Part shown: in pieces, positions 1 to 64,000 of the stretch
How positions within the stretch are numbered: the stretch's first letter is position 1
How the letters are laid out: each line of letters begins with the position of its first letter
Source of the DNA: Limnomonas spitsbergensis
Taxonomy: Eukaryota > Chlorophyta > Chlorophyceae > Chlamydomonadales
Length of the DNA stretch: 64,000 bases
Reading direction: 5' to 3'
NCBI GenBank assembly: GCA_037349105.1
Contig: JAYJMM010000066.1
Location: forward strand, 1-64,000
Position numbers and translations under genes: made by a program
Notes under the pieces: generated by a model
Databases searched by the model: none
What the model saw: the letters and a program-made list of their open reading frames with translations, nothing else
Told to the model about the DNA's origin: nothing

Positions 1-3000
1 CCCCGATGCCCCGATGCCCCGATGCCCCGATGCCCCGATGCCCCGATGCCCCGATGCCCCGATGCCCCGATGCCCCGATGCCCCGATGCCTCAAGGCCCC
101 TATGCCCCTATGTTCCGATGCCCCGATGCCCCGATGCCCCGATGCCATGATGCCCCGATGCCCCGATGCCCCGATGCCCGGATGCCCCGATGCCCCGATG
201 CCCCGATGCCCGGATGCCCCGATGCCCGGATGCCCCGATGCTCCGATGCCCCGATGCCCGGAGGCCCCGATGCCGATGCCGATGCCGATGCCGATGCCGA
301 TGCCGATGCCGATGCCGATGCCGATGCCGATGCCGATGCCGATGCCGATGCCGATGCCGATGCCGATGCCGATGCCGATGCCGATGCCGATGCCGATGCC
401 GATGCCGATGCCGATGCCGATGCCGATGCCGATGCCGATGCCGATGCCGATGCCGATGCCGATGCCGATGCCGATGCCGATGCCGATGCCGATGCCGATG
501 CCGATGCCGATGCCGATGCCGATGCCGATGCCGATGCCGATGCCGATGCCGATGCCGATGCCGATGCCGATGCCGATGCCGATGCCGATGCCGATGCCGA
601 TGCCGATGCCGATGCCGATGCCGATGCCGATGCCGATGCCGATGCCGATGCCGATGCCGATGCCGATGCCGATGCCGATGCCGATGCCGATGCCGATGCC
701 GATGCCGATGCCGATGCCGATGCCGATGCCGATGCCGATGCCGATGCCGATGCCGATGCCGATGCCGATGCCGATGCCGATGCCGATGCCGATGCCGATG
801 CCGATGCCGATGCCGATGCCGATGCCGATGCCGATGCCGATGCCGATGCCGATGCCGATGCCGATGCCGATGCCGATGCCGATGCCGATGCCGATGCCGA
901 TGCCGATGCCGATGCCGATGCCGATGCCGATGCCGATGCCGATGCCGATGCCGATGCCGATGCCGATGCCGATGCCGATGCCGATGCCGATGCCGATGCC
1001 GATGCCGATGCCGATGCCGATGCCGATGCCGATGCCGATGCCGATGCCGATGCCGATGCCGATGCCGATGCCGATGCCGATGCCGATGCCGATGCCGATG
1101 CCGATGCCGATGCCGATGCCGATGCCGATGCCGATGCCGATGCCGATGCCGATGCCGATGCCGATGCCGATGCCGATGCCGATGCCGATGCCGATGCCGA
1201 TGCCGATGCCGATGCCGATGCCGATGCCGATGCCGATGCCGATGCCGATGCCGATGCCGATGCCGATGCCGATGCCGATGCCGATGCCGATGCCGATGCC
1301 GATGCCGATGCCGATGCCGATGCCGATGCCGATGCCGATGCCGATGCCGATGCCGATGCCGATGCCGATGCCGATGCCGATGCCGATGCCGATGCCGATG
1401 CCGATGCCGATGCCGATGCCGATGCCGATGCCGATGCCGATGCCGATGCCGATGCCGATGCCGATGCCGATGCCGATGCCGATGCCGATGCCCCGATGCC
1501 CCAATGCCCCGATGCCCCGATGCCCCGATGCCCCGATGCCCCGATGCCCCGTTGCCCCAATGACCCGATGCCCCGATGCGCCGATGTCCCAATGCCCCGA
1601 TGCCCCGATGCCCGGATGCCTCGATGCCCCGATGCCCCGATGCCCCGATGCCCCGATGCCCCGATGCCATGATGCCCCGATGCCCCGAAGCCCTGATGCC
1701 CCGATGCCCCGATGCCCCGATGCCCCGATGATTCCATGCCCCGATGCCCCGATGCCCCGATGCCCGGATGCCCCGATGCCCCGATGCCCCGATGCCCCGA
1801 TGCCCCGAAGCCCCGATGCCCCAATGCCTCGATGCAACGATGCCCCGATGCCTCAATGCCCCGATGTTCTGATGCCCCGATGCCCCCATGCCCTTATACC
1901 CAGATGCCCCCATGCCCTGATGCCCCGATGCCCCGATGCCCCCATGCTCCCATGCCCCCATGAACCCATGCCCCGATGCCCCGATGCCCCGAAGCCCTGA
2001 TGCCCCGATGCCCCGATGCCCCGATGCCCGGATGCCCCGATTTTCTTGTGCCCCGATGCCCCGATGCCCCGATGCCCCGATGCCCCGATGCCCCGATGCC
2101 CCGATGCACCGATGCCCCGATGCCCCGATGCCCCGATGCCTCAATGCGCCGATGTCCTGATGCCCCGATGCCCCGATGCCCCGATGCCCCGATGCCCCGA
2201 TGTTCCGATTTTCTTGTGCCCTGATGCCCCGATGCCTCAATGCCCCGAAGCCCCGATGCCCCGATGCCCCGATGCCCCGATGCCCCGATGCCCCAATACC
2301 TCAATGCCCCGATGTTCTAATACCCCGATGCCCGATGCCCCCATGACCTGATGCCCCGATGCCCGGATGCCCCGATGCCCCGATGCCCCCTGCCCCCATG
2401 CCCCCATGCCCCCATGCCCCCATGCCCCGATGCCCCGATGCCCCGATGCCCCGATGCCCCGATGCCCCGATGCCCCCATGCCCTGATGCCCCAATGCCCC
2501 GATGCCCCAATGCCCCGATGCCCCCATGTTAGGATGCCCCGATGCCCCGATGCCCCGATGCCCCGATGCCCCCATGCCCCCATGCCCCCATGCCCCGATG
2601 CCCCCATGCCCCCATGCCCCCATGCCCCGATGCCCCGATGCCCCGATGCCCCGATGCCCCGATGCCACGATGCCCGGATGCCCCAATGCCTCGATGCCCC
2701 GATGCCCCGATGTCCCAATGCCGTGATGCCCCGATAGCCTGATGCCCCGATGCCCTGATGCCCCGATGCCCCGATGCCCCGATGCCCGGATGCCCCGATG
2801 CCCCGATGCCCCAATGACCCGATGCCCCGATGCCCCGATGCCCCGATGCCCCGATGCCCCGATGCCCCGATGCCCAGATGCCCCGATGCCCCGATGCCCC
2901 GATGCCCCAATGCCCTGATGCCCCGATGCCCGATGCCCCGATGCCCCGATGACCCGATGCCCCGATGCCCCGATGCCCCGATGCCCCGATGCCCCGATGC

Positions 3001-4720
3001 CCCGATGCCCCGATGTCCCGATGCCCCGATGCCCCGATGCCTCGATGCCCCGATGCCCCGATGCCCCGATGCCCGGATGCCCCGATGCCTCGATGCCCCG
3101 ATGCCCCCATGCCCCGATGCCCCGATGCCTCAATGCGCCGATGTCCTGATGCCCCGATGCCCCGATGCCCCGATGCCCCGATGCCCCGATGCACCGATTT
3201 TCTTGTGCCCTGATGCCCCGATGCCTCAATGCCCCGAAGCCCTGATGCCCCGATGCCCCAATGCCCCGATGCACCAATACCTTAATGCCCCGATGTTCTG
3301 ATGCCCCAATGCCCCTATGCCCCCATACCCCGATGCCCCCATGACCTGATGCCCCGATGCCCCGATGCCCCGATGCCCCGATGCCCCCATGCCCCAATGT
3401 CCCCATGCCCCCATGCCCCGATGACCCGATGCCCTGCTGATGCCCCGATGCCCCGATGCCCCGATGCCCCGATGCCCCGATGCCCCGATGCCCCGATGCC
3501 CTGATGCCCCAATGCCCCGATGCCCCAATGCCCCGATGCCCCCATGTTAGGATGCCCCGATGCCCCGATGCCCCGATGCCCCGATGCCCCCATGCCCCCA
3601 TGCCCCCATGCCCCCATGCCCCGATGCCCCGATGCCCCGATGCCCCGATGCCCCGATGCCCCGATGCCCCGATGCCCGGATGCCCCGATGCCTCGATGCC
3701 CCAATGCCCCCATGCCCCGATGCCCCGATGCCCGGATGCCCCGATGCCCCGATGCCCCAATGCCCCGATGCCCCGATGCCCCGATGCCCCGATGCCCCGA
3801 TGCCCCGATGCCCCGATGCCCCGATGCCCTGATGCCCCGATGCCCGATGCCCCGATGCCCCGATGCCCCGATGCCCCGATGCCCGGAGGCCCCGATGCCC
3901 CGATGCCCCGATGCCCCGATGCCCCGATGCCCCGATGCCCCGATGCCCCGATGCCCCGAAGCCCCGATGCCCCGATGCCCCGATGCCCCGATGCCCCGAT
4001 GCCCGGAGGCCCCGATGCCCCGATGCCCCGATGCCCCGATGCCCCGATGCCCCGATGCCCCAATGCCCCGATGCCCCGATGCCCGGATGCCCCGATGCCC
4101 CGATGCCCCGATGCCCCGATGCCCCGATGCCATGATGCCCCGATGCCCCGAAGCCCTGATGCCCCGATGCCCGGAGGCCCCGATGCCCCGATGCACCGAT
4201 GCACCGATGCCCGGATGCCCCGACTTTCTTGTGCCCCGATGCCCGGATGCCCCAATGCCCCGATGTCCCGATGCCCCAATGTCCCAATGCCCCAAGGCCC
4301 TGATACCTCCATGCCCCTGATGCCCCGATGCCCGGATGCCCCAATTTTCTTGTGCCCCCATGCCCGGATGCCCCGATGCCCCGATGTCCCGATGCCCTGA
4401 CGCCCCGATGCCCCGAGGCCTTGATGCCTCAATGCCCCGATGTCCTGATGCCCCGATGCCCCCATGCCCCCATGCCCCCATGCCCCCATGCCCCCATGCC
4501 CCGATGCCCTGATGCCCCGATGCCCCGATGCCCCGATGCCTCAATGCCCCTATGTCCTGATGATCCAATGCCTGATGCCCCGATGCCCCGATGCCCCAAT
4601 GCCTTGATGCCCCGATGCCCCGATAGCCTGATGCCCCGATGCCCTGATGCCCCGATGCCCCGATGCCCCAATGCCTTGATTTTCTGGTACCCTGATGCCG
4701 ATGCCAATACCAATGCTGAT
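1..4720. repeat. Octamer satellite (GATGCCCC) with higher-order structure
   Basis: A tandem array of the 8-base unit GATGCCCC with point variants such as GATGCCCG, CATGCCCC, AATGCCCC and GATGCCTC. It starts before the left edge and decays around 4,690-4,720 into unique sequence. A higher-order repeat of about 1 kb is visible: the marker CATGTTAGGATG recurs at 2525 and 3543, and the marker ATTTTCTTGTGCCCTG at 2208 and 3197. Units of 8 bases keep long frames open in all phases, which creates artefactual ORFs such as M-P-R-C-P-D-A-P repeats and G-H-R-G-I-G-A-S repeats on the other strand. I see no gene inside it. Confidence 0.97.
267..1492. repeat. Nearly pure GATGCC hexamer array, about 204 copies
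   Basis: Inside the octamer satellite, about 1.2 kb consists of perfect GATGCC units with no substitution that I can see. The surrounding octamers vary every few units, so the hexamer block looks like a recent expansion after loss of two C residues from the octamer. Alternatively it is a consensus artefact in the assembly. Translations (Met-Pro, Asp-Ala, Arg-Cys, Arg-His and similar dipeptide runs) are not credible proteins. Confidence 0.97.
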
Positions 4721-5989
4721 TCCCCCATTCCTATGCCCATTATACTGATTATGTCTGCAGCAGCGTTTGAGCAGCCGGCATCTCAATTAAATCTGACAGG
4801 AAACCACCATACCACGATCATGGGGATGGGGCATAGCTACGATTTATGTGGCAGGAGATTATGGTAAGGGACTGTTGCTCTAATTAAAGAGGACTTCGTC
4901 AAAACTCAAAGTGTTGTCAAAATGTGTACCCATGCAACCGTGCTGCAAGATACGGTATGATGAATGCTTTGGTCCAACTAAAAACGCAACTTAAAATGCA
5001 TGAGAAGGAGGCAGCAGCAGCAAAATTCGTGGCTGGTTTAAAATCGAAATGGTGAGTTGGTCATCTTAAATCTCTTGCATGCAAGTACGGAAGGAGGGCA
5101 TTACAAAAGCATACTCGTTGTAATCCTCTACCTCGTGGCTGTGCAGAATAAGGTTTCTGTTATGTCCAACGCATGGGATCCAACGGTGTGCAACATTACA
5201 CCTCCGTGTTGCAAGTTCCAGATGTGGCAAAGACGCTCTGACATAGATAGCTACCGTGTTGTAAGCATGTGTGTCAAAGTATATAACGATTGAATGGAGT
5301 GCACTAATATTTTAGTTGCCAATGCAACATGTGTTGTGTTTACTTTGCCTTGTGTAGACCGCCTTTCATTTCAGGGCAAACGCTTAATCGCCTCCTGATG
5401 GATTGCTTGACCGAAATCAAATTGGATGGATAACCTTCATGGAATGTAAACGATGGACTCAAGAGCCGGTTGCAACTTAATCCTTGAAGACAGATTTAAA
5501 ATTCATGTTCCCTTTTCCCTGACTTAAGACTGGTTGCACCCTTCCTCGAGATGGACTAGAAAACGGTTTCACTGACCCATGAATTAGGTCGGACTCAACA
5601 GGTCAGTGCAAGTGATCTTCTGGGTCCACCTTCATTGTTTCCAAGTTGAGTTGCACCTTCATCTATGGAGAAAGAATCTTAGGCCGGTTGCAACCTTGCA
5701 CTAGAAGATGGACTCAAAGGCCGGGTGTACTCTTATCCCTGGACATGGACATGAGGCTGGCTGGTTGCACCCAAGAAGTTGGACTAAAGGCCGCTTCACT
5801 CCGCAGAAGGTCCTGAGTCCCGGCTGGTCCCGGAGTGATCCCAGCAACCCACACATGGTCCCATGGGATCGATCCCAATATCGTGGGACTGGTCCCCATA
5901 GTGTCATAGGTCCCAGGATCGTCCTGGGATTGGTCCCAAAATGAAAGGAATTGGTCCCATGGGACTGGGACTAAGCTGGGATCAGGGTG

Positions 5990-6170
5990 GGATCAACTGA
6001 GAATCATGCTGGGATCAGCTACAGGATCGTGTTGGGATCAACTACAGGACCAGGCTGGGACCATCTCCAGGACCATGTTGGGATCAACTACAGGACCACG
6101 CTGGGACCAGCTACAGGACCATGCTGGGATCATCTACAGGACCATGTTGGGATCAGGCTAGGACCACATT
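5990..6170. repeat. 24-bp imperfect tandem repeat
   Basis: About seven imperfect copies of a 24-base unit, typified by GGGATCAACTACAGGACCATG followed by YTG. Copies vary at several positions (AGCT/AACT/ATCT before ACAGGA or CCAGGA). It is part of a wider zone of degenerate TGGGATC words from about 5.8 to 7.1 kb. Confidence 0.85.
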
Positions 6171-6226
6171 AAGGACTCAATTTGGAACCAGCCATGAAAA
6201 TGCGTCCACGATTTACATTTGCCTCG

Positions 6227-6580
6227 TCAGCTTAAGTCTCTATGTGCCAGGCTAATTTCCTGTTCACTCAGCACCCTACATTTCTGCCATATCTCTCCAT
6301 GGTTGCACGAAGTAGAAATGCTTGCTTGGTCCCTCCTGCTGCTGAAGCCGTTCGCCCAAGCCAGATGACGGGCAGACTCAGGCAAGGGGCTATTCAGCAG
6401 TTCTTTGTAGCGAACAATATCAATATAATGTAAACTGTTTAAATGTTCGAAATGAAGGCTTGGGGATGCTTGTGTGTCATTAACGGGGGGGGCCTGTTTA
6501 AAGTACGGGCTTACGCGACCCCCCCCCGCTAAGCCATAACCACGCACCAGCATGTACATAAATTGTGCCCAGCTCAGCAA
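6227..6580 (-). other. Unrecognised minus-strand open frame, possible element remnant
   Basis: An open frame of 117 codons beginning with an ATG at 6580. It is balanced in composition and free of tandem repeats, unlike its surroundings. Residues 1-30 contain a hydrophobic stretch, then a glycine run encoded by a G9 tract at about 6,520, then a segment with many hydrophobic and acidic residues. A second open stretch lies just upstream on the same strand (6,586-6,786, 66 codons). The whole 6.2-6.8 kb block separates two tracts of TGGGATC repeats, so it may be an inserted, decayed mobile fragment. I recognise no domain. A G9 and a C9 run about 45 bases apart could form a hairpin. Confidence 0.3.
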
Positions 6581-7202
6581 CGACCTTAATTAATATTATT
6601 TGGCTTATGCCCGACGCCCCAGAGCTGGCGAGACCAAGTTAGGAACGCCCCGCCCCTGCAAACAGGAATCTTAGTTCTCGCACCACGCCTGGTCGAGATG
6701 GAGAGGACCGCAGTGCGAGTTATATGCATGCTGAACTTCAATGATACGATTCGAGGGTATTGGAGCGCGCACAATGTCGAAAACATGGTGGGTGCCCGTG
6801 GGACTAAACGGGATCAGTGCATGGGATCAGGTGATGGGATCATAGTGGGAAATTGCTGCAATACCGTCGTTTCCGAGCTTGCATGGGCATACAAACTTAC
6901 TAGGTAGTGGTGCATAGTGACCACTTAGTGCAAGTGTGCTTAAAAACATGTTTATAAACATGTCTACCACTGGTCCCAGAAGGTGATCCCAGCCATGGGA
7001 CTCAGGACTGTTGCTGGGATCAAGGTCCTGTGCAGTGGGACTGCGCAGGTTCCCCCAGGACCACCCAGGATCAGCCTGGGACTCAGGTACTTCTGCGGAG
7101 TGCTTGAAACCCCATCCATGAACAAAAATTATAAGGCCCTTTCAACTCTGAACCCTGAATAACCAAGCCGGTCAACCCCCCTACGTGATGTCCCCTCCTT
7201 GT

Positions 7203-9867
7203 CTATGGCACCACCGCACTCGATTTCAGGACCTGGGTGACCATCTGCCTCTCGCTGATCCGCGGGGCGTGCTCAGCAGCAGCAGCAGCAGCATGGTCTT
7301 TCCCAACACAATTGCGTCCGCCCTCCTTCTTGCCCCCATCCGCATTCTCGTCCTTGGCCTCCCCCTTGCCCTTGGCCGTCCCCTTGTCCGTCTCAGGCAG
7401 GTTGTGCTCTGCCCGCATACGCTTGACACCAGATGGAACACCTGCTGTTGCCATTGCCGGGACGTCGTCAACGCCACCGTTGACCGCTGCCAATGTCCTG
7501 CTACCCGCCTCCACACCCGCCCCAGGCCCCGCCTCGCCCAGCCTCCTCTTGGCCGAGGCGTCAGCGGCTGCCTTTGAGGGTCCAGAGCCCCTGCTACCCC
7601 TCGCAGCTGCTGGCAGCTTATCAGCTGTAAGGGGGGCAACAACTTCATGCCCCTGCAGCAGGGAAGCAAGCAGTCTCAACAAAGGGCCCCTTCATCCTTC
7701 TGATCCATGCAATATTGGACTTCACCTTTGTTTGCCGTATGATGCACCTAACAAGAATCATGTATTGATATTGTGCGGCTTTTAATAGAGCGAGTAAGCA
7801 GCAGGGAGAGGACGCCCGTATTCATGAAGGGGGATAAGAAGCAATGTGAAAGAAAAGTCTATGTGTCGTCTGTGGCCTAGACTGGAGAAGTGATTAGTGT
7901 CCCCGATGTATCATGCATTCATGCAACTTCATCCATGACCAGGTGAGCCGGTTCTAGGGAGGCCTAGCGGTCGGTGCATGACGCATGAAACAGGAAAGAC
8001 CACACACTTGCGTAACCCCTCCTGTGTAACAAGGGTCTCCAATCCACTATGACACCAATGCAGAACAGGTGAGTCACGTTACCATGCAATACAGTAGTGT
8101 CGTACTACTGTCCGGGACAGAAGTATCTCACAAAAGATGCGGTACAGATGAGTCACTCAAGTATGAAGTACATAGAAGTGCCCCCCTACTTTTCGGTGCG
8201 GCATTGCCAAACTGTGTTTTGGTCAAGAGGAGTCACCCTATCGTGCAGTATAGTGGTGTCACGTTTTTGTGGGTTGATTGATTCATTCTGTTGAGTGCAA
8301 GGTGCAAGTTGCTTGAGGATCCTGTCCACACACTGTTAATTAGACACTAATGTATGTCATGCATGGGAGTATGAGCAATGCCAGCAGGATCCTTGTAAAT
8401 GGCTGCGCACTGGCGTCCATACCTGCATCCCTACCTCGGGATCGACTGCCTTCATTCCTCCCCGTGCTCCGCCCTCTGGCGGGTGCAGGAGACCTGGTGT
8501 TGAGGGTGGACCCACAGCCTCCCCCGCTGCCCCCGCTGCTTCCTCTCCCACCTCCTCCGCTCCCGCCGCTGCATTCTTCTGCTTCCTCTTCTTTCTCACC
8601 AGAGGGCTGGAAGCCGTTACGCCCGCCTCCGGCTGGACTCGCCTCCGATGAGGCACCCTGGCTGCAGCAGTCACGTTGTCCCCAGCCGCCGCCACTGATC
8701 CTATTGCTGCTGTTGCTGCTTGACCGCCGCCCAGGCCGTGGCCTTCGTCGCCCGAGGTACCAAAGATGGAGGCCATCGCGACATGGTTGCGAGCAATCGT
8801 CCTGTTCATCAGGCATTAGGGTTTAAGGACAAGTTCTGCTACCATCCTAATTGGAGTCAAACCGCAGGTCAGTAACGGTATGGTTCCAATTCAAGTTTAG
8901 CTTAGCTTGTCACCTCTTAAGCGATGAAACAAAACCATCAAGTCTCAGATGGTCAGTAAGAAACAGACGTGCACATATGGTATTGTAAGGTGCCTCTCCT
9001 CCAGCTCCAACGCATATTTGTTCACTTTTGTATTAACACTCTAGGTTGTGGAAGGAGTGTGGGTATGGAGCCTGGTCCATAAAGGGGCTACAATCACCAG
9101 CATGTGTGGGTATGGAGCCTGGTCCATAAAGGGGCTACAATCACCAGCATGTGTGGGTATGGAGCCTGGTCCATAAAGGGGCTACAATCACCAGCATGTG
9201 TGGGTATGGAGCCTGGTCCATAAAGGGGCTACAATCACCAGCATGTGTGGGTATGGAGCCTGGTCCATAAAGGGGCTACAATCACCAGCATGTGTGGGTA
9301 TGGAGCCTGGTCCATAAAGGGGCTACAATCACCAGCATGTGTGGGCTTCTAGTTGTGATGTAGCTGGATGATAGCTGCAACACCTTGACACCAACTCAAA
9401 GGATAAGGTTAGCCCTGAACCCTCGGCCCTAGGTCCTAATAATCCTGTACTGACATGTCTCGCTCCCGCTCAAAGGGCGTCTTGTTTGCCTCCGCAGCCG
9501 CTATAGCCAGGATGCTCTCCTGGACCACACAAAGCAGCAGAAGGCAGCAGGGGGTGGGGGGCGAGAAACACAGCATCAGACAAGGTCTTAATTACTGCAG
9601 AATTTAGATGTTTTCAGATTTACCGGTGCTGGCACCACGCCGGTGCCCTATTGAAAGTCAAGTCCCATTATGGAGCCTAGACTCTCATACACAGGCACTT
9701 GAAAGCATGACAGACCAGCCACCCCACATGCATTGCCTCCTGCGTGGCAGCACACCCACCGACCGCAGCCTGGCCGCCTGCTCCTCCGCCCCCTTGCGGC
9801 TGCGCTCCTCACGCTCATTGGTGATGCGCTCTGCCTCTGGGGGCCACTCCTCGCGTGGGGTGAGAAT
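7203..9867 (-). CDS. C-terminal exons of the methyltransferase
   Basis: Exon 9760-9867 (ILTPREEWPPEAERITNERE, then basic/acidic coiled-coil-like residues) and 9451-9519 (ESILAIAAAEANKTPFERE) join in phase. Exon 8435-8801 is open in two frames. The preferred frame starts near RNHVAMASIFGTSGDEGHG, contains the basic VRKKRKQKN (a possible nuclear localisation signal) and ends phase 0 at a GTAGGG donor. That is compatible with the last exon, 7203-7652, which begins GHEVVAPLTADKLPAAARG, has basic and acidic low-complexity stretches, and ends SSAVVP at a TAG stop. The 9451/8801 junction does not agree in phase with the preferred frame, so an exon may be missing there. The 8803-9450 intron holds a 47-bp array. 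Confidence 0.6.
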
Positions 9868-12800
9868 CTGAAGGATTGGGTTCAGGATACAGGGGTGAAG
9901 GCAGCTTCACAAATGTTGTATTATTTAGTGCTTGACTGCCTGTCGAGGAGGTGGATGCCCCCAGCCATGAAGCAAAAAGCTGTGTTGAATGACTATGGTT
10001 CAGGATTTGAGCCCAGGGATATCTCCAGGTAAAGGGATGTATCCTATATGTAGTGTTTAGGGTTCAGGGGCTGGGCTCTGTGAGCCCTGTTGTGTCCACT
10101 CCTGTGATTTCCCCCCGCCCTCCCTCCGCCCCCCCTGCATCCCGTGGCCCCTCCTCCCCCCCGCCTGACCTGCAGCATCTGTCCCGGCTCCCACAACGCG
10201 ATGATCTCCACGTCCCCATCATCATAGGCCACAGTGTGACGCACACGCACGCGGTCGTAATCAATGACCTGAAGACAGAAGAGGGTGGCAGCATGGAGGG
10301 CAGACGGGAGCGGCTGAGAAGGGGGGGGGGGATAAAAAGCATAACAAAATGCTGTACAGTGCACAACAACAGGTTCCACATCACTTATCAATCCTGACTT
10401 CACATCCGGCCAGACCCTGAAGCACTGAGGATGACATATTTCCAGGTATGAGAGGTTGACAGGTATGATTAAACCGCTAACCCCTTGGTTGCGGTCTTGC
10501 CCAATGTCCAAGGTCACTCACCGATCCCACATACCATGCCTCATCCAGGGGCCACCTGCATCAGTTGGCAGGGGGGGGGGCATTTGGGGCATTGTGCCTG
10601 TTCTTGTTCGCATTGCACACGGTTATTAGAGTTTATGACGTTCAACTCATTTTCCAAACTGCAATTTGTATTCTGCTACGCGCTGCTGGATGCCTGCGTC
10701 CCTACTCACCACACAGCGATGCGCGCCCCCACCGCTTCGTTGGCCAGCACTGCCATCTGACCGCCCGTCAGACCCGCCGCAGCAGAGGCCGTCGCACGGA
10801 CCACCAGGCAGCGACGCCGCATGCGGCCGCTGGACGTCAGACATGTCTCACACCGGTTGCACCTGAGGGGTGTGGGGGGCGTGTTCACACCTTTGGATGG
10901 GCTGCAGCTGCACCAGCACCAGCTAGATGATCATGGAGAGTGGAAAGCCAGACTGGCACATTGCTGTTATTACTTGACACAAACACAAAGTATAAGGGTT
11001 GCCCCGAACCCTAGACCCGGACTGTCACAATGCTGTTATTGCTGGTACGTGCGCTAAAGAAACAAAGGGGCTTTTATGCCCTCTTATCTGCCAGTCTAGG
11101 TGCTGTGGATGGATGAGGGAGGTCAAACAGCTTGGATGGATGAGGGGGGTCATACAGCTTGGATGGATGAGGGGGGTCATACAGCTTGGATAGATGGGGG
11201 GTGTGCGACTGATGCCGGGTTCAAAATATGAAAATACTGTGGAGGTGACTTGGTTGAATGTTAACGATGCCGCTGTGAAAACAGGCTGGAGGGGTGACTA
11301 TGACTGGATACTCGCTTGGGCGCAGCATACGTCATGTCAGCACCTCCTCCCCTTTTCATTCCTGCCATCTCTGCACGCTTTTTGGCGCTTGTTGGGGTTC
11401 CCTATAAAACAGTCTGAAACCTGGAAATATCCACCTGGAGCCTAGGTCTAGGGTCTAGGGTTTATGGCGTCGGCTACCTGGCCATGGTGTTTGCGATGCA
11501 TGCCTGGTTGGCTGCTTGTGCGAACATGGCTGAGCTCTGGTACATCAGGGTGCCCCGGGTCTTGCTGAGGCCCCCCACCACTGAGAGGCCTGCCTGCTCC
11601 GTCACCTGGGGGTCCAGGTGGTAAGGGAGGGAGGTAAGAGAGGGTGGGAGGGACGGAGGCGTACCGGGGGGAAGGTGACATAGGGTGACCGCAAAGTGAG
11701 ATTGATGTCCTTGTTATGTTCTCCCCCGCTCGCATAGGCCTCCCTGCTCCCTCTCCCCTACTTATTGATGGGTATCACCTGTCCCCCTGACCTGGTAGGG
11801 ACGGTTCCTGGGATTCCCTGCCCCCCGCACCTGCACCGCCTGATCAGCGGCTGCGACCGCCTTGTCAAACAGCTTGCCACAATTCACCAGGCGGGCTTGA
11901 ATCAGGGTCCGCATGTCACCTGCCAGGCAAGCAGCCAGGGAGGGAGGGCTCATGAGAGGGAAGCAGGGACACACGCAACGCAATCCAAACATCCATCGAC
12001 CCAGGGATCATGGATTGAGGAACACTCACATGGGGGCCGAGGCATGGGACATGGCGGCCACGGAAGGTGAGACGGATCTTTGGTGATAGGCCCCAGAACC
12101 AATGGCCTGTCTAAAGGGCTTTGAAAGACACGGCTAAATAAGGAACAACGCTCATTGATCCACCGCTCCACTGACTGCCCCTCCTCCTCTCTCACCGGTC
12201 TTTGCCTCCTTGTGCCTGATGTAGTCCAGCAGTGCATCACTCCACTCCTGATGAGACTCATAGGGAGACACAACAGGCACATCAGGAGAGAGGGGGGGGG
12301 GCGGGATCAGGGCAAACATCCATCCACAGCCTACTTGCATTCCATGATCACCTGGAGTCCAGGCAGGAGGGTAGGAGAGACATGGAGACAAGCCAAAGAA
12401 CATCATGGAAAAGGCAAGAGGTGTCAGTAGGTCTGCCCCCTACCCCCCTCACCCAGGCAGCCTGCTCCTAGCCCTTCACCCAGGTAGCCTGCTTGTCCCC
12501 CTCACCCAGGCAGCCTGCTTGTCCCCCTCACCCAAGTAGCCTGCTTGTCCCCCTCACCCAGGCAGCCTGCTCCTAGCCCCTCACCCAGGTAGCCTGCTCC
12601 TAGCCCCTCACCCAGATAGCCTGCTCCTAGCCCCTCACCCAGGTAGCCTGCTTGTCCCCCTCACCCAGGTAGCCTGCTCCTAGCCCCTCACCCAGGCAGC
12701 CTGCTCCTAGCCCCTCACCCAGGCAGCCTGCTCCTAGCCCCTCACCCAGGTAGCCTGCTCCTAGCCCCTCACCCAGGCAGCCTGCTCCTAGCCCCTCACC

Positions 12801-15800
12801 CAGGTAGCCTGCTCCTAGCCCCTCACCCAGGTAGCCTGCTCCTAGCCCCTCACCCAGGTAGCCTGCTCCTAGCCCCTCACCCAGGTAGCCTGCTCCTAGC
12901 CCCTCACCCAGGCAGCCTGCTGCTAGCCCCTCACCCAGGCAGCCTGCTCCTAGCCCCTGACCCAGACAGCCTGCTCCTAGCCCCTTACCCAGGTAGCCTG
13001 CTCATAGATCCTCACCCAGGTAGCCTGCTTGTCCCCCTCACCCAGGCAGCCTGCTCCTAGCCCCTCACCCAGGTAGCATGCACCTAGCCCCTCACCCAGG
13101 TAGCCTGCTCCTAGCCCCTCACCCATGTAGCCTGCTCATAGCCCCTCACCCAGGTAGCCTGCTCCTAGCCCCTCACCCAGGTAGCCTGCTCCTCGCCCCT
13201 CACCCAGGTAGCCTGCTCCTAGCCCCTCACCCAGGTAGCCTGCTCCTAGCCCCTCACCCAGGCAGCCTGCTCCTAGCCCCTCACCCAGGCAGCCTGCTCC
13301 TAGCCCCTCACCCAGGCAGCCTGCTCCTAGCCCCTCACCCAGGTAGCCTGCTCCTAGCCCCTCACCCAGGCAGCCTGCTCCTAGCCCCTCACCCAGGTAG
13401 CCTGCTCCTAGCCCCTCACCCAGGCAGCCTGCTCCTAGCTTCTCACCCATGCAGCCTGCTCCTAGCCCCTCACCCAGGCAGCCTGCTACAAACTCCTCAA
13501 CCAGGCAGCCTGCTCCTAGCCCCTCACCCAGGTAGCCTGCTCCTAGCCCCTTACCCAGGTAGCCTGCTCCTCGCCCCTCACCCAGGTAGCCTGCTCCTAG
13601 CCCCTCACCCAGGTAGCCTGCTCCTAGCCCCTCACCCAGGCAGCCTGCTCCTAGCCCCTCACCCAGGCAGCATGCTCCTAGCCCCTCACCCAGGTAGCCT
13701 GCTCCTAGCCCCTCACCTAGGCAGCCTGCTCCTAGCCCCTCACCCAGGCAGCATGCTCCTAGCCCCTCACCCAGGTAGCCTGCTCCTAGCCCCTCACCCA
13801 GGCAGCTTGCTCCTAGCCCCTCACGCAGGTAGCCTGCTCCTAGCCCCTCACCCAGGCAGCCTGCTCCTAGCCCCTCACCCAGGCAGCCTGCTCCTAGCCC
13901 CTCACCCAGATAGCCTGCTCCTAGCCCCTCACCCAGGTAGCCTGCTCCTAGCCCCTCACCCAGGCAGTCTGCTCCTAGCCCCTCACCCAGGCAGCCTGCT
14001 CCTAGCCCCTCACCCAGATAGCCTGCTCCTGGCCCCTCACCCAGGTAGCCTGCTCCTAGCCCCTCACCCAGGCAGCCTGCTCCTAGCCCCTCACCCATGC
14101 AGCCTGCTCCTAGCCCCTCACCCAGGTAGCCTGCTCCTAGCCCCTCACCCATGCAGCCTGCTCCTAGCTTCTCACCCATGCATCCTGCTCCTAGCCCCTC
14201 ACCCAGGCAGCCTGCTCCTAGCCCCTCACCCAGGCAGCCTGCTCCTAGCCCCTCACCCAGGCAGCCTGCTCCTAGCCCCTCACCCAGGCAGCCTGCTCCT
14301 AGCCCCTCACCTAGGCAACCTGCTCCTAGCCCCTCACCCAGGTAGCCTGCTCCTAGCCCCTCACCCAGGCAGCCTGCTCCTAGCCCCTCACCCAGGCAGC
14401 CTGCTCCTAGCCCCTCACCCAGGCAGCCTGCTCCTAGCCCCTCACCCAGGCAGCCTGCTCCTAGCCCCTCACCCAGGTAGCCTGCTCCTAGCCCCTCACC
14501 CAGGCAGCCTGCTCCTCGCCCCTCACCCAGATAGCCTGCTCCTAGCCCCTCACCCAGGTGGCCTGCTCCTAGCCCCTCACCCAGGCAGCCTGCTCCTAGC
14601 CCCTCACCCGTGCAGCCTGCTCCTAGCCACTCACCCAGGTAGCCTGCTCCTAGCCCTTCACCCAGACAGCCTGCTCCTAGCCCCTCACCCAGGTAGCCTG
14701 CTCCTAGCCCCTCACCCAGGTAGCCTGCTCCTAGCCCCTCACCCAGGCAGCCTGCTCCTAGCCCCTCACCCAGGCAGCCTGCTCCTAGCCCCTCACCCAG
14801 GTAGCCTGCTCCTAGCCCCTCACCCAGGTAGCCTGCTCCTAGCCCCTCACCCAGGCAGCCTGCTCCTAGCCCCTCACCCAGGCAGCCTGCTCCTAGCCCC
14901 TCACCCAGGCAGCCTGCTCCTAGCCCCTCACCCAGATAGCCTGCTCCTAGCCCGTCACCCAGGTAGCCTGCTCCTAACCCCTCACCCATGTAGCCTGCTC
15001 CTAGCCCCTCACCCAGGCAGCCTGCTCCTAGCCCCTCACCCAGGCAGCCTGCTCCTAGCCCCTCACCCAGGTAGCCTGCTCCTAGCCCCTCACCCAGGCA
15101 GCCTGCTCCTAGCCCCTCACCCATGCAGCCTGCTCCTAGCCCCTCACCCAGGTAGCCTGCTCCTAGCCCCTCACCCAGGCAGCCTGCTACTAGCCCCTCA
15201 CCCAGGTAGCCTGCTCCTAGCCCCTCACCCAGGCAGCCTGCTCCTAGCCCTTCACCCAGACAGCCTGCTCCTAGCCCCTCACCCAGGTAGCCTGCTCCTA
15301 GCCCCTCACCCAGGTAGCCTGCTCCTAGCCCCTCACCCAGGTAGCCTGCTCCTAGCCCCTCACCCAGGCAGCCTGCTCCTAGCTTCTCACCCATGCAGCC
15401 TGCTCCTAGCCCCTCACCCAGGCAGCCTGCTACAAACTCCTCAACCAGGCAGCCTGCTACTAGCCCCTCACCCAGGTAGCCTGCTCCTAGCCCCTTACCC
15501 AGGTAGCCTGCTCCTCGCCCCTCACCCAGGTAGCCTGCTCCTAGCCCCTCACCCAGGTAGCCTGCTCCTAGCCCCTCACCCAAGCAGCCTGCTCCTAGCC
15601 CCTCACCCAGGCAGCATGCTCCTAGCCCGTCACCCAGGTAGCCTGCTCCTAGCCCCTCACCCAGGTAGCCTGCTCCTAGCCCCTCACCTAGGCAACCTGC
15701 TCCTAGCCCCTCACCCAGGCAGCATGCTCCTAGCCCCTCACCCAGGTAGCCTGCTCCTCGCCCCTCACCCAGGCAGCCTGCTCCTCGCCCCTCACCCAGG

Positions 15801-18800
15801 TAGCCTGCTCCTAGCCCCTCACCCAGGTAGCCTGCTCGTAGCCCCTCACCCAGGCAGCCTGCTCCTAGCCCCTCACCCAGGCAGCATGCTCCTAGCCCCT
15901 CACCCAGGTAGCCTGCTCCTAGCCCCTCACCCAGGTAGCCTGCTCCTAGCCCCTCACCTAGGCAACCTGCTCCTAGCCCCTCACCCAGGCAGCCTGCTCC
16001 TAGCCCCTCACCCAGGCAGCATGCTCCTAGCCCCTCACCCAGGTAGCCTGCTCCTCGCCCCTCACCCATGCAGCCTGCTCCTAGCCCCTCACCCAGGCAG
16101 CATGCTCCTAGCCCCTCACCCAGGTAGCCTGCTCCTAGCCCCTCACCCAGGCAGCTTGCTCCTAGCCCCTCACGCAGGTAGCCTGCTCCTAGCCCCTTAC
16201 CCAGGTAGCCTGCTCCTCGCCCCTCACCCAGGTAGCCTGCTCCTAGCCCCTCACCCAGGTAGCCTGCTCCTAGCCCCTCACCCAGGTAGCCTGCTCCTAG
16301 CCCCTCACCCAGGTAGCCTGCTCCTAGCCCCTCACCCAGGTAGCCTGCTCCTAGCCCCTCACCCAGGCAGCCTGCTCCTAGCCCCTCACCCAGGCAGCAT
16401 GCTCCTAGCCCCTCACCCAGGTAGCCTGCTCCTAGCCCCTCACCCAGGCAGCTTGCTCCTAGCCCCTCACGCAGGTAGCCTGCTCCTAGCCCCTCACCCA
16501 GGCAGCCTGCTCCTAGCCCCTCACCCAGGCAGCCTGCTCCTAGCCCCTCACCCAGATAGCCTGCTCCTAACCCCTCACCCAGGTAGCCTGCTCCTAGCCC
16601 CTCACCCAGGCAGTCTGCTCCTAGCCCCTCACCCAGGCAGCCTGCTCCTAGCCCCTCACCCAGATAGCCTGCTCCTGGCCCCTCACCCAGGTAGCCTGCT
16701 CCGAGCCCCTCACCCAGGCAGCCTGCTCCTAACCCCTCACCCATGCAGCCTGCTCCTAGCCCCTCACCCAGGTAGCCTGCTCCTAGCCCCTCACCCATGC
16801 AGCCTGCTCCTAGCTTCTCACCCATGCAGCCTGCTCCTAGCCCCTCACCCAGGCAGCCTGCTCCTAGCCCCTCACCCAGGCAGCCTGCTCCTAGCCCCTC
16901 ACCCAGGCAGCCTGCTCCTAGCCCCTCACCCAGGCAGCCTGCTCCTAGCCCCTCACCCAGGCAGCCTGCTCCTAGCCCCTCACCTAGGCAACCTGCTCCT
17001 AGCCCCTCACCCAGGTAGCCTGCTCCTAGCCCCTCACCCAGGCAGCCTGCTCCTAGCCCCTCACCCAGGCAGCATGCTCCTAGCCCCTCACCCAGGCAGC
17101 CTGCTCCTAGCCCCTCACCCAGGCAGCCTGCTCCTAGCCCCTCACCCAGGTAGCCTGCTCCTAGCCCCTCACCCAGGCAGCCTGCTCCTAGCCCCTCACC
17201 CAGGCAGCCTGCTCCTAGCCCCTCACCCAGGTAGCCTGCTCCTAGCCCCTCACCCAGGTAGCCTGCTCCTAGCCCCTCACCCAGGCAGCCTGCTCCTAGC
17301 CCCTCACCCATGCAGCCTGCTCCTAGCCCCTCACCCAGGCAGCCTGCTCCTAGCCCCTCACCCAGATAGCCTGCTCCTAGCCCGTCACCCAGGTAGCCTG
17401 CTCCTAACCCCTCACCCATGTAGCCTGCTCCTAGCCCCTCACCCAGGCAGCCTGCTCCTAGCCCCTCACCCAGGTAGCCTGCTCCGAGCCCCTCACCCAT
17501 GCAGCCTGCTCCTAGCCCCTCACCCATGCAGCCTGCTCCTAGCCCCTCACCCAGGTAGCCTGCTCATAGCCCCTCACCCAGGCAGCCTGCTCCTAGCCCC
17601 TCACCCAGGTAGCCTGCTCCTAGCCCCTCACCCAGGCAGCCTGCTCCTAGCCCTTCACCCAGACAGCCTGCTCCTAGCCCCTCACCCAGGTAGCCTGCTC
17701 CTAGCCCCTCACCCAGGTAGCCTGCTCCTAGCCCCTCACCCAGGTAGCCTGCTCCTAGCCCCTCACCCAGGCAGCCTGCTCCTAGCCCCTCACCCAGGCA
17801 GCCTGCTTGTCCCCCTCACCCAGGTCGCCTGCTTGTCCCCCTCACCCAGGTAGCCTGCTCCGAGCCCCTCACCCAGGCAGCCTGCTGCTAGCCCCTCACC
17901 CAGGCAGCCTGCTCCTAGCCCCTCACCCAGGTAGCCTGCTCCTAGCCCCTCACCCAGGTAGCCTGCTCCTAGCCCCTCACCCAGGCAGCCTACTCCTAGC
18001 CCCTCACCCAGGCAGCCTGCTCCTAGCCCCTCACCCAGATAGCCTGCTCCTAGCCCCTCACCCAGGCAGCCTGCTCCTAGCCCCTCACCCAGGCAGCCTG
18101 CTCCTAGCCCCTCACCCAGGTAGCCTGCTTGTCCCCCTCACCCATGTAGCCTGCTTGTCCCCCTCACCCAGGTAGCCTGCTTGTCCCCCTCACCCAGGTC
18201 GCCTGCTTGTCCCCCTCACCTAGGTAGCCTGCTTGTCCCCCTCACCCAGGTAGCCTGCTTGTCCCCCTCACCCATGCAGCCTGCTCCTAGCCCCTCACCC
18301 ATGTAGCCTGCTTGTCCCCCTCACCCAGGTAGCCTGCTTGTCCCCGTCACCCAGGTCGCCTGCTTGTCCCCCTCACCCAGGTAGCCTGCTTGTCCCCCAC
18401 ACCCAGGTTGCCTGCTTGTCCCCCTCACCCATGCAGCCTGCTCCTAGCCCCTCACCTGCTCCTTGCCCCTCACCCAGGTCGCCTGCTTGTCCCCCTCACC
18501 CAGGTAGCCTGCTTGTCCCCCTCACCCAGGTAGCCTGCTCCTAGCCCCTCACCCAGGTAGCCTGCTCCTAGCCCCTCACCCAGGCAGCCTGCTCCTAGCC
18601 CCTCACCCAGGCAGCCTGCTCCTAGCCCCTCACCCAGGTAGCCTGCTCCTAGCCCCTCACCCAGGCAGCTTGCTCCTAGCCCCTCACGCAGGTAGCCTGC
18701 TCCTAGCCCCTTACCCAGGTAGCCTGCTCCTCGCCCCTCACCCAGGTAGCCTGCTCCGAGCCCCTCACCCAGGCAGCCTGCTCCTAGCCCCTCACCCAGG

Positions 18801-21800
18801 TAGCCTGCTCCTAGCCCCTCACCCAGGCAGCCTGCTCCTAGCTCCTCACCCATGCAGCCTGCTCCTAGCCCCTCACCCAGGCAGCCTGCTACAAACTCCT
18901 CAACCAGGCAGCCTGCTACTAGCCCCTCACCCAGGTAGCCTGCTCCTAGCCCCTTACCCAGGTAGCCTGCTCCTCGCCCCTCACCCAGGTAGCCTGCTCG
19001 TAGCCCCTCACCCAGGTAGCCTGCTCCTAGCCCCTCACCCAAGCAGCCTGCTCCTAGCCCCTCACCCAGGCAGCATGCTCCTAGCCCCTCACCCAGGTAG
19101 CCTGCTCCTAGCCCCTCACCCAGGTAGCCTGCTCCTAGCCCCTCACCTAGGCAACCTGCTCCTAGCCCCTCACCCAGGCAGCATGCTCCTAGCCCCTCAC
19201 CCAGGTAGCCTGCTCCTCGCCCCTCACCCAGGCAGCCTGCTCCTCGCCCCTCACCCAGGTAGCCTGCTCCTAGCCCCTCACCCAGGTAGCCTGCTCGTAG
19301 CCCCTCACCCAGGCAGCCTGCTCCTAGCCCCTCACCCAGGCAGCATGCTCCTAGCCCCTCACCCAGGTAGCCTGCTCCTAGCCCCTCACCCAGATAGCCT
19401 GCTCCTAGCCCCTCACCTAGGCAACCTGCTCCTAGCCCCTCACCCAGGCAGCCTGCTCCTAGCCCCTCACCCAGGCAGCATGCTCCTAGCCCCTCACCCA
19501 GGTAGCCTGCTCCTCGCCCCTCACCCAGGCAGCCTGCTCCTAGCCCCTCACCCAGGCAGCATGCTCCTAGCCCCTCACCCAGGTAGCCTGCTCCTAGCCC
19601 CTCACCCAGGCAGCTTGCTCCTAGCCCCTCACGCAGGTAGCCTGCTCCTAGCCCCTTACCCAGGTAGCCTGCTCCTCGCCCCTCACCCAGGTAGCCTGCT
19701 CCTAGCCCCTCACCCAGGTAGCCTGCTCCTAGCCCCTCACCCAGGTAGCCTGCTCCTCGCCCCTCACCCAGGTAGCCTGCTCCTAGCCCCTCACCCAGGT
19801 AGCCTGCTCCTAGCCCCTCACCCAGGCAGCCTGCTCCTAGCCCCTCACCCAGGCAGCATGCTCCTAGCCCCTCACCCAGGTAGCCTGCTCCTAGCCCCTC
19901 ACCCAGGCAGCTTGCTCCTAGCCCCTCACGCAGGTAGCCTGCTCCTAGCCCCTCACCCAGGCAGCCTGCTCCTAGCCCCTCACCCAGGCAGCCTGCTCCT
20001 AGCCCCTCACCCAGGTAGCCTGCTCCTAACCCCTCACCCAGGTAGCCTGCTCCTAGCCCCTCACCCAGGCAGTCTGCTCCTAGCCCCTCACCCAGGCAGC
20101 CTGCTCCTAGCCCCTCACCCAGATAGCCTGCTCCTGGCCCCTCACCCAGGTAGCCTGCTCCGAGCCCCTCACCCAGGCAGCCTGCTCCTAACCCCTCACC
20201 CATGCAGCCTGCTCCTAGCCCCTCACCCAGGTAGCCTGCTCCTAGCCCCTCACCCATGCAGCCTGCTCCTAGCTTCTCACCCATGCAGCCTGCTCCTAGC
20301 CCCTCACCCAGGCAGCCTGCTCCTAGCCCCTCACCCAGGCAGCCTGCTCCTAGCCCCTCACCCAGGCAGCCTGCTCCTAGCCCCTCACCCAGGCAGCCTG
20401 CTCCTAGCCCCTCACCCAGGCAGCCTGCTCCTAGCCCCTCACCTAGGCAACCTGCTCCTAGCCCCTCACCCAGGTAGCCTGCTCCTAGCCCCTCACCCAG
20501 GCAGCCTGCTCCTAGCCCCTCACCCAGGCAGCATGCTCCTAGCCCCTCACCCAGGCAGCCTGCTCCTAGCCCCTCACCCAGGCAGCCTGCTCCTAGCCCC
20601 TCACCCAGGTAGCCTGCTCCTAGCCCCTCACCCAGGCAGCCTGCTCCTAGCCCCTCACCCAGGCAGCCTGCTCCTAGCCCCTCACCCAGGTAGCCTGCTC
20701 CTAGCCCCTCACCCAGGTAGCCTGCTCCTAGCCCCTCACCCAGGCAGTCTGCTCCTAGCCCCTCACCCATGCAGCCTGCTCCTAGCCCCTCACCCAGGCA
20801 GCCTGCTCCTAGCCCCTCACCCAGATAGCCTGCTCCTAGCCCGTCACCCAGGTAGCCTGCTCCTAACCCCTCACCCATGTAGCCTGCTCCTAGCCCCTCA
20901 CCCAGGCAGCCTGCTCCTAGCCCCTCACCCAGGCAGCCTGCTCCTAGCCCCTCACCTAGGTAGCCTGCTCCGAGCCCCTCACCCATGCAGCCTGCTCCTA
21001 GCCCCTCACCCATGCAGCCTGCTCCTAGCCCCTCACCCAGGTAGCCTGCTCATAGCCCCTCACCCAGGCAGCCTGCTACTAGCCCCTCACCCAGGTAGCC
21101 TGCTCCTAGCCCCTCACCCAGGCAGCCTGCTCCTAGCCCTTCACCCAGACAGCCTGCTCCTAGCCCCTCACCCAGGTAGCCTGCTCCTAGCCCCTCACCC
21201 AGGTAGCCTGCTCCTAGCCCCTCACCCAGGTAGCCTGCTCCTAGCCCCTCACCCAGGCAGCCTGCTCCTAGCCCCTCACCCAGGCAGCCTGCTTGTCCCC
21301 CTCACCCAGGTCGCCTGCTTGTCCCCCTCACCCAGGTAGCCTGCTCCGAGCCCCTCACCCAGGCAGCCTGCTGCTAGCCCCTCACCCAGGCAGCCTGCTC
21401 CTAGCTTCTCACCCATGCATCCTGCTCCTAGCCCCTCACCCAGGCAGCCTGCTCCTAGCCCCTCACCCAGGCAGCCTGCTCCTAGCCCCTCACCCAGGCA
21501 GCCTGCTCCTAGCCCCTCACCCAGGCAGCCTGCTCCTAGCCCCTCACCCAGGCAGCCTGCTCCTAGCCCCTCACCCAGGTAGCCTGCTCCTAGCCCCTCA
21601 CCCAGGCAGCCTGCTCCTAGCCCCTCACCCAGGCAGCCTGCTCCTAGCCCCTCACCCAGGCAGCCTGCTCCTAGCCCCTCACCCAGGCAGCCTGCTCCTA
21701 GCCCCTCACCCAGGTAGCCTGCTCCTAGCCCCTCACCCAGGCAGCCTGCTCCTCGCCCCTCACCCAGATAGCCTGCTCCTAGCCCCTCACCCAGGTGGCC

Positions 21801-24800
21801 TGCTCCTAGCCCCTCACCCAGGCAGCCTGCTCCTAGCCCCTCACCCGTGCAGCCTGCTCCTAGCCACTCACCCAGGTAGCCTGCTCCTAGCCCTTCACCC
21901 AGACAGCCTGCTCCTAGCCCCTCACCCAGGTAGCCTGCTCCTAGCCCCTCACCCAGGTAGCCTGCTCCTAGCCCCTCACCCAGGCAGCCTGCTCCTAGCC
22001 CCTCACCCAGGCAGCCTGCTCCTAGCCCCTCACCCAGGTAGCCTGCTCCTAGCCCCTCACCCAGGTAGCCTGCTCCTAGCCCCTCACCCAGGCAGCCTGC
22101 TCCTAGCCCCTCACCCAGGCAGCCTGCTCCTAGCCCCTCACCCAGGCAGCCTGCTCCTAGCCCCTCACCCAGATAGCCTGCTCCTAGCCCGTCACCCAGG
22201 TAGCCTGCTCCTAACCCCTCACCCATGTAGCCTGCTCCTAGCCCCTCACCCAGGCAGCCTGCTCCTAGCCCCTCACCCAGGCAGCCTGCTCCTAGCCCCT
22301 CACCCAGGTAGCCTGCTCCTAGCCCCTCACCCAGGCAGCCTGCTCCTAGCCCCTCACCCATGCAGCCTGCTCCTAGCCCCTCACCCAGGTAGCCTGCTCA
22401 TAGCCCCTCACCCAGGCAGCCTGCTCCTAGCCCCTCACCCAGGTAGCCTGCTCCTAGCCCCTCACCCAGGCAGCCTGCTCCTAGCCCTTCACCCAGACAG
22501 CCTGCTCCTAGCCCCTCACCCAGGTAGCCTGCTCCTAGCCCCTCACCCAGGTAGCCTGCTCCTAGCCCCTCACCCAGGTAGCCTGCTCCTAGCCCCTCAC
22601 CCAGGCAGCCTGCTCCTAGCTTCTCACCCATGCAGCCTGCTCCTAGCCCCTCACCCAGGCAGCCTGCTACAAACTCCTCAACCAGGCAGCCTGCTACTAG
22701 CCCCTCACCCAGGTAGCCTGCTCCTAGCCCCTTACCCAGGTAGCCTGCTCCTCGCCCCTCACCCAGGTAGCCTGCTCCTAGCCCCTCACCCAGGTAGCCT
22801 GCTCCTAGCCCCTCACCCAAGCAGCCTGCTCCTAGCCCCTCACCCAGGCAGCATGCTCCTAGCCCCTCACCCAGGTAGCCTGCTCCTAGCCCCTCACCCA
22901 GGTAGCCTGCTCCTAGCCCCTCACCTAGGCAACCTGCTCCTAGCCCCTCACCCAGGCAGCATGCTCCTAGCCCCTCACCCAGGTAGCCTGCTCCTCGCCC
23001 CTCACCCAGGCAGCCTGCTCCTCGCCCCTCACCCAGGTAGCCTGCTCCTAGCCCCTCACCCAGGTAGCCTGCTCGTAGCCCCTCACCCAGGCAGCCTGCT
23101 CCTAGCCCCTCACCCAGGCAGCATGCTCCTAGCCCCTCACCCAGGTAGCCTGCTCCTAGCCCCTCACCCAGGTAGCCTGCTCCTAGCCCCTCACCTAGGC
23201 AACCTGCTCCTAGCCCCTCACCCAGGCAGCCTGCTCCTAGCCCCTCACCCAGGCAGCATGCTCCTAGCCCCTCACCCAGGTAGCCTGCTCCTCGCCCCTC
23301 ACCCATGCAGCCTGCTCCTAGCCCCTCACCCAGGCAGCATGCTCCTAGCCCCTCACCCAGGTAGCCTGCTCCTAGCCCCTCACCCAGGCAGCTTGCTCCT
23401 AGCCCCTCACCCAGGTAGCCTGCTCCTAGCCCCTCACCCAGGTAGCCTGCTCCTCGCCCCTCACCCAGGTAGCCTGCTCCTAGCCCCTCACCCAGGTAGC
23501 CTGCTCCTAGCCCCTCACCCAGGTAGCCTGCTCCTCGCCCCTCACCCAGGTAGCCTGCTCCTAGCCCCTCACCCAGGTAGCCTGCTCCTAGCCCCTCACC
23601 CAGGCAGCCTGCTCCTAGCCCCTCACCCAGGCAGCATGCTCCTAGCCCCTCACCCAGGTAGCCTGCTCCTAGCCCCTCACCCAGGCAGCTTGCTCCTAGC
23701 CCCTCACGCAGGTAGCCTGCTCCTAGCCCCTCACCCAGGCAGCCTGCTCCTAGCCCCTCACCCAGGCAGCCTGCTCCTAGCCCCTCACCCAGATAGCCTG
23801 CTCCTAACCCCTCACCCAGGTAGCCTGCTCCTAGCCCCTCACCCAGGCAGTCTGCTCCTAGCCCCTCACCCAGGCAGCCTGCTCCTAGCCCCTCACCCAG
23901 ATAGCCTGCTCCTGGCCCCTCACCCAGGTAGCCTGCTCCGAGCCCCTCACCCAGGCAGCCTGCTCCTAACCCCTCACCCATGCAGCCTGCTCCTAGCCCC
24001 TCACCCAGGTAGCCTGCTCCTAGCCCCTCACCCATGCAGCCTGCTCCTAGCTTCTCACCCATGCAGCCTGCTCCTAGCCCCTCACCCAGGCAGCCTGCTC
24101 CTAGCCCCTCACCCAGGCAGCCTGCTCCTAGCCCCTCACCCAGGCAGCTTGCTCCTAGCCCCTCACCCAGGCAGCCTGCTCCTAGCCCCTCACCCAGGCA
24201 GCCTGCTCCTAGCCCCTCACCTAGGCAACCTGCTCCTAGCCCCTCACCCAGGTAGCCTGCTCCTAGCCCCTCACCCAGGCAGCCTGCTCCTAGCCCCTCA
24301 CCCAGGCAGCCTGCTCCTAGCCCCTCACCCAGGCAGCCTGCTCCTAGCCCCTCACCCAGGCAGCCTGCTCCTAGCCCCTCACCCAGGCAGCCTGCTCCTA
24401 GCCCCTCACCCAGGCAGCCTGCTCCTAGCCCCTCACCCAGGCAGCCTGCTCCTAGCCCCTCACCCAGGTAGCCTGCTCCTAGCCCCTCACCCAGGTAGCC
24501 TGCTCCTAGCCCCTCACCCAGGCAGTCTGCTCCTAGCCCCTCACCCATGCAGCCTGCTCCTAGCCCCTCACCCAGGCAGCCTGCTCCTAGCCCCTCACCC
24601 AGATAGCCTGCTCCTAGCCCGTCACCCAGGTAGCCTGCTCCTAACCCCTCACCCATGTAGCCTGCTCCTAGCCCCTCACCCAGGCAGCCTGCTCCTAGCC
24701 CCTCACCCAGGCAGCCTGCTCCTAGCCCCTCACCCAGGTAGCCTGCTCCGAGCCCCTCACCCATGCAGCCTGCTCCTAGCCCCTCACCCATGCAGCCTGC

Positions 24801-27800
24801 TCCTAGCCCCTCACCCAGGTAGCCTGCTCATAGCCCCTCACCCAGGCAGCCTGCTACTAGCCCCTCACCCAGGTAGCCTGCTCCTAGCCCCTCACCCAGG
24901 CAGCCTGCTCCTAGCCCTTCACCCAGACAGCCTGCTCCTAGCCCCTCACCCAGGTAGCCTGCTCCTAGCCCCTCACCCAGGTAGCCTGCTCCTAGCCCCT
25001 CACCCAGGTAGCCTGCTCCTAGCCCCTCACCCAGGCAGCCTGCTCCTAGCCCCTCACCCAGGCAGCCTGCTTGTCCCCCTCACCCAGGTCGCCTGCTTGT
25101 CCCCCTCACCCAGGTAGCCTGCTCCGAGCCCCTCACCCAGGCAGCCTGCTGCTAGCCCCTCACCCAGGCAGCCTGCTCCTAGCCCCTCACCCAGGTAGCC
25201 TGCTCCTAGCCCCTCACCCAGGTAGCCTGCTCCTAGCCCCTCACCCAGGCAGCCTACTCCTAGCCCCTCACCCAGGCAGCCTGCTCCTAGCCCCTCACCC
25301 AGATAGCCTGCTCCTAGCCCCTCACCCAGGCAGCCTGCTCCTAGCCCCTCACCCAGGCAGCCTGCTCCTAGCCCCTCACCCAGGTAGCCTGCTTGTCCCC
25401 CTCACCCATGTAGCCTGCTTGTCCCCCTCACCCAGGTAGCCTGCTTGTCCCCCTCACCCAGGTCGCCTGCTTGTCCCCCTCACCTAGGTAGCCTGCTTGT
25501 CCCCCTCACCCAGGTAGCCTGCTTGTCCCCCTCACCCATGCAGCCTGCTCCTAGCCCCTCACCCATGTAGCCTGCTTGTCCCCCTCACCCAGGTAGCCTG
25601 CTTGTCCCCGTCACCCAGGTCGCCTGCTTGTCCCCCTCACCCAGGTAGCCTGCTTGTCCCCCACACCCAGGTTGCCTGCTTGTCCCCCTCACCCATGCAG
25701 CCTGCTCCTAGCCCCTCACCTGCTCCTTGCCCCTCACCCAGGTCGCCTGCTTGTCCCCCTCACCCAGGTAGCCTGCTTGTCCCCCTCACCCAGGTAGCCT
25801 GCTCCTAGCCCCTCACCCAGGTAGCCTGCTCCTAGCCCCTCACCCAGGCAGCCTGCTCCTAGCCCCTCACCCAGGCAGCATGCTCCTAGCCCCTCACCCA
25901 GGTAGCCTGCTCCTAGCCCCTCACCCAGGCAGCTTGCTCCTAGCCCCTCACGCAGGTAGCCTGCTCCTAGCCCCTTACCCAGGTAGCCTGCTCCTCGCCC
26001 CTCACCCAGGTAGCCTGCTCCGAGCCCCTCACCCAGGCAGCCTGCTCCTAGCCCCTCACCCAGGTAGCCTGCTCCTAGCCCCTCACCCAGGCAGCCTGCT
26101 CCTAGCTTCTCACCCATGCAGCCTGCTCCTAGCCCCTCACCCAGGCAGCCTGCTACAAACTCCTCAACCAGGCAGCCTGCTACTAGCCCCTCACCCAGGT
26201 AGCCTGCTCCTAGCCCCTTACCCAGGTAGCCTGCTCCTCGCCCCTCACCCAGGTAGCCTGCTCCTAGCCCCTCACCCAGGTAGCCTGCTCCTAGCCCCTC
26301 ACCCAAGCAGCCTGCTCCTAGCCCCTCACCCAGGCAGCATGCTCCTAGCCCCTCACCCAGGTAGCCTGCTCCTAGCCCCTCACCCAGGTAGCCTGCTCCT
26401 AGCCCCTCACCTAGGCAACCTGCTCCTAGCCCCTCACCCAGGCAGCATGCTCCTAGCCCCTCACCCAGGTAGCCTGCTCCTCGCCCCTCACCCAGGCAGC
26501 CTGCTCCTCGCCCCTCACCCAGGTAGCCTGCTCCTAGCCCCTCACCCAGGTAGCCTGCTCGTAGCCCCTCACCCAGGCAGCCTGCTCCTAGCCCCTCACC
26601 CAGGCAGCATGCTCCTAGCCCCTCACCCAGGTAGCCTGCTCCTAGCCCCTCACCCAGGTAGCCTGCTCCTAGCCCCTCACCTAGGCAACCTGCTCCTAGC
26701 CCCTCACCCAGGCAGCCTGCTCCTAGCCCCTCACCCAGGCAGCATGCTCCTAGCCCCTCACCCAGGTAGCCTGCTCCTCGCCCCTCACCCAGGCAGCCTG
26801 CTCCTAGCCCCTCACCCAGGCAGCATGCTCCTAGCCCCTCACCCAGGTAGCCTGCTCCTAGCCCCTCACCCAGGCAGCCTGCTCCTAGCCCCTCACCCAG
26901 GCAGCCTACTCCTAGCCCCTCACCCAGGCAGCCTGCTCCTAGCCCCTCACCCAGATAGCCTGCTCCTAGCCCCTCACCCAGGCAGCCTGCTCCTAGCCCC
27001 TCACCCAGGCAGCCTGCTCCTAGCCCCTCACCCAGGTAGCCTGCTTGTCCCCCTCACCCATGTAGCCTGCTTGTCCCCCTCACCCAGGTAGCCTGCTTGT
27101 CCCCCTCACCCAGGTCGCCTGCTTGTCCCCCTCACCTAGGTAGCCTGCTTGTCCCCCTCACCCAGGTAGCCTGCTTGTCCCCCTCACCCATGCAGCCTGC
27201 TCCTAGCCCCTCACCCATGTAGCCTGCTTGTCCCCCTCACCCAGGTAGCCTGCTTGTCCCCGTCACCCAGGTCGCCTGCTTGTCCCCCTCACCCAGGTAG
27301 CCTGCTTGTCCCCCACACCCAGGTTGCCTGCTTGTCCCCCTCACCCATGCAGCCTGCTCCTAGCCCCTCACCTGCTCCTTGCCCCTCACCCAGGTCGCCT
27401 GCTTGTCCCCCTCACCCAGGTAGCCTGCTTGTCCCCCTCACCCAGGTAGCCTGCTCCTAGCCCCTCACCCAGGTAGCCTGCTCCTAGCCCCTCACCCAGG
27501 CAGCCTGCTCCTAGCCCCTCACCCAGGCAGCATGCTCCTAGCCCCTCACCCAGGTAGCCTGCTCCTAGCCCCTCACCCAGGCAGCTTGCTCCTAGCCCCT
27601 CACGCAGGTAGCCTGCTCCTAGCCCCTTACCCAGGTAGCCTGCTCCTCGCCCCTCACCCAGGTAGCCTGCTCCGAGCCCCTCACCCAGGCAGCCTGCTCC
27701 TAGCCCCTCACCCAGGTAGCCTGCTCCTAGCCCCTCACCCAGGCAGCCTGCTCCTAGCTTCTCACCCATGCAGCCTGCTCCTAGCCCCTCACCCAGGCAG

Positions 27801-30800
27801 CCTGCTACAAACTCCTCAACCAGGCAGCCTGCTACTAGCCCCTCACCCAGGTAGCCTGCTCCTAGCCCCTTACCCAGGTAGCCTGCTCCTCGCCCCTCAC
27901 CCAGGTAGCCTGCTCCTAGCCCCTCACCCAGGTAGCCTGCTCCTAGCCCCTCACCCAAGCAGCCTGCTCCTAGCCCCTCACCCAGGCAGCATGCTCCTAG
28001 CCCCTCACCCAGGTAGCCTGCTCCTAGCCCCTCACCCAGGTAGCCTGCTCCTAGCCCCTCACCTAGGCAACCTGCTCCTAGCCCCTCACCCAGGCAGCAT
28101 GCTCCTAGCCCCTCACCCAGGTAGCCTGCTCCTCGCCCCTCACCCAGGCAGCCTGCTCCTCGCCCCTCACCCAGGTAGCCTGCTCCTAGCCCCTCACCCA
28201 GGTAGCCTGCTCCTAGCCCCTCACCCAGGCAGCCTGCTCCTAGCCCCTCACCCAGGCAGCATGCTCCTAGCCCCTCACCCAGGTAGCCTGCTCCTAGCCC
28301 CTCACCCAGGTAGCCTGCTCCTAGCCCCTCACCCAGGCAACCTGCTCCTAGCCCCTCACCCAGGCAGCCTGCTCCTAGCCCCTCACCCAGGCAGCATGCT
28401 CCTAGCCCCTCACCCAGGTAGCCTGCTCCTCGCCCCTCACCCAGGCAGCCTGCTCCTAGCCCCTCACCCAGGCAGCCTGCTCCTAGCCCCTCACCCAGGT
28501 AGCCTGCTCCTAGCCCCTCACCCAGGCAGCTTGCTCCTAGCCCCTCACGCAGGTAGCCTGCTCCTAGCCCCTTACCCAGGTAGCCTGCTCCTCGCCCCTC
28601 ACCCAGGTAGCCTGCTCCTAGCCCCTCACCCAGGTAGCCTGCTCCTAGCCCCTCACCCAGGTAGCCTGCTCCTCGCCCCTCACCCAGGTAGCCTGCTCCT
28701 AGCCCCTCACCCAGGTAGCCTGCTCCTAGCCCCTCACCCAGGCAGCCTGCTCCTAGCCCCTCACCCAGGCAGCATGCTCCTAGCCCCTCACCCAGGTAGC
28801 CTGCTCCTAGCCCCTCACCCAGGCAGCTTGCTCCTAGCCCCTCACGCAGGTAGCCTGCTCCTAGCCCCTCACCCAGGCAGCCTGCTCCTAGCCCCTCACC
28901 CAGGCAGCCTGCTCCTAGCCCCTCACCCAGATAGCCTGCTCCTAACCCCTCACCCAGGTAGCCTGCTCCTAGCCCCTCACCCAGGCAGCCTGCTCCTAGC
29001 CCCTCACCCAGGCAGCCTGCTCCTAGCCCCTCACCCAGATAGCCTGCTCCTGGCCCCTCACCCAGGTAGCCTGCTCCGAGCCCCTCACCCAGGCAGCCTG
29101 CTCCTAACCCCTCACCCATGCAGCCTGCTCCTAGCCCCTCACCCAGGTAGCCTGCTCCTAGCCCCTCACCCATGCAGCCTGCTCCTAGCTTCTCACCCAT
29201 GCAGCCTGCTCCTAGCCCCTCACCCAGGCAGCCTGCTCCTAGCCCCTCACCCAGGCAGCCTGCTCCTAGCCCCTCACCCAGGCAGCTTGCTCCTAGCCCC
29301 TCACCCAGGCAGCCTGCTCCTAGCCCCTCACCCAGGCAGCCTGCTCCTAGCCCCTCACCCAGGCAACCTGCTCCTAGCCCCTCACCCAGGTAGCCTGCTC
29401 CTAGCCCCTCACCCAGGCAGCCTGCTCCTAGCCCCTCACCCAGGCAGCATGCTCCTAGCCCCTCACCCAGGCAGCCTGCTCCTAGCCCCTCACCCAGGCA
29501 GCTTGCTCCTAGCCCCTCACCCAGGTAGCCTGCTCCTAGCCCCTCACCCAGGCAGCCTGCTCCTAGCCCCTCACCCAGGCAGCCTGCTCCTAGCCCCTCA
29601 CCCAGGTAGCCTGCTCCTAGCCCCTCACCCAGGTAGCCTGCTCCTAGCCCCTCACCCAGGCAGTCTGCTCCTAGCCCCTCACCCATGCAGCCTGCTCCTA
29701 GCCCCTCACCCAGGCAGCCTGCTCCTAGCCCCTCACCCAGATAGCCTGCTCCTAGCCCGTCACCCAGGTAGCCTGCTCCTAACCCCTCACCCATGTAGCC
29801 TGCTCCTAGCCCCTCACCCAGGCAGCCTGCTCCTAGCCCCTCACCCAGGCAGCCTGCTCCTAGCCCCTCACCCAGGTAGCCTGCTCCGAGCCCCTCACCC
29901 ATGCAGCTTGCTCCTAGCCCCTCACCCATGCAGCCTGCTCCTAGCCCCTCACCCAGGTAGCCTGCTCATAGCCCCTCACCCAGGCAGCCTGCTACTAGCC
30001 CCTCACCCAGGTAGCCTGCTCCTAGCCCCTCACCCAGGCAGCCTGCTCCTAGCCCTTCACCCAGACAGCCTGCTCCTAGCCCCTCACCCAGGTAGCCTGC
30101 TCCTAGCCCCTCACCCAGGTAGCCTGCTCCTAGCCCCTCACCCAGGTAGCCTGCTCCTAGCCCCTCACCCAGGCAGCCTGCTCCTAGCCCCTCACCCAGG
30201 CAGCCTGCTTGTCCCCCTCACCCAGGTCGCCTGCTTGTCCCCCTCACCCAGGTAGCCTGCTCCGAGCCCCTCACCCAGGCAGCCTGCTGCTAGCCCCTCA
30301 CCCAGGCAGCCTGCTCCTAGCCCCTCACCCAGGTAGCCTGCTCCTAGCCCCTCACCCAGGTAGCCTGCTCCTAGCCCCTCACCCAGGCAGCCTACTCCTA
30401 GCCCCTCACCCAGGCAGCCTGCTCCTAGCCCCTCACCCAGATAGCCTGCTCCTAGCCCCTCACCCAGGCAGCCTGCTCCTAGCCCCTCACCCAGGCAGCC
30501 TGCTCCTAGCCCCTCACCCAGGTAGCCTGCTTGTCCCCCTCACCCATGTAGCCTGCTTGTCCCCCTCACCCAGGTAGCCTGCTTGTCCCCCTCACCCAGG
30601 TCGCCTGCTTGTCCCCCTCACCTAGGTAGCCTGCTTGTCCCCCTCACCCAGGTAGCCTGCTTGTCCCCCTCACCCATGCAGCCTGCTCCTAGCCCCTCAC
30701 CCATGTAGCCTGCTTGTCCCCCTCACCCAGGTAGCCTGCTTGTCCCCGTCACCCAGGTCGCCTGCTTGTCCCCCTCACCCAGGTAGCCTGCTTGTCCCCC

Positions 30801-33800
30801 ACACCCAGGTTGCCTGCTTGTCCCCCTCACCCATGCAGCCTGCTCCTAGCCCCTCACCTGCTCCTTGCCCCTCACCCAGGTCGCCTGCTTGTCCCCCTCA
30901 CCCAGGTAGCCTGCTTGTCCCCCTCACCCAGGTAGCCTGCTCCTAGCCCCTCACCCAGGTAGCCTGCTCCTAGCCCCTCACCCAGGTAGCCTGCTCCTAG
31001 CCCCTCACCCAGGTAGCCTGCTCCTAGCCCCTCACCCGGGTAGCCTGCTCCTAGCCCCTCACCCAGGTAGCCTGCTCCTAGCCCCTCACCCATGCAGCCT
31101 GCTCCTAGCCCCTCACCCAGGCAGCCTGCTTGTCCCCCAGAAATATGACAAGGATCTTGCGCCGACCAGTGGGGGCAGACGCGCCAGGGGGGGTAGGCGC
31201 GAGCAGGCAGTGCCCACCTGCCAGCGGGGCTGCAACAGAGCCAGGTGCATTCCCAATAGAGTCAGACACAGCAGCTGATCCTTCCTGTCCGAACACCCTG
31301 GGGACAGCGCCAAGGGAGACTGAGGGGCCAACAGACATTGCCACAGCCACTGCCGCTGCTGCTGCAACATCTGCCCCAGCCATTGCCACCGCAGCTGCAC
31401 CATCAGCAGCTTCTGCTTCAATTGCACCTTGTACCACTAAGACAGATGTTCCTGCTGCTGCTGCTGCTGTGAGGGACAGTGGTGCTGCTGACGTTGTTGC
31501 AGTTGCTGTTGTTGTTGATGGGCTGCTGTTGCCTCCGGCCGGTGTTGCAGCTGCAGGTCCCTCCCTGCCTGTGAGGGCTGTAGCCAGTAGCAGACAGGGG
31601 GGCAGGAACAGCTGACGCTCACGGGACTTGAGGAGCTGGACCTGAGGGGGAAGGAGGGCATCAGAGCAACGAGCAAAGAGTTAAGGAGGGGTGCAGAATG
31701 CAGAGCGAGTGGGGAAGCGAGGGTTGAATAATAGGGCTGAGGGCCAACGACGAAGGATGGAAAAAGAGGGACTGTGAGAAAAGGGCGAGGAGGAGAAGCG
31801 ATGACTTGGCTAAAAGTAAAAGCGAATAAAGCTGGGGGAAAATGGTGATAGAGGAGGAAAGACCCAAACTCGTCTCAACCCCTTTTGGGAAACGCGAGCA
31901 TGAACGGTTGTGTTGTATGTTGTGTGTGCAATGGATGTTTTCCTGGCCATGAGATTCACACATGGAGAACGCAACCATGCCCCCCATCAGCCACAGCAAC
32001 AGTTGCTGGTATTTGCACCCACTGGGGGAAAATAAACCCGGGGGACACCCTGCAGAGGTTGTGCCGCGGTCATGGAGCCAAGCCTGCTGGTTCAGAGCTG
32101 TCATAAGGTCAAACCAACAGTAACTGAGGAGAAGGCTAGGGCCTGTTCTGCCCTTGGCTTGTGCTGAATATCCGCAGAGCCTGAAAGCCTTCCCAGTGCA
32201 GGGGCAGCCGAGGCTCATACCCCAGCAGACTGACAGCTCCCCTCCCTGGCCTTAAGGGGACAAGGAGAGGCGAGGGAGCAGCAATGGTGGGACTGTCCAG
32301 GCCTTATCTGCGCCAATAGCCCGCTCCTGTTCCCAGGGGGGACCTAGGCAAAGGAAAGCTGTCATAAAAGCACGAAGTTCAGAGAGCAGCCCCGCCTTTC
32401 GGCAAGTGCCAGGAAGAGGCCGAGAGGGGCCCGATGAGGTTGAGGATGTTACAAGGGCAAGGAGGGATGGGGGAGGGTCAACGCTTACATCTCCTAACCT
32501 GCAGGCTCATCGGCTTATTCCCACAGGCAGGCTCGTCGGCTTAGTCCCACTCTTGTGCCAGATCCTCCCCCATGTTCCTAACATGAAGGGACATTGCACA
32601 CGCCCTACCCACCAAGCTAAGGGCAGAATCCCCGACGCAAAAAAAACCTCCCCCACCTCACCTGCTGTTGCGTGATGACCACACCCGGAGGCAGGTCCCA
32701 GGGGTCCAGCGCCTCTGCTGGCCACCAAGGGCCCACATCACGGCTGGGGTCCTTGGCCCAGACCATGTGGCCCAGCTTGTCTGCATCCTGGGCCATGCTC
32801 ACCAGACGCACCACAGCTGTGTGGAGGCGCATGGGGTGCATGGAGGTGCATGGAGGTGGATAAGGGTGCATGGGGGGTAAATTTGGTGGCATGGGAGTGA
32901 ATGGAGAAGCATGGAGGTGCATGGAGGTGCATGGAGTTGCATCGAGGTGCATGGAGGTGCATCGAGGTGCATGGAGGTGCATGGAGGTGCATGGAGGTGA
33001 ATGGAGGTGTTGCGTGGGGGCGCTGTTAGCTCCTCCTCCGCCTCCCACACCATGGACCTGAAGTTTAAGATGGCATTCTCCGCGGCCTTTGAGGAACACA
33101 TTATCACATTCACAACCTCAGGCCTGATGTGGGCACCCCCCCCCGCATACTAAGAAGAGGGAGAGCTGCGTGCAGTGTGGACCTTTCCTTTTATTCCTAC
33201 CCTCACCTTCCACCTGGGGGTCCAGATTTGCTCCACACTCGCGCATGCGGCGCAAGGTGGGCTCCAAGTTCCATCCCTGCAAGAGGGTAACGGAGGATTT
33301 TAAGGAGTCCCGGTGTACAGGGCTTGAAGGGGCTGGCGGCTCCATCTCCAGACCAGAGTGTTAGACATCAGGTTGGTATAAACGATGACTGAGTCGCAAA
33401 CATAGCAATATGGTGTGTGTTAGGCAATGAGAGTGACACCCGATATCACCTGTCCTCTCACCTGCCCCTCACCCTCACACATCTTCCTCAACCTCTCCCC
33501 TGTTCCTCACCTCTCACATCACCCCTAGCATATCACCTGCCCCTAACATATCACCCCTTCCCCCCAAACACCCACCTGCTCCCTTAGTCGCATTAAGAAG
33601 ACAGTGAGTGAGGCGGCTGAGGGTGCGCGTCCAACCTGCGAGAAACAAACAATTGCAGGGTTCAGGGTTCAGGGTTCAGGGTTCAGGGTTCAGGGTTCAG
33701 GGTTCAGGGTTAGGGTTCAGGGTTCAGGGTTCAGGGGAAACATACAAAACTTGGTACCAAACATGAGCATATCAGCTGTGACATAAGTCAGGCATCCATT

Positions 33801-36800
33801 CAATATCCTTTTTTAAAGGGCCAGGCAACATGTAAGTGGAGGCAAAGGTTTGGAGCAGATCAGTTTTTTTATTAAGATGCTAAGGTCTGCTTCACGGCAC
33901 AGAGTGACGGATTGAGCGACAGATTGAACGACGGATTGAGCGACGGATTGAATGACGGAGTGACCTTGCATTTATACCAGATGTAACAATGGAAGATCTG
34001 GAGCTGAATGGCAGGGGTGGATGGGCTGAGGGGGGCTGAGGGGGGCTGAGGGGGGCTGAGGGCTTGACGGTCTTGAGCAGGGTTGCAGGGTTGAAAGGGC
34101 CCGAGGGCACGCACCTTTTTCACCACATCACCCAGCGGCCGAAAAGGATGCTTCTCAGGCACCTCGGATACATCCTCCACCCCCCACCTGCACATGGACA
34201 CGTGGAACAACGAAAGTCGTCCTCCAGCAATCCCTGCAGATCTCAAGTGACAGCGGCCATCACAAAGGATTCAATGACTAGAATTCAACTGCCAACAGTA
34301 ACAAGTGAGAAATCAGAATTCAGCGACAACGTCCATCAGGATAAGGTTGGAGCGGCGTCCACCCTGAGCCCTCCACCAACCTATCAGGCTATCACTGGGT
34401 CGATGGGGAGCGAACCATGACCTGTTGCCCCAACATCAGGGCTGGCTACTACAGACCCCCCCGTTGCTGCGTCAAAGCTGCATGCCTCCCCAGTAGAGCC
34501 TAAATCCCAGGTCTCCCCCCCCCTCTGACCTGCCCTGCCCTCGGAGGAACCACGCAGCTCGTGGCCACCCTTGCCCTGTGGACCTGGCTCCGTTACCTCC
34601 GTACCGCGTCAGCAGTGAGGCCTCCTGCATGCACAGCAACCAGGGGCCAATCCACAGGGCAATTAAGGACAGGGGCAAAGAGAGGTCGCTGACAAGGATA
34701 CATAACAGAGATGCTTTGGCGGTGGCATTGGCGTGGAGGGATGAGAGGAGTTGGAATGAGGGTGGGGTGAAGGAAAAGGTTGGAACCTTAGAGTCAGGCT
34801 TGGGTTGGGGCTTGGGTTGAAATACTTGAGGGTTTAGGGTCTCATGGAACCTGTCCCCTCATGCACCTCGGCTGTTGCATCGTCCCCGCCCACTGCCTCC
34901 TCGGCCGAGCCCCCACTGGACTCTGTCCCCGTCGCTGCTGCTGTGGACCCATCAGCTGCAGCTGCTGCCCCCTCTTGTGCGCCGCCACCGCTTGTTATTG
35001 CGTGTTGTGGCAGCAGCATGTGTGTATCCTGGTGCTCCAGGCTGAGACACTCCAGGTCCATACCCCCTGACGGCAGCCCCGCGTCGTCCACAGCAGCAAC
35101 ACCCTGGCAGGAGGGGGGGCAGAGGAGAGGAGTAAGGGATGGCAAGGAGGGGGGGGGGCAGAGGAGAGGAGTAAGGATAAGGAGGGACATGAAGGAAGCT
35201 TAAACGAAATATTAAAATCCTCCCCTTCTTTTTGACGGCTAAGATTCCGCCATCAAATCTACGATTTTTATTTTCCAAAAATCTTTTTAGCTTCGCTTCC
35301 CCCTGATAAGATTCCAAGATTCCAAGATTTTGGGGTTTAGGGTTTAGGGTCGAGGGCAGAGGGTTGAGAGTTTGGGTTTTAGGATATCCGGCATACAATG
35401 ATGAGGTTTGAACATCATGTCCATGGCTCGTCCGCATGTATCCAGGAGATTAGGGGCAGCCGGTCCACACTGGCGGGAGAAGCTGCAGGTGGCGTGCATA
35501 GTAGCTGTTACACATCAGCTATTTTCAGCTACGTCCTAGCCTGCGGCCCTAATGGCTGATGCAGGATGGCCTGCTGCTTGGGCTAAGCCTTAGGCCGCGC
35601 ACAGGGTGGGCCCATAGCAGTCCCATATCGGCCCTGCCGTTGCAGCCCGGCGGCCCCCAATCAAGCCTTCGTGGCCTGGTGCGCTCGTCATATGAGCTTT
35701 GAACAACATTCCTCCATCCTCACCCTATCCAAACAATGGGTAGTTATGCCTGTGCGTGTGGTCCCATGTGTGCAGGGCATGTACCCAGGCATGCACCTGG
35801 CTGCAATCCACCCAGTCAGGATGAACAGAGGGGGGCTGAGGGGCAGGGACCATGAGACAACATGGGGCAGGCCACTGGGCAGAGGGGGGCTGAGGGGCAG
35901 GGACCATGAGACAACATGGGGCAGGCCACTGGGCAGAGGGGGGCTGAGGGGCAGGGACCATGAGACAACATGGGGCAGGCCACTAAGCAGAGGGGGGCTG
36001 AGGGGCAGGGACCATGAGACAACATGGGGCAGGCCACTGGGCAGAGGGGGGCTGAGGGGCAGGGACCATGAGACAACATGGGGCAGGCCACTGAGCAGAG
36101 GGGGGCTGAGGGGCAGGGACCATGAGACAACATGGGGCAGGCCACTGAGCAGAGGGGGGCTGAGGGACAGGGACCATGAGACTACATGGGGCAGGCCACT
36201 GGGCAGAGGGGGGCTGAGGGGCAGGGACCATGAGACAACATGGGGCAGGCCACTGAGCAGAGGGGGGCTGAGGGACAGGGACCATGAGACTACATGGGGC
36301 AGGCCACTGGGCAGAGGGGGGCTGAGGGGCAGGGACCATGAGACATCATGGGGCAGGCCACTGGGCAGAGGGGGGCTGAGGGGCAGGGACCATGAGACAA
36401 CATGGGGCAGGACACTGGGCAGAGGGGGGCTGAGGGGCAGGGACCATGAGACAACATGGGACAGGCCACTGAGCAGAGGGGGGCTGAGGGGCAGGGAGCA
36501 TGAGACATCATGGGGCAGGCCACTGGGCAGAGGGGGGCTGAGGGGCAGGGACCATGAGACAACATGGGGCAGGTCACTGGGCAGAGGGGGGCTGAGGGGC
36601 AGGGACCATGAGACAACATGGGACAGGCCACTGAGCAGAGGGGGGCTGAGGGGCAGGGAGCATGAGACAACATGGGGCAGGCCACTGGGCAGAGGGGGGC
36701 TGAGGGGCAGGGACCATGAGACAACATGGGGCAGGACACTGAGCCGCCACCACTGGGCAGGTGAGGAGTCTAGGGACCCAACCTGGACTAGAGGGGGGCC

Positions 36801-39800
36801 CAGGCACCAGTCTAAGCGAGCCTCGGGAAATGAAGCGGACTTGAAGCTGAGGTGTGCCTGAAATGTAGCTGAAGCACCCTAATCTGTAGCTGAAACCCCT
36901 TTAACCACCCACCTCTCCGTCCTCGTCACCGCTGTCCTCAGCCTCATCAATGCCGTCCATACCTGCAGGCCAGGAGGGACATAATCAAAGGCCTCAAACT
37001 TAAATCACCAAACCGGACCTGCCTGTTATAAAATGGAACGGTGGCGCTTGGAATAATCCAGGAAGAAGGGGGATCTCTGTAGATTGAGGTTCAGGGCAAC
37101 GACCTGGTCCAAGGAAATAAAATAAACGCTATGCCGCTGTGTGAGACCAATAAAGCGGTCCTCAAAAACTCCACATGAATCGATCTGCCGCCACAATCCG
37201 GCCCCTTCTCTCCTGTTTTCATTTGTTCTCCCTTTCTTTCTCCTTATCTGCTGCACCACTCCGCCCTCTGCTCTCCTTTCCTTGGTTCGCCCCTTCTCCT
37301 GATTCTTACCTGGCAGCAGCACCGGCTGCCTCCTCTGTGTGGCATGGGGCCTCATGACCGTGCCGACCACTTGATGCTTTTCAGCCAGCCGGCGCCACTC
37401 CTCAACACTGTACACAGACAATAGATCAGGCAGGTGGGAGAGGGACTCAGGTTGGAGGACTCTGGTCTAGGGTTGATAAGTGGACGTGGAAAGGCAGGAT
37501 AGGAAGCCTTGACACCATCAGGCCATGTGTCCACACACCTCCTTTCACACCCACCTGACCATGCCATGTTTCCACACACCTCCTTTCACACCCACCTGAC
37601 CATGCCATGTTTCCACACACCTCCTTTCACACCCACCTGACCATGCCATGTGTCCACACACCTCCTTTCACACCCACCTAACCATGCCATGTTTCCACAC
37701 ACCTCCTTTCACACCCACCTGACCATGCCATGTGTCCACACACCTCCTTTCACACCCACCTGACCATGCCATGTGTCCACACACCTCCTTTCACACCCAC
37801 CTGACCATGCCATGTGTCCACACACCTCCTTTCACACCCACCTGACCATGCCATGTGTCCACACACCTCCTTTCACACCCACCTGACCATGCCATGTTTC
37901 CACACACCTCCTTTCACACCCACCTGACCATGCCATGTTTCCACACACCTCCTTTCACACCCACCTGACCATGCCATGTTTCCACACACCTCCTTTCACA
38001 CCCACCTGACCATGCTATGTGTCCACACACCTCCTTTCACACCCACCTGACCATGCCATGTGTCCACACACCTCCTTTCACACCCACCTGACCATGCCAT
38101 GTGTCCACACACCTCCTTTCACACCCACCTGACCATGCCATGTTTCCACACACCTCCTTTCACACCCACCTGACCATGCCATGTTTCCACACACCTCCTT
38201 TCACACCCACCTGACCATGCTATGTGTCCACACACCTCCTTTCACACCCACCTGACCATGCCATGTTTCCCGAACAGGCTCCGCGGCATCAAGCGGTCAC
38301 AGCCGGTCCCGATGTACTTGTGCAGGTAGGGCTCCATCAGCCGACGCCCCAGCCAGTGGGCAACCTGGGAAGACCAGCAAGAGAGGAGAATATGGGGGCG
38401 GTGTCAACATGGCAGCTTTCAGCGTTCAAGGATCAGCGCTGAGGTTGCAAAATTTGAAATCCAGGCCCCATGTTTCTGGCCTCCAACTCCAAGTTGTGCG
38501 CATCTTCTCCGAGCACCCAAGACCCATGGTCCATGTTGTGCTGAATCACAACCTGCTCAGTGTCAACCCTGTATTTAACACGCGAGGCGGCAATGACATT
38601 GAACCCTTCAACCTTATCGCCTTCCCCACACACACTCCCCGCCCTCCTGGGTGAAGCAGCCATTGGCCATGTACAACCCTTTCAGGATGCGGCTGTTCCA
38701 GTATCAGCTGAGGCTCATGCTTCATTCAATACCCTCTTGGCTCTCAAGAATCCTGGTCCCTTCATGGGCCCAATCGCAGGCGTGTTTCATTTAGCAGATG
38801 TCCACCAGTGCCATGCAGGCGTGAGGGGCATACCTGCACAGTGACTGCGTTCCCTATGAGGGCGAACCGGGCACGCTCACGCACATCCGCGTCAGAGTCA
38901 CGCACAGACTTGCCCCTGAGAGAGTGAAGGTTTGAGATGCAAGAGGGTAGGGGGTAGGTGCAAGGGTGGAAGGTTGAGGGTGAGGGTCAAGGTGCAAGGG
39001 TTGAGGGTTGAGGGTTAAGACCACATGTGGACTTCTCTGCAGGTTGTTGAAGGATGGTGAATGAAGGAACATCACAGCAGGCTGACCCTGGGTGTGACGT
39101 ATTCAATTTTGAGCACCTGCTGTGTTGCCTGTCTTGACCCGATCAGAATGTCCGTGAGAGGAACAAGGCCTTGTGGAAATGTGACAGCAATGCAGACAGA
39201 TCCCTGCAGGTCCATCTCAAAGGCAATGCCCCGCTCTCGCGGCTGCCCCCCCCTGGACTGCTTATTGCCTGACCTGTGTTGGTGTACCCCTGGCCCCATG
39301 ACTGGCCAGGCCGCCTCAGTGTGACCCTCTGGCAGACCCTGGCATGACAGGTGGGAGGGAGGGAGGGAGGGAGGGAGGGAGGGAGGGAGGGAGGGAGGGG
39401 TATTCTGGTCGTGCCATGTGGCTGGGTAGGGCAGGCGGGCAGGGCAGGCGGGCAGGGCAGGCGGGAGTGACCTTGTCATGATAGACAGGCAGACAGGCAG
39501 ACAGGTAGGCAGGAAGGAAGGTGGACACTGGGCAGGCAGGCGGGTGGTGGGTGAGTGGGCAGGCAAACAGGCCAGGCATATGCAGGGTCCCTGAACTCAT
39601 CACATTGAATCCACAAAACATACTGCATTACCCGTCCGTGGTTAGGGGGATCAAACTACGCTGCCAAAAATGTAATTGAGAAGGTACCTGAGTCCCTGTA
39701 TACACTCCACAAGGTTTGCAGTCCCCAACCCTAACAACTAAATTCCTCCCCCCCTCCTCTGTTGCCTCTCCCCACACCTGCAACCTCTCTGCGTCCTCAA

Positions 39801-42800
39801 TACGTAGGAGGCCTAGCTGCCCCGTCCTCAGCACCAGGCACATGCGGTCGTTGTTGGTGGTGAAGGTGGGGACCAGGTCAATCCCGGGAGCGCTCCTGAC
39901 AGGGGGGGCAGGGACACAGAGGGGGGGGGGGGCTTGTTCAAAAGGGGACAGAAACGGATATGATCATGTTTTGTCTGGATGAGAGAGCTGAGAGGTATCC
40001 AGGATTAGCAGCTCAGATCCAGGGCCGCAGCTGCTCGGTTACCATGCTGTTAGAAGAACCTTGACTTATCCAAACCCTTCTTAAATCAGGATATCCAGCA
40101 GCTATTTGTTTGCCACTCCAACACATAGTTCCTCAAGGTATGCAGCCTTAAGTTGACATCCAGGGATTCACAACCATCAACCGCCCATCCTTGACACACA
40201 TGATTATAATTGTTAAGACAGTGTTTTCTGAAATCCAATATCTAGATCAAGATCCAGTACCGGGCATTTCCCAGATCCAGTGCCAGCGAGCAGTCCTCCA
40301 GGGAGATGTCCTCCAAGTCGGTGTTGTGCAGGTCCCGGTTGCTCAGGCTCTTGACAGGGGGCTCGTAACACTGGCAGCAAAAAGGAAAGAAGAGGATGGT
40401 GATTCATGACCTGAGGCTTGGGAGGTTCAAGCGGTGGCTCTTGGCGGGAGGCTGGTACCACAAGCAGAAGCAGATATCATATCGGTTCCAGGTATGTGCA
40501 GATTCTGACCCCCCTCCCAGATTTGCCTCGATCCATCCCCCCTGAACCCACCTCATAGCAGGAGTCTCCCGGGAGGCATCCATCCCCCCTGAACCCACCT
40601 CATAGCAGGAGTCTCCCGGGAGGCATCCATCCCCCCTGAACCCACCTCATAGCAGGGGTCTCCCAGGAGGCATCCATCCCCCCTGAACCGACCTCATAGC
40701 AGGAGTCTCCCGGGAGGCATCCATCCCCCCTGAACCCACCTCATAGCAGGAGTCTCCCGGGAGGCATCCATCCCCCCTGAACCCACCTCATAGCAGGAGT
40801 CTCCCGGGAGGCATCCATCCCCCCTGAACCCACCTCGTAGCAGGAGTCTCCCGGGAGGCAGCCATCCCCCCTGAACCCACCTCATAGCAGGGGTCTCCCG
40901 GGAGGCATCCATCCCCCCTGAACCCACCTCATAGCAGGAGTCTCCCGGGAGGCATCCATCCCCCCTGAACCCACCTCATAGCAGGAGTCTCCCGGGAGGC
41001 ATCCATCCCCCCTGAACCCACCTCAAAGCAGGAGTCTCCCGGGAGGCATCCATCCCCCCTGAACCCACCTCATAGCAGGAGTCTCGCGGGACGCATCCAT
41101 CCCCCCTGAACCCACCTCATAGCAGGAGTCTCCCGGGAGGCATCCATCCACCCTGAACCCACCTCATAGCAGGGGTCTCCCGGGAGGCAGCCATCCCCCC
41201 TGAACCCACCTCATAGCAGGAGTCTCCCGGGAGGCATCCATCCCCCCTGAACCCACCTCATAGCAGGAGTCTCCCGGGAGGCATCCATCCCCCCTGAACC
41301 CACCTCATAGCAGGAGTCTCCCGGGAGGCAGCCATCCCCCCTGAACCCACCTCATAGCAGGGGTCTCCCGGGAGGCATCCATCCCCCCTGAACCCACCTC
41401 ATAGCAGGAGTCTCCCGGGAGGCATCCATCCCCCCTGAACCCACCTCATAGCAGGAGTCTCCCGGGAGGCATCCATCCCCCCTGAACCCACCTCATAGCA
41501 GGAGTCTCCCGGGAGGCATCCATCCCCCTGAACCCACCTCATAGCAGGAGTCTCCCGGGAGGCATCCATCCCCCCTGAACCCACCTCATAGCAGGAGTCT
41601 CCCGGGAGGCATCCATCCCCCCTGAACCCACCTCATAGCAGGAGTCTCCCGGGAGGCATCCATCCCCCCTGAACCCACCTCATAGAAGGGGTCTCCCGGG
41701 AGGCATCCATCCCCCCTGAACCCACCTCATAGCAGGAGTCTCCCGGGAGGCATCCATCCCCCCTGAATCCACCTCATAGCAGGAGTCTCCCGGGAGGCAT
41801 CCATCCCCCCTGAACCCACCTCATAGCAGGGGTCTCGCGGGAGGCATCCATCCCCCCTGAACCCACCTCATAGCAGGAGTCTCCCGGGAGGCATCCATCC
41901 ACCCTGAACCCACCTCATAGCAGGGGTCTCCCGGGAGGCATCCATCCCCCCTGAACCCACCTCATAGCAGGAGTCTCCCGGGAGGCATCCATCCCCCCTG
42001 AACCCACCTCATAGCAGGAGTCTCCCGGGAGGCATCCATCCCCCCTGAACCCACCTCATAGCAGGAGTCTCCCGGGAGGCATCCATCCCCCCTGAACCCA
42101 CCTCATAGCAGGAGTCTCCCGGGAGGCATCCATCCCCCCTGAACCCACCTCATAGCAGGAGTCTCCCGGGAGGCATCCATCCCCCCTGAACCCACCTCAT
42201 AGCAGGAGTCTCCCGGGAGGCATCCATCCCCCCTGAACCCACCTCATAGCAGGAGTCTCCTGGGAGGCAGCCATCCCCCCTGAACCCACCTCATAGCAGG
42301 AGTCTCCCGGGAGGCATCCATCCCCCCTGAACCCACCTCATAGCAGGAGTCTCCCGGGAGGCATCCATCCCCCCTGAACCCACCTCATAGCAGGAGTCTC
42401 CCTGGAGGCATCCATCCCCCCTGAACCCACCTCATAGCAGGGGTCTCCCGGGAGGCATCCATCCCCCCTGAACCCACCTCATAGCAGGAGTCTCCCGGGA
42501 GGCATCCATCCCCCCTGAATCCACCTCATAGCAGGAGTCTCCCGGGAGGCATCCATCCCCCCTGAACCCACCTCATAGCAGGGGTCTCGCGGGAGGCATC
42601 CATCCCCCCTGAACCCACCTCATAGCAGGAGTCTCCCGGGAGGCATCCATCCACCCTGAACCCACCTCATAGCAGGGGTCTCCCGGGAGGCATCCATCCC
42701 CCCTGAACCCACCTCATAGCAGGAGTCTCCCGGGAGGCATCCATCCCCCCTGAACCCACCTCATAGCAGGAGTCTCCCGGGAGGCATCCATCCCCCCTGA

Positions 42801-45800
42801 ACCCACCTCATAGCAGGAGTCTCCCGGGAGGCATCCATCCCCCCTGAACCCACCTCATAGCAGGAGTCTCCCGGGAGGCATCCATCCCCCCTGAACCCAC
42901 CTCATAGCAGGAGTCTCCCGGGAGGCATCCATCCCCCCTGAACCCACCTCATAGCAGGAGTCTCCCGGGAGGCATCCATCCCCCCTGAACCCACCTCATA
43001 GCAGGAGTCTCCCGGGAGGCATCCATCCCCCCTGAACCCACCTCATAGCAGGAGTCTCCCGGGAGGCATCCATCCCCCCTGAACCCACCTCATAGCAGGA
43101 GTCTCCCGGGAGGCATCCATCCCCCCTGAACCCACCTCATAGCAGGAGTCTCCCGGGAGGCATCCATCCCCCCTGAACCCACCTCATAGCAGGAGTCTCC
43201 TGGGAGGCAGCCATCCCCCCTGAACCCACCTCATAGCAGGAGTCTCCCGGGAGGCATCCATCCCCCCTGAACCCACCTCATAGCAGGAGTCTCCTGGGAG
43301 GCATCCATCCTTCCTGAACCCACCTCATAGCAGGAGTCTCCCGGGAGGCATCCATCCCCCCTGAACCCACCTCATAGCAGGAGTCTCCCGGGAGGCATCA
43401 ATCCCCCCTGAACCCACATCATAGCAGGAGTCTCCCGGGAGGCATCCATCCCCCCTGAACCCACCTCATAGCAGGAGTCTCCCGGGAGGCATCCATCCCC
43501 CCTGAACCCACCTCATAGCAGGAGTCTCCCGGGAGGCATCCATCCCCCCTGAACCCACCTCATAGCAGGAGTCTCCCGGGAGGCATCCATCCCCCCTGAA
43601 CCCACCTCATAGCAGGGGTCTCCCGGGAGGCATCCATCCCCCCTGAACCCACCTCATAGCAGGAGTCTCCCGGGAGGCATCCATCCCCCCTGAACCCACC
43701 TCATAGCAGGAGTCTCCTGGGAGGCATCCATCCCCCCTGAACCCACCTCATAGCAGGAGTCTCCCGGGAGGCATCCATCCCCCCTGAACCCACCTCATAG
43801 CAGGGGTCTCGCGGGAGGCATCCATCCCCCCTGAACCCACCTCATAGCAGGGGTCTCCCGGGAGGCATCCAGGGAGGGGCTTCGTGCATGAACCTAGGCA
43901 GCGCTGACGGCCCTGGGGGGACAGCAGTTCATCGGAACACAGCAAGCTATAGTGACGCCCGGACGGATGGATGGACGATGAAAGATCCAGTGAGGGCACG
44001 TGCATGTGGACATGCTCAGGTATGTGTGGGTCTGGCAGGGCCCCCTCAGGGAAGATTGCCTGGATGATATGAGGGAATTGTCCCGGCAGGGCCACGGCCT
44101 CTCTGTTGTTGAGTTACACTCCAGTCCCTCCAGGGCCACCCACACATCCACCCCAAAGCCTGCTTCTAAAACAGTCAGACGGATTGATGAAGTTCAGAGG
44201 ATGACAGAAATGTTATCAAGTGCCAGTGCCAGTTGGTTTGAGAGTAAAGAAAAGCACCGGCCGTCCTCCCCTCACCTGGGCCAGGAGCACATCCCTGGCA
44301 TCCCCGTGCAAGGAGGCAAGCACAAACACGCGCTTGCGGCGGTTGGGGACCCCAAACCCTGCAGAGGGCACAGGGTCAGGTTGGCAGTTGGTGGGATGGG
44401 CACTTCGCAGATGGGCAGTTTGGACAGTTGGACTGAGGTCAGGAAGGCGCTTGGGCATGATGGGAGCAGGAGGCCAGGGGGGCAGATGGACAGAGAGTTA
44501 GGATGGCAGTTGGGCGGTTGGGCCCTTGTATAGATGGTCTAAGACTTAGGGAGGAAGAGGAGTAAGAGGGTGTCTGGGCAATTGAACAAAGGTTAGCTTC
44601 GACAGATGGGTAGCTGGGTAGAGGGGCTGAGGGGCTGAGGGGCTGTGTGGGGCAGGTGGACATACAGGACCTTCGTTACCCAATGTCGCATACAGTTAGG
44701 GCATGATGGCCTGAAACAAAAATCAAGATTTGATATGAGATCCCCCTCCCCCAGATCTGTCCACCTGCTGACACCACGACCCTGTGCGCCCAGCTCTTAT
44801 ACCCCAGCGCCTCCAGATTATCCGTGATCTGCTGGATGGCGGGGGGCTGGCCTTGGCTGCGGTCAAGCAACGCCTCCACCTGCGTTGGGGGGCGTCGGGA
44901 ACAGAACTGGGCCCATGTTTCAGAGGAACCATACAAAAGTGTGTGAGCAACAATCATCATGTGGAAACAGGACGGGATGGGGACAGCATGGGGGGCTAAC
45001 AGGCTGCACTCTGCAACTCTGCAGCAGGTCCACAGGCTGCTTGGATTTTGTACCTTGGATTGCGCCAGGATTGAGCCTAGGACCTGGATGGCGCATCGGC
45101 AGACCCCATCGAGCATTACAAACCAGGAGGTCTTACCAGCCTATGCAACCATCAGTCAGGTCACAGACCTAATGCCCCAATAACGACACTTGCCTCACCC
45201 ATGACATCCCTGCGCGCTTATCAGGCTTCGAAATATTCAGCTGCCTGACTCTATTAATGACAACTTGATCACCGGTTGTTGTCTCACAGGCAAAGAAGCG
45301 TCGGCTGGTGCAAACGCACCAACAGAGGCCCGAGGAACTGGGATCCGGTAGATCTGAGGAACCCTGCAGATCTGAGGAACCATGCAGATCTAAGAAACCT
45401 CCTCATCAAACATAAAATCTCAACACCCCTAAGGTCTGGTAGCCCTGAAGATCTGACAAACCTGAAGTCAAACCAAATCCTGAGGATAAAAGTACTCTTC
45501 TTATCGGATTCCCCTGCAGATCTGCCTGCCCCCCTCCCCCCTGCCCCCCTCCCCCCTGCCCCCCTTCCCCCTGCCCCCCTGCCCCCCTCCCCCCTGCCCC
45601 CCTGCCCCCCTCCCCCCTGCCCCCCTCCCCCCTGCCCCCCCCCGCCCCTGCCCCCCCCCGCCCCTGCCCCCGCCCCCCTGCCCCCCGCCCCCCTGCCCCC
45701 CTCCCCCCTGCCCTTACATTTTCCAGCAGGACCCAGGGGATTGCCCGGTCATCTCGTTTGGCCTGCTCCAACAGCCGGAACACGTGTCGCACTAGGCCTG

Positions 45801-47706
45801 AGCTCTGGACACGGTACGGAGGAGGTGAAGAATGGGGGTCAAGAGAACAAGGCTGCCAGCAGTATCGGACCCCGACAAGGCCTGGCAGAGGATACTACCC
45901 GTGGGTAGGAGAGCAAGGGTTCCACCTCTCCCTGGCCTGATCTCTCACCCGGGAGCAGGTACAAGAAGGGGCAGCTTCAAGGCCGATCAAGGGAAGTTGA
46001 TAGGAGAGCAAGACTGCACCAGGTCACACCAGGTCACACCAGACTACGCCTACTTCACACCAGCTCACACCAGCTCACACCAGACTACAACTAGTTCACC
46101 CTGGAAGTATGAACAAGGAAGCCCTGGTATGAACCAGCCTCTGTCGTGTCTTGCCCGCCTGCCCCCACCTGTCCGGCCAGGCCCTTGCGCAGACCGGCCC
46201 TGCTGACATCTATGCAAGGGAAACCCGCAGCCAGGAGCTCCGTCTCCTGAGAAGGTGCAGGGTCCAGGCATCACCGGGAGCAAACACAGGGACCCAGCAC
46301 AAGTGGACAACCAGGCAAGGGACAGGGGAAGGGAGGAACCCTGACCGGCCACTACCTAACCATCGTCCCAGTGGCGGTAGGGGGCGACACAATGATTTAA
46401 GCGGCAGTTGGGGGCAAATCAAGTCCATCATCTCTCCCAGGGGTGCAGCTCTTCCTCCCTGCCTCAGTCCAAGGGGTGCGGCTGCCTTCACTCTCAGGGC
46501 CCACCAGGGGCAGCAGGAGCTATCCTCCTGCCTGGGTCCTGGATCCCCCTGTCAGCATCCCACAAAGTCCAACACAAACACACAACATCGACAATACAGA
46601 TCGTCCCGGACTCCCAGCCCCCCTGTTTCTCATCTTGTAAGCAATTCGGACCCCACCTTGGGTAGGGATTGTAAGGCACAGACATCGGGCGCAAGCAGCA
46701 CTCCAGGAAATTGCTTTTTGAGGACCTGTGGGGAGTGATGGGGAGGGCGAGGGGGTAGGGGGCAGTGGGAGGGGGAGGGGGGGAGGGGGAGGGGGAGGAG
46801 GAGGGGGAGGGGGAGGTACTACAGGGTCTGTATTCTGCATTCGCAGCCCACATGCATCAGGTGTGGACTTCCAGGCTGCTGAAGGTTGGGCGACAGGGTC
46901 GGCACAGTCCTAAGCCTTACACGCCATCCACTCTCTCCCTTGGACCGCCCACAAGCATATTCTTGCAGCGCACACCTGCTGTGCCCCGGGGTCGCTTTCA
47001 CACTGAAGAATTATCTGGTGGCCGGCCTGCAACCAGCGGGGCGGAAGCAGAAAGGGTCAGAAGGGGTCAGATTAGGCCTCCAAGGATGTCCAAGGGTGTA
47101 CAGTTGAGGTTTTAGGCAAGTTCTCTTTAAGTGCACCATGGGCCAGAAAGGGAAGGACCGGTCAGGGGAAACAGGGCGGGAATGAGAAAAGGAACAAGCG
47201 CAGAGTTGGCCCTCATGGGGCCTTGCAGAAGCGGTGGTCCTCACGCTTGTTGGACTTTGCTTCAGCTTCTTTGCATGCCACCCCCAACACAACCAGGGCA
47301 AGGATTAGCCATGTCTTCTGCCTCATCAAGACATCCATTTATTTTCATGACTTTGTGTTCATGCATGTATGGTGCGTGCGGTGTGTGCTTAAGCCTGGCC
47401 TTGCTCGAGTGGTCGAGATCCAGATCTGCTCTCAGCCCTGTCCTTTAAGGAAATCCATAACACGTATCATTGGTTGGATGCGTGAACCGGTATGAAATAA
47501 CGACATCTACAGGTACACCTTCGACCAACAAGCCATTGGAGTTCAGGGCGTGGTATTGAGGGCAAGTAAGGTCGCTCCCCAAGCCCTATCTTGTTCGTTC
47601 GCTTCATAGCGTTCTATTGAATCCTGAGTCGTAGGTTGGGTGAGCGCACCTTCTCGAGGCCAAGATCCAAGCCTCCACAGCCACTGAACAGGCTAGCTAC
47701 TTTCAT
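7203..47706 (-). CDS. Giant multi-exon cytosine-5 DNA methyltransferase with PWWP and Tudor-like domains
   Basis: Enzyme that transfers a methyl group from S-adenosylmethionine to carbon 5 of cytosine in DNA, acting in the nucleus. About 33 exons, all minus strand, rebuilt by joining open frames at AG/GT sites with matching phase: 47650-47706, 46976-47026, 46657-46725, 46169-46246, 45718-45804, 44765-44879, 44276-44358, an unresolved exon ending near 43857, 40261-40370, 39778-39895, 39274-39338, 38834-38915, 38252-38364, 37310-37407, 36913-36962, 34867-35103, 34530-34624, 34115-34187, 33576-33635, 33214-33276, an exon starting at 33116 whose end is unclear, 32662-32816, 31117-31641, 12196 to about 12256, 11831-11919, 11478-11605, 10710-10862, 10522-10555, 10170-10268, 9760-9867, 9451-9519, about 8435-8801, 7203-7652. 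This gives roughly 1,300-1,450 residues. Junctions not proven are exon 8, 33.0 kb, 12.25 kb and 9451/8801. The domain order (catalytic first, readers after) differs from DNMT1 and DNMT3. The first in-frame ATG seen is at 47706; the frame is open above it, so an upstream start is possible. Confidence 0.85.
9057..9338. repeat. 47-bp tandem repeat, six identical copies
   Basis: Six copies of a 47-base unit beginning GTGTGGGTATGGAGCCTGG and ending CAATCACCAGCAT, with no difference that I can see between copies. It lies in an intron near the 3' end of the methyltransferase gene. Unlike the arrays at 37.5 and 40.5 kb, the unit does not contain an adjacent exon end or splice donor. Confidence 0.97.
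10170..10862 (-). CDS. CXXC-like half finger and Tudor-like domain exons
   Basis: Three exons joined in phase. 10710-10862 begins Arg-Cys-Asn-Arg-Cys-Glu-Thr-Cys and continues to RRRCLVV. The Cys spacing and basic end resemble half of a CXXC DNA-binding zinc finger, though only four Cys are present, so metal binding is uncertain. The exon ends ANEAVGARIAVW and continues in 10522-10555 (WPLDEAWYVGS) and 10170-10268 (VIDYDRVRVRHTVAYDDGDV and on to IIALWEPGQMLQ). The pattern WPLD-x2-WY-x-G, followed by RH-x-V-x-YDDGD-x-E, is the signature of the Tudor-like fold found in PDS5 and related chromatin proteins. It probably reads histone modifications. Confidence 0.82.
11105..11190. repeat. 27-bp tandem repeat, about three copies
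   Basis: Three copies of a unit AGCTTGGATGGATGAGGGGG followed by GTCATAC, with small changes in the first and last copies. It is intronic, between methyltransferase exons 10710-10862 and 11478-11605. Confidence 0.9.
11478..12256 (-). CDS. Post-PWWP exons of the methyltransferase
   Basis: Three exons beyond the giant intron. The first, ending at 12196, contains SPYESHQEWSDALLDYIRHK, as expected for the C-terminal helices that follow a PWWP beta-barrel. Its start is uncertain: acceptors at 12256 (before Ser-His-Gln) or 12247 (before Glu-Trp) both fit phase 0. Next, 11831-11919 reads DMRTLIQARLVNCGKLFDKA and joins it in phase. Then 11478-11605 reads VTEQAGLSVVGGLSKTRG and continues through QSSAMFAQAANQACIANTMA. 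Donors are GTGAGA, GTGCGG and GTAGCC. I know no named domain for the second and third exons, which look helical. Confidence 0.75.
12443..31134. repeat. 18.7-kb minisatellite of 27-bp units in a PWWP intron
   Basis: About 690 units. On the minus strand the common unit is GGTGAGGGGCTAGGAGCAGG followed by CTACCTG. A 26-base variant carries GGGGGACAAGCAGGCTACCT followed by GGGTGA. The variant is the end of methyltransferase exon 31117-31641 (Gly-Asp-Lys-Gln-Ala-Ala-Trp codons) plus its GTGAGG donor, so the array starts from that junction. Variant units cluster near both ends and at 17.8-18.5, 21.3, 25.1, 25.4-25.8, 27.0-27.4 and 30.2-30.9 kb. Because 27 is a multiple of three, both strands stay open for over 1,400 codons (for example 13078-17853 plus, 13136-17527 minus). 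I treat these frames as artefacts. Confidence 0.95.
17807..30946. repeat. Kilobase-scale higher-order duplications inside the 27-bp array
   Basis: The unit order itself is duplicated. A distinctive junction (CTCACCTGCTCCTTGCCCCT) appears at 18451, 25715, 27367 and 30853, giving spacings of 7,264, 1,652 and 3,486 bases. The block that follows the GTCGCCTGCTTG units at 17807 recurs at 25071 and 30209, spacings of 7,264 and 5,138 (= 1,652 + 3,486). The array therefore grew in kilobase steps as well as unit by unit. Confidence 0.85.
31117..33116 (-). CDS. PWWP-domain exons of the methyltransferase
   Basis: A PWWP domain binds methylated histone tails and DNA and would tether the enzyme to chromatin. 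Exon 32662-32816 carries LGHMVWAKDPSRDVGPWWPAE, with the signature Pro-Trp-Trp-Pro after the first strand. Exon 31117-31641 supplies VQLLKSRERQ, then an Ala/Thr/Ser/Val-rich insertion of about 125 residues, then RRKILVIFLGDKQAAW. That last segment matches the second strand pair of the fold (hydrophobic run, Phe/Leu-Gly-Asp, Trp). The exon ends at TGG followed by GTGAGG, exactly where the 27-bp minisatellite begins. A preceding exon from 33116 (VVNVIMCSSKAAENAILNF) is open, but its donor is ambiguous. The C-terminal part of the domain must come from the 12.2-kb exon. Confidence 0.85.
32825..33008. repeat. 10-bp repeat (GGAGGTGCAT)
   Basis: An irregular tract of GGAGGTGCAT units with some variants (GGTGAATGGA, GTTGCATCGA). 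It is intronic, between the methyltransferase exon starting at 33116 and the PWWP exon 32662-32816. On the coding strand it is pyrimidine-rich and may serve as the polypyrimidine stretch before the acceptor at 32817. Confidence 0.85.
33214..37407 (-). CDS. Linker exons between the methyltransferase and PWWP domains
   Basis: Seven phase-consistent exons. 37310-37407 begins EEWRRLAEKHQ (helical). 36913-36962 is a short acidic exon (DGIDEAEDSGDEDGE). 34867-35103 starts GVAAVDDAGLPSGG and ends in an Ala/Gly-rich tail. 34530-34624 starts EASLLTRYGG. 34115-34187 reads through VPEKHPFRPLGDVVKK. 33576-33635 ends TVFLMRLREQ. 33214-33276 reads GWNLEPTLRRMRECGANLDPQ with one residue variation possible at the end. 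Each exon is bounded by a clear YAG acceptor and a GTGNG or GTANG donor. I recognise no named domain here. Acidic and low-complexity segments suggest a flexible linker, possibly a protein-interaction surface. Confidence 0.75.
33661..33737. repeat. TTCAGGG heptamer array (telomere-like)
   Basis: Seven perfect TTCAGGG units, one TTAGGG, then about three more TTCAGGG. It differs by one base from the plant/green-alga telomere unit TTTAGGG. It lies in a methyltransferase intron, about 25 bases upstream (minus strand) of the exon 33576-33635 acceptor. Confidence 0.95.
33905..34070. repeat. Two short repeats: 12-bp ACGGATTGAGCG and GGGGGGCTGAG
   Basis: About four imperfect copies of a 12-base unit (GACGGATTGAGC with variants) at 33,905-33,962, then three to four copies of GGGGGGCTGAG at 34,025-34,068. 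Both are intronic, between methyltransferase exons 33576-33635 and 34115-34187. Confidence 0.8.
35333..35350. repeat. Interstitial TTTAGGG telomere-type repeats
   Basis: GGGTTTAGGGTTTAGGGT, two exact plant/green-alga telomere units, followed by degenerate copies to about 35,380. It is intronic. Single copies of GGGTTTAGGG or GGTCTAGGGT also occur near 10,062, 11,450 and 34,830. Confidence 0.85.
35826..36745. repeat. 54-bp tandem repeat, about 17 copies
   Basis: Unit of 54 bases (GGGGGCTGAGGGGCAGGGAC, then CATGAGACAACATGGGGCAG, then GCCACTGGGCAGAG) with few substitutions. It lies in the methyltransferase intron between exons 36913-36962 and 34867-35103. As 54 is a multiple of three it gives a 396-codon plus-strand frame of Gly-Gly-Leu-Arg-Gly-Arg-Asp-His repeats (35671-36861) and several minus-strand frames. 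I regard all of these as artefacts. On the coding strand each unit has a CCCCTCAG acceptor-like word. Confidence 0.95.
37523..38268. repeat. 41-bp minisatellite seeded at a splice donor
   Basis: About 18 copies of a 41-base unit. On the minus strand it reads AAACATGGCATGGTCAG (the last 17 bases of methyltransferase exon 38252-38364), then the donor GTGGGTG and 17 further intron bases. A few units have CACATGG for AACATGG. The true junction leaves AG in phase 2, and the next exon (37310-37407) restores Ser with its first base. Because 41 is not a multiple of three, use of most other copies of the donor would shift the frame. Confidence 0.96.
38252..47706 (-). CDS. Catalytic domain of the C5 methyltransferase (motifs I-X)
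   Basis: Thirteen exons carry the class I methyltransferase fold in the standard C5 order. Motif I is LFSGCGGLDLG in 47650-47706 (SAM binding). Motif II is the acidic ILQCESD at 46976-47026. The segment ending APDVCAL is at 46657-46725. Motif IV is GFPCIDVSRAGLRKG at 46169-46246, with the catalytic Pro-Cys. Motif VI Glu-Asn-Val is split by an intron after Asn (45718 / 44879). Motif VIII is PNRRKRVFVL at 44276-44358. A target-recognition region TFTTNNDRM and the start of motif IX, IEDAERLQ, lie in 39778-39895, continued as GLPEGHTEAAW in 39274-39338. Motif X is IGNAVTVQVAHWLGRRL across 38834-38915 and 38252-38364. All catalytic residues are intact. Exon phases agree at every junction except around exon 8, where 43.86-44.16 kb has two competing open frames. 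Confidence 0.92.
39353..39400. repeat. GGGA microsatellite acting as polypyrimidine tract
   Basis: About 12 perfect GGGA units. On the minus strand this is (TCCC)n, ending 14 bases upstream of the acceptor of the motif IX exon 39274-39338, so it occupies the place of the polypyrimidine tract. GCAGG-rich and ACAGGC-rich tracts follow to about 39,560. Confidence 0.9.
40532..43871. repeat. 47-bp minisatellite of about 71 copies seeded at a splice donor
   Basis: Unit of 47 bases. On the minus strand it reads GGATGCCTCCCGGGAGACTC, then CTGCTATGAG, then GTGGGTTCAGGGGGGAT. The first 30 bases match the end of the upstream methyltransferase frame (LPGDPCYE) and the rest is the donor GTGGGT plus intron. 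Copies are nearly identical; common variants are GGGGTCTC for GGAGTCTC and CTGGGAGG for CCGGGAGG. There are no unique spacers between units. Confidence 0.96.
43857..44160 (-). other. Unresolved exon of the methyltransferase next to the 47-bp array
   Basis: Between motif VIII (ends 44276) and the exon at 40261-40370 at least one exon is expected. Two overlapping frames are open here. One includes the peptide FGVDVWVALEGLE near 44,150. The other runs from about 44,100 to 43,857 and ends in LPGDPCYE at a GTGGGT donor. The following exon begins Cys-Tyr-Glu in the same phase, so the second frame can join it. I could not find one acceptor that gives the correct phase with the exon ending at 44276. 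A small missed exon, a frameshift or an assembly slip are all possible. Confidence 0.45.
45530..45712. repeat. C-rich (CCCCCTCCCCCCTGCC) tract beside a splice donor
   Basis: About 180 bases built of C5-7 runs separated by T, TG or G. On the minus strand it is G-rich and begins at position +4 of the intron after the Glu-Asn of motif VI (donor GTAAGGGCAGG). Four or more G-runs lie close together, so G-quadruplexes are possible in DNA or pre-mRNA. Confidence 0.92.
46741..46816. repeat. GGGGGA-rich tract before an acceptor
   Basis: GGGGGAGGGGGGAGG-type purine tract. On the minus strand it is a long CCCCCT polypyrimidine tract starting 13 bases upstream of the CAG acceptor of exon 46657-46725. 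Confidence 0.88.
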
Positions 47707-48060
47707 TTCAGGGGTGGATTTGGTGATCAGGGTGCAGGGGGCTGGGCTGGAAGAAGGAGGATGCAGGGTGGCATTTAGGCCTCGAGGTTGCTTGGATTTA
47801 GGAGTTTAAGCGCGAACGCCGATGATGTTGAAGCGTCCAAGATGATGCAGCAGGCTTTGGCCGGTAGGGTTGGGTTGGTTGGAATTCGGTTGCCAGACAT
47901 CAAATCTGATCGAAACAAGATATCGTCACTCGTAGACATTTACTGGCATTTGCATGTGCCGCCCATTAGCAATTGGCGTGAACGTCTCATCATCCGAGAA
48001 GTTCCACCGAGTCATACGCTTGCAAGCTTTTACAGCGACATCAGACCGGCAAACGTCTGA
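47707..48060. promoter_or_regulatory. Probable 5' region of the methyltransferase gene, with a small plus-strand frame
   Basis: Upstream of the first supported methyltransferase codon. The frame stays open for at least ten codons above 47706, so either a leader or a further exon lies here. On the plus strand a 73-codon frame starts at ATG 47842 and ends at 48060. It contains LPDIKSDRNKISSLVDIYWH, is not repetitive, and has no recognised domain. It could be a divergent small gene or chance. No TATA-like element is convincing. Confidence 0.3.
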
Positions 48061-49096
48061 TGCCGCTGCTGCTGATGTTTTAATACGTAGGTGACCTTAC
48101 TTAAAGCAAATGCGTACGCTCTAAACTATCCAAGGACTCAACAAGGGTTCTTTCCCAGCCCTTGCTTCACCTTCACCGTTGGGCATTTCCGGCTTGAAGG
48201 TAGTTATGAAAGTGAGACTCACCTCGCATCCAGCAGCTTAAATTGCGTCTAATCCTGCACGAATCTGTTCCTCATTCTTGACCACCATGCGACAAGCGCC
48301 TCTGTTCCAGTCCGATCCGAGCCCAACAGGATTGTCGGCAAAGCTTGCAAAGCTCTCCTGACCTGCCTCTCTGCTTATGTTGGGCATACCTAGGGACACC
48401 TGACATCAGATTTCGACAATGCTATAAGCCTATGAGCTGTCCGACCTTCAACTCTTGAGGCATGCATGCCCATGCACAGTCTCAAGCCATGCATTTGCTT
48501 GTATGTTTGTGCCGAGGCCTCAAGCGTTATGTCATCATGTGCACTTGCCTAGTCAGACTAAAATTCTGGAAGTCTGAGGTTCCATATTTGTCTGAGCGAG
48601 CCAGTTTTGATTCGGGAGCACTACCGCTACAATTCAGTGACATCCTTGCCTCTGGCCTAGGGGTCCTGGTGCAGCATACTCTGGTGCTGAGCCAACGACT
48701 GAAGGCCAGTCATGGCTCTCACCCAAGTGGCCCAGTAGTGACCGCCCGGCAGCCCAGAAGAGGTGATCTGTGTTCATCAGCAGCTAGACGAGTTTTTGTG
48801 TCATGGAGCCCACCAACAGGAGCAACAATCCAAGTGAGCCGGCAGCAGAGCACAGAAGACGAGGCACTGCGCTTTGGGGGGGCCGAAGTCGTGGGAGGGC
48901 TCATATAGCTGAGAGCCCGGACTCTTGCATCCACATGGCAGCACATGAGCATGCTTCCTTCATGTTTTTACCATTGAAGAACTCATAGCCTAGGCTTGCA
49001 CACATTTATTCCTTTCCCGCAGGCAGTGCCCCCAGTGTAACCTTCCCCTGCCTTCCGACCATCATCTGCACTCCTCCGCCACTGCTCCCCTCAGGG
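48061..49096. other. Intergenic or uncertain region
   Basis: No gene is supported. A plus-strand frame at 48,462-48,908 is open for 148 codons. Its second half, after a CTGGCCTAG acceptor-like site at 48,660, could be an exon of the uncertain 49-kb gene. There are no repeats. Confidence 0.4.
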
Positions 49097-49772
49097 TGTT
49101 GGTCGTATGGTCACCCTGGTCCCAGCCAAAGTGCTTGTGGCGGGAGGTGGGACAAAGCGGCTGCTGACATGTGCTCGAGAAGCTGAGGTCTCCAAGGCAA
49201 GCAGGAATCCGCTGCTAGTGACATCTGAGGGGCAGGGGACAATGCAGAGGGCAGCAGGGACAAGTGCTGGAGGTGCTCTGCAGGCATCTACTAGGCCTGC
49301 TGCTGAAGATCCTGCTGCAAGGGCTGCTGCGACATCTGTGGATCCGCCAAGATCGGCGCGTTGTGTTGCTCTCAGCAGCAGCCTCGGGGTGCTGCCAGGT
49401 GTGCTCCTTGTGCCGCTGTATGCTACTATGCTGCGGCCAGGGAGCAATCCATGTGCCTGGGAGGAGCGCTTGTATGGAGGTAGATGGGCAGCGCATAGCC
49501 GGCTCAGGGATGGAGAGGATGGACAGGATGGAGCGAAGATGTCCCTTGTGGCCGAGTCTGATAGCAACAGGATTAATACGGCCCACCTGCTACAGATTGT
49601 GGGTTTCAGTGTTTCTTTTTTCGTAACTGAGCTACATGTCAGCTACAGTTTGGCCTCCGGCCGGATGCCCCATTTAGGACCAGCCCTGCTGCTTCGGCCG
49701 CCAGCCGTACTCCGGTCCAGGTTTGATCCCAATCGTGCCTTTGGCGGCTGCGGGGCTGCCTGCCAAAGGTGA
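49097..49772 (+). CDS. Possible coding exon(s), unknown protein
   Basis: The longest non-repetitive open frame outside the recognised genes. It follows a strong acceptor (CCACTGCTCCCCTCAG) and reads GVGRMVTLVPAKVLVAGGGT, then about 100 residues including an Ala/Ser/Pro-rich segment up to a CTGCCAG/GTGTGC donor near 49,401. A second part in the same frame starts after CGGCCAG near 49,441 (SNPCAWEERLYGGRWAAHSR). The minus strand is also open over 49,091-49,567 but is Ser/Pro/Leu-rich, as expected of a shadow frame. I recognise no domain. An internal exon of an unfinished plus-strand gene is my preference; chance is the alternative. Confidence 0.35.
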
Positions 49773-52021
49773 GCTCGTAGCCGAAAAAAGAAACAATGGT
49801 GGGTTTGGAATGCATGAAGGCATTCATGCAGGAGGCATTGAAGGCAGAAGTATGCCTGCATGAAGACTGGGGGAGCTCAAGCCTCAGAGAGCTACTAAAT
49901 GCCCTGCTTGCTGTTAGGCATCCACGATTGTTATTTCCTGATTCATTCGAGGAATGACGCGCCGTCGCGCTCTGAGGCCAGGGTCGATGCCGGCTGGGGG
50001 CAGCAGAATGAATTCATGAGACACTCATTTGGTTTCAGATACTCGGACCATTAGGATGTTCTTTAGGTCTTTGATACTTTGCGTGACCTGTTACTTGTAG
50101 CATAATCATCTGCTGTTGGTTCCAGATTGCTTGTATCTTGATTGTTATGCCTGGAGTTCATATTTTGCAAGGCCCATGGTCTCTGTTCTCCGCCCCCATG
50201 GCTGCCCACCCCTTCTTGGAGCCAATGCTTGAGCAGCATGCAACCTGAAAAGGTCCAAATCTAAGGTTTTATATGCTCTTGAGGGCATATGCTTGAGGCA
50301 AGCAACCTACTTAGTTTAAAGTCAGCATACAAATCACGTATTACTGGTGGGAGTTCCACTTTCGCACAACTCATACCGTACGGATCGTTACCTTGCCAGT
50401 CAGCCAGTTCCAAACTTTTAACTAGTCTATGACATTACACCTCTGGGCCCTGGGGAAATCATCGGGTCAGGCAAGGAAAAATAAAGTTCAGGACATAACA
50501 GGCTGGAAAATGAGGACAGTCAAGGGAATCCCCAGCACCTGAAAGTTATACGCCTCAGAATATCTAGCACGTCTTCCACAAAAGCTAGGGCACCCCCCTC
50601 ATGCCTGCCCCGGGACAACTTTTGAGTAGGTTAACACGAGGTACAGCTGTGAACTACTGGTGATAAAAATACGGTCATCAACATGCATGCCTGTTATTAC
50701 CGTAGTGTCGAATCGGGATTGGGACTCTTTGACTCAGGTTTCATCCCCAGCCTTCAACATGAATGACCGGACACATCATTGAGGTGGAAGGTAGTGCCTG
50801 ATATTGAATACTGACATGTAATCAATTTGTCTTCCTATAGCCCAGAGTGACCCGTTTGCGACAGGTGTTGGTGATGGCAGTTGGTTATGGGAGGTCCCGC
50901 TTTTATAGAAGGTGTGGTTGGCATACTTGAAGGCTAATTTCTGAAGGGGCTAAGGTTTGCAGGTTTCCTGTTAGCGGATGTCTTTTCTCTCAGTTCCCCT
51001 GTCGCTATTTATCCTCTCCTCTTGGCTTGTTTGCAGTAGGACCTGGGCATTCTTAAGACCTCCTTTACTTTTGGCGTTTGATCTTCTCTCCTTATTTTCC
51101 TCGTTGCCTTCCCTTTTACCCTCCTGGCCTAGACGGTTGGGCGCCCACGCAGCCCGACTTTTTTAAGCAGGGCCCAGAGATGTAATGTATTTTATATGTC
51201 CAGTTGTCAATGGCTTGTAAGTAAAGAGAGAGAGGAGAACAAAGAAGGAACAAAATGATAATGCCGGGAATAAGTTGGGAATGGACCAGTTGAGTTAAAT
51301 GTCCTTTAGCTTAACCATTCAGCTACATCATTCTGGTGTACAGGTGTCATGCCTGCACCGCATGAAGGTGTACTCCGATTTCCTGGTTTTAGGCAAAAGT
51401 TTTTACTTATAATGACCACCTGTGAGGTGCCTGGCTCTCTCCAAGCACTTTCTTTATTACTTCAGTCTCACACCGATCGTTAAAATCTCAAGCAACCTGT
51501 GCGAACCTAAAGCAACCGAGCAATCCAAGGTGCCATGTAACATAGGTACATAATTTAAATCTGAACTTGAGCGACGCAAATACTGTATAGGACGCACATA
51601 CAGAATTTCAGATAAGTAGAGAACACCAAATTAACAGGGGAGACACGACATTGATGGAACAGCTGAATCCTCCTTTTTGCATTGGAACTGGTGCACTACT
51701 GGTAGGAAAGCTCTGCACTCATGTGTACTCATCAGTGCTCACTTCACAAAAAATTAAAAATTATTGGCCACAAACCCAAGGAAGTGGCTTTTACTTGAAC
51801 ATAAGATAAATCACACACAATTACTCCGGGCATTATTTGCACAAACAAACAAGAGGTAATGAAATTCAAGATGGAACATAAATAATTGATCAGGAAGGCA
51901 TGAAAGCTCATAAACAAGCCTTACACTTCAAGAGATATTCCACACTCCTCCACATCCTTCCCTATCTGATACAAAGGACTCCTCCTCTCCTCTTCTTCCT
52001 CCCTCCGATCGGACAATTGGG
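49773..52021. other. Intergenic region
   Basis: AT-richer sequence without a credible gene. A 62-codon Leu/Ser-rich frame at 50,978-51,166 has no supporting context. The right end holds the 3' region of the minus-strand DnaJ-type gene, with TGTAA on that strand at 51,921-51,925. Confidence 0.55.
51921..51925 (-). terminator. Candidate TGTAA poly(A) signal of the DnaJ-type gene
   Basis: TGTAA on the minus strand, about 97 bases after the stop codon at 52022. TGTAA is the usual polyadenylation signal in chlorophyte algae. Confidence 0.5.
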
Positions 52022-53615
52022 TTACTTCAATGGGGCCTTCTTCACATTCAACGGCGGATCATCACGAAGGACAATCAGTTCCTCCTTCGAGAGATCTGGC
52101 ATCTCTGTAGTCGTGCACCGGACAACTCCTGCAGTCAAGATGATTGGCACGGGGTAGGGTTGGGACATAGAAACCCAAACGATCAAATGAATTTCATATA
52201 AGCGGATAGGTTGGGGAAAAAAGAGGTGAAACTGGGAGGAGTAGGTTAAGCTGCATCGTAAGTGGGCGCGGGAGTGGAGACGGGTCAGCACAGAGCAGGA
52301 GAGATCGAGGGGGGTAGGAAGAATACTGGAGTGGGGAAAAGAGTGGGGGAAAGGAGGAAAGGGGAGAGGAGGCTGGTCCATTTCAAAGCCCGAATCTCAG
52401 AATGAGTGGTGGAGGCTAAGCAAAGGGTGCCCAGCACATAACCAACCGCAAAGCGCACAGGTGTGACCACATGCGTGATTCCCTCATCATTTATTTATAT
52501 CTTCAACGAACGAAGACTCTAGCACCACTTCCTTTCAACACCGGCTCAATCCCGTTATGTTATGTTGTTATGTTGTTATATCTCCACCCGACAACTTTCC
52601 CGGGATTCCTGATGTTTCCTCCGTCAGGGATTATTTATAGGATGCACCTCCAGACTGGTGAATGCTTAAGCAAGTGCGCTCAAGCATGACGGGTTTTGCT
52701 GGGGGGATAGGATTGAATGAGGTTGCACAAGGCAGCCTGGTCGAATAAAAACGTAAGAAACCAAAATCTTTAGAGAAACTCACAGAGACTGCAAGCGATT
52801 GACCATCAAAGCACCCGGCAGCCATCAGATGGAAGCAGCTCTTGTTGACATGACAGCAAAACTCACCCAGTCCCAGACAAGAGACACAGACTGCTAGGGA
52901 CTTCTTTTGCTTTCCTTGCGTCTTAGCAAATCCTGTTCCGTAACAGGCATGGCATTTCTCTTCGTACACGTACGATAGTGTCTGCGATTATGCAGTGGCC
53001 AGAGGGTAAGCTCTTGGAGATCTGAAGGTCATCCATGACGAAAGCAGACAGGTAGGCAGCCAGGAAGTCAGAGAGTAGCGCTGACAGTTTCAAACTCGCA
53101 TCATGCGAGCCAGATGGCAAGTGATGTTGGGTGAATGTGCACATACTGTAACAATATTGACTCACCTGGCAGCTGCTTGAATTGTACGGATCGCAAGTTT
53201 CATCTTTCAAAGAAATCATCTGCAGTTGTGTGAGAAGGTGATCAGAAACAGGAAACCTTGCTAAGGCAGTGATGTAGGTATGATGCCAGATTTTATCCTG
53301 GTTTGGAATAATGGAGCATGAACATGCATAAGCATCACATTATGCACCACCCCCATTCATGTGCACTTCAGCAGTGCTTACCCGACCCGCCGACGGCAAG
53401 CTCGAGTAGTAGGTGAAAAGAGATATTCTAATCCCTAGCCTGCAAAATGCGATATCGCCAGATGAGGCTACGAGCACAACGAGCGATTTTCCGACATCAA
53501 GTGCTCACCTTTTGCTTGGATCTGCATGCTTAGCTTTTGGCTTATCGGTTTCCGCCGAGGCTATAATTGATTGCCTTCCACGCATAGGTCCAGAGATACG
53601 CAGAGAGTGCATCAT
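52022..53615 (-). CDS. Small DnaJ-type cysteine-rich (zinc finger) protein
   Basis: Three phase-consistent exons are clear: 53166-53219 (MISLKDETCDPYNSSSCQ), 52867-52981 (contains EKCHACYGTGFAKTQGK and AVCVSCLGL), and the last, 52022-52128 (VVRCTTTEMPDLSKEELIVL and on to the TAA stop). The pattern C-x2-C-x-G-x-G then C-x2-C-x-G-x-G is the zinc-binding repeat of DnaJ cysteine-rich domains. Proteins with this domain but no J-domain are common in plastids as assembly chaperones or disulfide enzymes. A further exon candidate at 53509-53615 starts Met-Met-His-Ser-Leu-Arg and is rich in Arg, Ser and Ala like a transit peptide. Its phase does not fit directly with 53219, so the start of the gene is open: either that exon plus a missed one, or ATG 53219. 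Function beyond zinc binding is inferred. Confidence 0.6.
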
Positions 53616-54042
53616 CGAATTGGGTGCTCAGGAACAGGGTGGGTGCGAAAATGGATGAGGAGTAACGCCTATGTCTTTGTCACTGTGAATATTGCGCAAC
53701 CGAATAGAATGCTCAAACGGAGAAACACTCCAAAATTATTGGTCGAACGGTGTGAAAGGAAGATTCTTGAGAGGTGCTCCTAGTTACCGTCGGAATCAGG
53801 GGTCGGAATCGGAATGTGTCATATCGAACCCTCGGGGTATAGGCCGAACACGAGGCTAGATGTGGCAGTAGCGTGGCACCCATGATGTATGAATCGCCCA
53901 TGTCTTTCGACAATAGTGTGGGGTTCAGGGTGTGGGCCCACATGTGGGGAGCCTTCTGCTTCTGTCTTGGATTCGCGTTTCGTCGATCACACTAGGTTGA
54001 TTTATTCGTAACCGGACGAACACAATTTGAGCATACACAACC
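53616..54042. promoter_or_regulatory. Shared intergenic region between divergent genes
   Basis: About 430 bases separate the DnaJ-type gene (minus) from the phosphoserine phosphatase gene (plus), so they may share a bidirectional promoter. I see no clear TATA box. If the minus-strand gene really starts at 53219 the region is about 820 bases. Confidence 0.35.
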
Positions 54043-56496
54043 ATGTCGTGCATGACGATTTCACGGTCGAGGATGCTGGCTGCTGGCTCCAGCAAGCGAG
54101 CTGTCGTAGTGCGTTCTGCTCCTAAGACAGGTTCGTGGTCTGCATGTTCTAATTCCCGTATGCATGTTGTTCTTATCTGCAATCGAACGTTACCAGCAGT
54201 TGCGGCACGTGCTGTCGAGCCGTCAGCTTTTGTTGTGGACACGCTGCGACACTCCAACGTGCGTTGCGACATTATACATTTCGTTCTGAATAACCTGTTG
54301 TATCTTTCTTGTCTGTGAATCTCTCTTTACCCTGCAGGCTGTATGTTTTGATGTAGACAGCACATTGTGAGTGTCACATTCCCAGTACTGCATGTGGAAC
54401 TCAGGGGTTGCACCTAAAAGTTGAATTTCACTTGACTAAGGTGAAACCTTAAGGTCCAAAATACACTTCAGATATTCATGACAGGCGTGCATGCACCCGC
54501 TGTACCAGAATTGGAACTGAAATCCCACATGCCGACACATGCCTACACCTGCATGTGGCCACTTGTATGCGCTTGCACATCCACTCAAGTTTTTGTTTCA
54601 CTTGTGTACACAGCTGTCAGGATGAGTCTATTGATGAATTAGCGGCATATCTGGGGGTGGGAGAGGAGGTGGCTGCCCTGACCGCTAAGTGAGTGATGTT
54701 GAGTTAAATATGGTTCCTTGTTCCAGCTATAAAGCAACACCTGTCTTACAGCTGGTGGCATGTGTAATGAGCTAGGATGAGATATGGAAATAGGGGGTCT
54801 CTAGTTGAGGTTTGGAAATCTAGTGCATGAATGTTGCCTAAACCATAAACAGCTTCATCAGCTACCCGATCGCTCATGCACTATTTTTGACCTGTACTGC
54901 AGGGCCATGGGGGGATCTGTAGACTTCAAGACTGCTCTGAACACACGCTTGTCTGTGATGAACCCTTCCCAGCAAGATATCCAAAGCTTTCTGGACAAGA
55001 ATCCGCACAAAATCACGCATGGTGCGTGCATGTTGTACCACTCTTCCGTGCTTTCTACAGCTGGGAAGGGATGCCAATCCTCTTGGTCAAAACATGGGCA
55101 TGAAGGAGTGAGGATTCCCTCTTCATATAGCCAATTCACACACATTAAATCTTATGACTTTCTCTCCGTATATATTGTTTTCCCCATGCTGGTCCCAAAC
55201 TCCCAATGCAGCATCAATCATTATTTGCATGGATTGCTTACGTACTACACATAACCTTACAGGTCATTCTATCAGACTGCCATGCAGCTTCTACCTGAAC
55301 TTGATATCAGTCCTGCATGACCCCCCAATGCCAAATGCCGACTAGTGCTGGCGGGCCAGGCCTCAAGATGCTGAACCTGGCTTCTGTTGTTGCTGTGCCC
55401 CCAGGCATTCCCGAGTTGGTGCAGCTGTTGCGCTCTCAAGGGAAGGAGGTCTTCCTCGTGTCGGGGGGATTCCGACAGATCATCCACCCGCTGGCTATAT
55501 CCCTGGACATTCCGCTCACCAATGTGTTTGCCAACTCTATCCTGTTCAAGGTGAGCGCTTGGCCCGTGATGATGAAGATGTGGGTCCAGGTCGCACCATG
55601 AGAAGAACCATGGCTCGTGAAGGGGTCAATAATATGCAAGGATAGATTTCAGAATCTTCATTGTCATATTCATCAGCAAGCGATGGATCGAATAGGCATC
55701 ATTCATGCCAGTGCTATTGTATGATCTGGGACACCTGCAATGTCCCACCTTTTAGCAATTGTCATGTAACATCACTCATACAGTGTGCTGACGTATGGCT
55801 AACATGCTGCATTATTTGCGAGGTGTTGGGTCTCTTGGTCATGGACTCAGTGTGTGTCCGTCTCGCAGGAGGATGGATCCTTCAATGGCTTTGATGATCA
55901 AGAATATACCTGCCGCAGTGGTGGGAAGCCAGCAGCCATCAGGCATATCAAGGTTTGTCCTGGGGGGGGGAGATGTGAGCCATGGTGTGTAAACCATTGT
56001 TATACCTGACCAACTTCACCATGGTCCGATTGTGTGCATCAGGCTTTTCCGCTTAAGGCTTCACGCTTGTTCTTTGCCTGCCATTATTTTCAATGCAGGA
56101 GGCCTTCTCTCTCAAGTCCGTCATTATGGTCGGTGATGGCGCCACGGACATGGAGGCTCGCCTGGAGGGCGCTGCGGACCTGTTTATTGGGTGAGCGATG
56201 TGTTCGCTTCAAGCAGATTCTTGAACATGCGTGGATTTGCCCCCCGACTGCCAAACCGATTCATCAGATGCCCCTTGGTATCTATATGTTGCCGTAATTG
56301 CAACAAAGGTTGGCATGTGAATGACAGATGTGGTTGGACAGACGTTCAGACGAGACCATGGCTTTGCTGGCTTCCAACCTTTGTTGCTGTTATGGAACGC
56401 AGGTACGGAGGTGTTGTGGAGAGGAAAAACATAGCGGAGAAGGCTGACTGGTATATTTACGACATCCAGCAACTCCTTGACGTTATGAAGTCTTGA
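54043..56496 (+). CDS. PSP: Phosphoserine phosphatase, probably plastid-targeted
   Basis: Last step of phosphorylated serine synthesis: 3-phosphoserine to serine and phosphate. Nine exons, all in phase: 54043-54130, 54197-54258, 54338-54366, 54614-54688, 54903-55021, 55405-55550, 55869-55952, 56099-56190, 56403-56496; 262 residues. Residues 1 to about 35 are Ser/Arg/Ala-rich with no acidic residue, a likely plastid transit peptide. HAD-family motifs follow: AVCFDVDST at 51-59 (nucleophile Asp55, acid/base Asp57), RLSVMNPS in the cap, VSGGF at 143-147 (motif II Ser), a motif III Lys around 198-207, and GDGATD at 213-218 (motif IV acids). The C-terminus YGGVVERKNIAEKADWYI is typical of the plant enzyme. 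The length is usual for a mature plant PSP plus transit peptide. All catalytic residues are present. A human-type cytosolic enzyme is less likely because of the N-terminus. Confidence 0.93.
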
Positions 56497-58625
56497 TTGC
56501 CTAATTCAGGACTCAGGAACGTTGCATGTTGTGCACTCGCAGTATTAGGTTCATCCCAACTCCCCTTGCCTGAGAATTATGAATGCAGCCTTCATCTTCT
56601 AATGGATATTGCCGATATGTTAGTGATTAAAGCTTGCCTGTCCACTTCCCGCGGGTCTTGTTATTTAAGGTGCTAAAGCATATATTAATTTATACTACCG
56701 GTGATGGTATGAATTTAGGTGTGGCTGTATGGGGTTTAAATACACTTACATACACGTACAAGGTAAACCGTGCGTATGATGTGCTTTATGCACAAGGCCA
56801 CAAGTACAACTAAATTGTGTAGGTGAGGAACTGCCTTGCATTGTCGTGCCATCTCTCTTTATTTATTTCAAAATGCATTTACACGAAAACTCCTTTAGGC
56901 TGAAGAGAAAATTTCTGAAAACACCCTGTGTCCTGGGGGCGGTCAGGATCCTAGTCGCCCTATTTTGATCCAAAGCCAAAAGCTGGCAAGACAAACCATC
57001 AAGAGCGATGAGAGATTGCCCGATCTCTCCAGGTCCTGTCTGGCCGCCTCTGCTACGAGCATATGACCTACTTCCCAGAAAGCATGGCAGGAAGAGCAGA
57101 GCTGATAGGGACAGGATCAGAGAGACAGGCAGCATAATGGGGCTGCCAGTGAGTCTGGTTTGTAGACTTTTTGTAAAACGGTGCTCCAACTGTCAAAGTT
57201 ACCCTGGTCACCACACCAAGGTGCTTTTCTTTCCCAACTACAGGAAGTTCCTGAGCCCTTATGGAGTCGAGTCATGCGCAAGTCGAAAGAAAAGAGAGGA
57301 GAGAAAGCAAAAGGGGACAAGAGAGAAAAGGACCCCTCCCACCCAAAGGAAATGAATCAGATTCCCCTTCCCCTCTAGAATGTGCACCACATGTACGTGA
57401 CCATCATGTGGTACTGTAGCCTCGAGAAATAGCAGCTTCTGTTGAAAGAAAGGCTCGCAAGTGGGAGGGAAGTAGGCATCTTGCGGAGCACTACGTCTAA
57501 TATTAAGAGAGCAGCTTCTCTGGGGTAGGGTGCACCTCTGGGGAAAGTTGCTACCAGTACCGAAGGCTGTCTCATGGGACAGGTTGCCGTATCAGCCATG
57601 GAATTTCAGGTGGACAGCAAGCGAATCAAGGCAAGATTTAGCTGCAATTGAATATATTTTGCTGTTGCATGCCATGTCGCTTAGAAGACGACCAATGCAT
57701 GTGCGGTGTCATACCCACACTCAGGACCCACCGACCCACACCTCACACTTTAGTCAGGATGCATGAAAACCAAAAACCACCAGTATAATTGCCAGACGTA
57801 AAACAAACAAACAGCAGGAGGCATACTTCAATACCCACCATCATCCAGCACCATAGAAAGATTCACTCATACTCACACTCAGGCTCCATCATGGAATGCT
57901 GCGAGTCTGCGACCAGTCAAATTTAATAATGCCATGAAACAAGAGGAAGCAACGGCGGTACGCAATACCATTGCAAACCATTATGCTGCCTCAAATGTTA
58001 TCCAAGTTTGCCCTCGAGGTAGACCTGGTTTACAAAGCATGGGCCCCGGTGCTGGTTGAGAGTCTGGCCATCCTGACCAGGCTACCAATCACACTGACGG
58101 AAATTTGCCCCTGCTTGTTGTGCCTGTCATGGCTGGCCCTTTGGAAAGTGCAGGTAAGGATCCAGGATCAGACTGTTGGCCAGACTCCAGGATCTCTCCC
58201 TTCCTCTTGGCACTGGCTCAAGCAGCCACCAGCATAGGCCCGAGCATAGGCCCACCATTATTATGCAGAAATAAACTATGCACGACAGGAGAGACGGCAT
58301 CCGGAGCACGTACAGTGTACAGTTGATGGCCGAGCCTTCAACATGCCCGCAGCACACCTAGGGCTTAACCTCCTTGCACCAGTCCGGTCAAGCTGCTTGT
58401 CAGTGGTGTGTTCATGGCGTATAAGTCATACATGGTTATATAGGGTGGCACGTCTCGCACCAATAGGGTGCACTGGTGCGGTGGTGCCTCACCCACATGC
58501 CCTCCCTTTGCAAAGGCTTTGCATCTCCCACCTGGTTGTTGCTTGTATGACTGGTGTCCAGCAGCTTCCTCAGCATGGATCATTCTTCTTGGGTTACAAG
58601 AAGGGGGGGGGGGGAGTGTCCGCTG

Positions 58626-58760
58626 CTCATGGCTGCAGCTATCCCCCATGTGATGCCTTGAGGGGGGCGGCGGGAGCTGATGCGGCTCATGGCTGCAGGT
58701 ATCCCCCATGTGATACCATGTGGGGGGCGGCGGGAGCTGATGCGGCTCATAGCTGCTGCA
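58626..58760. repeat. 60-bp tandem repeat, just over two copies
   Basis: CTCATGGCTGCAGSTATCCC then CCATGTGATRCC and a GGGGGGCGGCGGGAGCTGAT stretch occur at 58,626 and 58,686, with a partial third copy from 58,746. A second local duplication, CACCTGGGGGTGGG with flanks, occurs at 58,843 and 58,903. Confidence 0.85.
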
Positions 58761-59790
58761 CTACTGCTTCAAGGGAGGATCTATGATGGGGGGAGGGGCA
58801 ACAAAAACTGCTCCTAGCTGTCAGGAATCCCCAGGATCATGACACCTGGGGGTGGGAGGGAGCCACTGCTACCTCTACCTCCCGGGAATCCCCGGATCTT
58901 GACACCTGGGGGTGGGGAGGGAGATGCTGCTGCCTCTAGCTGCTGTCCTGCCACCTCATGCAGTACTGCGTGTACAAGCTTCAATAAAGGAACGGCTGGG
59001 ACAGGGTCATCTCACAAGTCTTCATTTTGTTCTAGCGAAAGGATGTCATCTCGAGGATGGGTATCAGTTGCCCTCCATGGTCATCGCGGAACATCTGTCA
59101 GCCTGCCTTGAAAATCTCTGCATCAAGCAGGTGGCAGGGGATCAGCTTGATCTAGATAATAAGTTCTCCTTGGTGAGAGAATGGTGAATCACACCAGAGA
59201 ATAGAAAATCACCACCAGCAGATTTAGATGCAGTATTGGCAGCCACCATCAGAAAGAAGTCAATGCAACTCAATGTGGTGCACTCCGACGCCAGCAGCTT
59301 TCCTGTCCATGTTCCAGTTTCAGTTTTAGTTTCATGCACAGCTGCAAATTTCAATCGGGTGGACAGCTGCAACGTCTTGAATTTTGTATTGCTGCTCCTA
59401 GCTGTTGCATCACTCGAATTAGCAACTCACACGTAGCAGGTTGGAATCGGAATCGGAACCGTAACCAAAACAGCGAGCAGCACACCAGTACCTGTGGTGC
59501 GGACATAGGTCGTGACAACTGTAGTCGATGTTGTTACACCATTGGGCCTTGCTGAAAAAGGCTTTGCCACAAGGGCGCCCGCCAATCGCCCTCCATGGGG
59601 AAAATATAGGTCAGGAAAGAAGGAAAAGGGAAATTAAGTGAGGTGACAGACAGAAGGCTAGGAAATATAATGATATGATAATGACAAATGATTCAGAGGA
59701 ATGACAGCTTTAGTGAAAAGGGTAGATCCCTTGTAACAGATCTACCCTTTTCTACCCTAAGGGTATATACGGGTGCAGCAGTGTCGTGAG

Positions 59791-60033
59791 TCACCGCATT
59801 TGTTGGAAGCCATGGATGAAATTAAATGCAATGCAAGCATCCTGATGCTGATATGAGGTCTTAGGCATATAATTCCCAGGATTTGGACCCATGTCCTGAA
59901 CACCAAGAGAGTCTATGGGAAGCTTTTGCTTGTTCTGCACTAGACACCGATACTGGTAGATAGGTACATGTGTGTCTGGATCGTAATTTCCATGCTCCCA
60001 TTTCATAAGGTCGGTAATATAAGCAACAGGCTT
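59791..60033 (-). CDS. Unrecognised open frame, possible terminal exon
   Basis: About 81 codons ending in TGA at 59791, with no repeats and a balanced composition rich in Tyr, His, Gln, Asn and Pro. It contains VAYITDLMKWEHGNYDPDTH and GPNPGNYMPKTSYQHQDAC. There is no ATG near the upstream end (first internal Met at about codon 11, position 60004), so it may be the last exon of a spliced gene or a relic of a mobile element. It is close to and divergent from the CCDC47-like gene. I recognise no domain. Confidence 0.35.
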   Translation of the reverse strand, partial: KPVAYITDLMKWEHGNYDPDTHVPIYQYRCLVQNKQKLPIDSLGVQDMGPNPGNYMPKTSYQHQDACIAFNFIHGFQQMR

Positions 60034-60255
60034 CAAGCACAGTACAAATTGGGAATTGATTGAATCAGGCAGAAGCAGGGTATGAGTGGGTAAGTGATTA
60101 CTGAGGAAATGCTGTCAGGCCCTGCTGACCAGGCTGCTGACAGGCCCTGCTGACAGGAACCCAGTGGGAAAAAAAGTGAACTGGGCCTGCCCAACTTGCT
60201 GTTTGTATGCATGCTCTGTATCATCCCCAGCTCCTATGCCATTTTCTGGTTCACA

Positions 60256-62462
60256 ATGCGTTTTAATGCCGTCATTTCTTGCTTCGCATTGGCTTTAGTC
60301 CTCGCGAGTCTCCTTAGCTCCTCCTCCGTGCACGCGAGCTCGCCAGATCTTGAAGGCTTTGAGGAGCCCGACGTGGTGCCTGTCGAGCCTCCAATCAAAA
60401 CCCATGCATCAGGGGCAGGCGCCAAAGATTTTGCTGAAGACCCCGCTCAGAAGGCGAAAGACGATGCAAACTACGGCTTTTCCCAGGAGAAAGAAATACC
60501 GATTCGTGCCAAGCTTAAATTGCCAGTCGCTGAAGAATTGAACTTCTTCAAGAAATATATCATCGAGATTTTGTCGTCATGTCTGATCCTTATCTGTGCC
60601 GTCACGGTCTTCATGGGAGACCGATCAAATAGAGCTTTGGCCGAAGCCTGGGCCAGGGAGTTTGCTGCTAAGGGCCGTGTTTTTGACAAAAATTTCAGCA
60701 GCATCAGTGCCACCTCCACTATTCCGTTGATGAGGTGAGCAATGGCAAGATTTAGGCTCTTCTGTGCAGGAGGAGCCAATATATCTACTTCAATTTGTTT
60801 ATGGCCTCATGGCCAGTGGTCCTACTAAAGTGTTTGGACGTAAATGTGACATGCTAAATCAGATATGAAGGCAGTTTTGCATTGCTCATCGCTTATGAAG
60901 GTCCTGCATGAGCGAATATTTAGCACTCTAGAACTCTGGTTGACAAGGGACATATGGAAGACACTGGGTTGCATGCTGAATTGTGCCGGCCATGCCATGC
61001 ACCATGCAGGGAAAGTGGCAACCTCTACAAGTTCTACGCCACGGGGAGGCGTTACTGCCAGGGACTCCTTGCAGAGCTGCAGCTGGTGCCTAGGCAGGAC
61101 GCTCTGAGCATGTTTACCAACCTGATCAGCCCAGCTGAGGACCTTGTGCGCATTGATGTCTACATGACAGGTAGATATGAAAATACTGATGTTATGTAGG
61201 CTGGCAAACAAATACTATCTGTTTGTATGCTTAAGAACTTATGATGACGAACCTAACATTACTTCATTCTTCCTGCTTGTGATTTTACTTGGTGAACCCT
61301 GACTTTCTTGGCTGCTCGTTTTTGCCCTTACAGAGGATGCAATGCCTCCTATCGTCCTTGCGATTGCCACGGCCAAGTGTGCCAGGGCCATGCAAAGAGA
61401 CAGCAAGGACATAATCCGCTTCACTAAGCGCATCACAGTGGGGAAGGAGATGTTTCCGTCATGGCCTGGAGACCGGCTGTGGGTTCTAGCAGAGCACAGC
61501 TCGGTGTTCCAAGACCTGGTGTCTGATCCGAAGCTCCAGCAGCTGCTGAGCTTCACAGGAGCGAATGCCGACAGCATGAAGTTCTTCCGTTCCATGCACT
61601 TCACGTCGGAAAACAGCGAGGCCTCACATAAGCGCGTCCTGCGCTTTGTGTTTAAGCTCCCTCCGCCTGACCAGATGACCGCGCTCTCGCGGCTGATGGA
61701 TCTGGTCCCTGTGTTCATCGACATCGTGGGGACCTACAAGCTACCCGTAGAGCTGAAGAAGCGGGCGTTGGAAGCACGAGTGAAGCAAGATGAAGATGAT
61801 GAAGATCTGAAGAAGAAGAGGCTCGATGCCATTCAGCAGAAGAAGGTTGAAAAAGCTCAGGAGGAGAAGGTAAGTCGGGTAATACATCAATTGCAAGGGA
61901 AAAGGGGTTGGAATCTGTTAAAGTAGTATCTAGAGCCCCTGGCCCACGGTCTAGTCGCATGTAGGTAAATCATTTTTTTTCAACAGCCAAGTCGTGTTAC
62001 ATTATGTTCCTGCCAAACACCAGATTGTTGAAAGGGACTTGGTGTTATGATCTGAGCATGCTGCTGATGGTTATGGCAGGAAAGGAAAAAAACCCATCTA
62101 TGTCCTTGCTTCCCAGTGTTGTATTTTGAATTCTTGACAGGTGGACACCCCTGGTGCCTGAAAGCTGGTACCGGGACTCACCCTTGTCATCTGCCTGGTC
62201 TGAATTACTTCTCTTCAGCGTCATTGCTGTGGCGCAAAGTTCCATGCCAGACTTAGAACTGACACCGTGTTCATTGCCTATCCCTGTTTAACTTGGTCTG
62301 CTAGTGCCGGTGAAATAATGCTCATCTTTTTTGCGACATTGACCTTGAACCTTGCAGGCCAGGGTGCAGCGCATGAACCCTGAGGCTAGGCAGAAATACG
62401 AAGATAAGATGCAGAGGCAAAATGTCAAGAAGGCTATGAAGGGCAAGGTTACGCGTATGTGA
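60256..62462 (+). CDS. CCDC47: CCDC47-like ER membrane protein (PAT-complex subunit)
   Basis: In animals CCDC47 is part of the PAT complex, which helps multipass membrane proteins insert at the ER translocon, and affects ER calcium. Four phase-consistent exons: 60256-60734, 61010-61170, 61334-61869, 62358-62462; 426 residues. ATG 60256 is chosen because it begins a clean signal peptide (FALALVLASLL, cleavage around residue 27). Then come an acidic luminal stretch (LEGFEEPDVVPVEPP), one membrane segment at about 101-120 (IIEILSSCLILICAVTVFM), and a cytosolic domain with FDKNFSSI, YKFYATGRRYCQG and EDAMPPIVLAIATAKCARAM. The C-terminus from about residue 350 is a charged coiled coil (KKRLDAIQQKKVEKAQEEK) ending in basic AMKGKVTRM. 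This is the family order (DUF1682). It is slightly shorter than the human protein, mostly in the N-terminal acidic region. A TGTAA lies about 280 bases downstream. Confidence 0.93.
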
Positions 62463-63682
62463 ACGCTGTTTGTTCATGGGGCAGCCCTGTGGCAAGCAGC
62501 CTGGCAAGCCTTCTTCAGATTTTGGAATTTTGGCGTCCATTGGGTGCAAATTGTCCACATCTTGTTCTGTTGACAGGGCTACTGTTATGTGGTGGATTTT
62601 GAACTGAAAACTTGAATTGCTGCTGGAGGAACAGAATCATAATGATAACCTCCGTCTCCTTCAATTATATTACCTGGGTCACTAGGATTTCCCTAAAACT
62701 AAGATCAATCATCATTTTGGTTAGCCTTTTGCGCGCTCGCATGTAAAAGATTTGTTTTACCGTATCCCCGTTATTAGGCTCATGCCTGCTGGCCAAGTCC
62801 CATTTTCTTTCGTAAATCTTTCCAGGGATTTTGTTTTGGTTCATCAGCCAGAAGCAATGGACCCAGTCGTGCAAAGGTGGGCAACTTGTGGCCCTGAGTG
62901 TCATTGCGGCAGTCCCCCCGCACAAGTACATGTCAGCCTCCCTGGCACTTTTCTGTACCAGAGGCTAGGGCACAGCTCTCGGACAACTGGTGGCCCTGAA
63001 GAAGCAGCACTGGTGAGCTACTTGTTGGTAAGAGTGACGTGAGGCTCTCCCGCTTTCTGTCTTCTTTCCTACTTTTATGTTTCAAAGCTGGGGTGTCCAC
63101 CTCGAGGACGACTGCAAGCTGTAATGAAAGATACTTCAGCCAGGCCGCTGCTGTGCATTAAATACTCAAGCCACATGCATATCAAGTGAGAAGCTGTACC
63201 CCTGTGCTTCAGTCCATATCCTTTTCGAGCAGGGCTAAGAGGTGTAAAGTCATTGCCCCTTTGCTTCATTCCATTTTCATATCATATGATCACGAAACTG
63301 AATCTTCATTCTCCAACCTGATGCTGATCGCTAGACCTGATGCCAAATATTCAGTTTAACACTACCGTAGTGGCATCCAAACAAATGGTTGAGGACCCGA
63401 GCCAGCCAAATGAACGTCTGCCTCACCTTGTCTAGGACACAAGGTTCCAAGATCCTGCCCCACCACATAGGATTCCTGTCTTCCTCACAGAGAGGGGTGG
63501 CTGCACCATGGTCCAAACCATACATGGTAGCTGGATTTGAGCTTGCTTGTCCCCTACCAGTCCCATGCGGCCGAGCATTCAGCAAGGCCCAGCAGGTACG
63601 CACTATCCTAAATATTCAGTTAATCCGATAATTTACATAGACCTGAATATTGTGTGCGCCCTTCCGCATGCTGTCCCCCTTG
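62463..63682. other. Intergenic region
   Basis: Holds the CCDC47-like 3' UTR (TGTAA at 62,742-62,746) and, on the other strand, the 3' region of the gene entering from the right. A plus-strand frame at 62,752-63,042 is open for 96 codons without a recognised domain. I see nothing else. Confidence 0.5.
63633..63637 (-). terminator. Candidate TGTAA poly(A) signal of the right-edge gene
   Basis: TGTAA on the minus strand, 46 bases after the stop codon at 63683. Confidence 0.5.
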
Positions 63683-63871
63683 CTACTTCTTTCCAAGCAT
63701 TGCCAAGACCTTCGGGTGGTTCAGCGGGTTGAGCAACTTCTTGGAATCAATGGCTTGCTGGTGTGCCAGCACCAGGCTCTTCTGACCCAGGGTTTGCGCA
63801 TGTGCGGCGCGATCGGCATCACGCTTCAATGCGCCAATCTTGGATCCAACAGATTCCAGTTCACTCGACAC
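63683..63871 (-). CDS. Terminal exon of a minus-strand gene running off the right edge
   Basis: 62 codons from a GCAG acceptor at 63872 to a TAG at 63683. The peptide starts VSSELESVGSKIGALKRDAD, is helical and charged (coiled-coil-like), and ends NHPKVLAMLGKK. Composition and the nearby TGTAA support a real last exon. The rest of the gene lies beyond 64,000 or in the last bases of the window, so the protein cannot be identified. Confidence 0.6.
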   Translation of the reverse strand: MSSELESVGSKIGALKRDADRAAHAQTLGQKSLVLAHQQAIDSKKLLNPLNHPKVLAMLGKK

Positions 63872-64000
63872 CTGCAATGCATGGTTTGAGTCTCTTCAAT
63901 GGGTCTCTTCAATGCTTCATTCACTCCGGAAACGTGTCACCATCAACCTAATGACTACATGTAGCCATGTTGGACGACCCAAGGCACATATCGCGGCGCT

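What the first reader, a model, noticed from the sequence alone, without database searches (positions are those of the whole stretch)
37523..43871. Three independent arrays in one gene copy an exon end plus 5' donor
The same layout occurs three times: 27-bp (donor at 31117), 41-bp (donor at 38252) and 47-bp (donor at about 43857). In each, the first unit is the real exon/intron junction, the unit includes 17-30 bases of exon, and the donor GTGAGG or GTGGGT is preserved in nearly every copy. Coincidence is unlikely. A mechanism biased to 5' splice sites, such as replication slippage or R-loop-associated breakage at G-rich GTGGG donors, or selection to keep donor copies, could make a general class of splice-donor-anchored minisatellites. 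I know of no standard name for this pattern.
Basis: partly seen in the sequence, partly recalled or inferred. Interest (0 to 1): 0.9.

Follow-up and report, generated by a model that had tools for sequence, protein, structure and literature searches.

The report
Splice-junction minisatellites in an alga
In a green alga's DNA methyltransferase gene, three introns are filled by repeat arrays whose unit is a copy of the end of the preceding exon plus the splice site; similar copies of exon ends, on both sides of introns, turned up often in other genes of this genome, and the pattern is already known from amphioxus under the name "mirages".

Summary
Three arrays (47, 41, 27 bp) in a cytosine-5 DNA methyltransferase/PWWP gene each start inside an exon and repeat exon end plus 5' splice site. 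Frame and homologs support all three donors; the 47-bp donor is at 43841/43840, not 43857. The 27-bp array fills 18.7 of 18.9 kb of its intron.

A donor-specific class is not established. At kinase exons of the same genome, fetched without regard to arrays, exon-end copies lie in the adjacent intron at 9 of 43 donors and 6 of 52 acceptors (10 and 7 with two cases added by eye); the difference is not significant, though it leans to donors. Array units show no clear donor-motif enrichment. The genome is saturated with arrays (41% of 11 arbitrary 10-kb pieces).

[quoted passage not shown] Best explanation: frequent tandem duplication at near-random positions, with selection removing exon-internal ones, then ordinary minisatellite growth. 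Of the first eight donors in each array only the first keeps the frame. A mild excess of junction-spanning duplications (16 of 25 against 10.9 expected) leaves a junction bias open. New are host, scale and frequency.

The parts
43841..43912 (-). exon E4 of the methyltransferase gene (GRQRCLGSCTKPLPGCLPGDPCYE); donor GTGGGT from 43840
   Evidence: frame and splice sites; homolog alignment
40531..43871 (-). 47-bp array, about 71 units; first unit holds the last 31 bp of E4 plus the donor; fills most of the 3470-bp intron 43840-40371
40261..40370 (-). exon E5 (CYEPPVKS...)
38252..38364 (-). exon E9 (VAHWLGRRL...FGKHGMV); donor GTGGGTG from 38251
37522..38270 (-). 41-bp array, about 18 units; first unit holds the last 19 bp of E9 plus the donor
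   Evidence: the genome search returned matches only here
37310..37407 (-). exon E10
31117..31641 (-). PWWP-domain exon ending ...RRKILVIFLGDKQAAW (5' edge read from the sequence); donor GTGAGG from 31116
   Evidence: (PWWP below cut-off, 22 against 25.6 bits)
12445..31130 (-). 27-bp array, about 691-696 units, about 99% of an intron of about 18.87 kb (31116-12248)
12196..12247 (-). next exon (EWSDALLDYIRHKEAKTG), read from the sequence and from P0121 (QEWNDALLDY)
35826..36741 (-). 54-bp array in the E11/E12 intron, starting about 170 bp inside the intron: not junction-spanning
45525..45713 (-). 15-bp C/G-run array starting about 5 bp inside the donor of E1, without exon sequence

Best explanation
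These are mirage-type minisatellites: tandem duplications whose first unit happened to straddle an exon-intron boundary and which then grew by the usual copy-number processes. SHOWN: the first unit is the real junction, and of the first eight donors of each array only the first gives an intact frame when joined to the next exon. SHOWN: the sampled genome is very rich in tandem arrays, and junction-spanning duplications occur at both ends of introns in unrelated genes. INFERRED: duplications arise at nearly random places by slippage or unequal exchange; those inside exons are removed by selection; those inside introns or across a junction are neutral as long as the outermost (exon-adjacent) splice site is used. 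So junction-spanning arrays accumulate without a role for the splice site in making them, and the donor is 'preserved' because the whole unit is homogenised.
For: 41% of 11 arbitrarily placed 10-kb pieces is TRF array, 3.8 arrays of 100 bp or more per 10 kb. Kinase exon ends fetched without regard to arrays: junction copies at 9 of 43 donors and 6 of 52 acceptors. Base-level examples: L062 (exon end ...AFLAPEMMKPNTRY in 3 copies with donor), L053, L059, L036; acceptor side L066, L054, L062. No event confined to the exon among 83 ends, which looked at up to 150 bp of exon. Under uniform placement in the flank the expected spanning events are 5.46 of 15 (donor) and 2.34 of 6 (acceptor); observed 7 (8 with L048) and 4. 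An earlier ungapped scan gave 4 of 15 against 5.5 and 3 of 8 against 2.8. In the window gene itself 2 of 11 donors and 0 of 11 acceptors span (the PWWP donor was not in that scan). Using donor 2-8 instead of donor 1 gives a premature stop in 7 of 7 cases for each array. L059 and L064, which look like paralogs by eye, differ: L059 has donor copies, L064 none in about 250 bp but an acceptor-side copy, pointing to separate origins.
Against: Pooled, 16 of 25 duplications span a junction against 10.85 expected (p 0.013; L048 counted by eye, L064 left out). Part may be ascertainment, because the conserved exon half keeps old copies recognisable, but a true junction bias is not excluded. Donor counts exceed acceptor counts in each version of the scan. 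The three window arrays have short units (27-47 bp), for which chance straddling of a donor is less likely than for the 69-190-bp lags in kinases. In the 27-bp array the donor columns vary about 5-fold less than the rest (9.5 against 46.1 non-consensus units per column), though 4 of 27 windows do as well.
Confidence: 0.76

Rival explanations
1. A mutational mechanism targeted to 5' splice sites (for example R-loop or G-rich GTGGG breakage during co-transcriptional splicing) seeds arrays at donors.
For: 3 of the 4 arrays over 500 bp between 12445 and 45713 straddle a donor and none an acceptor. Donor ends lead in each count: TRF arrays within 40 bp of an exon-hit end 5 against 1 (of which 2 truly include the donor), self-alignment 8 against 4 of 50 (one of the 8 wholly intronic), self-BLAST 9/43 against 6/52. 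Junction-spanning excess p 0.013.
Against: Acceptor-side copies exist (L054, L062, L066, L039, L041, L043). Donor against acceptor is not significant (p 0.17-0.28). No clear donor-motif enrichment in 49 array units.
Confidence: 0.11
2. Selection keeps the donor copies, for example as decoy or regulatory sites that make premature-stop isoforms.
For: GT kept in 71/71, 18/18, 685/691 units. Each of donors 2-8 gives a premature stop, as a regulated poison isoform would need.
Against: Other columns are as invariant in two arrays. Degenerate copies in kinase introns have lost the donor in places (third copies of L059 and L036; AG lost in L066 copies).
Confidence: 0.06
3. The arrays are copies of a dispersed intron-making element (introner-like) rather than local duplications.
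For: Introners are known from some green algae (recalled, no call).
Against: Searches with the 47-bp and 41-bp arrays returned matches only in the array or its own flank (29 of 29; 8 of 8), though the tool skips very common words and its counts are lower bounds. Units carry the coding sequence of their own exon. For the 27-bp array the search is uninformative: it reported one 74% match on another contig and not even the array itself.
Confidence: 0.04
4. The exon borders are wrong, or the arrays are coding repeats.
For: No transcript was available. In L017 the 141-bp unit keeps one frame open through about 4 copies, so a coding reading cannot be excluded there.
Against: For the three window arrays the spliced frame and homologs agree at the borders, and reading on meets stops.
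Confidence: 0.03

Closest known systems
'Mirages' in amphioxus (Adh3, globin genes BflGb6 and BflGb9, TnC; similar imperfect ones in PGBD5)
   Same: Minisatellite-like tandem duplications of an intron/exon boundary. Both boundaries can be affected, units 10-160 bp, many copies retain AG/GT signals, described as not disturbing splicing (PMC3087553 section 16 read in full; PMC3902484 one passage read).
   Different: Reported there at single amphioxus loci with few copies (6 and 3 units in the two BflGb6 haplotypes). Here a green alga, up to about 691-696 units and 18.7 kb, and frequent in the kinase sample. Splicing and length polymorphism are untested here.
Tandem repeats concentrated at intron ends in Chlamydomonas and Volvox (PMC3887541, passages read)
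   Same: Green algae; intronic tandem repeats more frequent near intron-exon junctions.
   Different: The abundant intron motifs named there are dinucleotide GT/AC repeats; the passages I read do not describe copies of exon sequence.
Intron gain by tandem duplication, AGGT model (PMC4974935 abstract; PMC2891723 passages)
   Same: Tandem duplication that copies splice signals and exon sequence, in the potato case across a boundary.
   Different: Here the copies lie inside an intron and no new intron is shown.

Membership tests
mirage minisatellites | tandem repeats whose unit spans an exon-intron boundary | tested here: met
   three arrays; kinases
mirage minisatellites | either the 5' or the 3' boundary of an intron can be duplicated | tested here: met
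   donor 9 of 43, acceptor 6 of 52 kinase exon ends; both ends of one exon in L039, L054, L062 and L066. In the window gene only donors (2 of 11 scanned, acceptors 0 of 11)
mirage minisatellites | unit size in the reported range (10-160 bp) | tested here: met
   27, 41, 47 bp in the window; spanning lags 69-190 bp in kinases, the longest above the reported range
mirage minisatellites | regular splicing is not disturbed | not testable with these tools
   no transcripts; of donors 1-8 only the first keeps the frame
mirage minisatellites | copy-number polymorphism between haplotypes | not testable with these tools
   one assembly only
introner-like elements | the same element dispersed in many introns | tested here: not met
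   47-bp and 41-bp arrays returned matches only to themselves (lower-bound searches); 27-bp inconclusive
   10/43 against 6/52, p 0.17; 16 of 25 junction-spanning against 10.85 expected, p 0.013

The most novel reading that the evidence does not exclude
In this algal lineage exon-intron junctions are preferred origins of tandem duplication (coupled to transcription or splicing), so that introns grow mainly from their ends by copying the junction. Mirages would then be a genome-wide engine of intron expansion, producing introns such as the 18.9-kb one here, rather than an amphioxus curiosity.
Probability: 0.2. Interest if true: 0.75.

Novelty: new member of a known kind. Interest (0 to 1): 0.5.

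Why it matters
If the frequency seen in the kinase sample (15 of 95 exon ends, about one in six) holds across the genome, this alga offers a very large set of natural junction duplications of all ages. That makes two questions directly testable: how the spliceosome picks the outermost of many identical sites, and whether introns lengthen, or are gained, by duplication across their own boundaries. It also warns annotators: gene finders in such genomes may see false exon ends inside introns.

Tried and rejected
Unit-level scan for donor motifs: no clear enrichment (the matrix was made from 20 donors of this gene, the array donors included). Ungapped diagonal scan for duplications missed cases with indels and was replaced by self-BLAST. 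TRF alone found only the better-preserved arrays. Of its hits near exon ends, the L024, L039 and L052 arrays start inside the intron and L020's array abuts an acceptor without exon sequence, so these are not junction-spanning; L039 has separate junction copies found. L043's donor assignment (57 bp beyond the profile hit) is uncertain although it counts among the 9. L048 is called intronic by the automatic rule and was added by eye. L064's acceptor-side copy ends inside the exon part, so the rule would class it as exon-only although its second copy lies in the intron; it is not in the 6. L017 looks like a donor-spanning array but may be coding, so it is not counted. Recursive splicing through AG|GT copies (18/18 and 70/71 units in the 41- and 47-bp arrays) was considered: I see no pyrimidine tract before the AG, and the 27-bp array has GG|GT in 655 of 691, so it is not favoured. 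Solved structures: no sequence match.

Kinase sample: 57 of the 140 hits, roughly in E-value order, skipping some with in-frame stops or long open frames but by no strict rule; 83 were not fetched. In one search, 13 donors and 4 acceptors of the first 50 hits were dropped for weak site or short flank. One search printed all 7; I applied the same score limits by hand, dropping one donor (L060) and one acceptor (L065). The expected-span figures depend on flank length (430 bp, about 250 bp) and are not corrected for easier detection of copies with a conserved exon half.

Literature: searches; only 65 and 73 led to mirages. None of these listings showed me a report of junction-copy minisatellites in a green alga, which is no proof of absence. 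Canestro 2002 (the source of the name) is not held and is known to me only through PMC3087553. PMC4039745 was seen as abstract and outline, PMC8226300 as passages; neither carries weight here.

Full report
WHAT IS THERE. The window is the first 64 kb of contig C66 of a 260-Mb, 124-contig genome. The best homologs with organism names are green algae (Haematococcus, Helicosporidium, Coccomyxa, 120 of 476 listed). The species is not known. The minus strand carries a gene for a C5 cytosine DNA methyltransferase (PF00145, E 6.4e-12) followed by a PWWP-like domain (PF00855, E 2.4e-4, below its curated cut-off). Twelve exon pieces join in one frame. The best homolog, P0001 (58% identity, 99% coverage), aligns over the two junctions in the given interval.

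THE THREE ARRAYS. The 47-bp array (40531-43871) starts 31 bp inside exon E4, the 41-bp array (37522-38270) 19 bp inside exon E9, and the 27-bp array (12445-31130) in the PWWP exon. The exon's last 22 bp recur exactly 5 times in the 27-bp array and 23 times with one substitution. The exon-like motif occurs 66 times (the exon's own copy included) and a CTAG-type motif 463 times. The exon is constrained by coding (P0121, 86% identical over a third of the query), so the direction exon-to-array is the natural one (inference). The introns minus array are about 160, 114 and 197 bp (arithmetic). P0121 reads on after the same tryptophan with VSERG..., as if translating a short intron of about 100 nt that begins GTGAGT (inference from the protein alone). 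The 18.9-kb intron may thus have been a short one.

ARE DONORS SPECIALLY KEPT? GT survives in 71 of 71, 18 of 18 and 685 of 691 units. But the arrays are homogenised: 6-column windows at least as conserved as the donor number 20 of 47, 24 of 41 and 4 of 27. In the 27-bp array the donor columns are about 5-fold less variable than the average of the rest. Using any of donors 2 to 8 instead of donor 1 gives a premature stop, whereas donor 1 gives an open frame. The gene therefore needs the outermost donor (inference for donors beyond the eighth).

BACKGROUND. Eleven arbitrarily placed 10-kb pieces of the same genome are 41% tandem array, with 3.8 arrays of 100 bp or more per 10 kb; two pieces are almost wholly array. 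Twenty were asked for; nine named stretches beyond the contig end. Across 49 arrays from these pieces and the window, donor-like sites are about as common as in dinucleotide shuffles; the largest gap is 29 against 23.6 at the score-5 limit. Several arrays in one gene are therefore ordinary here. In the window gene, the same self-BLAST scan finds 2 of 11 donors spanned (E4, E9) and 0 of 11 acceptors; the PWWP donor makes a third.

INDEPENDENT TEST. I took kinase-domain exons (PF00069; 140 hits) and fetched 57 of them with flanks in 47 slices, choosing by coordinates before seeing sequence. TRF at score 36 or more covers 7% of the first 40 slices; it shows 5 arrays within 40 bp of a 3' exon-hit end and 1 near a 5' end, of which two, L048 and L053, truly include exon end and donor. 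Self-alignment gave 8 (3' side) and 4 (5' side) of 50 at score 30 or more, one of the 8 (L024) lying wholly in the intron. Self-BLAST around the predicted splice sites found tandem duplications that span the donor at 7 of 37 ends plus 2 of 6, and that span the acceptor at 4 of 46 plus 2 of 6. By eye L048 (donor) and L064 (acceptor side) also qualify. Base-level reading shows clear cases. In L062 the coding end AFLAPEMMKPNTRY plus donor stands three times. L053, L059 and L036 have three or more copies. L066 and L054 repeat acceptor plus exon start. No duplication confined to the exon was seen in the 83 ends, within at most 150 bp of exon.

NULL MODEL. If duplications of the observed period fall uniformly over intron flank and junction, 5.46 of 15 donor-side and 2.34 of 6 acceptor-side events should span the junction; 8 (with L048) and 4 do, each unremarkable (p 0.11 and 0.12). 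All 25 events pooled give 16 against 10.85, p 0.013. An earlier ungapped version showed no excess (4 of 15 against 5.5; 3 of 8 against 2.8). I do not lean on the pooled value, because a copy with a coding half is easier to recognise when old, and the pooling includes one case added by eye. Donor against acceptor ends, 10/43 against 6/52, gives p 0.17.

WHAT IT IS CALLED. [quoted passage not shown] a second paper, PMC3902484, one passage). The algal arrays meet the structural criteria; splicing neutrality and polymorphism could not be tested. An earlier survey found tandem repeats of Chlamydomonas and Volvox introns concentrated near intron-exon junctions (PMC3887541, passages), which fits.

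MECHANISM. The simplest account is a high rate of tandem duplication filtered by selection. Exon-internal duplications change the protein and are lost; those within introns or across a junction are neutral if the exon-adjacent site is used; then arrays expand. It needs no donor-directed process. Genome searches with the 47- and 41-bp arrays returned matches only in their own introns (lower-bound searches), against a dispersed element; for the 27-bp array this could not be judged.

VERDICT. A correct and sharp observation. The broader claim is half right: this is a recurrent class in this genome, but of splice junctions rather than demonstrably of donors, and of a kind already named. I found no report of its size and frequency in a green alga in the searches listed.

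Noticed in passing
window 1-4675: A 4.7-kb array of CCGATG/CCCGATG-type units at the contig start, with a pure CCGATG stretch of 204 copies at 267-1492.
   Followed up: no
L009-L066 and window: Short telomere-like motifs are strongly over-represented: CCCTAAACCCT 13 against 0.03 expected in the 47 kinase slices, 10 against 0.12 in the 11 arbitrary pieces, 2 against 0.2 in the window; CCCTGAACCCT 12 against 0.35 in the window.
   Followed up: partly
L017:5052-5582: A 141-bp unit repeated about 4 times holding an exon-like KLELEKAMEEARTMMSKLHLATQ followed by GTGGGTG; the frame stays open, so it may be a junction array or a coding repeat.
   Followed up: partly
window 32822-33009: A 10-bp array (TGCACCTCCA on the minus strand) that runs almost up to the apparent acceptor of the PWWP-start exon; L020 shows a similar array abutting an acceptor.
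   Followed up: no
L009 and L019: Two of 11 arbitrary 10-kb pieces are 95-100% tandem array.
   Followed up: no
window 60154-61926: Plus-strand open frames of another gene; they looked to me like a CCDC47-type protein (recalled, not tested by any search).
   Followed up: no
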